DNA of 64,000 bases from Pezizomycotina sp. ARF18 (lineage: Eukaryota; Ascomycota), in contig AZLU01000131.1 of the NCBI GenBank assembly GCA_002224055.1, positions 1 to 64,000 on the forward strand. The letters run 5' to 3'. Position 1 is the stretch's first letter, and each line of letters opens with the position of its first letter. The notes under the pieces were generated by a model. It was not told the DNA's origin, did no database searches, and worked only from the letters and a program-made list of their open reading frames with translations. A program made the position numbers and the translations under genes. Positions 1 to 64,000 of this stretch are shown piece by piece.

Positions 1-1698
1 GACAGTCATACTGACAGCGTTACCTCCGCGTCAAGCACTTTAATTTCCAGAGGTATCCCTAGCAGTTTGATCGCATTTTTGGTTACAGTTACGGTCGGCT
101 ACGGCCTTATGATCGTGGTCGGATTTTGAGTGAATGGGCAGGTTTATTTAGATTAATCGAGGTGAATAAGTATATAATTATTTCTCTTGCTGTCAAGCTG
201 AACCAGCGAAACCCCTCACCGAGGTTTTTTTGGTTCTTGTGACCACACCTTCCTCTATTATTATTTATATTTGGTTAAACAGATATGATCTTAAAAAAGT
301 TTTTGAGCACAGAGCGAGGATGAATATTGCTGAACGAAGGAGAAAGAAACAGTGAGCGGGAACAGGATTTTTTGTTGTTTGGTCAACACTCAGGCACGTG
401 GTTTTTTCGGACTTGAAAGAATACAGATAGATACATAGATCATTGTCATTGTAATCACCACAGGATTTTCCATGTGCACGCATCCATGTTACTAAATGCA
501 ACAAGATGCCAGAATAAAAGGAACCGTTTTTCCTGCAGATAGCATTTGCTACATGAAAATTTAGACCAAAGATATATCGACACTGCGAGCTTAGTGTGAC
601 AAAAGCACGACAATAACAAGCTATAGAGCAGGGCCTTATACCTTGATTAAAGATACTTAGTTATCTATAAAAAAAAAAAAGGCCACGGCCGACAGCACCG
701 CAGCTGGATAACATAAGTACGTCAATGGACATGTAGAGAGCCAAAACAGATTTCAGGAACGCAACGATAACTGTACACTACAGAGCTGTTCTAGACCTTC
801 ATTGGACTATTTGGTTGCTATTAAAAAAAAAAAGTTTTTCTTTTAACCTTCAAAGCTTAAAAATCCTTTCGATATCGATTCTCTGCCAGAATATATAATA
901 GAAATACTAAAGAAAACTCAAGCAACGTATCAATTATAACAAGACAATTACCGGGCGAGAATAATAAGACCTTGAAGCTACATAATTGTTTACGCAAGCT
1001 TGAGATTCTGGAGAACAGGATCAAGCTTGTAATGGAGGATCGGATAATCTTTTAAACTGCTTAAATGTAGGAACCGATATTTTCGTATTGGATGGAACGG
1101 GCATTGTGGGCAGTGCCGAAAAAAAAAAAAAAAAAAAAAAGTATAAATTATTATGAAGCAGCGGAAAGAAAAAAAAAAGGAAATAAAAAATTTATCTTGG
1201 AGAGGAATTACGTTATCCTCCCCTTCGCCCATTTTTCTTTTCCCCTTACCATTATTCTTCTCACCTGACACACTTCGCAGTTCCCTCTTTTCTCTTCCCC
1301 CTTCCACAGAGTATTCTATACAACGCCTCTTGATCATCACGCTCTTCTTCCCCTATCAGCTGTCTAGATAAAAGCCGTTAAGTGACTAGTCCGCCGGTGT
1401 GCCGCCATCTTAAGAGGGAGAGAAAAAAAGAAAAAAAAAAGGGAAAAGGTCTGTAGCACCCATACTTTTATTTCATGCGCCCCTTTAGTTTGTTTCTACT
1501 ATGCCTTCTTTTCATTCTACTTCACATTCTTTGTCGTTCTATACAGTAATTAACACCCGAGTGAACAGATATACTGGTCTTATTCTTTTCTAGAGACCGC
1601 TCTTATTATTCCTCAGCCTTAGCCTCTCGTTCTCGACAGGCTTAAATACCTGCGCCACCGCTTCTTCAAACGTCTCGCAAACACCAGCCGAAAAAACT
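1..1698. other. Gene-free stretch upstream of VTI1
   Basis: I see no gene here. The short open frames have no recognisable domain and are broken by A and T runs. A run of about 22 A lies near 1120-1140. The last 100 bases before 1699 are C-rich and pyrimidine-rich, as in many fungal promoters and 5' leaders, so the VTI1 promoter probably lies at about 1400-1690. Confidence 0.5.
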
Positions 1699-2767
1699 AT
1701 GGCGAACCCTCTCGATTCCACACCCGGCTCGGAGCTGTTTGGTTCTTACGAGGCAGATTTCGCCGTCGTACAGGCTGACATTTCGCAAAAGTTCGACACA
1801 ATCCCTGACTGTCCGGAGAGAGCAAGAAGCTGCCTTAAGGCAGTCGAGAGAGCTGTCGATGAAGCCGATGAGATTGTACGCTTGGTTCCACATCCAATCT
1901 GTGTTTTTTTTTTTTTTTTCGGGGGAGAGAAATAAGTTGAAGGAATGGATAATCGTGCCCGCGGCGCCCTAGATTTTATCCAAAGCGTGCGGCTCCGCGC
2001 ATGCACTGGTTTTCTCCTAACGCTTCGTTGCGGAACGGCTGTTTGGATGCAGGGGCCGTCTTTGTGATTGGAAAATATGATGACGCACCGCTTTCAAATA
2101 TGTTTTCTAGATGTCAAAAAAATCTGGAGGGAAAATAGACCAGAGTACAACTAACGGCTGGATAATTCAATTTATATAGATAGGACAAATGCGCATCGAA
2201 ATCCAAAATATACCCTCCAACGCTCGCGCCCCATCCAGGCCGCCTACGGAATTACGCTACCGACCTCGACAAGGCCCGCCGGGAGCTCAAGAAGGCGGCG
2301 GCAGACGCTGACAGGCAGCAGCTGTTCGTAACCGCGGGGAAGCGGCAGCGGAGGTGGCTACGATGCGGCGCAGGACCAGAGGCAGCAGCTGTTGTCCGGT
2401 ACGCAGCGGTTAGAGAGGACAGGAGAGCGCCTCACACGGTCGCAGCAGATTGCGAGTGAGACCGAAAACCTCGGAGCATCCATTCCTTTCGAACCTCCAC
2501 GTTCAGGGTGAACAGATTAGAATACACAACACACTGCTGGAAGCGAGGGTTACATCAACAAGAGCGTACAAACATTACGTGGATGGCGAGGCGGTGAGTT
2601 TCCCTGCCAGTGGATATATATTGGTGTAGACCCAAGCGCTAATCTGAAAGTTTTGGAATAATCTAGTATGGCTACGAATCGGTTAATCACCATCGCGATC
2701 ATCACGGTCCTTGTGCTCCTCATCATCTCGTTATTTACAACAAGTTCAGATAGATTTTTTTTAACTG
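1699..2767 (+). CDS. VTI1: Vesicle transport v-SNARE Vti1
   Basis: A Qb-SNARE for fusion at Golgi, endosome and vacuole membranes. The first exon (1699-1875) starts MANPLDSTPGSELFGSYEAD, the usual start of fungal Vti1. The intron at 1876-2179 has a CTAAC branch point near 2150, and exon 2 opens with IIGQMRIEIQNIPSNARA. Then come RLRNYATDLDKARRELKK, the central linker (QRQQLLSGTQRLERTGERL) and the SNARE helix. The intron at 2594-2666 falls just before the tail anchor MATNRLITIAIITVLVLL, which is nearly invariant in the family. Frame is lost near 2240, 2330, 2480 and 2580 although the residues on both sides are conserved, so I take these as sequence errors. The open frame runs on to 2916. One T fewer in the T run at about 2757 would stop it at FF, close to the family's usual length. 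Identity is firm; the 3' end is uncertain. Confidence 0.9.
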
Positions 2768-4007
2768 ATACGGTTTTCCAACGGCTTTGCTATTTTCTTG
2801 AAGTTTTCCTCGGCTCTCCTTTTTCCGTCCTGGCGTGGGATGTTATTGTTTCCGTATGCTCTTTTAATTGGTTTTATTGCCGCTCGTCTTTTGTCTTCAC
2901 GAAAAACACTTCCTAGAGACCACCGAAATTAATCCCTCCAGCATTGTAAACAACTGTTCCAAAATTTCCCTAACCTTCGGCGGTGTTCTGATATTTGAAA
3001 AAAGACCTTTTGTTTTAAACCCCTTTATTACTTTCTTTTCTTGTTTCTGTTCATCTTCGTCCTCCTTTGTACATTCATTCCGTTCTGCCATCGAATTGCC
3101 GCATTGTACCTTTAACTTGTTCGTACTATTTCGCCCTTGATTTTTCTAGCTGTGTTATTCACATGTTGTATTTCTATATTTATATACTACTTCTTATGAA
3201 CAATTACGAGCAAGCAGATTTTGCTTGATTCTAGAGATACTTTCTGATACTTTATAATACTTGAACGTGCGTCGAAGCCTGATAAAGAACATGAGAGGTT
3301 CAAGGTCTTGCAAGTTGCAACCCGGAAAACTTCTATTGCTTCGAGTTGACAGGCGTGCTTTTTAACGTTTAACAAATCTATGTCAAATTCACTTCACTAT
3401 TGAACCCTCTGGGCATATATATTCCATATACCCTAATATATCCATGTGTTCGTTCTCATGCATTAAATTCTCCAACACAACTAATACTCTGATGTAAGTT
3501 CAGCAGTGACAACTAGGCTAAGAAAAAAAAGTTGGTTCTTTTTCTAAAGACATGCCTCCCGTTTTCAAGTTAAAAAAGAAAAAAAGTAACAAGTAGGAAA
3601 TACATTTAAAAAAAGTGTTCAAGGCAGAGAAAGAGAAAAACAGACAGCGGAGAGAAATGAAAAATATCAAAAAAAACAAAAAACGAGCGACTTTCTCAAC
3701 ACACTGATCTGGTTTACTCCTCCAATATCGAACCTCGATAAAAAAAGCATAGATGAATGTATAAAGGTCATCAGGTTCCCTAGTGGAACAACGCAAAGCA
3801 AAAGGATATATATATATTTTGTGAAAAGCTATCAGACGGAAAAGGGTCTTTTAGGAAGGAGAATACATGATTAAAAGGTCGTAAGCAAAAAGGGAAAAGA
3901 AGGAAGTGGTATGGGGTCGTATTTTTTATGTACGAAGAGAGGAAAGAAGTCGGCGCAGGGTTTAAGTATGGTTACAATGGAGGACCGTTTTTTTTTTTTT
4001 TTTTTTC
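2768..4007. other. Intergenic, VTI1 to CTR
   Basis: This lies between the convergent VTI1 (+) and CTR (-) genes. It is AT-rich with a 20-base T run at about 3988-4006, directly downstream of the CTR stop. No gene or RNA was recognised. The open frames at 2868-3140 and 3518-3796 are low-complexity and match nothing I know. Confidence 0.4.
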
Positions 4008-4678
4008 TTAGTATCGACCGAATGCTAGTTCTCCACACAGGATCCCAAGTAAAACGGCGAAGAAGAAACCCACGTTGAATGTCATGACAGCCAACATCCT
4101 GCCAAAAAATGTTAGCAACAAAATTAATATAAATATTAAATTTGGTGAAAAAACACTCACAGTATGTATCCTAAAGCCGAACGAACAAACTCGAGCACGC
4201 CCCTAACACCGTCGACGCTCCACCTCCAGGGACCCCTAGGCGTCCAGAACTTCCTCTTCCTGACAGTTTGCTCCCCTCCTTCACCGGAACCGCCTCCAGC
4301 TTCTCGGCATCCTCGTCCGGCTTCGGCCTCTCGACGCTGCTCCTCGGCTGCCGCTCGTCGCCCTCTGCGTCCATCAGCAGCGGCGTTGCGCCGAAGGGGC
4401 TGCTGGACCTTGCCAGCCCACTGATTATATCCTCCGGCGGGCGTGGTCGGCGACCCATTTTAATCTCGAAGCTGGGACTTAACCGCGCTGAGGAACCGGT
4501 GGAAGATGGCCAGGACGGTGAGAAGAGCAGCGTGCCGGCGTACGCTCCGGGCGAAGACGTCGTCCACTCGGGGCAGGAATGTCGTGCTTATCGACGAGGA
4601 GAGAAGGCCATCGTGCTCATGGATTCGCCTTGGGCGTCCCCGTCGCCTGGGGTCCATGTTCATATGGCTCATATCCAT
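4008..4678 (-). CDS. CTR: Ctr-family high-affinity copper transporter
   Basis: Imports Cu(I) across the plasma membrane as a trimer with three membrane segments. The ATG at 4678 opens a Met-rich start, MDMSHMNMD, as expected for the extracellular copper-gathering end. The family blocks follow: FLPEWTTSSPGAYAGTLL, LTVLAIFHRFLSAVKSQLE, a long hydrophilic cytosolic loop rich in Ser, Pro and acidic residues, then VRGVLEFVRSALGYIL. An intron at 4099-4160 precedes the last exon, 4098-4008, which encodes MLAVMTFNVGFFFAVLLG and ends ELAFGRY. It carries both Ctr signatures: MxxxM in TM2 (MLAVM) and GxxxG in TM3 (GILCG). The frame slips about four times (near 4610, 4580, 4540 and 4250). It stands about 2.4 kb from a BIM1-like copper protein on the same strand, which supports a role in copper uptake. 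A vacuolar Ctr2-type location cannot be excluded. Confidence 0.88.
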
Positions 4679-7121
4679 TGTTGCCCCTTTTTTATATATA
4701 TGCGTATCGTATTAAAAAAAAGAAAGAAAAAAAACCCCCCTTTGTCGTTTTCCGTTATCTTTCTTTTACTTTCCTTCGAATTAATCCCGCCTTTACCTCT
4801 TTGCGTTGGGTGGTTGAAGAACGCCTAGCGATATCGATATGGATGTTTGATCGGAGGAAAAAAGCTCGTTATTGTCGTGAAGTATGCGAGAAAGATATAA
4901 ACGGAATTATAACTATAGCTAGTACAAGAAATACTGAAATTTATAAGAAGAAAAAGACTCAATAATGAGTAAAAGAGTGCAAACGAATGTATCCTTTACA
5001 AGAAAAAAGCGTTCAAGGTTATATCATAGAGATGTATGAAGAAGAAGAGAGGAGGAGGAAAGAACGAATGAGTAAGTAGTAATAGACAATGGGTGAAGCT
5101 CGAGGAAGGCCTAGGAGTGGAAACAGAGGGAGGTAAAGGAAAAGGAAAAGAAAAGGAAAAAAATGATATAAGAGAGCGAGAGAGATGGATAGGGATAGGG
5201 ATAGGGATAGGGATGAAACAAGAATGGAGAAATAAAGGGCAAAGGCAAAGAGAACAAATAATAATAACAATACAAAATCAATATTATTATTAAATTAATT
5301 ACTCTTTACGTTGCTGGTGCTAAGAGAAGTTGTAATGGTGTGCTGTGGGTCGGTGCGTACTGGATACCGCTCTTTTGATGCATACTTACTTTAAGTTACT
5401 TAGTATACCATAACTGCCTCTGTTCTTCTCTCTTTTTTGTTCTTTTTCGGCTTTAATTTGCTCTCCTTTCTTTCTTTTTTCTTTTTTCTCTCAACAACTT
5501 TCTCTACCTTCAATGTAATACGTATCCAAGGATCGTGGGTCTTACAGTAAGTAAAGTTTTCTTCCGTCCTCCGTAACGCTGGATATAAATCCTCTTCTTT
5601 TAATTATCCGATATTTTTTACTTTTTTAACAATTGAAAAAGGAGTCCAAGACGAGAACCCACTGCACGGATATATAAGGAATATAACTTCGGCTCTGCTT
5701 AGTTATTCTCGCTCTCTATTTTTCTATTTTCTATTCTAGGGTCAGAAGGTATCCTGGGGTTTGAGCAGTTAATGTAGTTCAGCCCCACCTGATTGCTGTC
5801 TTTCTATATTTTTTTACTTATAACCCCCGTGTGCTCAAACGTTAGTAATATATTCGTTATAACCCGAAAAAAGAGGATAAAAGGCAGACGTTCCTTTCAA
5901 TGAGGACAAAAAAATTCAATCAATACTTTGAACGAAACTCGGGGCAAAGAGAATCTTCGTTCTACTATTATGCGTGCTTAAAAAAGTAGTATCTTCTATC
6001 TATCTCTCTGTGAAGTAAGTACATACATTGCAGATGATAAGCATGGTAAGCGAACGGTGCTCCAATTGAGCTAATTTTCGTTTCTTTCCTTTTTTTTTTT
6101 TTTTTCTTAACCTTCCCCCCTTTTCGTTAGGGAATTCAACAGCAGCCAGCTACTTTAATTAGAACGAACGTGCAGCTTTGCGTGGATCCTATGAGCGGGT
6201 TTTTGACATAAGCGGTTACCTTGATCCTTCATCTTTTACTACGACTACTATTATCATGATAAGTAGCTGAAATAACTGCGTGACAGCTTAAATATTCGAT
6301 GCTTCGAAATTAAGAAAAATTGGCCAACATGCATACCCATTACTATAACTGCCTATTTGTAGTATCTTTATCATCACAGTATCATCCCAAGTGCATTGAA
6401 GTTCCATCAGAGAGCAAAGCCTGCATATCGGAATGCAGGTTCAGATTTGTTCTGTCTTACCGTTTGAAATTGCGTAGCTGGAGATAAGAACCCTTCCGAT
6501 CAACCATCGATATCATAGGAATTCGGGCAACGGCTGGACTTTCTTTTTTTCTTTCTTTCTTTTTTTTTTTAGAGTATTATTTTGACACAAGTCATAAAAT
6601 GTCTAGCCCGGAAGAATATACGAGCCGTGGGCCCCGGGCGAAGCCTTTTATCGAAAGCAGGCCATTAAAAAGCAACATGGCTAACATGTAAAAAATCTCT
6701 GGCGTTCAAGGGTCTAAGAGCTCAAAACGGCCCGGGTCGGTCTTTGCTTTTTTTCTTTCTTACCTTCCTTTCTGTGTCTGCCCACGTATCAGTCTGATCT
6801 GCACGTTACAGCTTAGGTTTCCAGACATTTCGGTATTTAACAGGTCGACTTGATTAGTAGTCTTTTTTTATATATCAACTTAGACCATTAAAGGTGTTCG
6901 TAATTCTTTTTAGACTACTATCGTACAGTTGTGGAACATTCGTGAAAGGGTAACTAATTTCAGAAGAGATGGGGAAAAAAAAGCAACATCCGTATTTTCC
7001 ATTTGTGACATTTCTCCGAGAATAAAAAATAAAAAAATTTAAAAAAATAGTATTAGAATCATGAAAACTCCGAAAGAAATAAGTTATTTGCAAGGCTAAT
7101 TTTGATTTCCAGTAAACCTGC
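4679..7121. other. Intergenic, CTR to BIM1
   Basis: This holds the CTR promoter (its side from 4679) and the BIM1 3' flank. It is AT-rich with many short A and T runs. At about 5187-5214 there are four GGGATA hexamers in a row. I recognise no gene; the frames here are purine-rich or pyrimidine-rich low complexity. Confidence 0.4.
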
Positions 7122-7939
7122 TCAGACCAGCATGCAGGGACGAGGATAGCAGCAGCAAAGACATTCGCACCAGCGCTCATCGGCGCGGCCGCATTCGACT
7201 TGGAAGTCGAAGAGGCAGAAGCGGCGCTTCCAGTCGCAGTCGAACTGGGGAGATTGAAAAGTCTGGCTAACGAATTCGGCTTGACATTGTGGCATTTTGC
7301 AAGCTGACTGGGCGGCGCTATCAGGCTTGTAGCAGCGGCCGTAAAATTGACTGCCGCGCACTAAAATATTTAAGATCGAATATTAGCTAGCTAACTCCAT
7401 TTCCCCCGCAAACTCTTTTTTTTTTCTCTTCTGCTTCATGTTTTGAACTAACGGTCCCTTACGGACGGGAGGAAAAACTTTGCGTAACGTCGCACGAGCC
7501 CAACAAAACCGGGGTTAAAAAAAGTTGGGAATAGTTCTCTTACCTGTAGAGGAAACCACCTTCGGCATCCGCAGACTTCTGGATAACCTGGATGGCGCCT
7601 TCCTTGCCCTCCCACTCCTTGGGCGGAAACGTCAGGCTCGCAGAATTGCCCTGGCCGGTCTGCGAAATAGTGCCCGTGATATCTTCTTAAGTGTGGCTGT
7701 GCGTTGAGCAGGACGGCGCGGAATTCCCACTGGACGGAAGGATGGGTGGTCAAGACCGCAATTGGATTGCGCTGATTGGAATTGAGTGATGGTCTTGCGT
7801 CAGTGATGTCGAACGAGCCGCAAGGGAACTCATTCTCCTTGTCCTCATTGAAGCCAATCGAAGTGGGGTAGTTGAGCTTGAAGTGGGCCGAGACCGCGGT
7901 AAGGAGGAGAGAGAATGAGAGAAGGGATTGAGCGTGCAT
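7122..7939 (-). CDS. BIM1/X325 LPMO-like copper-binding protein, GPI-anchored
   Basis: A secreted copper-binding protein of the X325 family (copper acquisition factor BIM1-like). These are structurally like lytic polysaccharide monooxygenases but are thought to bind copper rather than cut polysaccharide. The signal peptide (about residues 1-18) ends VSA, so the mature chain starts with His (HFKLNYPTSIGFNEDKENEF), the N-terminal copper ligand. A CGSFD block and TTHPSVQWEFRAVL follow; the His in TTHPS is a candidate second ligand (my inference). Then ITGTISQTGQGNSASLTFPP and EGAIQVIQKSADAEGGFLY complete the core. An intron at about 7361-7543 precedes a CAAVNFTAAATS exon. The end is Ala/Ser/Thr-rich with a hydrophobic tail (ANVFAAAILVPA), as in GPI-anchored members. 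Frame slips occur near 7690 and at the exon junction. It lies between a copper transporter and a metalloreductase. Confidence 0.85.
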
Positions 7940-8779
7940 TTTTGTGATTATTAGAGCTTATTTAGAAAAAGAGTAATTGAGTATTTCTTGAAGCGGGAGA
8001 AAAAGACGTTCAATTGTGATATTTTGAATATGTAACTTTGGATTGTATTTGTTAAATTTAAGAAAGTGGGAGTCGAACGTTAACAAATGAAATAAGTAAA
8101 GGATTATTGAATATTTATACCAATGCAATGACGATAGGAAAAAAAAAAAAAGTTGGCACCAAAATAAATTAAGAAATAATTCGCAATTTAACTTCTAATC
8201 CCCGGGGATGTGAAGTCACGAAGTTACTTAGAAGTACTTAGTAGTCTTTGCCGCATTGTTCTTTTCTTTCCTTTTCTTTTTAACCTCTCGGCAAACATCG
8301 TCATTAAGAACGATCTATATCGCGCTTGGCGGCTGAAGATTCGATTTCGAGCTAAGGTTGCGTTGAATAAGACTACCAATGATGTATAAAAAGCACAACA
8401 ATCCGAAACAACTGATCCCGTTGCTTGCTACAAGTATTTTTCACTGACTTCATGAGCTCGGTCACTTATTGAAGCCTCACACTCAAAGGCAGAGATCCTG
8501 CGCTTTTTTTTGCGCTTTAACAAACATACGAGACTTTGACCTATCGATTCCTGGATACAGGACCTTTTCAACTGCACTTGGCAAGGTATCGTCCCGTCAT
8601 CCGGATAATGTAGCATCTCAGGCTTAAACAAGGGTATCAACAGCCTACGATGGGGTTGCGCATCATCAAGAGGATTAACGTAACCATTTTCTCAATCCTT
8701 TCACTATCCTGGACGACATTCATGATGACATTTAAAAGTTGAGCGGTTGAGGTTGTTTCGATTCGGTATGATCTCCGCC

Positions 8780-8818
<39 letters not shown>

Positions 8819-10473
8819 AGGCAGTTGCTCACTTCCCCATCGCCGCAGGCTTCCAAGGCTGGGAGAAGAAGCAGAAGGAAAAAAGGAAAAAAAAAAAAAA
8901 AAAACGAACACATAGAACACCACTAGTGGCGCTTGTAGATGCAAGTCATGGTGGAGTGGAGACTTGCGATGTTGGCAGCATCCAAAAAAAGGTCCTTTAG
9001 TATGGAGCTGCTGGTGAAAAGTGCATGTACATGTACTTATACATGGCAAAAGCAGCTCTGTTGAGCGCATTGAGCTAGTTTCCCGAGCCGACATCCAAAA
9101 GTTCTTTGGGGAGTATATTGGAGATACCAAAAAAAAAAAAAAAAAAAAAAGGAACGAATATCACCTCTGTCCGTTCTACTTGACAAATCTCGGCGCTCCA
9201 ACTATACTCAAACCAAATGCTGGCACGTCGATAAGTTGACGAAAAGAGATGGAATTAAACCGAAAAATATGAGAATAATTGGGCAGCCTTCTTTGATTCA
9301 CAGGAAAAAGGGAATATACTGTTAAAATGATTAACTTGCGGAGTTCGATTTGACTGATTTTCGGGCGTTGGCCCAACCGCCAACACTAGAACGTTTAGAC
9401 ACACCAAATGCCATACTTCACGTCCCGTTTACTGCTTCGGAATGCCATCGGACGGAACAATTGCAGAAAGAAGAGAGACGCGAAAGAGGGGAGACAGAGA
9501 GAGGGGTTGGCAATTAATTATTCTTGATCACTATTTAATATTATCTATTTTCTGCTCGCCATCCTTTTCCTCTTCGTTCTCCAGAGTTCTATTATACTTT
9601 GTGCTTCACAAAGATTTATATCTCTTCGACAGGTTTGACCCCTCTTCTCTGCTCCCGTCTCACAAGATAAAAAAAAAAAAAAAAAAAAAAAAAAAGACAC
9701 GGACGGTTGCGGTATAGGGTACCTACCAAAAGGCAAGCAGCCTAAGGAGCAAAGAGGTAGTAAAGTAGGTACGACGATTATCTCCACCCAAAGACCGCCG
9801 CCGGACGAGACAGGGGTGGGGAAAGAAGGAAGAAAAATTTCTTAATATAAAAAAGCAATAAAACTAGCTCATACAATTCATGTGCGAGGAATAGAATATC
9901 CAAAGCAGACCACTTTTTTAGGACCATTTTGGATTCATCGATTTATTTAATATTATTTATTTTTATTCCTTCTTGTAGACTCAGTTTCCCGTTGGCTTCT
10001 GCTCTTACTTCACGAATCTATTTAGTACCTATTTTGTGTTTAAAATATTTTACTATTTTTTACGAGAATATTTCATCATCAATCATATCAATCATCACAT
10101 CAGTCATTTTTTTTTTGTGTTTAAAAACGGGGAGTTCGTCACTGGGATGAGTTGACACTTCCGAAGTTTTTCTATTCTCACCATTTTTTACAGCTTCATT
10201 GAGGTCCTGCACAAGGAACAGAACGCTACAAAAAACACATGCTGATTATTTATTCTATAGGCTGAAAGGCTTCCATTGACTCGATATAGAGAAGCTTTTT
10301 TTTTTTTTTTTACAAGTTTTATATAAATTCTTCCTTCGTCGACGTTGTCATATTCGCAGTTATTTTTACTAGAGAGGGGAAGATAATTGATGGAGGCAAG
10401 CCTTTATCAGGATTGCTAAAGAACGTGGGATTCTCGACAAGAATTAGCGTGCATTCGGTATACGAACTACAAG
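7940..10473. other. Divergent intergenic region, BIM1 to FRE
   Basis: About 2.5 kb between BIM1 (-) and FRE (+), so it carries both promoters. It contains very long A runs: about 36 A at 8781-8816, about 22 A at 9128-9150 and about 27 A at 9668-9694. The short frame at 9021-9239 looks weakly protein-like but has no known domain. No gene is supported. Confidence 0.4.
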
Positions 10474-12596
10474 ATGGATATGAGCGGGATGGACATGTCC
10501 AACTCGTATACATCGGTAACAACATGTCGGAGCGTATATTGGTAATGATCGTTGCAGCGACGGACTTCTCCTCGTTACCAATGTAATGAAGAGGATAGTA
10601 GCGTGGCTAAGGCAAGTAAGATTTTGTTGCTACAATAATAACTTTGAAAGAATCTGGTTAAATTTGTTTTGCCTTCTTTAACAACAGAGTGAGGAGGGCT
10701 CATCGGAATGCCTCCTTTCCAGCTATCGCAGCGAATCCGTGAACAACATTCGCAACTCTGACAGCGATGGTCAGAGAAGGTCTCTTCCTTCTTTTCCGGC
10801 ACCCTTGCAGACCTTTTTGGTCTCGATTTGCACCGCCTCTTGCCGCCTTCTAATATTGCTTGCGTACATCATCACGATAATATGCATGCTCGTTGTAATT
10901 CGATTGAGACGGCCCTGACTATTATGAAAAGATTGGCTACAAGAGCGGCGTGGGTAACGGTTCGCAGATTCCGTTCGTATACTGTTAGCTGGCAAACAGA
11001 GCATATCTCTCTAATCAGCGGCATCTCCTATGAGCGGATAAACTGGTTCCACCGATGGGTGGCGGCGGGTTACGTTTCGCCGCCGCGTCCGTGCACATGG
11101 GCTTCTTTCTGCGGGAGTGGGCTATTTCCGACTTCTTTCAGACGAGATCGAAATGATGCCGATGGTCAAGTACGGCTCGGGCATACGTGTCCTAGGTGGA
11201 TGCTCGTTACCAGCATCATCCCATGCGCTACTGGATGTACGAACTGTTCGTTCTCACATATGGCATCCGCTTGGAGCGCTCCTATGGGCTCTGTGGATGC
11301 ACATACGGCTTACGCCATGTACAACATTTGGCTCGCGATAGCTTTCCTGGCAGCCGATAGGGTGTGGAGGGTGCACGGTTCTCTTGCTATAAATCTGAAC
11401 TTCTTCAAGAAGACAAGCAATGGGGCAGAGGGATCGGTTACCAGGTCGACTTGGTTGCCTTCGAAGAGAATCAAGTTACCGAGTTATAATTCGCGATGTT
11501 AATTCTCGTGGCGGGCCGTCAGCATTTGTACCTTTCATTCGCTCGTACGCCTTCGAAGCCATCCATTTTCGATATCGACTGCATGCCTGAGGACGAGAAA
11601 GCGGCGAGGGACATCCGTCTCAACATCAAAGCTCACTCCGGCTTCACGAGTCGTATTCAAGAAGCGTGAAACTCAGTCTGCACCAAACCAACAGCAACTC
11701 GCCTTCGTCGAGGACCGTTCGGTACGCCGCCCAGATGTGGCAGGCTACGGGGCCTTATGCTTATTGCTACTTGCACCGTATTACTTTTATTCTCCCCGTC
11801 CTCGAGGAAAATCTCCCGGTGTGACCGCTCCCCGGAGCTGCGTCGGCAACGTTTCATTTTGCTGGATCGTCCGCCACGCGTGAAGCGGATCATCTACTCA
11901 TAGTGAGGCAATACGTTAGGGCAGCCGGCCGATAAAGGTATTGATATCAAGTGCACTTTACGTCACTTGCAAGCCTGCAAAGTCGAGGTAGTTCCGCCTC
12001 AACAGAATCCGAGGACTTAGAGAAGAAAACCGCCACGGAAGTTGAAGAGGCTATGATGGAGGATCGAAAGGCTGTGTCTGCGATACCCTGCCGAACCGCG
12101 GGCCGGGAACTGCTGCTGCGGCCCGAAGGCGGTTGCTGCGGAGACGGATGACGCTATATCACTATCGGTTCACGCCACTCTTCGAGCTCATCGACCTCAT
12201 ATTCGACACCGAAGATAAGAGTCGGATTTCCCGCCAAGTACGGCGTCCAACATCCGGAAGGTAATAGAACGATAATAGATGCCGTGCGGAGAAACAGCTG
12301 TAGCAGTCTGCGCAAACCGGCTTGACGATCTGATACGGAACTTTGTTGCCACACTATGCGATGAACGTGCGGTTGAGAAAGGTAAAGTAGACGAGTCGGA
12401 TTTCCCGCACAAGTACGCCGTCCCAACTCCGGAAGGTAATAGAACCGATAATAATGCCGCCGACGGAGAAACAGCTGTAGCTCTGCGCAAACCCGGGCTT
12501 GACGAGTCTGATACGGAACTTTGTTGGCCACATCATCGATGAACGTGCGTTGAGAAAGGTAGTGCAGACGGAATTCTCCTGTTTACCGAAGGATGA
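10474..12596 (+). CDS. FRE: Fre-type ferric/cupric reductase
   Basis: A plasma-membrane flavocytochrome that passes electrons from NAD(P)H through FAD and two hemes to extracellular Fe(III) or Cu(II). It starts MDMSGMDMSN, a Met-rich start seen in one group of fungal Fre proteins and similar to the Ctr N-terminus. The membrane part shows ISYERINWFHRWV, VHMGFFLREW, IEMMPMVKYG, VLGWMLVTSIIPM, LLWALWMHI and YAMYNIWLAIAFLAADRVWR, with heme-ligand His in FHRW and VHMG. A flavin block HPFSI and a nucleotide block GPFGTPPDVAGYGAL follow. The C-terminus reads GETAVAVC, LDDLIRNFVATL, DERAVEKG, ending GSADGILLFTEG and a TGA at 12594-12596, the standard Fre ending. That last module is present twice in tandem, period 174 bp. 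Introns near the 5' end are not resolved, and the frame slips many times. Confidence 0.85.
12219..12570 (+). repeat. 174-bp tandem duplication inside FRE
   Basis: Two adjacent copies start at about 12219 (GAGTCGGATTTCCCGC) and 12393 (same 16 bases). The offset is 174 bp, or exactly 58 codons. Each copy encodes ESDFP, GETAVA, a DLIRNF-like stretch and DERAVEKG. The copies differ by scattered substitutions and short indels, so the event is not brand new. Confidence 0.85.
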
Positions 12597-13718
12597 TGTA
12601 GCAGCATTTTTTTCCTGCTCTATTTTGGTTTTTTGCTTTGTTCCCTTGTTCTTTTTTTATTTTTTTATTTCTCTTGTTTCAGAGTCTTTACAAGGTATTG
12701 GTTGGCCGACTTGTGTCGGCAGCGGCGTATTCATCTCTTTAATTATCCTTCACGTTTCTTGTTACCTAGAATCTACTTAATCAATGATGATATATGACCT
12801 TTATATAACGCAAAACTACATTAATCATTTTGGATATTTATTGGATTCAAAAAATGCAACTTAGCGTTCTTCAAGAGTTTGGACAGGGTCCACGATAGTG
12901 CCTTTGTATGATATTCAACAATATTATAAACCTTGCATTCTCATGTTCCCACGAAGGTGAAACTGAGCCCAAACATATATGCATACATCTACGCGATTCA
13001 TGAAACGGATAAATGAATCATATATAATTAAATTAGTATCCGCAGACGTCTTTCCATGTCAGCCTTACCCGTCTTCCTTGCGAAGAAGGATTTAGGAATT
13101 ATCTCTCCAGGCAGGAAAAGCGAAACGCGAGACAGACTTTAGCTAAGAGCCAAAAACTTATTATGTCGCGAATTAATACGGCCGTCTGCTCCGAAGAACA
13201 CGACAAAGAAAAAAAAAAGGTACGAAAGGACCTTAATAGCTTTGGTTTGAGAAAAGACTAGGACGTGGTAAAGTTTCGTAAGTGCAAGCCTTTCCCTTGC
13301 AGGAATTAACTTTATACCTTGAACGTCGTTAGATACGTTCATGGCAGCTATTGGCTTAAAATTAATAGCACCAAGCTGTTGAAATTTTCGCCTTGTCTCG
13401 TATCTAGCCGCTCCTGAAGCTTTCGCTTTTTCTGACAGCTATATATATTCAATTAAATAAATTGTCAATGATACGCGCGCCTCTCTACATGCTATATCGA
13501 TATATCTTAATAACAAGTCTCCAGCAGTTGGCACCAAGGAACTCGCTAGCTAGCCGGCAGACTTGCTAGCCGGCGCACAGATTGACGGTAAAGTCAAGCT
13601 TGCTATGGAATTCGTATGAGAGAGCTCTACGAAAGCAATTTTTAATTCTATATTGGAGTAATCGGCTATCCAACTGATAGCTAGGAGTCCCAAGCTCACT
13701 CTCGGAACTCGTAAGGAG

Positions 13719-13749
<31 letters not shown>

Positions 13750-14137
13750 GAACACGGATATGATCCATGGAAGGACCTTGCTGATGTTAGCGTGCATTAT
13801 GTCCGGGTATATACCACGTACATCCATACAATACAGCTTCGTATAAAGTATCATAAACGAAGACTTTAAGCTACACGAATCATTCAAGAAAGCCGCCTAG
13901 TTGCGATTGAGTACGTAGTCTCGGATATTAATACGAACTCAGGAGCTCAAACATCGGCTATGATGGGGTTATACCGCAAATAAACAGCTTGAGATCTGAA
14001 CTTTCCTTTGTGTTCCGCACGAGTCCAGCTGGGACATAAAAAAAAGAATATGAAGCGAATACGATGAGAGAAATATAGAATACTTCGGATACCCAGTGGG
14101 CAAGGAAGATGTTGGACGTCAAGTTGAAATGAAAATG
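12597..14137. other. Intergenic, FRE to tRNA
   Basis: No gene recognised. A near-direct repeat, GCTAGCCGGC, occurs at about 13550 and 13568, and a 29-base A run sits at about 13720-13748. Confidence 0.4.
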
Positions 14138-14161
14138 AAAAAAAAAAAAAAAAAAAAAAAA
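14138..14161 (-). terminator. Oligo-T Pol III terminator of the tRNA gene
   Basis: On the minus strand a run of about 24 T begins some 12 bases after the tRNA 3' end, as expected for RNA polymerase III termination. Long A/T runs are common in this window, so the position supports the call more than the length does. Confidence 0.6.
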
Positions 14162-14173
14162 GGTATGAACTAG

Positions 14174-14261
14174 TGTTCGAAGCAGGGCTCGAACTGCGAC
14201 CTTACCGGTACTCCAACTGATGGTGTGAAGGGCACGATCTAACCAACTGATCCACTCGAAC
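14174..14261 (-). tRNA. tRNA-Val(CAC) with a short intron
   Basis: On the minus strand the acceptor arm GTTCGAG pairs with TTCGAAC, with discriminator A. The D arm is GATC AGTTGGTTA GATC. The anticodon loop TTCACAC gives CAC (Val). About 15 bases after it do not fit a mature tRNA and look like an intron at the usual 37/38 site. The variable loop AGGTC and T arm follow. The T stem reads GCAG-TTCGAGC-CCTGC, one G short of a perfect five-pair stem, and the anticodon stem also seems one G short, in line with the indels in the protein genes. The amino-acid call depends on where the intron is placed. Confidence 0.78.
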
Positions 14262-15056
14262 TTCATATTGGAGAAGATTTTCGGAAAAGTTCGTTTTAAA
14301 CAAATAGGTTCTTGAGCGTGCTTTAACCTAGCGACCTTATGCACGCTCTGGGTAATTTTATCTGAAGCTTTTGAGAAATTGGAAAAATGTGCTTAAAGGA
14401 CACTATTATTTGACTTTATATTTAGTAGTAAACTATAATAGCTCCGGAGACTGTGATCCTTTGAACCATTTTATACATCGTTATTGTGGAGGAGAGGAGA
14501 GATATCGGTTATACTGTGAGATAATCAGTACGATTGGTAGTTGAATGCCTCAACGTAAGCATTCTAGCAATCCAAAAATGCAACCTTAACTGAATGATAA
14601 TCTGCTAGATTCACTGGCTAAGAGAGAGATAATGGGAGACGTTTTGTGACCTTTGCGAACAGGCAAGTTCAAACCAGAGGGGCCCTGGATATGTTCTATA
14701 AAGTGTCTATAATTCTCGGCTAAACAACGAAAGATACACATTGAACGGTAATTAGCTTACCAATTAAATGAATATATAGAGTTGCCAAAAAAAAAAAAAA
14801 AAAAAAAGATGAAAAAAGAAACGAATACGTACAGGAAAGAAGTAGGATCTCTATCTATCATGAGAATTATTCTTTTATTATCCGTGAATAAAGAGTTGAG
14901 TAGAATGAGCTTGAGTGTGACTGGATTTCAACCTGATAGGTTTTTTTGCTTGTCGTCATGCTGTCATTTTTTAGTTGGAAGTTGGCAGTTTGTGGTGGAG
15001 ACCTGATCGTCGCTGTGGAAAACTGGTGGAATTTTCGCAAATGTTCCTGGAATAGG

Positions 15057-15087
<31 letters not shown>

Positions 15088-15767
15088 CTCCTTAGCTCTT
15101 TCCCCTCCCCCTTTTTTTTTTCTTCTCATTTTCTCTTTTTAAATCTCCAGTCCGCAGTAATCGCATAGTATAGTGAAATGCACTCTAGGTTTTCAAGACT
15201 AATAATAGTGAGATTTTCGAGCTTTGTTATCGTCTTTTGTTCGTCAAAAGTTGACGTTGGAAGGGTTTTGATATGCGCGGCACTAAATGGGGGGCGTTGC
15301 TGCTCCACTCGAAACCTGGCACGTCCTTGCATGCGGGGGACCAACTCGCAAAAAATAGAAACAACGTCAATCCTATATCACACTACAGCACCCCAGATAC
15401 TGGGCTGGTACCTTGCCTTGATATTAGATATTGGCATGACAGCAACATGGCTAATTTGATTCGACGACGGCGTACAGCCTTTTAACGAAGACAAAGTAGG
15501 CCCGGCTATTTTATTCTTTTTATGCAGGCTACGTATTGTTAATTTTTTATCATTACTGCAATGGTAAAACGTTTCTAGAATCCCATTTAGAAAAACAAAA
15601 TTTTAACTAATGTACGCACACCTCACCTTAAATGACATTTGTTCCCACAACTTTTGATAATGGTCACTTGAGGATTATTCTTTCATAGATTCGAGCACTT
15701 TCAATGCCATTTTGTCTTGCCTACCTTCAATTTCACTTATAGTCGCTAAAGCGTGAAGACAAAAGAG
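14262..15767. other. Intergenic, tRNA to CAP gene
   Basis: No gene recognised. There are A runs at about 14787-14805 and 15056-15084, and short frames on both strands without family resemblance. Confidence 0.4.
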
Positions 15768-16671
15768 ATGTCCAAACCGGCAGCCTTATTCAGCTACTTT
15801 TATATAATATCCTCATCGTGGTTAGTCCTGCTTCTCGTGGGCAAGGCTTGCGCACAGGATAGTTACTATCCCGTTAACGAGACCACGTACGAAGATGAGG
15901 GACGTTTTCCAACAGGACATACTGAACACGACGAACTGGTTCAGGGATCACTACAACGCTACGGAGCTGACGTGGAACGATACGCTAGTAGATTTTGCTC
16001 AGGCTGTCGTGAGAAATGCATCTTCAAGCACTCCGGTGGACCGTACGGTGAAAATTTGGCGTCCGGGTACACAATGCGTCCGCAGCAATAAGGTATTAAT
16101 CATCTCTTGACTCATTTTTTTTTTTTTTTTTTTTTTTTTAGTTTTTGTAGAAGCTTAGAAATCCGGTTGCTAACTGATTTTTTGCTTCTTTTAGTGCTTG
16201 GGGCAATGAATCTAAACATTACAATTACGGAAAGCCCGGTTTTAGTGAGAGCACCGGACCTTTACGCAGTTGGTTTGACGAATACCACTTGTACGTTTCA
16301 CTATCACTGAGAGCTCGGCGTATCTGTTATGTTTCAATCGAGAAGAACCTCTAACAATGGGTTGTTTTAGCTGTCGGATGTGCGAGAAAGAATTGCAGCG
16401 GTGCGACAGGCGATGATGCAGCCGTGGGATGGTTCGTAGTGTGCGAGTAAGTTACCACAAATCCTTTAATATTTTTTTTTTTGATTTGCTTGGACTAAGA
16501 TACTATGTCCCCGTTCAGATACTACCCGAGGGTAATTTCATCGGTCAGTTCCAGTATAACGTGAACAAACCTCAAGGTTCCGCAGCAACGAGGTTATTTG
16601 GAAGCACGGTCAGCGTTTTGAGTGCAATCATGGCGACCTTGTCGGCAATTCTGATATCAGCCTTGCTTTGA
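15768..16671 (+). CDS. CAP/PR-1-like secreted protein, GPI-anchored
   Basis: A pathogenesis-related (CAP, SCP/TAPS) cell-surface protein; fungal members bind sterols or lipids. The ATG at 15768 (MSKPAALF) opens a signal peptide ending near KACAQ. The CAP core runs FQQDILNTTNWFRDHYNATE, LTWNDTLVDFAQAVV, FKHSGGPYGENLASGYT, AWGNESKHYNYGKPGF, SESTG, FTQLVW, SVGCARKNCSG, WFVVCEYYP, GNFIGQF. The C-terminus ends in a Ser-rich stretch and a hydrophobic tail (LSAIMATLSAILISALL), a typical GPI signal. Introns are at 16093-16194, 16291-16370 and 16447-16518, with CTAAC-like branch points in the first two. Frame slips occur near 15890, 16010, 16074, 16256 and 16533. The GHFTQ His seems lost only through a one-base deletion (GGACCTTT for GGACACTTT), so I do not take it as a real change. 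Confidence 0.88.
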
Positions 16672-17259
16672 AGATGGTATTGACAAGTTGATTTCATAAA
16701 GGGTGGTTGGTTTGAACGAAGGTCGACCGCTTCTAGTTCAATTTTTGTTTTACCTTTGCAGTTTTTGTGCTCCTTTCCTTTTACATATTGTCATTGGGAT
16801 GAAATGTAGTAAGGTTAAATGCTGGTCGTGAACCTTCTACACCTTTGTATTGGACTGTTTTTGCTTTCCTTCATTTTGTCTTTGCAGTAACGAGAGCAAT
16901 GGAATATTGATGAATTCAATCGACTTATGTACGAAAAGAAACAATCAGTGAAATATACATTTTTCCCCCGACGACAACGAATGCGATAGCGCGTATCGAC
17001 ATTGTCTCCGGATTTTCAATTTAAGAAAAACTCCATGATGAAAGTAGAAAAAGTAAACGCGGTAAAAAAAAAAAAGGATATATTCTCCTCGTTCTGGAAT
17101 TCCTTCTCCCTTCGACGTTTTTTCTCTTTGAATTTGAACGTCAAATGCGTAGGGATATTTGAGAAAAAAAGAATAGTATTTAATGACGACTATTACGTAA
17201 AAACAAAACACAAATAACGGAACGCAATTTGACCACGACGGCTTCCTTTTTTCTTCGGC
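16672..17259. other. Intergenic between convergent genes
   Basis: AT-rich 3' flanks of the CAP gene (+) and the gene at 17260 (-). Nothing recognised. Confidence 0.4.
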
Positions 17260-18200
17260 TTAGTGCTCCTCACGGGGTCCCTGGCGCTTGAGACGCAGGG
17301 AAGTATCCGTCGAGAGTTTCTTGCCCATCGAGTAGATGGCGGCGGTGAGACCAGCCCTGTCGTAAGGAGTTGTGGAGTTAGTATTATCGGTTAGGTATGA
17401 CAACGTCTAGGAGACTTATCTTTAAACGTACCCGATGACGACAGCTATTGATAAAACGTTAGCAATTGATCCCCTGTCCGTATACATGCTATGTAGCCTA
17501 ATCTTCCAAGATATTGGTTGGGGGGCAGTATGGACATACCTAGAGGGATAAGTTCGGTCGGATTTGTTTCAACAACCTGATACGCTGAGAGATGGTGTGC
17601 GCTATTCCATAAAACAACAACGAAAGACAGCAGACAGTCGTCAGTGAGCCATTCTTGAACACCGGACTACTCAGGAGGCCATTGAACTGCTTTCAACGCA
17701 AGGGATCCCGCTATCTCATAAAGCCTCTCGTGCGGTTCATATGGGCGAGGGGGAACTCTGGATGTTGCTGCTATCTATAGTGGGGCGGGGAATGTCATAC
17801 CGCTTTGCTCTTGTTTCTAGATGAGTTCGACGATAGGTTAGCGCTGTCCAACATTGAAATATACACTTTGATCGAGGGAAAAGAAAACGAAGGTCTTCGA
17901 GGCCGGGGGGTAAGGGAAGTAGTATCCGTTCAAACTCACGGGCATTGTTCGAGGACCGGGCTCTGACGCATCATCAATTGCTGGCTCTGACGCATCATGA
18001 GCATAGGGCTCCGACGCAAAGCGAGAGAAAGAGTCGGCTGCATTGTTGCTTCTTGTGAATCGTGGTATCAAAAGTGGAGATTGTGGTGATAGTGCTCGCG
18101 AATGGGTTGGATTTTTCTGGTTGCTTTTTGGGAAGTTGGACGTTGAATCTGCAGCATGTTTTGAAATGCTGCACGAATTACAGGTGCCAAGATATTTAAT
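17260..18200 (-). CDS. Unrecognised small membrane protein
   Basis: A multi-exon minus-strand gene I cannot assign. The 5' part is Ser/Asn-rich and has three ASEP repeats (ASEPYAHD, ASEPAIDD, ASEPGPRT). The middle reads LYEIAGSLALKAVQW, then SPVFKNGSLTTVCCLSLLFY and GIAHTISQRIRLLKQIRPNL, which contains one likely membrane helix. A further exon encodes NVLSIAVVIG, and the last encodes RAGLTAAIYSMGKKL with a basic tail ending GPREEH and a TAA at 17260-17262. Two or three membrane helices and a basic cytosolic tail are what can be seen. The start is not fixed: the open frame continues upstream of 18071 without an ATG, so a 5' exon may be missing from my model. Gene confidence is fair; I assign no function. 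Confidence 0.55.
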
Positions 18201-18421
18201 TTTCGACTAGTCCCAAAAGTGAGTTTTGAGAATCAGTCCACTAATTACACTCAAACTATACACTAAGCAGTGATAAATACACGCACACGTGCAAATACGC
18301 AATTTCTATATATAAATTTAAGGTAAAGATATTGTAAGCCTTCGGAAGTTCTTAGTTGATATCATTCAAGTAAAGTACAAGCAGGAGTATATATATTATC
18401 GTAGCGGACCACTATGGTCTG
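18201..18421. other. Short intergenic spacer
   Basis: AT-rich spacer between the membrane-protein gene and SDE2. Nothing recognised. Confidence 0.4.
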
Positions 18422-19569
18422 CTAGCAGTAAAACATTAAAACATTGCAAAAAACCAGAAAAAACGCCGTCCGTTCCACAGAAAATGATATGACATGATGG
18501 AGCTGAAATACAAGTGTTACAGAAAAAATAAGACGAAAAAGAGTAACCCTCCGAGAAGCCAAAGAAGATGCATGCTGGTGCAGAAGATGATCATGTGGCC
18601 TTTTCCTTTCTTTCCCGGCCGCCTCCGCCTCTTCCTCCTCTTGACCCTCAGGAATAGTATCTAGGGCATTCTCGTCTTCATCGTCCTCATCTTCATCTTC
18701 ATCGTCCTCTTCGTCTTTATCTTCCTCATCCTCCTCATCCTCCTCCTCACTGTCTGACGACATGAATTCGGCGTCTTCGTCATCGAAGCCAAAATATACA
18801 GTGCGGTAGCCTTCGGGCGGGCTGTATTACGTTTTCGTTATCGTCATCGGATCCGGAGTCCTTCGAAGATCCTTCCCCGCATCCTCCAAGATCTCTTCGC
18901 TACTGCTACTCGCGTCTAATGGGCCCTTGACCTCGGGGACCTTGCGCCGTTCAGCTTCATAATCTTGAGCACAGCCTCCCTCGTCTTGTTCATATCCTCC
19001 TCCTTCTGATCTAGCCAATCGACGTCGTCGAAGCGGGCATTGCCTTTTCTCCCACCGTTCTTGATGCCTTGCTCGGCGCCATCCAAAACCTTCTGCCAGC
19101 GCTCCCTCCGCCTTTCTTTCTCCTTCTTGTCCATGTCGGATTTGATCTCAAGGTAGGCCGCGAGCGCTTTGACCTCTTTTACCGTCCTCATCCTGCGACC
19201 GTCGAGATTACGACACGAGTCATTATTCTCTTGCCCCTTGCGCTTGCGGGACGACATACGACCACCGGCAGCACGGAGCTGGGAACCGAAAACCTCCTTT
19301 GCCACCGCATAAAGGGGCGTGGAGCCTGAGAGTGAGGAGTTCCCCGTCATCGCCGGCGAGGCTCGAGATTGGCGCGGTCGATGATCTTGAGAGGATGACG
19401 CCGGATGCCGTAGACAGAATCAACCGCGAGGAGATGCTTGGAAGGATATCTGTCAGGGTGCTGAAGACGTCGGAGATGGGGAGGGTTCTCGGAACAGGTA
19501 AGGAAAGCGTTGACGGGAGAGATAGACCAGGAAAGGTCGAGATGAGCAGTTTGCCTTTTTCGATTCCAT
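18422..19569 (-). CDS. SDE2: SDE2, splicing and genome-stability factor
   Basis: Sde2 is made as a ubiquitin-like precursor, cut after a Gly-Gly, and the C-terminal part joins the spliceosome. The ATG at 19569 (MESKKAN) leads into a ubiquitin-like fold: [59 protein letters not shown]. It is followed by [20 protein letters not shown], the hallmark GG/KGG cleavage site. Then come [39 protein letters not shown] and the [12 protein letters not shown] helix region. The later part has a Ser/acidic stretch ([14 protein letters not shown]) and a very acidic block, [20 protein letters not shown], near 18760-18700. Frame slips occur near 19540, 19285 and 18935. The frame stays open to 18422, but the last 40 or so codons are hydrophobic and may be 3' UTR, so the true stop could be near 18560. 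The head of the acidic block could in principle be a separate exon. Confidence 0.85.
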
Positions 19570-20068
19570 AATGGCGTCGCGTTTTAGAGGAGTAAGCGAT
19601 TCGAAGGGAATTAATCTGATGGTTGCGTTCGATTGTCTTTGATGAACCAGAAAATTTGGAAGCTTTTTGAGTTGAAATTTTAATGGGCTACAAGAATCAT
19701 GAAAAAGGGAAAAATACACCCCAAGGCTTGAACTTCCATAATTGCTTTTTCTTTTGGAGTAATATTGCATGACTAAGCCATCTCTTGGCGTAGGGTTTGA
19801 CCTAAGAAAAGAAAAATTATTGTGTGTGGCCTCGTTTTTTTTTTTTTTTTTTTTGGGTGTGCATGCGTGGGATTATTACACTCCAAGTTTCAACCTCTAC
19901 TATCGTTCAAGCTCCCTAGGGTACAACTAAACCAAAAGCCATTTCAACGTCCGATATTTCAATAATCACAAAGTCGTTGGATAAACACCCATTGCGCACT
20001 CCCTCACGATATCATACAACGATCCAAAAAAGAAAAGTCAACGACAGATACTATCACACGTCGCCAAC
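19570..20068. promoter_or_regulatory. Divergent promoter, SDE2 / eS10
   Basis: Five hundred bases between two divergently transcribed housekeeping genes. A T run of about 20 at 19836-19854 is the clearest feature and may exclude nucleosomes. The 80 bases before 20069 are C/A-rich, typical of a fungal ribosomal-protein leader. Confidence 0.5.
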
Positions 20069-20967
20069 ATGTTCGTCCACTTACCACCTTCGTTACCCGT
20101 ACAATTTGTTTGCAGCTTAAAAGGAAGCTTGATTGCTAACTGTTTCTGCAGGCTTATCCCTAAAGCTGACCGAAAGAAGATCACGAGTACCTTCTTCCGA
20201 GGTGAGAAAAGGCCCCCACCGTATATTTACGACATTTGAGTTTTGTTTAGAAGGATTGCGAGTTTGGGAAAGTTTGGTTGTTGGAAGATGGGTTGAAGGA
20301 ATAGGTCGCTGACATTTGAAACAGAGGGCGTGATGGTCGCGAAGAAGGACTACAACCTGCCGAAGCACCAGGAGCTCGACGTCAGGAACCTTTACGTATG
20401 CAGCCGAACTTCTCCCAATCATCATTCTGGATCTCGAATTTTTTCTTCGTTTCATTTCTGGATAGGATGCTTATACACCACGGATATTTTTTATAGGTCA
20501 TTAAAGCTTGCCAGTCCTTACTTCCCGCGGATACCTCAAGACCCAATTCTCCTGGCAATACTACTACTACACCTTGACCCCCGCCGGTCTCGACTACCTC
20601 CGCGAATGGCTCCACCTCCCAGCCGAAATCGTCCCGCGACGCATCTCAAGCAGCAGCGCTCTAACGTTCCTCACGTGGCATGATGGGTGGTGATGAGAGG
20701 CGTGAGAGGAGGGTGGTGACCGCGGTGACCGTGAGGGTGGTTACAGAAGGCGCGAAGGAAAGGAAGGTGAGCTCCTGGAGAGTTCAGGCCAGAATTGTAA
20801 GTGTGACATTCTGCACTGTCTTTTTTTTTTTTTTTTTTTTGAAGACAAAAGCCACTAACTTTAGCAATAACAGCCGTGGTGGATTCGGTCGTGGCCGTGG
20901 TGGAGGTGATCGTGGTGGTGAACGTGGCGGCGACCGTGGTGGTGACCGTGCTCCTCAGCAATCGTAA
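20069..20967 (+). CDS. RPS10: 40S ribosomal protein eS10
   Basis: Small-subunit ribosomal protein. The coding parts read LIPKADRKKI, EGVMVAKKDYNLPKHQELDV, RNLYVIKACQSL, SRGYLKTQFSWQYYYYTLTP, AGLDYLREWLHLPAEIVP, ATHLKQQRSNVPHVA, then a Gly/Arg-rich tail (RGGFGRGRGGGDRGGERGGD) ending APQQS and TAA at 20965-20967. Introns are 20071-20151, 20202-20324, 20396-20496 and 20797-20873, all GT..AG, with CTAAC or CTGAC branch points. Exon 1 would end in AT and exon 2 begin with G CTT ATC, so the start codon itself is split by the first intron. Frame slips occur near 20182, 20518, 20636 and 20690. The gene is surely functional, which calibrates the error rate of the window. Confidence 0.95.
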
Positions 20968-21837
20968 ATCCCGGATACTTAGCAAAACCTCGCCCTCTAC
21001 GACCCTATCTTTTATTCTCTCCGTCATCCTCCCTCTCTTTCCTACTCTATATATCTCTCTCGAATTTTCCGAACGAGCATAGCCGCTTTTCGTTTTCTAA
21101 ATGGATGGGTTGGATATTCTTATAAAAAAAACAAAAAGCCGAAAACCCACTAAAACAATGTCACTAATATGAGATGTCAGCACGACAAATCAACAAAACG
21201 GCCCTCTTCCCTTTTCCTAGATTTTTCTAACAATTATAACGCTCGGGAGGAGTTTTATTACTATTCATTAAACTTTTTTTTATTCTACTTTGTTCTGTTT
21301 TGCGTATTATATGGTTCCTTTTCTTTTTTTCATTTCACGGCTTTACTTTTCGGTGTAACATTTTACTTCGGTTTGTTCCTGGATAGTTTTCTTTAACAGG
21401 TTTCTGCACTATTCGTATAATTTCAAAGTACTTAAGGGATTATTTAAAAGCCCAAAGACTCTCTCGTCGGATGGGTATGATAAAAATACGCCATTTTCAG
21501 GTGGGAAATAAAAACTGTAAAGCATCGTACTCGTAGTCTCGCTCAGACTCTCCCGGAAAAAACCTTTGTCGTACTCGTTGAAACATAAAATTTATATAAG
21601 GAGTGAATGAATACACGATCATGACTAGCTTGACAAGCGTCAGACTAGTAGCCGCGATATGCGTCAGATTCTGCGAACATAGAACGAAGTATTAAGTAAG
21701 TATATCCAATTCAAATAAACTCCTGGAAAAGTTCTATGAAAAGAATAACTAGGTAGTGCTTTTTTGCATGATATCGTACAGTTCCTGGCTTAAAATGTAA
21801 CAAAAAAAACGCAAAAATAAATACTTGATCCGATAAT
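20968..21837. other. Intergenic, eS10 to RVB1
   Basis: 3' flanks of two convergent genes. AT-rich, no gene recognised. Confidence 0.4.
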
Positions 21838-23457
<1,620 letters not shown>

Positions 23458-23641
23458 CTCTGCTCTTTTTTTTTTTTTTTTCGTTTGACAGGAGTGGCCC
23501 GTTGGTTGAAAAAAGAATCGCGTTTTCCGGTGTGATCGTTCAAGATCTGGCGTGTGAAATTTTTCTTTTTGAGGCTTTGATGGCTAACTCTGTGTTACGG
23601 GCTGGGCTTAAAGCTAGCTGCCCTTTTTTCTTTTTTTCTTT

Positions 23642-23672
<31 letters not shown>

Positions 23673-24599
23673 GGCGGCTCTTTTTTTGGCGGGACACCGG
23701 TAGTGCGAAAATATTATTATTCAAGGCACAAATAAGACTAAGAAGAGCTCTATCTGCCAATTAATTGTAATTGAAAGCCTCAGGATACAATTCTATGCGA
23801 TTCTCAGATACAGCAGGAGTTATACGTACCTATACAGGTGGCAGTAATATAGCAGTGGCGATAAAATTTAAAAGTTCGTTATGTTCTCCGTTCACTTGTA
23901 TAGCTCAAAGCTTAAGCATGCACAATTATCGTTGAGAAGCAAAACTTAATTACTTATCTAGCAGTGCTTAAGTAGTACACAATTAGTAGCTATCTAACGT
24001 CTATACTAATGTTACAACTTATATTTCCCTCACGTATACCTTTTTTTTTTTTTTATAAAGTATATTGATTTAGTACGGGACCAAACAGTGCCGCCGCATA
24101 CGTCAGTCCTCACCAGAAAAAAAAATTTGTGCTTTCTTATCTGTTTTGTATATACACTTATGGTGTTGATAAAAAGAAATAACGTGCGGACAAATTGACA
24201 ACAAATACAGCACAGTGAATAATGATGTTTTGATAAGAGGGGGATTTTTTTTTTTTTTTTTTTTTCTCTTTTGCTTCTCGCCACTGTTTTCTTGCGCCGT
24301 CGTAAATACTCTATAAAGCTCGACTTTTCGGCGCTCTAATCGTTTCTGTTCCTCTCTCTCTCTCTCTTATTTTAAGGTGCTTTTCTATCGTAGTTCCTGT
24401 GATTTCGAGCTTATAGATTTGATATTCGTATTTTTTTATATATCGTTTAAATTTCTATTAGCTACTTTGTTCTCGAATATCCGATACTTCCGTCCACTTA
24501 AATTCACCTGCGCCCACTTTGTGATAATCAGAGCAAAAGAAATTTTCACAGTTTCTGCCAACAAGCAGTTCTATCGCAATCCCAAGATATCATTAAGCA
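23458..24599. promoter_or_regulatory. Divergent promoter region, RVB1 / GH63-like
   Basis: About 1.1 kb between divergent genes. T runs lie at 23468-23481, 23646-23672 and 24245-24265. A CT-rich block at about 24345-24370 (CTCTCTCTCTCTCTC) is a likely core-promoter pyrimidine tract for the plus-strand gene. No gene of its own. Confidence 0.5.
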
Positions 24600-27500
24600 A
24601 TGGTTCTCCACGGAGAATTCGTTTACCTCACGGAGGAGGAGAAGAGGCTCAAAGAAGATAGGGAAAAGAGAAAGTACTGGAAAAAGGTGCGTGCGCCATG
24701 TTTCTCACTTTTTTTTTTTGGGAGCTTTCCTGGAGCTATGTGCTAACGTTTGGAGCTTATAGTGGGGTTGCTATACGCCTGACAGACAATGGTATACATT
24801 CTTAGAATATATACTCGAGCTCAATTTGCTTTTGACTGAAAGCGCTAACGATTATGATAGGGCCACGGTGCGTGAGGATTACAGCCATGACGGAGATGCT
24901 TGGAACTCATTCCCTACGACCATGCTCGCTCCAGAGTGTTTCGATGGGGAGAGGACGGTATTGCTGGAGTTTGCGATAGTATGCTTCCTTTATACCATTC
25001 TCTATTTTTGACGATCATAATGGCTAATTTTTAAACAGCTCACGGTCGTCAACATATTACCTTTTCATTTTTCAACGAGAAAGACGGGCACCTCAAAGAA
25101 AGACTCTTCGGACTGTCCAATCCTCAGGGAAACCACGGGGAGAGCTTAAAAGAAGCTCATTTTCACCTCGACAACACCCCTACGCACTCATACATGAAGT
25201 TTTTATATAAATTTCCTTCATCAAAGTTTCCTTACGAGCAGCTGATAGAGGAGAACGCCAAGCGCGGTCGCGATGTACCCGAATATACCATATTTGACAC
25301 CGGCGTGTTTAGCGAAAACCGCTACTTTGATATCTTCATTGAGACGGCAAAGGATGGCATTGACGAAGAGGAGCTGTTGTTTCGAGTCACTGCTTATAAT
25401 CGTGGTCCCGAACCGGCACCAATTCATATCATCCCCCAAGTAACCTTCCGCAACACTTGGTCTTGGGGCAGGAACGACGATGAGAGGAAGCCGTCTTTAA
25501 GGCGCAAATCAGAGTTCGTAATGGAGACCGACCACCCGGACTTGGGAAGGAGGTTTGTTCAGTGCTCGCCGTCACCGGGAGTGACTCCCGACGCCAGCGA
25601 TATCAGTCCCCAAATGCTGTTCACTGAGAATGAAACGAATTATAAGTTATTGTATGATGGTGAAAATAAAACAGTAAGAGTCTCTTAACCCTCTAATTTT
25701 GCATTGAGAGATCGACTGCTGACAGCTCTTCTCAGCCTTATACTAAAGACGCATTTCACCGTCGAATTGTTGATGGAGAACTTGACGCTGTGAACCCTGA
25801 GGGAGTCGGAACAAAAGGATGCCTGTGGTACGCCTTTGAATCCGGTGATGGAGTTCCGCCCGGGGATGTGTCGTCGTTCGCTTCAAGTTCTCCAGGAAAC
25901 TAGAACGTGGTAGCATCTTGGACGAAGAACTCTTTGACGAAATCATTGACGCCCGCAGGAGCGAGGCCGATGAGTTCTACTTCAGAATCAGTCCAATGCC
26001 CGTATCCCAGGATACCGAGAACATTCAAAGACAAGCATTCAGTGGTATGCTCTGGACAAAGCAGCACTATCATTTCATATATGATCAATGGGTGGAAGGG
26101 GATCCTAGCCAGCCTCCACCTCCCGAAAGTCGTAAGGGTATTAGAAACGTAGGATGGCGTCACCTGTATATCGATGGTCAGTAAACGCAAACTAGCTATA
26201 TTGCTATGACGTTATTATGCTAACTATGAATCCAATAGATGGTGAGTAATATCCGGCTACCGGGGATATTCAAACATATTCTTGAAAAATGGTTTAAGGA
26301 CGACTACGACTAAAACAACTGCTATTTCGCACAGTGATTAGTATCCCGGAAGGGTTTGAATACCCGTTCTTCGCGGGTGAGTTGTGACTCCTCCAGAGCT
26401 GTTAAGGAAGCTTCAATCACAACAGACATAGTTACTGACGGAAATATAGCCTGGGACACCGCCTTTCACGCCATTCCACTCGCCAGTATGTTTAACTACT
26501 CCTTTGCAGCGTTTGTGTATTAATTAGTGAAAATTGCGCGAGCAAACTGGGCTTCAACGCCCGGGTGGTCGAGAACCTTCGCTTCACTAATAAATAGCAA
26601 CTTAAGAGCCTTTGCATTAACAACATCGTCTTCCTTTAGTGGTTGACCCGGACTTTGCGAAGAAACAGCTCGATATCTTGACGAGAGAGTGGTATATGGC
26701 ACCAAATGGAGCTCTACCGGCATATGAATGTAAGCCTTTCCCTAACGTTATATTAAACAGCGAGCTTGCTCTATTCTAACGAGACATCTTTCCTTAGGGA
26801 ACTTCAGCGATGTCAATCCGCCCGTACACGCCTGGGCCACTTTCAGAATCTTCAAAATGGAGAGGAAGCAGTACGGCCGTGAAGATCTTGATTTTCTCGA
26901 GAGGGTTTTCCAGAAGCTGTTACTCAATTTCACTTGGTGGTGAGGTAGCCGCTCTCCCACTCAGCCAACCTCACTTACTAACTTGGAGGTCTCTACTTTT
27001 TAAGGGTAAACCGAAAAGATGTCAACAATAAGAACATCTTCGAAGGAGGCTTCCTTGGTCTCGACAACATTGGTCTTTTCAATCGATCTGAACCCCTCCC
27101 CACCGAAGGCGTTCTGGAACAAGCAGATTCGACGGGATGGATGGCTTTTTATTGTCTCAACATGCTTAATATTTCGCTGGAGCTCGCAAAACATCGCCGT
27201 AAGTAGATACATTCCGAGTATACACTCATCTACAAACCTCCCTAACCAACCTCGTCCTCAATGTAGGTGTTTACGAAGATATTGCCTCGAAGTTTTTTGA
27301 GCATTTCCTGCATATTGCCGACGCCATTGGGTCCCTGTGGAATGAAGAGGACGGCTTCTATTACGATGCAATTTCGTGGGGTGGGCCATTCTCTCAACAG
27401 CTTCCAGTCAGGTCTTTGGTAGGGCTTATTCCTCTGTACGCCGTTCTCACGCTCGAGCCCGAGGTGATTAAGAAATTGCCATCCTTCAAGAAGCGGGTGG

Positions 27501-28646
27501 ATTGGTTTGTTGAAAACAGAGCCGACGTAGCGGAAAGAAACATAGCGAGTATAAGGAAGAGGGGCAAAGGCCAAAGGATGTTACTCGCTTTGGCTAACAA
27601 GGATCGACTCGTGCGCATATTGGAAAAAATGCTCGACGAGGATGAATTTTTTTCCCCCTTCGGCATCAGATCCCTCTCCAAGTACCATAAGGACACGCCG
27701 TATAAAATGGAAGTCAAGGGCCAGGAATTCAAAGTGGATTACACGCCGGGAGACTCGACGAGTTCAATGTTCGGAGGGAATAGGTAATTACAACTGTTTT
27801 ACATCATGCTGTTTACAGCTTTTTTTTTTTTTTTTTTTGCATTTGTTTGCTAACTGCCTTTTAGTAACTGGCGTGGCCCGATTTGGCTTTGCGTTAATTT
27901 TTTATTGATCGAATCACTTCAAAGGTTTTATATGTTTTATGGCGACGAACTGAAGGTTGAATGTGTGAGTACAAGGCCTTTTATCCTATGCATAAAAGGC
28001 TCGTTCTAAGCGTCTCATAAACATGCAGCCTTCTGGCTCCGGAGAACTATACCATCTTGGCCACGTCAGTCAAGAAATTCAACACAGGCTTCAACACATC
28101 TTCACTCGCGATCATGACGGCAAGAGGGCCTGCAACGGCGGCAACGAGCTTTAGACCACGACCCGTACTGGCGCGACCTAGTGTTTTTTCATGAGTTCTT
28201 CCACGCTGATACCGCGGCCGGCTCGGGGCATGTCATCAGACTGGTACGTCTCAGTTTAACCTGCTATCTGTTCCTTTGGGGACAATGGCAATGCTTGCAT
28301 CCTACAATTTAGTTTTAGAAGCTAACTTCTAGGTCGCATTAGGTTGGACTGGTATGTTCAGTGCTTTGACATTACAATACGGACATTGATTAACACACTT
28401 CTAGGCCTTATAAGTAAGATCATTGCCGATACGGGGGTCAATTGCCGCGTCCCCAAAACCCCACGCACCCCATCGACCGCGGCTTCTCACTATTTCGACG
28501 AAATATTCTCTCGGTTCAAAGAACCTAAACCGTTCTACGGCCGCCGGTCTTCGATGCGCTCCATTGGCGCCCGCAGTGATTTTCAAAGTGATACTGCAAG
28601 CCAAGACGACGCGGATCTCAACGTGGAAGAACTCGAGCAGGAGTGA
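24600..28646 (+). CDS. GH63-like (MGH1-like) six-hairpin glycosidase
   Basis: A large fungal glycosidase of the GH63/mannosylglycerate-hydrolase-like group, probably cytosolic because I see no signal peptide. The ATG at 24600 gives [20 protein letters not shown]. Blocks in order: [251 protein letters not shown]. The Ser-rich end [16 protein letters not shown] closes with LEELEQE-like acids. The family is about 890 residues and this matches. There are many small introns, including 24687-24762 and 24792-24860. A 9-base micro-exon at 28343-28351 supplies the WTG of HQTGWTGL. The natural substrate in fungi is unknown to me. Confidence 0.88.
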
Positions 28647-30061
28647 GAGAGAAAAGGATAACATGTACGTCAGGGAATATGTCAGTTCGGCAATAAACCG
28701 CGTTAGGACGAACAGCATCGTCTTCGATAACGATGATGAGTTTGAGACGCAGCTTGACGAATCTTAGACGGCAATTCTGAGGATACGACACGAAGCTTGA
28801 TCTCAGATTTTGACCAAAAACTATTACTCTTCTGTTATCGGGTTTATTTGTCTTGTTCTTTGCTCTTCCTCTTCCGGGAAAATTGGTGAGCAACCTACGT
28901 AGCTTACGGTAGATCCACTATTAGCGCCTGAGGCGTTTCAGCTGCTATTAATAGATTATTTCTTTTGTAGAATAACAAATGGAAGAGAGAGATAGCTTCC
29001 GTTCTATAAATCCTCAGCTGGGAAGCCGTGAGGAGTTTGCTGATAACTATAATTAAAAGCCTTATTGTCTAGTCCATTGCAGTGCCTAATGCATCTCTTA
29101 TTATCGTGCTTGAGAACTCCCGATTTTACTTTGCTTCTGACCACTGACAGCTGCATTCCCTTCTTAACTTGCCCTCGCCGTTGTATATGCCAGTAAATGA
29201 GAAATGGTTCGAGTATAAAGCAAGGTACACATCAAAGTGATATATTCAGGTGTAGATGAAGCATGCTTGGAGATCCGAAAAAGTTAAAGAGGGTTTTGTG
29301 ACACTTGGTGTTTGTGGTCCTGTCACAATGCAATCTTAACGGATTACTATACCCGCTAGTATTTGATTTCAAGTTATATTGGTGGTTCTGAGGCCAGCAA
29401 AGACCAAAGTTTCAAGCTACACCATGTACCAACCGATTCGGTCTTCACATCGGGACATGTCACTTTTGCTTGGTGGATATATAACGATTAGTGACCTCAT
29501 GGACCCAACAATAATTATATTTCAATTCATTATTTTCATTTATCCCTTCTGTTTATTTCTCTCTTTTTTTTTAGTTTTCCCTTTCCCCGGCGATTTTTTA
29601 TTACCGTCTCCCTCTCATCGAGGTAACTCCATATTATTTGTAACTACAAGCAGTACTGGATATCCGTGCTGCTTTAGGATATAAGCAGCAAAAAAATCAC
29701 GAAAACTTCAATTTCGATGTATAAACGATTAATAATGAAAGTGTGGTAAATGAATAAACCGAAAGTAGAAAAGGGGAGGCCGGAGGGGGTTTAAACTTGT
29801 ACGAGGTTGTTTTACATGCAGAGAGACGTCCAAGCATAGGGGGGAAAGGGAACTTTAAACGGGGAAAACAGTATTGAGTGATATAACGAGGGTTTACGCA
29901 AGGAAAAAGGTGAAATATCTTGATGACGACGTAATACGTCCCGAGACTGCCTCTCTATAGCCCTAAAACGAGAATAATATCTTGAACTTTCAATATTGAT
30001 GAGCGCAAAGTGTCTAAATGACACCGATAATATACGCCCCACACCAGCTGGCCCGTAGTTG
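28647..30061. other. Intergenic, GH63-like to paralogue A
   Basis: 3' flanks of convergent genes. The frame at 29379-29684 has a hydrophobic low-complexity stretch but no family likeness. No gene supported. Confidence 0.4.
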
Positions 30062-33026
30062 CTAACTATACGTTCGGTCCGATGAATGAGTGGTTTTGGC
30101 TCTCTTCGTTACGTCGTGGTTACTGGCTCGGGAGCTCCTGCGCTTCGTCGAAGTTGCGTTATCATCGCCCAACAGCCAATCCACAGCGCTCTGGAGATTA
30201 TTCGAACACGCCTCCAGCGCCCCTTCGGCCAAAGAATCCGAGAATCCCATTGACACGATTTCGCTCAGCAATTGATCCCTGCTAGCGAGAGCATTCGATG
30301 ATGGAATTCCTTGGCCTCCAGCAAAAATACCTATCTCCGGGTCCTTGACTGCGGTGACATGCTCTTCCCTTGACTCCTGCCCCTGTTGTTTACCATGCTT
30401 CATTTCAGCCACTTCTGTGTCACGATGATTGCCGGGAGTAGAAGTGGAAGTAGCAACATCACAGGCGGCGAATGCTTGACTAGACTCGCCATGTGTGTAT
30501 TCAACAACAGGTTGGTGGGTTTGAAGACAGGTCCATCGGGGGCCCAAAAGGTCTGAGTGGGCTTCGGTGATGGAGATTCTTCCGCAACTGGCTTGGATTT
30601 AGACGTGCGCTCGAAAAAGGAACCGATGGTGCCAGTATTTTTAGATGCGTCGAGTGTAGATGAGCTATTGCGCTCCCCGGTAGTTAGTCTGGTTTTAGGC
30701 GTGGAGGCGAGGAAGTTATCAATAGTACCCTGCCTTTTAAACGAGCTGGGCGTATTTGAGCTAGTGTGAGGACGTTGGAAGACGGAATTCTGTTGAATGG
30801 CCACTCCCTCTTTGTAAGTCGCTCAACCTCCTGGCCCCCGTCTCGGGCGCCTATCCAGTGGAGATACACGACAGTAACCTCCCTGGTTTTAACTGCGTCA
30901 AGATCTCCTTTGTGGTGCTAATCCGTTCCACGGTAATAGGTTAGCATGGTTCTGGGTGCAACACACAAGAGACCGAATAATGAAGCGAGAGAAAATCGCA
31001 AAAAAAAAAAGAAAAAAGATAGAAAGAAGGCATACTGTTTTGATGAAGGCAGACCCCGGACATAGTCAAGAATGAAGGTAGCCCAATGTATGGGACATCT
31101 TCGGCGGCGTTGAGCGGTAAAGACATCGCTTAACGAGTTTATATAGCGAGCAACTGGTTTCACGTCGTAAAGTTTCGTCAATTTGTTGCTGAGGAATTCG
31201 TCAACACGGATTTACTCCATGAGGCTACCAAGTCAGACTGTCCGTGGACCTACAAGGGTGCTTATCCATTAATACCATAGTTAATCTATAAGAAAGGCAA
31301 ATGTTGGATAAAACTACTTACGATTGCGTGACTTTGTTTCAGCTCCTTATCCCAGACTGATTCTGTGACCTTGTGGAAGAAACTCCCACCGCTTGAAGGT
31401 TGATAACGATTAGCGCGGCCGCTCGTACCGGTAGAAAAGTCAACATATCCGTGTTCCCGAATTACACCCGGAGTATTGGGAGGTGTTAATAGACTCCATT
31501 TCCAAAGTCCGCTGAATTCATAGTCTTCTATTCGGAAAATGATCCTTCCATCGAATCCGACGACGATCAGTCCGACGACGTCCTGTTCAGGAAGCCGAGC
31601 GGCCAATGGGTAGAGATCCAGTCCAAAGGGTCGCCGATCTTCGCATCCATCTCCTTAAACGCTTCTGACGGACGTAATTGAGTTTTGATACGTCGACTTT
31701 CGACAGTTTTCGTTGCTCCTCGGGAGATAGCTCAGATATTCCCCATGCTGACTGAGACCTCGGGCAAAAGTAACGGCTATCTTCAACTTCAAAGTCGTCC
31801 TCGTATTTATTCACTTTTTTATTGCAATGGTTATAACAAACGACGCAATAAGTAGAAAAATGTATATTACCATTCAATACTTCAGTAATAAGGCAGTTGC
31901 ATTCATTAAGACGTGCTACCTTCCAGGACAGGATCGATTCCTGCATCCACGGTATGCTCCAGACGACTTGTGTTTGCAACCGGGGTGAAACGCTTTAATT
32001 GCCTGGTTTCTTATAAATACTTCTTTACACAGTTTTGGATTTAGTTCGAAATATAGTAGGTCACTCGGCTCCTCAAATTCGAACCGATTCTCGTTCTCAT
32101 AAGTTTCTGGAGCTCGTTATAAAGGTCTTCCATTTTAACGAGGCGATAACAACCGATACCTATTCGCATATCGCTTTTCGTTCGAGTATCACGATTAGGA
32201 TACCTGGTTTATTTGGCAATATCAGTACGAAATATAGTATAACCAGAAACTGAACAGAATAAAACCCTTTACCCTTTATAGGCATAGCCCTCGTTGATGA
32301 CCGAGATCATTATAAAGAATTGCTGAAAATCACAACTTTACTTCCCTGTACTTCGGATTTCGCATGACAAACTGTTCAACCGGAAGCGAGTTAACCCGTT
32401 TTTCATCCCCCTCTAACGAGCGGAAAAATATAACTCTTTGGTCATCTTCTAGATGATAGAATAGAAAACCATCATCGTATCTAAAATTCATTTCACCGTT
32501 AGCCATATCAGTGGGTACGTAAGGGGATATAAACTGCGTTACAGTTTCGATCGTTAGTTTCTCTGGCACGCCTGTCATTCTGAAACCCGGTTTTACTACG
32601 ACGTTGCTTCCGGTCCTCTTCGTCCAAAAAGGGGTAGATTCTGAAGAATTGAGCAGGGCCATGTAGTCTGTGTAGCATTGAACATTTGAAATAGCAATTA
32701 AACTCCCAAAGATAATTCCTGGAGGCATTTGCCTATACCTGTCGTGGGTGAGGTATATCTATCCTCCCAATTTGGCTTCGTGGTACCATCTTTATACGTT
32801 AAGCCCTAGTCGAGAATGAACCTCGCTGTCTCTATATCTTAAATGAACTTCCCACCTTGATTCCATCGTAGGGGACTATTGGGTTGAAGGCGGTAGATTC
32901 CGGGGATTTATTGTGGTATTTAGTGTTGTGATCCTTCATGTTCGGCGTAGATTTATACGTTGTTCTATACTCCTTACACCCAGGATGGAAGCAAGAATAA
33001 CACGGTACATGTGTAGTCACGGCCTT
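30062..33026 (-). CDS. Unrecognised C2H2-finger protein with PIP-like motifs and a UBA domain (paralogue A)
   Basis: Multi-exon gene of a family I do not recognise, paired with the gene at 34770. Parts in order: a C2H2-like finger (HVPCYSCFHPGCKEY ... DHNTKYH); an exon with YRQMPPGIIFGSL, FWTKRTGSNVVVKPGFRM and DDGFLFYHLEDDQRVIF; a YCVVCYNHCNKK element; a KLNYVRQKRL helix leading to GDPLDW; GRIIFRIEDYEFSGLWKW and VIREHGYVD; HWATFILDYVRGLPSS; then VYLHWIGARDGGQEVERLTK. The C-terminus has two PCNA-binding-like motifs (QGTIDNFL and TGTIGSFF, about 30 residues apart in a Ser/Thr-rich linker). A UBA domain follows (LLSEIVSMGFSDSLAEGALE, NLQSAVDWLLG) and then a basic end (KRRSSRASNHDVTKRAK). The stop is at 30062. 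The first exon is not placed: the frame at 33020 opens with GTG after a likely 3' splice site. Binding to PCNA and ubiquitin is inferred from motifs only. Confidence 0.7.
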
Positions 33027-34769
33027 CTACAGGGCAGGGCATGACACCGTAGTTCAGTTGTAAAAGCTCCTTCAAACGGAGAGCCGGCACAAATATCCTT
33101 GACCCATAATTCTGTCAAAGCATTCCCCGCTACCCTATGCTGTCCTATGCTGTCTGCGAAGAGTAAGAGGGAAAGGCTGTTAGTTTATATGATAACTGAG
33201 CACTTATTTAAGGGGAAGCATGAAAATTCTTGCATTCTAAGGAAGAAACAAAGAAAGGAAAAGAAAAGTTGTCGACGTGCGCGTTATCCTTCGGATGTAC
33301 TTACCCATATCAACCAGCTCTTCGGAGAGTTTAGGTTTCGGCTTTCCTTGTCTCCTTATATCGATAAGTAGAGGTTGGTAGGAAAATTTGCTACTTCATA
33401 TATATTAATCCAACTCGGGGAAATCAGCGGTGCCATAATAGCTATTGTATCTCCGAAGAGAAGCTTAGACAGTTTCTCCCTCGCTTCAGTGGCCAATAAA
33501 TGTCCATTTGGACTTCAATAGGGCAAGCGTAAAAGGTGACTTACCATGCATTTAAATGCGCTGCGAGTGAAGATGCCATAATATGGAGGAAATATACTTT
33601 CGTTTTCTTGTATGCTCTCTCTATTACTAACCTTTGGCTCAATAATATGGGGAAAGCTCGAAGGGGCTTCTATTACGAAGGAACTCCAAAGACTGTCTAA
33701 TAATACGTACCAAGCCACTCTTCCCCCGCACGCTTTGGATGCGTGACTGAGTAAAATAGCTACTTTATAGAAAATTGGGGGTTGTTGGTAGGTTTCTATC
33801 AAGAGGTATTAAAGCGTTTATAAGTCTTCGATTACGGTTATCTACGAATGCTTAAGCGTTCTCTCTCTCTCTATTAGGTCCCCAATGCCGTCTACGATTC
33901 TTGAAATAAGAGTACATAACATGAAAGAATATCAATTCCATGATCACCCCCCCCCCCGGGCCTATATAAAGTCCCGTCAGAAAAAAAAAAAGAAAGAAAA
34001 GAAAAAGCACTCCCAATGATTGGTATCGCGTCCAGGTCGTGCACAATAATCAGTGAGTAAAAAAGGTGAAAAATGGTTACAAAGTAAGCCTATCAGTGTT
34101 CCTAAGCTATTTCTTGATCCTCAGTATTTCCATTGGTTTCTTTCGTTTAAGACGATGTGATCCGTTTATATCGTTGTTTAGCCAGTGATGATTTGCAGAA
34201 TTTCCGTTCAGATACTGTATTCATGCTCACTTCGTACGTATTTTTTTTTTGAGCATGTACTTGGTTAAACGTTATCCAATATATCGATCAATCAGGAGCG
34301 CGCTTGATCATGAAAGAGTTCTATACCTTTGTCTTTTCCTTCTGATAACGGAGATTCTCTTTCTCTTTTTTTTTATAAAGAAAAAAACATAAGATTAAAC
34401 CATGCAAAATACAAAATACAAGATAAAAGAAAACGGATCGGGTATACAAGAGTAAGGAAAATGAGAAGGGAAAGATGACAGAAAAGAAAAATATGGCCTT
34501 TTCATGATACCGTAAAAACCCCAGGTAGAATTGGAGCCTTTTTGATCATCATTATTATTTTGAAACAAGGAAGAAAATAATGTTTGCTTTTTGTTAATGG
34601 TAATTAAACGTTTAGAAGGATGGTACGGAAGTAACAGGAAGATGAAGAAAAAATGACAAAGGGCTGAAGAGTCGTTCGGGTATTCATAGACAGGGTCGAG
34701 AAACTCTGTATTTGCCGTGAGGAGAGAAATTAGAAATAACAACGATGAAATGGTGTCATCTGGTACTTT
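33027..34769. other. Spacer between the paralogous genes
   Basis: About 1.7 kb that should hold the promoter and first exon of paralogue A and the 3' flank of paralogue B. It includes a 10-C run near 33949-33958. No separate gene recognised. Confidence 0.4.
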
Positions 34770-37570
34770 CTAGTTAACAGATGCGGGGCCGTTCTTAGAC
34801 TTTTTGCTGGAGGTATTGCCTTTGCTCGTAGATTTGCGCTTCTTAGAAGAAACGACGTCGTACTTTTTTAGATGGAAGGTGCCTTTAGGCGGAGGCGGTC
34901 GCACTACCGGCTTTTTAGATTTGCTCTTATTGTCGTCATAACGCTTTAATACGAAATTACCACGAGGTAGCGGGGGCACGCTCTAGTACTTTCTTATGTT
35001 CCGCCTTTGTATCGTCAAACGGCTTTAGTGTCTTGACACTTTTGGGCGTTGCCGTGATATTGAGGCTACTGGATGATCTTTGTTTGAGGGCTTTATTTGA
35101 AGATTCGGAGACCGCATGATCTTGCTCAGAGGTGTCCTCGGGTTCCTGGGGTTGATACGAATTGGTGAGGTTATCATTCGATGTTTCCGCGCGCGGGATG
35201 GTCCATTCGACGAGGTTACTTTGCGAAGCCTTGTTACTGCTGGGAACAAGTTCAGTAATGGCATTATCGGAAGCGCCATTACTTGCATATCGTCTATGGG
35301 GTTTAAACGGCCAAGCACTCAAGGTGAGTTTCTTAACCTCTTCTCCTCCATCTCGCGCTCCGATCCAATGAAGCCATATTATCATGACTTCCAAGGTTTT
35401 TACCGCGTCAAGATCACCGATATGAGCCTATTTTATGTTATCGAAAGGAAAAAGGAATTAAGGAATGAAGAGAAAGAAGTGAAAAAAAAAAACGAATATG
35501 TTAGATTACCGTTTCCCAAATGTGATCTACTAGAAGTGAGGAAATATACAAAGGAAAAAACTTACGGTGTTGAGGAATTTAGACCCGGGACAGGGTCTTG
35601 CATGTAAATAATCTAAACTTCTGTACATTGAGTTTGGGGTAGATGGAACGATGCCGTCTTAATTTCAGAAGATTTGGATGCTTTCCGCTAGCGTGTATAC
35701 CAAAAAATTCGAGAAGCTTTTCGATTAAGAACGCATCGACGTTGCTCTTGGACCATGATACGTGATAGTCGGCACCTTTCGTGACCTGTCGTCGCCACTG
35801 TCATTATCAGGTTCGTAGCCAGGAGTATATGTATTCAAATCATATCGTGGCAACAACTTCCTGCTTTTACAGCTTCGCGTAGATCGTCCCTCCAATTGAT
35901 GTTGGGTCCATCGGCAGTCTTATCATACTCCAGAGCACTATGCACAGCTCTAGAATGTGCATCCGTATAGCCTAGTTCTTTGATGCTTGAATATGCGGAC
36001 GCGGGTGTGATAATCGCCCACGGACCTAGCGGCCGAAACTCAAAATCGAAGACAGTGACTTTCTGAACTCCATCTAGTCCTTGCACTATCGACCTACGAA
36101 ATCTAGAGCGGGACGGCATCTTGGATTATTATTCATCGTCCAGTCCAACGGATCACAGCCTAGGCGTTCATCAAATAAAACGAAATTTTGGCTTTCTAGG
36201 TACCTCAACCTGTCATATAGTTCCTTCGAAACGTTAAACGTGAGATAGGAGTCAGGCAAACGAAAGTCACGCGCCTCCACGGGAAATCCGCCACCTTCTT
36301 CATATAGTTCCATTCCTTTGTGTTTCCGGCGGTAGGCGGCGTGTGAACAGGGTACGCAATACTGCCAAAATGTCAAAATCTCCCCTTGCTCGTAGAGAAC
36401 CGTATTAAACGCGTTTACTAATTGAACACCGACAGGGCACCTGGCATTTCCACAGCTGCGGCGACGGCCGGTTCCCCCAGTTTACACGCTGATTTCTTTT
36501 GAAGGGCCTCATTTCTCGCAAATATTCTCATGGCGAGCTCGGAGTCGAGGTCGAAGAACAGCGGATGAGTGGGCTGAGACGGCTCGAAGATTTTTTCATT
36601 GTCATACGTTTCGTTTAGTTTTCGAAGTAAATCATCCGGCGCGACTGGGTGATACTCTAAGATGTTGGGCTTCGTTGAACGACTGTATTTTCATGCAGAT
36701 TAGCACAGACCCTTGATACCAGAACGTGAGACTCCAATCCTTACCTGTCCCATGCGTAACCGTCGCACAACTTGGTCAACGCAAAGTAATCATCAACCAT
36801 GATCAGACACTTAGACATATTATATTCCGGATTTTTCTTAACAAATTTCATTAACGCCCACGTCCCAACATTCGATCTCCTCATGGCGGTGGTTCTGTGA
36901 AGTACCGTGCGAGTTCCACATGGCACTTGAATGTAGAGGAACCCATCTTGTACGCCGATGTCGATTTTGCCGTCATCACTAAAGAATCATCCTAGATATT
37001 CTGTCATTGAAACGATGGATGGGTTACTCGGAGGCGGGTCGCCTTTGAGCCGGAATTCTGAAGCGATTGGAATGCTTCCACTATTTGATTTATACCAATA
37101 TCGATCCTTGTCTGGAATTTCTGCCATAAATTCTACAAGAGAATTAGAGAATGTTAGAAAGGCGCATCAATTGTTTTCTACTAGAAAGAAACGAGCCGGC
37201 TCTACAATAGAGAGGATACGAGAAAGAGCTGAAGGTAGATTGGAAATAGAAGGATACATACCTGACGAAGGCTTACAGAGTGTATACATTGCTTCCACCG
37301 AGTGTTACTCTTGAACTCTGCAGACTTTTTTTTTTTTTTTTTTTTTTCAAACTTTAGCTTATGTATTGCACAGCGTTTGGAAACCTAATGAAGAATGCTA
37401 CCTTAATACTCGAAAAGAGCTTTTCGGCCTCGAAGGAGATTGTCGTTAATTGCTCTCATGAAACTTTTTACAATGATCCTTGGCGCGTTTTACTACTGAT
37501 CGAAATGCGGTCTTCTCATCATCGCATTCGATGCATCTGTAACAGGGGAAATGAGACGTCAAGTGACTAT
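34770..37570 (-). CDS. Unrecognised C2H2-finger protein with basic repeated tail (paralogue B)
   Basis: Tandem paralogue of the gene at 30062. It has the same order of parts: finger (HFPCYRCIECDDEKTAF ... DHCKKFH near 37540-37460), EFMAEIPDKDRYWYKSNSGS with IPIASEFRLKGDP, QDGFLYIQVPCGTRTVLHR, WALMKFVKKNPEYNMSK, YCVPCSHAAYRRKHKGMELY, CDPLDWTMN, FDFEFRPLGPWAIITP, SIKELGYTDAHSRAV, and WLHWIGARDGGEEVKKLTLS. The C-terminus differs: a Ser/Asn-rich linker, then two copies of a short Pro/basic motif (PPLPRGNFVLKRYDD and PPPPKGTFHLKKYDV) and a Lys/Ser-rich tail (SKKRKSTSKGNTSSKKSK) that resembles a nuclear localisation signal. No UBA or PIP motif is visible here. The 5' end is not fixed. Frame slips are frequent. 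Confidence 0.68.
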
Positions 37571-40500
37571 TGTTTGTGGTTGTATTGGAAGAAAACCACA
37601 GGACTTATGTAGCTTAGTGGTCTATTGCAAAGTACGATGGAAAAGAAGATAAATAAAATAAATAAAAGAGAGTGGGGGAGGAAGATAGAGGGAAACAATT
37701 CGAAACTGTAACTAAATCCTACTATTGTCTATTATGCTCCCTTTTTGCTATGTTTTTGCGGCAGGTAGTGAGAGGACACTTGCTGCCCCCAGCCAGAAAC
37801 TCTCCCATAGGCGAACCAGCTACCACATCTCGAATGAAAGCAACCACCACTGCATGTTGGTGTGGTCGACTACCGTGAGGCATTCTAGATCAGAACGTGA
37901 CGTGGCTGGAAGGATAAAACGGTGATGCTGAATTGTCCGATTACACGAAGAAGTCGAAGTGCTGACTCCTTTAACTTTGGGATGCAAGTATCGACAAAGT
38001 TATAATGATGGTTATCGTAGCCCTCTTAGGGGTTTGGCTTCAAAACGGTCTGTGTTCAAGCTTTATCTGGGAATTGTGCGCGGCCAGTGGCTCTAAGAGA
38101 AGGAATGAGGATGCTTCGTCGTCGTGAAATGAAGGCGGACGTGTATTAAGTACCAGAGCTGTCACACGTTAAGGTCTGACGGTAAGTCGAGCTCCCGATG
38201 GAACTAAGTGTTGAAACGTCCTAAAAATGAGAAGCGGGGTTAGTTTTGCTGTAAAATGATAGCCTTCGAATACTTAATTAAACGTAAAAATATGTAGATG
38301 GTTATGTATCAAGGAAATTTGCCTGGTAATGAACCTCGAAATACTCATTGTTTTTGAGCGCTTGAGGAAGATGGTATAGGTGATCATAATAAAGGAAAGG
38401 CAAAGGGAAAGTCAAGAAAGAAATTGAAGTTTCGAAAAACAGCAAGAGGGGTGATGTACAGATGTATACATGCATTTGCATTCGGATAACTCAAAGCACT
38501 TGACGGGTGGTGTTTGCATGCTGACAGGGTAACATCCGGGCGGAAGAAGAGCAGGAGGAGGAAGAAATATGTACTCTCATGCAATTCGTACTTCAGGAGA
38601 GCCTGAGAACGTTCATTGCAAGAGACTTAAGACCTTGTGTTTATCTGGTGAAGGAAAAGAACAAAAGGATGAAGAAGGAGACAAGTTTAATAGCAGGGAA
38701 GGGTCCATGCAATTCGCACTCCAGAATCTGGATGTGCTCATCGCTGAAAACATAACGGCTTCTGCCTCACAAGGGGTGAAAGGCTGAGGAGAATAGAAAA
38801 CACTGCGCTCGCAGTGTGTAGGGAACCAGTAGCAGAAGAAGCTCGTGCTACCTATAGCTGAGGTGCACTTAAGGCACAAAACGAGAGCAGGAATAGAATG
38901 CAGAACGTGATCGTACAAAGAACAGAAAAGGATTATACAGCAGAAGGAACAACAGCAAACTCCATGGATATACGTGGCTTACGCTATCCGTACCTTGAAG
39001 TTCTCATAGCAAGATAGATTAACAAGAGTATTTATACCTTTAATAAAGATGACCATTTACTTGCTTCTCGCCTTTTCGATTGCAGCGGTAGATTTGACAA
39101 TAAGTTTTATGGAATCGAGAAGTTGTTTCTTTGGAAGGATGGCAATTTGGACCTGTGTGGTTTTAATTCAGAGACAACTGATTGTTAGCAATGGGAAAAA
39201 AAAAAAAAAAAAAAAAAACCAGAAAGCCAAAAAGATAAAAGATAACGAAAAGAAAGAAAGGGAATCAGACGACGTCAGCTGTTGACTGGGCACCCGGTTG
39301 GTACTAATCTATGGTGAAAGAAATATCAATATTGGTATCGGCGGGTAGCGTTGACATTTCCTTTCTTTTTTTTTTTTTTTTTTTTTTTTTATCATCCCTT
39401 CTTTACAGAAAAGCAGTAGTTACAAAATACGGTAGGAAGGGTCCTGCACAATTCATGACAAACGGCTTAAGGCTACTTGAAGAAACTACAGTTTCGTGAA
39501 GCAAAGGAACAAGCTGCAATGCAGTAGCTATAGTCGGATCGACTTTCAGACAATAGCCCAGATAAGTTATCCTGGCATGATGAATGTTAAGATAAACGAA
39601 CAAAAACTGTTCTTGTGCGTGATGAATAAACATCTACCCGGAAATAAAAGTAATGCCAACAGTCGAACTTCCACTTCGATGATAAAAAGGGAGAAACTCT
39701 TTATGAAGAGAATGATAGCATTAACAAGCGCCATATTCTACTCAATCGTTACTACGAAGAGCTTATAGTAGATGCGCACTGCTATGCATCCTAAAGTAGT
39801 GACACAGCGAAGAGAAAGAGTATATCATCATCTGTGCGTCACAGGGAATTTTAGGGGGAACATCGTCATGCAGTGCTAGGCTTTCGCCATTCCCCGTCAA
39901 GGACTTGTAGCAGGATTGCAGAACAGTAAAGTGTAAAAGAGCAACAGAACGAAGTGATAAAGATATCACCTTTCAGGAAAACAGGAAAACAGGAAAACAG
40001 GAAAACAAGTAATAATATTAACAGGGTAACAGCCACATGAGGGATATACCCATCGCACTTCGAGAGAAGTTCTGAAATACTCATCGTCAATAGAGAATGA
40101 AACAAACTTCCTTTGATGGATATATTAATTGCATCTCACTTATTTATACATCTTTAACGCTTATTCCTGCCAATCATTATTGTTGGCAGAGGGTGGATTA
40201 TATATATCAGACTGTGAAGACTACATAAGATCTTTACAATACAAATACTTGCTTTAATATTTAATATTTATTTTTGATATTTTAGGTGCAGTTTGCATTA
40301 ACTATCCCCGACTGCTCCTATATTCAATATTCCGGTTTGATCCTTCTCTATTTTACCCAGAGACAATTGGCTGGTATACACGTACTTCAATTTATTCCTC
40401 GGGGGGCCTTCCTCTCTCTTCGGAGCCTTCCCATAAAATTAATTTTTTTTCCCCTTGTCTAAAAAATAACCACTCTTTCTTATTATCATATATATTCAAA

Positions 40501-41655
40501 AAGGAAATATAGTAGTGGCTTACTATATAGTAATTTATATAGAATAATAATAATAATAATTATAATAATAATAATAATATAACTATTAAGTACTTTAGGA
40601 GAATAGATGGCGTCTTTTTCATCGTTGCTGCCTATTCAGCGGCAACAATAATACTATCTATATTTGCTTTCCTTTTCAACGATATATATATATATTTTTC
40701 TTTTTTCTGTTTCTGTTTTCTTTTTCCTTTTTCCTCCTACGTTTTTTGTGTAACCAATTGAAAAGGAAGGTTTCTCGCTTCATCGTCCAATGATGAGCCG
40801 GGCCTTTCTGCTCAGGAATATGGGGTTAAAAAGTGCAATGGATCTCTGGCGATTTTGAGAAGATGGAAACAAGAACTGGCAGCTTTTTTGCGAAGTATCC
40901 AGTACGTTTAAATAAGGGACTAATTTCATGTTAAGGTCTAAATATATAAAATCAATTGACTACTATCTGAAGGCGTCCTAATAAAGCGATAAATTTTTTT
41001 CAACTTTTTTATATTCCGCCAAAGAAACAGAAGAGGGATTGCTAGCAGATACACAATGTTCTTAAAATACGCATATACATGCGAAAAAACTGATTTCCTC
41101 CGAATTAATCGCGTAATCCTGTAATAGTGAAGAAAAGCAAGCGGTAAAGAAAAGGCAACATAAAGCATTGTGAACTTCCTTTTTCTCAGAACGCGTACGT
41201 CGAAACGTGAAAAAAAGACAAAATAAAGAGTTACAGAGAAGAGAAGAGAGATGAGAGTTGTAAGAAAGATTAGGGTATAGCAAAATAAGATATAGGCAGG
41301 AAAAAAAAAACATAAGCTTGATACAAATACAAGTTAAACAAAATCCGGCCTTAAAAATAAAAACTCCTGTCGCGGATCCGGCACGCCCTGATCTGATATA
41401 TAAGATAACTAACGACAACATTAATAATACATGAGCTGAAGGATTATGAGCTTCTTCAGATAAAGGGAAAGAAGTAACTTCTTTTGGGCTTTGTGAATAT
41501 ATATATATATATATTAACGGAGAAATAAAAAAAAACTTAATCAAAAGTACCAGTTATTACCCTATTGCAATTACCACTTGAATGTGATTGCGATGATGAA
41601 GTGAAGGCTTATAAGATCAGAAAAGAAAGAAACGAAAAAAAAAAATGTAAAAATT
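37571..41655. other. 4-kb stretch without a recognised gene
   Basis: Upstream region of paralogue B and downstream flank of the HMG-box gene. It contains four CAGGAAAA repeats at 39974-40005, a long T run at 39367-39391 and an AT/TAA microsatellite near 40540-40580. Frames at 38569-38787, 39049-39285 and 39496-39768 show no family likeness. Confidence 0.4.
39974..40005. repeat. CAGGAAAA x4 short tandem repeat
   Basis: Four perfect head-to-tail copies of the 8-base unit CAGGAAAA. Confidence 0.9.
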
Positions 41656-44146
41656 TTAGGTCTCCAGCCCACGTAAAGCACGGACGAATTCCCCAACCTC
41701 AAAAGCAAGCCTTCGGATCGTCGCACCCTCCCACCCGTTCTTTCCCACGGTAGCAACGATGACACCTTCAGCAAGGGAATCCACAGATCCTGACAATGCA
41801 TTCTTGTCCTCTTTGACCAATATGGTCACGTCAGGGCCAACGCAAGCCGCGCCAGATTGAGGCCGTCCACTGCAGTGCTCCACGGGCGTGAATCCTTCCG
41901 AAGACGAGGCTAATCTGTTCGCCGCCTGGTTCGCCCGCGAGTATATGTATCGGTTGATGAGCACGTTCTGGGGTTGAAATTTGCCGAGGAAGGCGAGACG
42001 GAAGACGCCGGCGGTGACATGTTCTGCACTGTCGATCCCTGTTGCTGGGATTGCGCGGCGGAGAGCTGCCAGGACGCTCATAAGGCTGTCGATGCTGCTC
42101 ATCCTCATATCCCCATCCTTTTCTACGTAACCGCAGAACCAGTCGCGTAAGGTCCCTCGTCTTAGCCCTCCAGTCGGCCACAGACCTCAAGTACTCGCCA
42201 TCAGCCTCCCTTCGTCCAAGTCGGCATCGGGAACAAGAATGCTACCGTCGTCGCAGAAATCATCAGGGCTGACTACCACGGTGTTGTCGCCGGTGGTACT
42301 GGTCATGTTCTCCTTTAGGGAGATGACGAGGTTGCTGACGACCGAGCGGTCCTCGCCTTCGATAGCCACGACGGCGCCGCGGTGGAACTCCCGGGACGCA
42401 AATGTCGACAACGGCTTCGCAACTTTCATAATACCCTTGAGCTTCGTGAGCGGTGGAATGGCCAAGTGCGACGGCACGTAGTCGAAACGGCGTGTAGAGA
42501 GCGGGAAGCTGTTGCAGAGGGCGGAGGCATGTCCTTCCTAAGGTTAGATTCATCTTTCGAGAGCAGGGCGTTATTATTCGAAGTGAAGGATCAATATTCG
42601 TATCCGGGCTCGTTTCAGCTAGAACGGCGCTGGTAGGGGTCATCAGGTGGGACTGCTGATTGCCATTGTTAAGTTTTCTTTTCTTCGAGTTGGGGGGGAG
42701 TTTTCGGAATTTCCCGATCGTCCTCGAAATCATTCTGCAGGCCAAGCTGCAATAGAGCTTCCACTCCCGCTTGGGAGTCATGCTCATCTATACGCTTCTT
42801 TTTACCAGCTAGCGCTTGGAGCTTGGGCGGAACCACTTTGACTGGCGGTTTCGACAAGCTAATCGGCTGCGATAGGGAGTTGCCGGAGTAGCAGGCGTAG
42901 CTGGAGTGCTCGGCACCGACAAAGCTCCAGTTTTGCCTCCACATGTCTGACAAAAGGCCATTTCTCCCGAGGGTAGACCTCCAGCACCAAGGCCTGGCGT
43001 CTTTTTCCCGCTTCGTCGTGGTTGATAGCGGTACTCCGGATAACGCTGCAAATGCTGCTTTTTCTCCTCCTATTTCACGAGAAGAAATAAAAACATCTGT
43101 TAACATACTATTAAAAGGGAGTAAGATGACAAATTGGTAACTTACTTCGGCAAGTCTCTGCCAAACATCGCGGACCTCCTGAGGACTTTCTTTCCACATA
43201 TTTCCAATGATCTTTGAGATCTCGGGGTTCGGTTTTTGGGATTTTCTGCTACTACAGTTGCATCTTGTGTTGACGAAATAGGATGAAAGCTTTCGAAACA
43301 GCCAGAGCATGTTAGCCAATGCTTCATAACGTTGCTGTGGTACAAAATTCTAGACATAATCGTAACATACCATTTCTAGGACGTGGAATTCTCGCCGGCT
43401 GCTGGCATAAACAGATGTTGATATGCCCTTCAAGGTCGCTAGTTTTCAAGCTAAGTTCCTTCGTGTTCAAGGGCGGCATGTCCAGACTTGCATCCAGATC
43501 ATGGCTTGCATCTGCATTGAACAATTTTAGTACTTTCAAGGTCTGTTGTTGGTGACTACAAACCGAAAGATCGTCAAACATACCATCCATATGCATGGGT
43601 GAAAAGTTGTCGAGGTCTGTGCCACTGCTATCCCCGGTGCTAGTTGTCGAAGCGGCTCCGCTGTGGCCGTTTGCTTCCGCAGAAGTGCCCTTTTCAGAAC
43701 TATGAGAAGCTAACGAAGGAGGAGCCGGCACATCTTTCGACGTCTGCTGGGCCGAGGCTGGAGCCTCGACACCGGGCGTATGTGCCTTCTTTGCAGCTTC
43801 CAAAGCCGCAGCTGCCGTGGCGGTAGGTTCAAAGTCAACTCTAGTCATGTCTATGGGGTCGGAATCCTCGCCTCCGAGGATCGTTCCTAAATCTGTGTTC
43901 GGATGCTGCGGCCCAGTTATACCAGCAGTACGGCTGTGTTGACCACCGTCCCCTACGATAACGTCGTGTTCGAGCTTGCGTGATCAGAACCCCGAATATC
44001 CTCCCAATTGACCCTTCGTTATGCGTGTGCCGGAAGAACTCGTGAGCGTCTCGGTCTAGTTGGGCTTCAATCGTCGCTGGATTGGCTGATGTGTCCGCAT
44101 TCCCACCAAGAACCATAACAGAACCCTGAGATTTCGAGAGGGACAT
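41656..44146 (-). CDS. HMG-box transcription regulator (Ste11/Fmf-1/MATA-HMG type)
   Basis: DNA-binding regulator. The ATG at 44146 gives MSLSKSQGSVMVLGGNADTS. A Ser/Ala-rich segment ends RIPRPRN, where an intron (about 43295-43371) splits the HMG box. The box continues AFILFRQHKMQ, VVAENP, PNPEISKIIGNMWKESPQEV, RDVWQRLAE, a further intron with a CTAAC-like site, then EKAAF, YPEYRYQPRRSGKK. After the box come FCQTCGGKTGALS and a triple PATPATPATP repeat. The conserved C-terminal part found in Pezizomycotina homologues follows: HLAIPPLTKLKGIMKVAKPL, GAVVAIEGEDRSVVSNLV, YLRSVADWRAKTRDLTRLVL, GPDVTILVKED, and the end RRLAFEVGEFVRALRGLET. The single-residue spacing of the box and the PRPRN start match sequence-specific HMG boxes used in mating and fertility control. 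Which ortholog it is cannot be settled by eye. Several frame slips. Confidence 0.88.
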
Positions 44147-44415
44147 CTTTATCTATAAGGCAGGGAGCGGAAAGAACCCGTCTACCTTAGTTTGGCTTTT
44201 AGCACCAACCAACCAGGAAGCACAGAAAGAAAGGGGAAAAAAGAAAAGAAAAAAAAGTTTGAAATGAAACGAAACAAGTATGTCGATCCAAGAACACAAC
44301 GATAACAAGGCAAGTACGAATTAGAAAATTGCGGACAACGCCGTAGAGGGAAATTTCAATGACAAAAGAGAACCAAAAAGCACTAGCCACGGAGACAAAT
44401 CTACTCATGAAATGT

Positions 44416-44453
<38 letters not shown>

Positions 44454-46171
44454 GATAAATAGATAAATAGACAGAAATAAAAAAATAAGTAATTCCTTAT
44501 TTCTTCGATGAACTATTTTTGCAATCCGAAAGGATAAAAGGAGGAATAATGTGCCTGAATGACCGTGGCCGAACGATCTTGTAGCAGCAAGGGGAAGAGG
44601 GCAAGAGGGTTGTTACTTACTGTTTATTTTACTAACAAAGGATACGGAAAAATAATAATAAAGGTAAAAGCAAAAAACACCAGATACCCGATACTTCCTA
44701 CCAAAAGATAAATAAATCTCACCAAGGTAACAATAACAAAATTGACGGTGATATAGTAAGGGCAATCAAGAAATACTTGTAAAAAAATATCTTTCCTTTT
44801 TTTACCCTCTATTGAGTATAAATGGATTGAAAAACTAGTTTTCACTCGGAACTCCGCATGAGGAATAATGCCGATAGAGAAAGAGAATAACGAGCTCCTT
44901 GAGGAGCGGATACTATAAGAGATGAGGAAAAACAAAAGAACAATAATAATCACAATACCAGGATCGGTAACAATGAAGAATAGACGTTTCCTTTTTGGAG
45001 GGCTCTTTGCGTTGACGATGTGAAGGACAAAGCCCTTTCAAAGGGTTCCGTTTTCGCAACCCCGTATTCCACAACGGCCCCCAAACTGATATATGCGGAT
45101 CTCTTTCTCCTTCCTCCTCTCTCTGGCTGACTCTCTCTTCTTATTGAAGGATTGATTTAATCCAACATTTGTCTTGGGCGGGAGAAGTTCGAGAAAAAAT
45201 ACTGTGGAACCCCACTTCAGAAGTGACAGCAGGCAGATTTTAACCCTTCGATGTCACCCAAAGGTTGCCGCTTTTCGATGGTATATATTCAGCTAGCTTT
45301 CGCTGGAAAAAAATATATACTTGTAGTAACCCGTACAATAGCTAACTGTCGATTCGAGCAAGTGGCAATGAATTTTTCGAGATATCGGGAAGGAAAGATG
45401 CAAAAAATCAATGTATTTTTTGCATTCAAGAGAAATCCAGTTCTCTTTGCCCGTTTTTTCTTCAGGGCTGTTGTTGTACGTAATCTGCTGAAGAAAACTA
45501 GTCGATGGTTCACCCAAGAAATAAAATCTTTTCCTCAAGCGGCGTAGAGTCCGTCAGTCGTGAATTTCTTCGTGTTGTAATTGACGGGAAAATAAATGCC
45601 TTTCCAACAAAATATAGACGGATATCTAAACGAAAAAAAAAGGACAATAGTTAGAATTCTCTCCTTAACGAACGACTTTGAGCAGTATCGACAGCAGCAT
45701 AAATAAGTATATAGTTAACTGTTCGAGCTCTTATATATATATGGAATGATGATAGATTTAATCCTGATGCGAAATTTAAAAGAAAACTTTTTGAGTAATA
45801 AATAAATAAAAAATCGCGAAAAATAACACGGAGTTGAGGCTGGATATAGACTTTTGTATAACAAAGGACGGGGATAAATGGTTCAGACCTCAAGACGAGC
45901 TTCTAGCTCGACTATTCAATCAATTCGATTGACGAACAAAACATTTAAAGAGAGAAGGGAGTAATTTTCTATTGTTAGGACAGAATCTCGACGACGAAGA
46001 GATGACTTTGCTGGATTCTCCGAAGTCCCCAGCCCAATGCTCTTTTTTTTTAGTGGAGTCGGATAATAGGGAAGTCCTCCGCTTTCCTTTCCTTTTTCTT
46101 CTAGGGGGGAAGTAGAAGAGGAAACGACAGGAGAGTAAGAATTGCGAATATACCAACAACAACAACAACAC

Positions 46172-46210
<39 letters not shown>

Positions 46211-49200
46211 TATTTAGATAAATAAATATATAGTTAGCAGAACAGAAAAAAAAGGAGGCGCTTGCAAAGTGAGAGGTACTGAAATGTATACTTTCTTGAC
46301 TACCCCAGCTTTTTTTCTTTTTTTTTTATTCCGGAGGAGGGGGAGCAGGAAATGTCTGCGAATGGACTCGCACCGCAACTCGTTGACAGTTCTATTGCTA
46401 TTATTATTATTTAAGTAACTCCCTATATATAGGAAATATTTATTGATTTATTTTTTTTATTCCTTGGAAGGGGTGTGTGGTGTGGTGGTTTGCGAATTAT
46501 ACTATTCTCTTATTTTTATTATTTATTTTTTTATTGATTTTATCGGCCTTAGTGTGGGCGGTTCCTGAGCGAACGAGCGCGGGTAAGGAACAGCCACTAA
46601 GGGCACTCATACCGGCACATCAGCAAGCTAGCAGTGAGTAGGCAGCTCTAGCCTTTAGCCCTCCCCACTAATTTCTTGTTATTATTTATTATTGTCATTA
46701 TTATTGTTATTTTTGCTTATTTGTTTGTATTTGTTTTTTATCGCACGGTATATAAAAGTTTCACCAATCCTATTTTAATTTTTTGCTTTTGCTTTTCCAT
46801 TTATCTGGTATTCGATAATGTTCTGTTTGCAAATACAAGTTATTGATCTTGAACGTATTGTTTGTTTGGTCTTTCTTTATTTACTCTTTCTTTTAACTGA
46901 AAAACATCTATATAAGTTTTTCGCAAACAAATATTATTTCAAATTCCGAAAAGACGAAGCAACACAAGGGGGATAAAATGAGCAGAAACCTGACTATTCA
47001 CTCAGTCTGGAGTTGATTCGCAATAAGGAAAATAAAAAGAGAGATGTAAGGACGCACAAACCCACACTTGTATCAGATTGTTACCACTTACTTATTCCTC
47101 TTGCTCTTCTTATTTAGTAAAAAAAATTTTTCTGGCTCTGCTTGAACTAGATTGGGGATAACTCTGCACACGGAGACGGAAAGACTAATTAGCCGTAAGA
47201 AGATAAAAGATATCGGGTCAGATGTGTAAAATACTAAAATAATAAAAAGGAGATTAGAGGAGGAGGCGATGCAAAATTTCCTCTTTTCTCCTATCCGGAC
47301 CATCTTTCTGCGGTTAACCCCCTTTTTTATAAAAAAAAAAAAAAAAAGAATTGCTGATAAATTATAATACGACTCGTTAATTCGCTTGTGCGGGTGGTAT
47401 ATATTTGGTGAGAGAATAGGGAATCAATAGGGAATTCATTTTGGGGGGAGAAAAAAAGAGCTGGAACTCGCAGTGAGGAGCTGCTGTTGTTACTTTGCCC
47501 TCGCCCGAATGATGAATCCACTCAGAATTTACCCTGGTTCTTGAACCTTGTTCCTAAGAAAGGGGAACATCGCAGAGAAGAGGAAGGGGGCAGCTTTGCG
47601 CAGTATTGGAAAGAAAAAGGAAAAAAAACGGAACAGAAAGAAAAAGATAAATTAAAAGAGGGTGCGTTATAGAAAAAAAAAAAAAGAAAAGAAAAGAAAT
47701 TATAAACAGCGGAGGGGAGAGGGTAGAGCAAGAAGTGGATACGTTTGTGTGAGGTTGTATATGTAGGTACACACTTCGTGCAGTAGCCGTAAATGGGGTC
47801 ATAATTAAGGTACAGCCCGAGAGAAGGAAGGATAAGAAAAAAGAGGAACCGAAAAATTGATTATATTGGCTAAAATGAAAAGGGGGTGTGTTTAGAGCTG
47901 CAGGTGTTCACTTGTGCACGTATTTGTTTTTTTTTCTTTTTTTTTTTTTTTTTTTTTCCCAATAACCTTGGGGGGGTTTAAACGGAAGGGAGAGGCGAAA
48001 TAAATAAAGGGGTGTTCGTGATTATTGGGGGGGGTGCTTAAATCCTTACTGATTTGACGTAGACTGGGCGTCTATTATAGTCCCCAACTCTGCTGCTATA
48101 TTACTGTTGTTATAGGTTATATAGCCTCACAAGTCTCACAGACTATACAGGTGGGCAAATCCTTCAGTACTCAGGAGATCCAAAGAAACGGATAATTCGA
48201 ATTGGACGGGGAGAGACACCGGAGGGAAGAGTCGAAACGTGATGATCTCGGGAATAATAAACTTGTTGAAATAGAAGGGAGGAAAAGAGAGAACAATATG
48301 TTTGTTTTTGTTGTTTATTTGATGGTGGGGGAATAAAAGCAGAAAGAAAAAAAAAGAAAAGAATAATAACCTTGTTTGCTGACTAAGACTATCCGATATT
48401 GTGATTATCACCTGATTTTAGTTTGTGCAACCTCAAAGAAATAACGATCGAGACTAACTTCCAGGTGCCGATTTATAGTCGCGTGCATATCAATATACTT
48501 ATAATCCAATGTAATATCCTGCTAGTTCAGATAGAGGATGAAATCAATTAATCAAATCAACGGTTATATCTATCAATCAATATATCGATCGATCAATATA
48601 ATATACTCAAGTATCAGTACCACTAGTAGATCTATCAATCAATATTACAATCAGTGGTAGTCATCGTTCTCATACATACTTTAGGGAAAGACTTAACATA
48701 TTTGCTACACAAATATCTCTTTAGACGCCACTTGCTTATTTGAGCATAAAACGCCTTCACTCGAAAAAAAAAATAATAATCTTTTTTGGGGGGTTGGGAG
48801 CGGACAGGAGGTCCGCAGCTTTCGAGATGCAATACGACTATACCGTTTAACCATTGCGAATTGTCTTGTAACCCCCAGCCTCTCTACTAGTAAACAAGGG
48901 AGACAACAGCAAATGCCTTTCACATAAGCCATTGTATTTTTTCATAAACCAGTTTCCAATATTACCTTGATTACTTAAGGAAGAAAGAAAATATTACTAT
49001 TGCTTTCATTGGCTTTGGTCAAAGCGATTTAGGGCTTGTATGCATTAATGCACACGCCGAGGGAGGTTAAAGTGATCTACTTCAGGTTGCATTGGAATGC
49101 TGTTTTTTCTTTCTCAAAGCCTTAAATTCCTCAGTAGTAGTTGATACGGTTCAAGTTTTAGTATTATACACCTCATTTCTTGCAACGACAATTAACTCAT

Positions 49201-49990
49201 GATCAAAGCCCGGAGGGACAATATACATTCAATAAATAGTATTAGTCATGAGTTATTGGTAAAGAGACCAAAAAAAAGAAGAAAGAAAGAAAGCACATAC
49301 AAGAAAATAATAGATCAAAGAAAACAGAAAATGGAATGGCTAGTATAAGACAGTTTTCTAAAAATAACATTCCTGATGGGTTAAACCTTCCCACGAACAA
49401 AGGGTTTTGATCGTCGCAAAAAAAAGAGAAAGAAAACGAAGAGTAGAAAGGCCAGGATTAGCTTTTAAATCTGTCTGCAGAACGTTTAGGAAGGAAGCCG
49501 TGAATCAAACACAAAAAATAAATATATATATAGGAAAATAAATCATGAAAAAAGGAAAATTTTGTACAATGGGAAGTAATGGCATCGAATATCAAAGAGG
49601 CGCCCGTGAATAAATAGATGCATATAACTGAAATATTTCCGTATAAAACCTCGACTCCATTGGGGGGGGGGGGAATAACAATGATAATGACCAATAGGAA
49701 TACTCTGAACCAAATAAATATCGCTTGAAAGCCTGTTGTGATGAGATGGTATTTTTGGCAAGAAGTTGATTTGATAGGGAGAAAAAAAAGGGAGAAGAAT
49801 ATCCCAAAGAAAGGCAGCTTACTCCGAGGCTGCGCTCTATAACGTAGCCGCTGGAGAATATTCCATTCCCAGAGGAATAGTCCATCATGGTAATATCAGC
49901 GGTGCGCCGCGACTCCAGACCAGAGAGTTCTAATATCGCTCCTAGAGGGTACGTGGAGAACATTTTGGCCGTTAATCCAAGAGTCCTTGA
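44147..49990. other. 5.8-kb gene-free region upstream of the HMG-box gene
   Basis: I find no gene in this stretch. It has a T23/A18 palindrome at about 44415-44455, a 36-A run at 46173-46208 preceded by (CAA)n, an ATCA-rich block at 48540-48650, a G run near 49663-49673 and a tRNA-like structure at 48788-48876. The frame at 45251-45547 (98 codons) has no recognisable domain. Much of it could be a long promoter or untranslated leader of the HMG-box gene. Confidence 0.45.
48788..48876 (-). other. tRNA-like folded element, degenerate
   Basis: On the minus strand GGGGGTT at one end pairs with AACCCCC at the other, closing about 89 bases. Inside are an A-box-like TGGTTAAACGG, a loop CTCGAAA that would give a CGA (Ser) anticodon, and a perfect 6-pair hairpin, GCGGAC CTCCT GTCCGC. 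There is no T-loop motif (TTCRA), so it is not a working tRNA as written. A T9 run follows within about 25 bases. It could be a decayed tRNA-Ser or a chance structure. Confidence 0.3.
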
Positions 49991-51393
49991 TTACTTGAAA
50001 GCATCCTTTGCGAGCTGTTTGTGTGCTCGGGCTCCCAGTCGGAAGTCGTCCCTATACAATAAAGTCGCGTTAGCGCAACTTTGTCTTACAGATGGTAAAG
50101 CACGGAAAATATTTGTTTTCGCTTACCACATAAGCCACTTGTCGGAGTCTTCGCAGACGCTCCAGCGTCCCTTCCTCCGTTCAACGCAAGGATCCCTCAC
50201 GTTTACCCATCCGGCCTTCGCGTTGGTCCATCCACCTTTTAACCCGAGTTGAGCCTGCGACAGACCCTTCCCGGGTCCATATCCACCAACACCCTCATAA
50301 ATACCCCAGGCGTGGCCAGCTCGAACTTCGGACGTGAACCAATCATTGACGTCCCAGATCAGGAGCTGGCCGTTTTTCCACTTCTCGCCAGCAATTTCCA
50401 GACCTTGGTTCCATATGGAGCTAAGAATACCGCATTTCGCTGAATTTCGGTAGCCCGAGCCGGGTCGTTTGCCCTATCCAAAAGCTTGTTGAAGGTAGGG
50501 AGCAGGGAAATGTCGATGGTATAAGGTAATAAAATTCGCGATTTCGAAGACCAGTGCTCAGATATATAGGTCTAAGGATTTGTGCGGCTTGTTAGAAAAC
50601 ATAGCCAATATTAAGCAGTTCGTAAACAGGAATTAAAAATACCGAATTCAAGCTCTTACCAATCCATTGAACAACGATCTTATACTATCTGTCACCGCAG
50701 CGGTCCCATCGTTTATTGGCAGCTGCGCAAACTCCAAAATATCGCTCATGCCAAACCACACGGTAAACAGTGTTTCGCCATTTTCCTTGTAGCTACCTGC
50801 CTTCTCCAACTCAGTCCACTTTCTGAGTTGCTCTCCAAAATCCGCGGATTTCCCAGCGATTTTGTTCCGACGTAATCTTATTGTCGACACCGGCCTTCTT
50901 CGCAGAGGCAAAGTTGTGGTGCAAGTCGCACACCAACATCTCGCAGAGACGCGCCGTCCAAACTTCCGGCGTCTTTATTTCGGAAGTGCTTCTATTAAGT
51001 TGTCGAGTTTGGCCTTCAGTTGCTCCTTGTTTGCTTTGTTCGGCAGAGACACCTTGGCAGGTACAATGTTTTCGCGTCTATGAAGACTTGCAGCATTTTC
51101 TCTTTCCGTAAATTGATATATCGAGTTTACCGAAAAAAATCGCCGAATGAAACCAAGCGATGCGGCAGCTTGCCTCGAACTAATTTCCCAAAGTTAGTAA
51201 CATCCACAGTCCAAGTGCTGATCTTCTTTTGATTCTTTTTTTTTTTTTCAGGGATGACCACTACAGCTGAAAAGAGGGAAATGGTGTAGTTACTTTTCTG
51301 CACCCTCGTGAGAGGCTTTGCCGAGGGTATCGAGAGAAGGCAGAGAACAACTACGAAACACCCCAGCACAATGAACCGAAGCATAAGGCGCAT
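49991..51393 (-). CDS. Secreted SGNH/CE16-like protein, catalytic residues replaced
   Basis: The ATG at 51393 gives MRLMLRFIVLGCFVVVLCLL, a clear signal peptide. After an intron (branch TTACTAAC) come RLVSFGDFF (block I, normally FGDSxS), VWTARLCEMLVCDLHHNFAS (block II region), ADFGEQLRKWTELEKAGSY, ETLFTVWFGMSDILEF (block III, normally GxND), then IWDVNDWFTSEVRAGHAWGI, YEGVGGYGPGKGLSQAQLG, GWTNAKAGWVNVRDPC, SVCEDSDKWLMW|DDFRLGARAHKQLA and the stop at 49991. The last block is normally DDxH with the catalytic His. So Ser to Phe, Asn to Ser and His to Arg all appear at the active-site positions, by substitution rather than frameshift. The fold assignment is good; catalytic activity looks doubtful. 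A non-catalytic carbohydrate-binding or structural role is possible. Confidence 0.75.
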
Positions 51394-54352
51394 GCTGCTT
51401 AGCGAATGACAGTCGCAGAACGAGAGGCCTTGAAAAAAAAAAAAAAAAAAAGAGAGAGAGAGAGAGAGTGTACTTGATATCTCAAGTACTGCTACAGTTT
51501 CCCTCCAGAATAAATATCTTTCCTCTTGTTGGTATGAAAAAAAAAAAAATCAACAATATCCAATTCGTCGTTGAAATATCATGCGATCGTCGTGTTATCG
51601 AGTGAGCGGGCAATTGCAGCTGAGCACAAGGTCGGCCCAGTTGCGAAGGCTTAAAATATTTTCGAGAACCCAGAAAAAATTCGCGAGGATCACCCTTGCG
51701 CGACCTGTAGAACAAGCTCGAAGCAAATGCGAATATCGAAAAAAAGATATATTTCCCAGTTCTTTTCCTTTGGTATTTAGAGGTCGTTTTCCAATTCTTG
51801 ACGTGCGTGTAAGGAATCCCAAACAATTCTTCAAGAAGAATTCACATAAATAAAAGTACTTAACGTAAAATAGAGAGAATAAGAAAAATAAACAAAATAT
51901 GAGAAGGAGATCGGTTGGAATATATAACAATAAGACTGGTAATAACTTATTGTTGTATTGTGCGTGATGGTGTCCCCGTTCCAGCCTCGTGGAAAGTATT
52001 TTTTTTTTTTTTTTTTTTTTGCACTGAGCATGAAAAGGCCCAAAATAAATAAAGATAGAGATTCAGCAATCAAGCAATCAAGCAAGCAGGAATTTGCAGG
52101 AGATAAGGGGGGATGCAAAAGAAAAAGAAGCAAAGTAAAACGGTAGAAGAATGAAGAGCCGGCGAACCGAGAGGAGGGTTATATACAACTAAGGTGTACT
52201 GTATTATTTATTTATTTATTTATTTAATTCTTTATACTAATAGCTGAGAGTGCTTATCTTTTTATTTATTTATTCTCTTGGGTGCTAATCTTCAAACAAC
52301 TCCACAGGAAAAAAAAAAAAATAGATTCTCACCTCTTCGTATTATCTAGTTTTTTTTTTTTTTTTTCCCGCAGCAAATGACGACTTATTATTAGGAAAGA
52401 ATAGTCAAGACTCAAGAATAGTGCGGCGCCCCTTTCCCGTGCCTTTGCTACAAAGGGGAATGAAAAAGGTAAGAAAAAGGAAAGAAGGCAAAAGAGCTTA
52501 CGCACGCCAGGCGTTCGGAAAACGGCAACCATCGTTTGACGACCAATTAGAGGGATGGCGAAATGAAAAAAGCATGGTTTAAAATGGATCCCAAGCAATT
52601 TCTAGGGGTACGAACCGTCGAACAAGTTCGAAGAAAGTCCCCACACCTCCCGAGACGTCTCTGCAGCGCTCTATCACCTGTTCCGAGAAATCACTCGATC
52701 GATTTTTTTTTTTTATTTTGAATTTTATAATTTCTTTCAATAGATCGATCGAATTGCAGAATCCTGTAAACTTTGGTACCGGTATTTGAAATAGGGATCG
52801 TAAATGCGGCAAGGAGCTAAACAAAAGTGTCATGTGCCTTTTTTTTTTTTTTTTACCTTATTTAACAAGGACAGATGCCAGCCTGCAGATGAAGCTCTAA
52901 GCTCTTCGTTGTTTTGAAACGGAAAATCTAAAATATCGCACTGCCAAGCAAAACAATCAAACGAGCCGACTTCGGGGCTGCTCTATTAAATTCAAACTAG
53001 AGACGAATAAGAACCAGGGTGAATATACTATCATCACACTTCCGTTCTATATATATATATATACAGCTACTATGGTCCTTCTAGCTATATTATAGCTAGA
53101 GACCAACAGCTACTTATAACTTATATCTAGTAGCTAAATAACCTAGCTACACTAGGAACGCAGCAGTATATACACTACCATTCGAAAAGTGTATGAATAG
53201 ACCTATCTTCTCTTTAGCTACTTTGTCCTAACGTAAGGTTTTTTCTCTCCTTTTTTCCCCCTCCGCCGCGATATGGGAAGGAGCATCCGCTAGCGGTATA
53301 TTTTCATTTGTCGAGGTTAAGAGAGTTCCTTCAATGTGTAAACTTAACCTACAAACCTATATACCGTATTATCTGGTGGAGAAGCGTGGTTGCTTACAAT
53401 AACTCCGACAGTAACTCTACTCCTAAGCGTGCTCGCTCAATAAAATACTCTCTTATTCATTAAATACTTGCTTATTTCGTAAAATTTAAACTTTATTAGA
53501 TTTACTATTTGAAGAAAATCATAAAAATTTTTATTAATATTGTTTATATAGACATTCGTTTATTTTCATATAGTTTAACGGTATAGCATCATATACTATC
53601 TTATATCAAAATCAAAGAATGGCGGGCTGAAATTTATTGACGCTGCTTGCTTATTCGACGGTGCTCTCTTACGATGTTGTACTCTCCTCTCCGCCAGATA
53701 ATATGGTATATATACTCAATAATCAATAATCAAATATACGCGTCCGGGTGTTTGGTTATATCCTACTTGATTCGCTTACAAAAGAAATAATGCGTAATCA
53801 TTCATCGAGTTTTTTTCCTCTTTTCTTTCTTTTTCTACCACTATTCGGGTATAAAACTGTCCTTTGTAATTGCAGGGTGGTGTGAATGAGTCTAAGGATG
53901 TGATACGAATAAAACGTGATCTAGGAAAAAATATTAACGTAAGATTTGTAGATGCAGGAAACGATACTTAGTATATTCAGGTATTTTCATTTATAATAAT
54001 ATTACACGGGTCGAATTCACACATATAATACAGAAGCTACTTCTTTTTTTTCTTGGGGTGGGGGGGTGGGTTCTTTTTTTTAATCTCAAAAAGGAACAAA
54101 TTTTGTTTAGTGAATAATACATCTAAAATGCTTTACAAACAGGTTGTCTCCGAGGACATAAACCATGATAGAGATAAACAGGCAATAAAATAATATTATG
54201 AGAGGGAAAATGCACCGAATTTAGCTAGTCGTAAAGCATACCCGTAGATATAGAACATTTTTATATGAGACAGAGAAGAATATTACACTTGTGTACAGAC
54301 GGACCTCTGAAAAGGAGAAGGGAGCAGTTTCATGTCTCTTTTTTTTTTATCC
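51394..54352. other. AT-rich intergenic region, SGNH to UTP5
   Basis: About 3 kb without a recognised gene. It contains (GA)n at about 51451-51468, T runs at 51999-52020 and 52351-52367, (TTTA)n at 52203-52227 and an AGCTA-rich palindromic block at 53060-53215. The 84-codon minus-strand frame at 52579-52833 has no recognised domain. Confidence 0.4.
53060..53215. repeat. AGCTA/TAGCT-rich palindromic block
   Basis: Seven or more AGCTA or TAGCT units in 150 bases. One is a near-perfect hairpin at 53081-53099 with 8-base arms CTAGCTAT and ATAGCTAG around ATT. No gene overlaps it. Confidence 0.6.
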
Positions 54353-57041
54353 TCATTTAGATTTCGAGAGCTTCCCTTTGCTTTTCGAGGAAAAGCTTTT
54401 ACTCTTCTTGGGTTGCTCGTCTTCTTCGTCACCGTCGTCCAAGAAGCCGTCGTCGTTGTCCTCGTCGTATTCGACCTCGTCGTCGCTCACGACAAAACTT
54501 TCATTTTCGCTCTCCTCGTCGTCACCGTCCGAAGATTCTTCGGCCTCGTCATCGAGGTACCTGCCGACGTCATCCTCGTCATCCCCCTCATCACTAAGCT
54601 GGACGTCGTGGTCGCGCTCCGCATCACTCCCTTCCTCGTCTTCTTCCGCCGAGTCGAGCACGCCGTTGACGCCGTGTACCTCTTCATCTTCCTCGTCGCT
54701 CGCGGAGTCCGAACCTTCGACGTCATCATCCTCGGCGCCCTTCAGCAAAGCAACCTCGTTCTCATCGCTGCTCTCGTCGTCGTCGTTGACGCCTTCGACG
54801 TACACCACCGCCTCGTCGTCGTCGTCGCCGGGTTCGCAGCGCGGCTCATGCTGCGCAGCTTCATCTGGGCCACGAGCATGCGCAGCCTGCCGCGGAGAGC
54901 CAGCATTTTGTTGAGGGACGCGGATCGGCGACCTAGCACCCTTTGGAGGCTAGCTAACCTGCTGATGAGGTCCGGCAGGGTGAGGAGGTGGCCGCCGTGG
55001 TACACGAACGTAGTCTCTACCCATATCATCAGGCTTCCGGCGCGGCCCGGTTTCCTGGATATCAGCTCGGAGAGCTTGGAAATAAGCGTCACGGCCAGCA
55101 CGGAGTCGAGGCGCGAGATGGTAGACGTTATTATCGACGGGTTTGTCGTGTGGAAGCAAGTTTCGAGGAGCGCACGGTCTGACGTCTTCAGCGCCTGCGT
55201 AAGGACGGTCGTAAGAGAGTCGCGTTGGGGAACTGAGACTGGTTCGTTGCTCGGAGGGCCTTTGTAGTGTCACCGAGCGATGGGACCGTGATGTGGTGAT
55301 TGCCGTCCCCGAATTCGACGATACGATACTGTTGCTCTGGTCCATGCTCGATTCGGTTCCCGTTCTGCCCTCAAGTTGCTGGAATTTTTCGGCGAAGGAA
55401 GGCTCTGGAATTCTTCCTTATCTTCTTCGTCATCCTCTTCCTTCATCTCCCGAGCCGTCAGCACGCGCAATGGCAACGTCGTCCATGGCGAGACCGTCCC
55501 CTTCCTGGTTAGCTTCTTCTTCGGCTAAAAGACCGGCTGCGTCGGTCATCCCTACGTCTTCTGTATCAAGACCATCGACAACGACAGCCGCAGCCTGATC
55601 AAGGTTGGATTTACCGACTTCCTTGACACCGTTCATCGTAGTTCCGGACGTATCTCTGGCGCCGATTCCGAGTGACTTGGCCTGGCTAATCTGAATATCT
55701 CCTTGAATACCGACTACATCCGAAGTTGCACCCGTCCACTTCACCGTCGCAAAATAGACGTTCGTCCCGTTCTCGACCCACGCGAGGACTACCTCCTCCT
55801 TCATGAAGCCTGCGCTCAGTATCTTCACACTCTCGGAACTAGGCCGCGCGACGGCAATCCGCGCCGCCGACGTCCTCGTAAGTGGCTTCTTCCGCGTCGT
55901 ATCCTCTTGAGCAACCTGCGATACATAGGACCAGGGCTTCTCAAAGATTTCAGCCTTCCTTCCGAATTCACCAGGACAAGGGCAGCCTCCGTTGGATCAA
56001 TGGCTACACTCTCCACATCACTCTGAGCAACGAGTGATCCGACCAATTTGCCAAGCCATATCAGCAACATTGACGAACGGTCGCCCCGCGCTGCAGAAAG
56101 GAACGCAGACTTTGGACTTTGACATCAGCAGCGAGTGTATCTGCGACGTATGAGACGAGACCGGTGACCGAGATTCCAGCGGGTTTCGAGGTCGACATTG
56201 TACGTCGAGTGTGATGCGCAGAGGACCGAGGTCGAGGTAGGAAGTATACGTCTCGGGGTCCCATAGTTCTTCGGTAGAGTTATAGATCTATGGAGTAATT
56301 TCACTGGATTAGCTGTAGGCACAATAAGAGTCGGTCAAGAGCCAGTAATAATTCCACGATGGCGATTTATCTTAGATCAAACGTGGAAGCAGGTTTGTAG
56401 AGATTTGAAGGGATTAAATGCGCTGCCAATAGAATATCATACCGAATCTTGATTCCTCGCTTCAGTCCCATTCTACCAGGGATCGTCTCCACAGCTCCAT
56501 CCCCTCGCCTTCTTGCTCGCCTCCACGAACTGGAATCAAAGACGTTGCCCCTGTGCTCGCCTTCCAGCGTTTTCACAATCGAGCCCTGCGAAGGCGAATA
56601 TATGAATACCTTCCCAGCATTTCGTCGCAAGCGCAACGACAGTACCCAAAACATCTCCCTCGTCTGCTCATCGCCGCCATCCTCGTCCTCGTCCTCATCG
56701 TAGTCCCTTCCGTTACGTTTCCGTTGGTCTTGGACTCTCTTCTCCTCTTCCTCCTTTTCTTTTTTTCTTGTCGGAATCTGTTAGCGTTCCCAAGCGAGCG
56801 AGTGGATCTCGATGTTCTTTTCGAAAACATGCTCGCAACCAACGCGATGTTGTCACATCGTGGATCCGAAGCCTTTGACCGTCAGGCCGCGTATGGCAGA
56901 AGCAAAACAGGCCGGTCCGCAGGTGCTGCGGCGAGAATGCAGCTGCAAGCAGCGGCGATGGGCTCGAGGATCCAGCGACCCGAGTTTCGCTGCAAGGTGC
57001 GGCGAAGCTTTCAGTTTCTGCTTTTTCGACTTGCTGACCAT
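54353..57041 (-). CDS. UTP5: U3 snoRNP / t-UTP component Utp5 (WDR43)
   Basis: Nucleolar WD40 protein of the t-UTP complex, needed for rRNA transcription and 18S processing. The ATG at 57041 gives MVSKSKKQKLKASPHLAAKL. WD-repeat parts follow: LLAAAFSPQHLRTGLF, RLRIHDV, VFIYSPSQGSIVKTLEGEHR, VAQSDVESVAIDPTEAALVL, VVLAWVENGTNVYFATVKW. The Utp12 domain is clear: ALKTSDRALLETCFHTT, LAVTLISKLSELISRKPGRA, VYHGGHLLTLPDLISRLASL, QRVLGRRSASLNKMLALRGR. The C-terminus is a long acidic tail (DDDESSDENEVALLKGAEDD and onward) ending in a Lys/Ser-rich stretch, typical of nucleolar proteins. Many frame slips and at least one intron near 56770. Confidence 0.88.
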
Positions 57042-58920
57042 TCTACTAGATTCTCATAGATATCAATAAATAATAAAACGATTGGCAGAATTGAAAGAGA
57101 CTGATGCAACATCCAATGCCAATATAGATAAGCCTTGTTAATGAGAGACAAAATTATTCTATTACTCTAAAACTTGATAAAGAGAATATTATGTGCAAGA
57201 AATTTTCGGATAGTAGCTAAGGTAGAATGATAGAGGGAAAATTTTTTCCTTTTGTGAAATTAGAAAAAAAAGTTAAGCGAGAAAAAATAAAATAAAATCA
57301 ACCTTTTATTTTCCCGTTTAGCCTCTTTACTGCACGTTTTCATTACTTTGGTAGCTCTCCTCTCTTTCTCACAGTAATAACGGCCTAGCTGTCAACTAAT
57401 AGTCTTCAAGAAGTAGGCCCTTTACCTTGACGACGCAATAATACAATGTACTCGCACAATGAGATAGAAACAAAAAATAATGTTCATGATATACCATGAA
57501 ATATCTTTGCTCGTGCTAATATGTTTCTATGTTAAATCGTCTCAATAGTAATTTTTCAACCAGGTCTATCAAGCAAGCTATTTAAGTTTTAGATATCATA
57601 GTATCCACAAAGGTAGAAGAGATACAGCTTATTAATCCGAATCATTGAAAAAAAAAATTTTTTTTTTTTCTTTCTTTCTTCTTTTTTTTTTAGCACCCTA
57701 ACAGTTCTTGGAAGCACGATATCTCGCATGTTATAAATATGAGGAAGATGATTTTGTCTGGATATTCGAGATACACCACAGTGCCCCCGATAAGTGTATA
57801 CCATTTAAGCCGCAGTACCGTAGTTGGTAATTTCCTTTTCGACTCAAGTAAGCCGTGCTCGATTCTTTCCCCAGTTATAAATCACGCCTAATCAATTAGG
57901 ATATATATGAAGCTTCGATAAATTAATAAGACAGACACCCTGGAAAAAAAAAAAATAAAATAAATAAAATAAAATCTTCTGGAAACAGTTTAGGTCAAAT
58001 TCCTTCTGCTTCCTCCAAAATCACCTGTGATCCAATCGTTGAGGGTACGCAAGTTGTGCAACACGGTATTTGGTGTTTATCAATTCGTTGAACAGAGTGA
58101 ATTTGACAGATGATAATTTGATTGGTCCGCGCTCGCCAAAAAATTGGTTTGAATCGCGGGACTAGTCCGTTACGGCATTACGAAATGAAAAAAAAAAATT
58201 TTTTTTTTATTATTTTTTTTTCTTAATTCTTCTCTATTTCGTCTAGAACTTTTTTTTATTTTTAAGTATTTAATCCGCCGCAAAAAGAATATAGGCAGTT
58301 TCACGTATAAAACTGAAGTAACCTCATCCGTATTGTTGTTATTATTCTGCTTACTGGATAATATATATATCAGAGTGTAAAGTTGCGAATTAAAATAGTA
58401 CCAGTATCATCTTTCTGTTTCTGTTTATTTATTATTTTTTTTTTTTTTTTGGTTGTTCAACATGTACCATGCATGCAAGAGATCGCTCGGGAAAGAAAGA
58501 TATAACAGTTAAAATGTTTTCTATCTTTTTTATTTGTTATTCTCTTTTTTTTTTTTTTTTTTCCCTTAATGAAAATAGGGTAAATTGTAGGTAGATTCTG
58601 CTGGTATGCGGCGATAATATATCTCCGAGATACCTTTGTTTCTTGCTGCTGATATGCCGGTATATTTCTCATTTTTCATTTTTTTTTTTTTCACCCAATC
58701 CTCCGTGAGAACGTTTGGGTGTGCGTTGTGCCTGCGGGTGTGTCCGTGTTGCTTGCGCTCTGTGTGTGTGTGTGTGTTTTTGTGCGCGTCTTCCTCTCCC
58801 CAGTTGCCAATTGTGCAATTTCGTAACAGCACGTAAAATACGGAGAAATAATACACAACTAATACACAGTATTTATAGCAGAGATGTATTAATACCTGTA
58901 AGAGAGGCGTGAATGGGTTG

Positions 58921-58968
58921 TGTGGTGTGTGTGTGTGTGTGTGTGTGGTGTGTTGTGTGTGGTGTGTG
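58921..58968. repeat. GT microsatellite
   Basis: Imperfect (GT)n array with GG interruptions; a smaller one lies at 58757-58779. Confidence 0.9.
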
Positions 58969-59881
58969 TTTAAAAGGACACCTGAATTTCAGACACTACC
59001 TTTTTTGTTATTATTATTATAATTTTTTTTGTTACTTTTTTATTCCTTTTAATTTTAAAAAAAAAATAATATATATTCTGCCCCCGCTTGGTATTTTTCC
59101 CCTTTTCTCTTCTCCCTCTTTCCTCTTCTCTTTTTTTCTTTTCCTCTAAAGGAAGCTTCCCCCTGCCACACTCAAAAAAAAAAATAAAAAAAATAATAAT
59201 AAAAATTTAACCTTACCACTTACCACATCCACTGTAAATTTTTTTTTTTTTTCCCTAAAATTTTTCCTCCCCCTCTTGCCTTTTTTTTATTTTATCAGGC
59301 AGGACCTTCAGAGTGTTGATGGATATTTTCAATATATAGCAACCCCCATCCGATTCTCGTGTGCCTCTGACAAGAAGAAAATATTTTTTATTTCCTTTTC
59401 CCATAACACTTTGGATAGACACGCCCCCTCCGACCAATCACATCTTCCTCCCTATAATCGACCCAATAAGAACCGCATTCCTATCCGACCAATCAAAAAC
59501 AAATAATACACGACTAATTACTAACACTACTTTATTTTTTATTTAATTATTTAAATATTTATATTCCCATGGTAAGGTAATAATCCATATCTCTCTCTAT
59601 ATTATATAATACGTTTTGTTATATTATCCATCACCTATCACTCAGTGTAAGTATTCACAAGAAGAAATATGTCTTATATATATAATAAATATATATATAA
59701 CCACTCTACTACCATTATTAATAAACGTCTAGAATATAAAAGAATAACTTTTTTTTTTTATATAATATATATCCGTTTGTTCTATTAATGCTTGAATTTC
59801 TATTATTCCGTTATTGTATTTATATTCCCCCCCCATATTTATTACCCGCCCTGTTGACCAAACATAAGAAATTTTAAGCTT

Positions 59882-60277
59882 AAAAAATAATAATATATTT
59901 GTACCTTCCATTTTTATTTTATTATTTCTTTTCCCTTTCCTATCGCAACCATCTCATCAATCACGCGAAAAAAAAAACACCAACAGTCATACAAACTGTT
60001 CAACTTTACACAACAGCGCATCCCCCGTCGTTATTTCTTTTGTCTCGTTTTATTTTATTTATTTTTTTAAAAAATAATAATATATTTGTACCTTTCCATT
60101 TTTATTTTTATTATTTTCTTTTCCCTTTCCTATCGCAACCATCTCATCAATCACGCGAAAAAAAAAACATCCAAACAACGTCATACAAACTGTTCAACTT
60201 TACACAACAACAGCGCATCCCCCGTCGTTATTTCTTTTGTCTCGTTTTATTTTTTTATTTTTTTTTTTAAAAAAATG
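59882..60277. repeat. 187-bp direct tandem duplication, two copies
   Basis: Copy 1 starts at 59882 and copy 2 at 60069. Both begin AAAAAATAATAATATATTTG and share TATCGCAACCATCTCATC, CATACAAACTGTTCAACTTT and GCATCCCCCGTCGTTATTTC. Differences are nearly all small indels in T runs and in the CAACA segment, with few substitutions. Confidence 0.9.
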
Positions 60278-61423
60278 GTATTAGTATATATATTCAAAAC
60301 ACATTATTCTAGAAGGTTACTCATTCATTATGTTAATTGAAGCTTTCCCTCTCTATATACTAAAAAAACATTTTGCCCGTTCCGTCTCCCTTTACACTTA
60401 CCTCAGTGCCCATTCATCCTTTACTCTTCAATATATATATATATATATATTTACATTGTTAACGCGCAATCTTCCTTCGCCTCTTACCTATGCGCAATTG
60501 TTCTATGAAGCGTAATCCTTTTTTTTTTTTAGCCTTTTTATACCCGGCGCTTTATTTTATCGCAAATATACCTTCAAGCTCATGCTAACACGAGACATTC
60601 CTAGGAATACACATTTAATACAACCTCAAACACTTCCGACTGCTTTGTGCTTCCGGATTAACGCTCCTTAAAGTCTAACTAGGGAACTGTACAGTCACAA
60701 GGAAAAGAAAATACAAAAAAGGTACGACGAAATTGCATTCGCTTGTAATTCCCTTTTTCTTAATGCGGTGCTTTATTTTATTTCGCGTCTTTCCATTTTT
60801 CGCGGACTGTATTTTGTTTTTGTCTTCGTTGCGATTGCTCTCTGGGGACAACTACCATGGCGGTTGGTTGTCTAGAGCTACTTTGGCAAATCCTTCCTTC
60901 TACCGGTTAGACGGCGACGCGCGCATCTTCATATGAGTTCCTTTTCGAAATGGACGCCTATCGCACTTGCGCGCCACAACAGCTAGCTAGATGTAGAGCT
61001 GCTCAAATTTTCCCAAATCTGCGATCGCCGCCACGACATTAACCACCTGTGTGTGAAGATTGTAGCCCGGTGATCATGAGAAGGGTCTATTCACCTAGAA
61101 CCTTCTCAATACTTTTTAACATCTTTAACATCTTTTATCTTATTTATCCCCCTCAAATACTTTTTGATTCTACATCTTCGTTATACAAGCTCGCATCTAC
61201 TCGCGAGAGCCCCCTTTACGCCTAAAATTTTGAAGCGTTATCTAGCATCCCCTTAGCCTACTTCCTTGCAGTTTCTCTAAATTCCTCACGCGCATTTAAA
61301 ATCAAAAGAAAGAGAGAAAGAATGAAGCATCGATGCTTACTCGCGAAACGTTTGGGCAAAAATTAGAACCCTAGCCTCGAAGAAGCTCGAGGTAGTGATA
61401 ATTGGTTGATTACTCATTCGCCC

Positions 61424-64000
61424 ATGGCAGTTATGAGTTCTGACCTTCATCATTGGGGTTGGCCGCAGAAACGAAGCCAGCGCAACCAGTTCCACCGGGG
61501 CGTCGGCAACTGTTGAATCCAATTCCATGGACATCGACGTCGAGAATCCAAGGTGGGAGGCAATTTTCTGTTTGAGCGACTACATTATTATTTATTCACT
61601 GCGCTACCCTGCCTTCCTCGTTCATGTCTACATTTTTTTTTTCTTTTTTTTTGCACGTGCGCGCAAAGTAGTAGACCGCTTCAAGATTCAACCTCGATTT
61701 GCGAACAGCTTTGCTCCAAATTCCGAGCAGCTTTTTCAATTCCTAAATTGTGATACCCATTATCTACCTAGATGTACTATCATGTTCCGACATTTCCTTC
61801 CACCTAACTCCTTTTTTTCTTTTTTCTTTTCTTTTTTTTTTATATATTATATATACATACACATTCTCATCCGTTGTTGGTCTTTGTTTCCTTTTCAAGT
61901 TTTATTAAATTTATTTATTTTAATTTATTTTTTATTTTTTTTTTTTTTTTACTCTTTACATCAATATTTTTCTTCGATTTTTTTTCCTTCTCTTCCTTTG
62001 GGCAAACTTCCAAAGAATTTTTTTTTACTCTCTTGTGGGTAGCCGATGTATTTACAAACAATTTCTTTTTCACCACTATAGTTCAACCACGAATATCAAA
62101 TTTTGAGGAGCGGTCAACGAACGAGCCTCATCACAACCTGCATCATCTCCTTTGCACGTAAAACGGTAACGGCGTACACCCAATAATAATACCGCGTCAA
62201 AAGACATTACGGCCCACCCTCACTGCCAGTTCCGACTCCTCCGCTACATATCCACAGAGGCGGCGCAGGAGTCAAGCAAATTCTCCGAATTTCCATAACT
62301 TCACCTCCCCTACCTTCCAATTCCGCTGGACATATCGACCAGTTAAGTCGGATATCCGATCAAGCCCTAAGCCAGTACCTCGCACGGAGGAACGGCCAGT
62401 CGCCCGTCGGATCAAACAGAAACCCCCCAGGTAGAGATGACTGATCCAGAGGTTCCGTCGGAGGCGCCTGCCCCGGAGGTCAAACAGCGGATACGGTAGC
62501 GTCTCCAACCAAAGCAGAAGAAGCTAGTGAAACGAAGGTAAAGCAGAGGAACAGGCCAACCCGTCTGAACCACTATCGGCGCCCAGCAAAGAGGAAGAAA
62601 CCAGAGAAGAAAAACGGCAGAGGACTCGTCTACCAAGGAGGATGCTTTCAGATGTAATAAAGGACGAACCCAAAGCTGAGGCGCTGGTTGCCGCACCAGT
62701 TTCTCAGACAAAAACTGAGTCGCCAGCGCAACCAGCGGCTGCGCCCGCCAATGTGGACTCGGAGGATGACCGATGCGCCTGCTGTTTCACCACCTTCATC
62801 GGGCTTCCAGTCCGGACCCCCTCTGCGCTGGCAGGTAAGACCCGCGGGCGTGATGATTCCGGCACAGAGAGCGATGAGCCCCATGAAGAGGGCAAAGACG
62901 GAAGACGACGAAGAAATGGAAAACGCCCCTCCCGCTCCGGTGAAAACCGAGGCACCCGCTCAGCGGAACCCATGAACACTGATACCACGCCTGCTACTGG
63001 GGAGGCTGCACCAGCACCACTACCACAGCCCAAGGCACCGGGGACGCCCGCCCATGCAGAAAGCACCATGCAGAAGTTTTGTCTCTCTATGGTCCGTAAC
63101 ATGAAGCGTCTGAAAGATGCCGCGCCATTCGTCTTACCTGTCGACCATGTCAAGCTCAACATTCCTCACTACTACGATATCATTAAAGAACCCATGGATC
63201 TGCGACGATCGAGAAGAAGCTTGTCCAGAACGCCTATCCGAGCACGGAGGAGTTTATAGCAGCTTCAAGCTCATCATAGCGAACACTGTCAAGTTCAATG
63301 GCGAGGAGCACGCCGTCACCCTGATGGGTCGGACCTGGAGGCCCACTTTGAGAGGAACCTGAAATCGATGCCCGCCATTGACCAGGTGACTCCACCATCT
63401 AAGAGCAAGAAGAAAGGAGGGTCTGCCCCAAAGCGCCCGGCAGCTGCCCCCGCGCCTGCTTCGGCTCCTGCCACTGCTCCCGCCACTGCCGCCGATCCAG
63501 TTCCAGTCCCATGCATACCGCTGCTCCAGCACCTGTCCAGCGCGAACCTAGCCCCAAAACGAAGCCTAAAGTCAGCACCCCTCCGCCGCCTCCCCCGAAA
63601 GTTAACACCAAGGTACGGCGCGAGTCCAGGTCTACGGCGAAGTCGCCCACGGCGGCCTCTCCTACGTTTTCGCTTCAGCCATCCGGAATGCTCTCATTCG
63701 TCGGGATAGTACCGCGACGACTGACGGTAGACCAAAGCGACCTATTCACCCTCCACCGTCAAGGGACCTTCCTTATTCAGACATGAAGCCGAGACGCAAG
63801 AAGGCCGTTGCTGAGCTCAAGTTCTGCGACACGGTACTAAAGGAACTGCTGAAGAAACAGCACGAGGCTTACGCTTTCCCTTTCTACAACAGTTGACCCT
63901 GTCGCGCTGAACATCCCGGATACTTTAAGATAGTACGGAAACCTATGGATCCTCAGCTCAATTCAAACCAAGCTCAAGGGCAACGAATACGATGGGACTG
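61424..64000 (+). CDS. BDF1: BET double-bromodomain protein, 5' part (Bdf1-like)
   Basis: Chromatin reader that binds acetylated histone tails and works with TFIID and SWR1. It is cut off by the window end. An ATG at 61424 ([10 protein letters not shown]) leads, after a frame slip, to [11 protein letters not shown] and [14 protein letters not shown], then a likely donor at 61553 and an intron of several hundred bases, long for this genome. The Pro/Glu-rich linker includes [20 protein letters not shown]. Bromodomain 1 is clear: [65 protein letters not shown], with the acetyl-lysine-binding Asn in FNG. A Pro/Ala-rich linker ([15 protein letters not shown]) follows, then [20 protein letters not shown], the AYAFPFYNS start and [15 protein letters not shown] of bromodomain 2. 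The ET domain must lie beyond 64000. The 5' exon structure is the weak point. Confidence 0.88.

Follow-up and report, generated by a model that had tools for sequence, protein, structure and literature searches.

Introduction

In the DEDDh (DnaQ/RNase_T) exonucleases the motifs Exo I, Exo II and Exo III follow one another in a known order that is also visible in an 11-member profile, with H-N being usual at the Exo II site. UBA domains are found in many proteins unlinked to DNA. The PIP box has in its canonical form Q at position 1, a hydrophobic residue at position 4 and F or Y at positions 7 and 8 (PMC6116012), and in SNM1A a PIP box and a UBZ ubiquitin-binding finger act together (PMC11199599).

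The two fungal genes described here, A and B, resemble these systems in part. Both paralogues contain a D-x-E, then a D and then an H-x4-D-A, an order that may correspond to that of DEDDh exonucleases, but no significant profile match to these is obtained, and A and B have in addition a finger, a Cys4 element and an HWIGARDGG helix region. About 35 residues of the tail of A match the UBA domains of USP5 and RAD23A by profile as well as by sequence, but at E ≤ 10 Pfam recognises nothing in the A composite beyond the UBA. Like SNM1A, the tail of A joins PIP-like peptides and a domain of ubiquitin-binding type; in contrast to SNM1A the domain is a UBA instead of a UBZ, the PIP-like peptides are non-canonical, the core is a different one, and the modules lie at the C-terminal end rather than in the N-terminal region (PMC11199599).

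Results

Two minus-strand genes share an ordered set of elements

The window, i.e. the whole stretch of DNA analysed, comprises bases 1-64000 of contig C131, the genome as a whole amounting to 46.36 Mb in 408 contigs. Its ribosomal spacer region is of fungal type. A and B are both located on the minus strand with ~1.76 kb between them, in line with the 1.7 kb given in the initial annotation (Table 1). That annotation had also listed a set of elements common to both genes, and every one of them was found in A and in B in the same order: PCYSC...KDHNTKYH, FWTK...GFR, DGFLF, YCVVC, DPLDW, HGYVD and HWIGARDGG in A, and PCYRC...KDHCKKFH, YWYK...EFR, DGFLY, YCVPC, DPLDW, LGYTD and HWIGARDGG in B.

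Table 1. Features of genes A and B (positions in the window).
Feature	Positions	Strand	Basis
Gene A, from the finger exon through the final codon (start codon unassigned)	30065-33011	-	pieces located by position
A, C2H2-like finger, PCYSCFHPGC...KDHNTKYH	32856-33011	-	sequence reading, location, shuffle test
A, N-terminal core: FWTK, GFR, DGFLF, NPKY, GYAYK	32272-32677	-	sequence and six-frame comparison
A, GT-AG intron 3' of GYAYK, matching place in B 36683-36744	32204-32272	-	by-eye reading; gap between pieces
A, middle core: CRNRSC and YCVVC (Cys4 element), then DPLDW	31600-32202	-	sequence reading
A, GFDG, EDYEF (D-x-E), HGYVD, SWSKS, VDEFL	31035-31600	-	sequence and codon alignment
A, probable intron 5' of HKGDLDA, nearly the same place as B 35428-35565	30918-31035	-	by-eye reading
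A, module HKGDLDAVKT...LHWIGARDGG	30795-30914	-	sequence and pairwise alignment
A, tail, pair of PIP-like peptides, namely QGTIDNFL (30709-30732) and GTIGSFF (30613-30633)	30613-30732	-	sequence reading
A, tail, UBA domain	30173-30274	-	Pfam PF00627 and PDB sequence matches
Gene B, from the finger exon through the final codon (start codon unassigned)	34773-37550	-	pieces located by position
B, C2H2-like finger, PCYRCIEC...KDHCKKFH	37449-37550	-	sequence reading, location, shuffle test
B, N-terminal core: YWYK, EFR, DGFLY, NPEY, GYAWD; in-frame TGA at 36987-36989	36744-37133	-	
B, GT-AG intron 3' of GYAWD	36683-36744	-	by-eye reading; gap between pieces
B, middle core: CGNARC and YCVPC (Cys4 element), then DPLDW	36092-36678	-	sequence reading
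B, GLDG, FDFEF (D-x-E), LGYTD, SWSKSNVDAFL, SLDYL stretch	35566-36089	-	sequence, six-frame comparison, codon alignment
B, GT-AG intron 5' of AHIGDLDA	35428-35565	-	by-eye reading
B, module AHIGDLDAVKT...LHWIGARDGG and start of tail	34972-35427	-	sequence and pairwise alignment
B, tail, lysine-rich end with two P[RK]G[NT]FxLK[RK]YD	34773-34976	-	sequence reading

A and B descend from one gene by an old tandem duplication

The view of A and B as tandem paralogues with diverged cores was supported by unguided six-frame matches, by the score of the joined cores and by matching introns. The six frames of the B region contain 53 open frames of at least 30 aa; all were searched by tblastn against the 64-kb window, and outside B six matches were obtained at E ≤ 0.01, all of them inside A (30793-32500), the best having an E value of 2.9e-15. 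Five of these were colinear and on the minus strand, while the sixth lies in a frame of the plus strand that covers the HWIGARDGG exon. The composites of A and B show 28% identity over 661 columns by BLASTP (E 8e-54); as they had been assembled with the paralogue as guide, the six-frame tblastn is the cleaner test against chance. The joined cores gave a local score of 521, with 200 shuffles reaching 49 at most, the HWIGARDGG modules are 70% identical across 40 aa, and the score of the two finger exons was reached by none of 2000 shuffles. In the B composite and in alignment A3 ~27 aa of B had been taken from the wrong frame, which was corrected in alignment A6 and in the codon test; the uncorrected stretch enters the BLASTP composite, one of the own-genome searches, the Pfam search with composites, the PDB searches with the B composite and A3, one search each of the viral and the prokaryote contigs, the comparison of motif residues, the motif-order test and the first DEDDh test.

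Two introns are found at matching places in A and B, one after GYAxx and one just before HxGDLDA, indicating duplication at the DNA level rather than retroposition. The donor and acceptor phases of the second intron in A disagree unless a frame slip is assumed. When A and B were each searched against the genome itself at E ≤ 10, a third copy was not detected, giving at least two loci. At the level of sequence, these comparisons show that A and B are host genes descended from one intron-bearing gene through an old tandem duplication.

In 477 aligned codons 167 residues are identical, and the identities at codon positions 1, 2 and 3 are 0.46, 0.60 and 0.29, respectively, demonstrating constraint at the protein level with third positions near background, hence an old split, which offers no basis for estimating a rate. 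The fast divergence suggested in the initial annotation is not supported by these values, which point to an old, constrained split. Its proposal of conflict-driven evolution also found no support: the codon positions point to constraint and show no conflict, and no expansion was seen beyond the at least two loci.

Frame slips resemble those of control genes in the same assembly

Both genes are interrupted by changes of reading frame, which, like the in-frame TGA of B and the UBA of A, the initial annotation had not mentioned. Taking gaps of at least 65 bases between pieces as introns, we counted eight intron-free slips in 829 aa of A, seven of them with an offset of 2 mod 3, and five in 749 aa of B (four with this offset); the six-frame comparison implies one further slip in B near 35.65 kb. 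An HSP70 gene of the same assembly (contig C49, 53293-54716) contains six intron-free slips in 472 aa, five with an offset of 2 mod 3, and an RVB1 gene (window 21931-22224, minus strand) contains two, one of them with this offset. As the slips of HSP70 are similar in frequency and sense, we attribute the slips in A and B to the assembly, and they look like assembly error rather than gene decay. Slips of the type found in the HSP70 control do not account for the in-frame TGA of B.

Thirteen intron-free slips across the pieces of the two genes, the additional one near 35.65 kb and the TGA would also be expected if A, B or both had decayed to pseudogenes. The slips of the HSP70 and RVB1 controls lower the probability of this reading, and the constraint at the codon positions likewise argues against it, although constraint preceding a recent loss would look alike; we regard decay as the least probable of the explanations considered. 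Open frames are often fragmented in this assembly, and genes should be read across slips before any of them is called broken.

The core is not recognised by Pfam, NCBIfam, PHROGs or PDB sequences

Pfam was searched with ten pieces at E ≤ 1 and with the two composites at E ≤ 10. The core gave no match above cut-off in any of them, only UBA models for the tail of A passing; below cut-off there were UBA_4, TetR_C_1 (0.082) and Laminin_G_2 (0.14, one piece of B). NCBIfam yielded no family for six pieces, and PHROGs, also with six pieces, yielded three weak matches with E values between 0.088 and 0.26, all of unknown function. No credible match to the core was detected among PDB sequences: the best value for the B composite was 0.04, and the profile of alignment A3 gave two matches, the better one at 0.68. 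With the profile of alignment A4 eleven PDB matches were obtained. Matches to 'Cake' propeller entries, down to 1e-8 with the B composite and the A4 profile, were rejected as repeat artefacts because each repeat contributes only ~3 bits in two of the A4 alignments and none of the stretches passes alone.

The core is thus a family unrecognised by Pfam, NCBIfam, PHROGs and PDB sequences. The initial annotation had named no family for it, and this agrees with our results, as Pfam, NCBIfam and PDB sequences provided no name, PHROGs provided only weak matches without known function, and in the libraries searched no described family matched the core strongly. Pattern searches for relatives in viral contigs and in contigs of prokaryote genomes returned 46, 10, 177 and 177 matches, none of which was confirmed. 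A literature search for the string HWIGARDGG had no match, a result that concerns this string and makes no wider claim on the absence of the family from print. AlphaFold2 predictions for two single-frame pieces had mean pLDDT values of 35.3 and 35.7, the latter for a piece of 93 aa, and gave no confident fold.

Putative zinc-binding elements are the N-terminal finger and a Cys4 element in the middle of the core. The finger has the spacing C-x4-C-x15-H-x4-H in A and C-x2-C-x16-H-x4-H in B, so that paired Cys and His residues are present; the loops are longer than the 12 residues usual in a classical C2H2 finger, and neither composite matched a C2H2 finger in Pfam at E ≤ 10. The middle Cys4 element has the form C-x4-C...YC-x2-C in both paralogues.

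The tails carry different modules

No relation between the tails of A and B could be demonstrated, since 27 of 500 shuffles reached the score of their comparison, consistent with the initial annotation, in which the tails were given as unrelated. Its description of the tails as swapped was a guess, as the ancestral tail cannot be identified from two sequences.

The tail of A contains a UBA domain (PF00627, E 2.8e-9), scoring 37 bits compared to a cut-off of 22.4, and its nearest PDB sequences are USP5 (1.9e-4) and RAD23A (8.3e-4). Two short peptides precede it, and measured against the canonical PIP box (PMC6116012) they are non-canonical, and only PIP-like, because QGTIDNFL has L at position 8 and TGTIGSFF does not have Q at position 1. 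The pattern Qxx[ILM]xx[FYHW][FYWL], chosen post hoc, was matched in 146 of 20000 shuffles of the A tail, and a double GTIxxF[LF], a pattern derived from the peptides themselves, in none of 20000. In the tail of B the peptides PRGNFVLKRYD and PKGTFHLKKYD are identical at seven of 11 positions, which was reached in 28 of 2000 shuffles; we know of no binding motif of the form P[RK]G[NT]FxLK[RK]YD. Each tail thus has its own doubled short peptide. Basic clusters are present in both tails, KRRSSR and KRAK in A and KKRK and KKSK in B.

Discussion

A tentative model of two nuclear proteins differing in recruitment

The reading that we prefer, at a probability of roughly 0.38, is that of a tandem pair of host genes for nuclear, zinc-binding proteins, of which A would be recruited by ubiquitin and perhaps by PCNA, the pair differing in the tail. 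The short basic clusters suggest, as a guess, that both proteins act in the nucleus. Nucleic acid may be bound via the N-terminal C2H2-like finger together with the middle Cys4 element, and the most conserved module, HxGDLDAVKT...HWIGARDGG, would be the functional part of the core. The tail of A would bind ubiquitin by its UBA and perhaps the PCNA clamp by its PIP-like peptides, as in replication-linked repair proteins; by analogy with SNM1A (PMC11199599), the most fitting interpretation of A would be that of a nuclear protein brought to its sites via ubiquitin and perhaps PCNA. B does not have a tail of this type and ends in its own lysine-rich stretch with the doubled peptide, so that we read the pair as probably differing by recruitment and not by the core. 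The paralogy, the matching introns, the constraint on codons, the slips matched by those of HSP70, the UBA, the PIP-like peptides and the basic clusters are consistent with this model, whereas the non-canonical form of the PIP-like peptides, the presence of UBA domains in many proteins unlinked to DNA, the finger with its longer loop and without a Pfam match, and the TGA in B count against it.

Alternative readings of the core and of the tail of A

The second half of the core might be a diverged DEDDh 3'-5' exonuclease of RNase H fold that trims 3' ends of nucleic acids, in the case of A at sites marked by ubiquitin or by the clamp. Exo I would be the D-x-E of FDFEF/EDYEF, Exo II SWSKSNVDAFL and Exo III the H-x4-D-A of HIGDLDA/HKGDLDA; the H of HWIGARD had been the first candidate for Exo III and was replaced by HxGDLDA after the output of the pattern test. 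The residues proposed for the motifs do not differ between A and B, and the order D-x-E, SWSKSNVDAFL/SWSKS.VDEFL, HIGDLDAVKTLEV/HKGDLDAVKTREV is present in both paralogues. Without guidance, hhalign matched HIGDLDAVKTLEV to Exo III in the 11-member DEDDh profile with both alignments, the preceding SLD..L stretch being in register in the run with the corrected alignment A6, but these alignments were not significant, with the score reached in 16 of 100 shuffles for A3 (E 0.15) and in 16 of 200 for A6 (E 0.083), and scores of 15 to 17 compared to 148 to 181 for true pairs, which are favoured by coming from the same alignment. An ordered conserved pattern D-x-E...D...H/Y-D occurred in 244 of 20000 column shuffles, in a post hoc test that had wide spacing limits and whose first match used a D other than that of the Exo II VD. 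Against the exonuclease stand also the 22 pairwise comparisons (best z 4.1, next 2.3, most near 0), W-S at the Exo II site of A and B, the lack of an RNase_T match for the Pfam composites at E ≤ 10 and the lack of a confident fold for the two pieces, and we consider it unlikely. Still further from our expectation is the wider proposal of an undescribed fungal nuclease family, in which a DEDDh-like core, a C2H2-like finger and a Cys4 element would be combined with tails that divide the labour, that of A recognising ubiquitin and PCNA and that of B another partner via the doubled peptide; we hold this to be very unlikely. If the core were a nuclease, annotation would be missing a fungal factor of repair or RNA processing, and A and B would form a natural pair in which the tails differ while the core is kept. 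If it is not, the pair still presents a constrained and putatively multi-zinc core that no Pfam model covers, one copy of which would be tied to ubiquitin.

A could instead be an adaptor of the ubiquitin pathway with no role in nucleic acid metabolism, its finger and Cys4 element binding protein and its PIP-like peptides having arisen by chance. The UBA being the sole recognised domain and having USP5 and RAD23A as nearest solved sequences would fit such an adaptor, but two similar peptides in one tail (none of 20000 shuffles) and basic clusters in both tails do not, and this assignment appears quite improbable to us. An N-terminal finger, a Cys4 element and conserved acidic residues, as carried by A and B, are also seen together in transposases, and the core may on this ground be taken for a domesticated transposable element, a finger with a D/E-rich catalytic core turned host gene. 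With no locus beyond A and B detected in the genome, introns at matching places and no transposase match in Pfam for the composites at E ≤ 10, we give such an origin very little credence.

Surroundings of the pair

The window contains ordinary host genes on either side of the pair, namely Utp12 (54742-55269, minus strand), an HMG box gene (42669-43349, minus strand), a bromodomain gene (62531-63259, plus strand) and a GH63/MGH1-like frame (27203-27787, plus strand), the last of which scored under both cut-offs. An SDE2 splicing-regulator domain is encoded at 18916-19419 (minus strand, E 1.8e-20), and a domain of a BIM1-like copper acquisition factor, in a protein of secreted type, at 7448-7957 (minus strand, E 1.4e-14). 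Elsewhere in the genome, contig C189 contains four 5.8S matches (18998, 29865, 51599 and 62460) spaced by 10.86-10.87 kb or double this distance, indicating an rDNA array in which the pattern perhaps missed one unit. Within the window a 175-base unit occurs twice head to tail at 12219-12561, with 89% matches.
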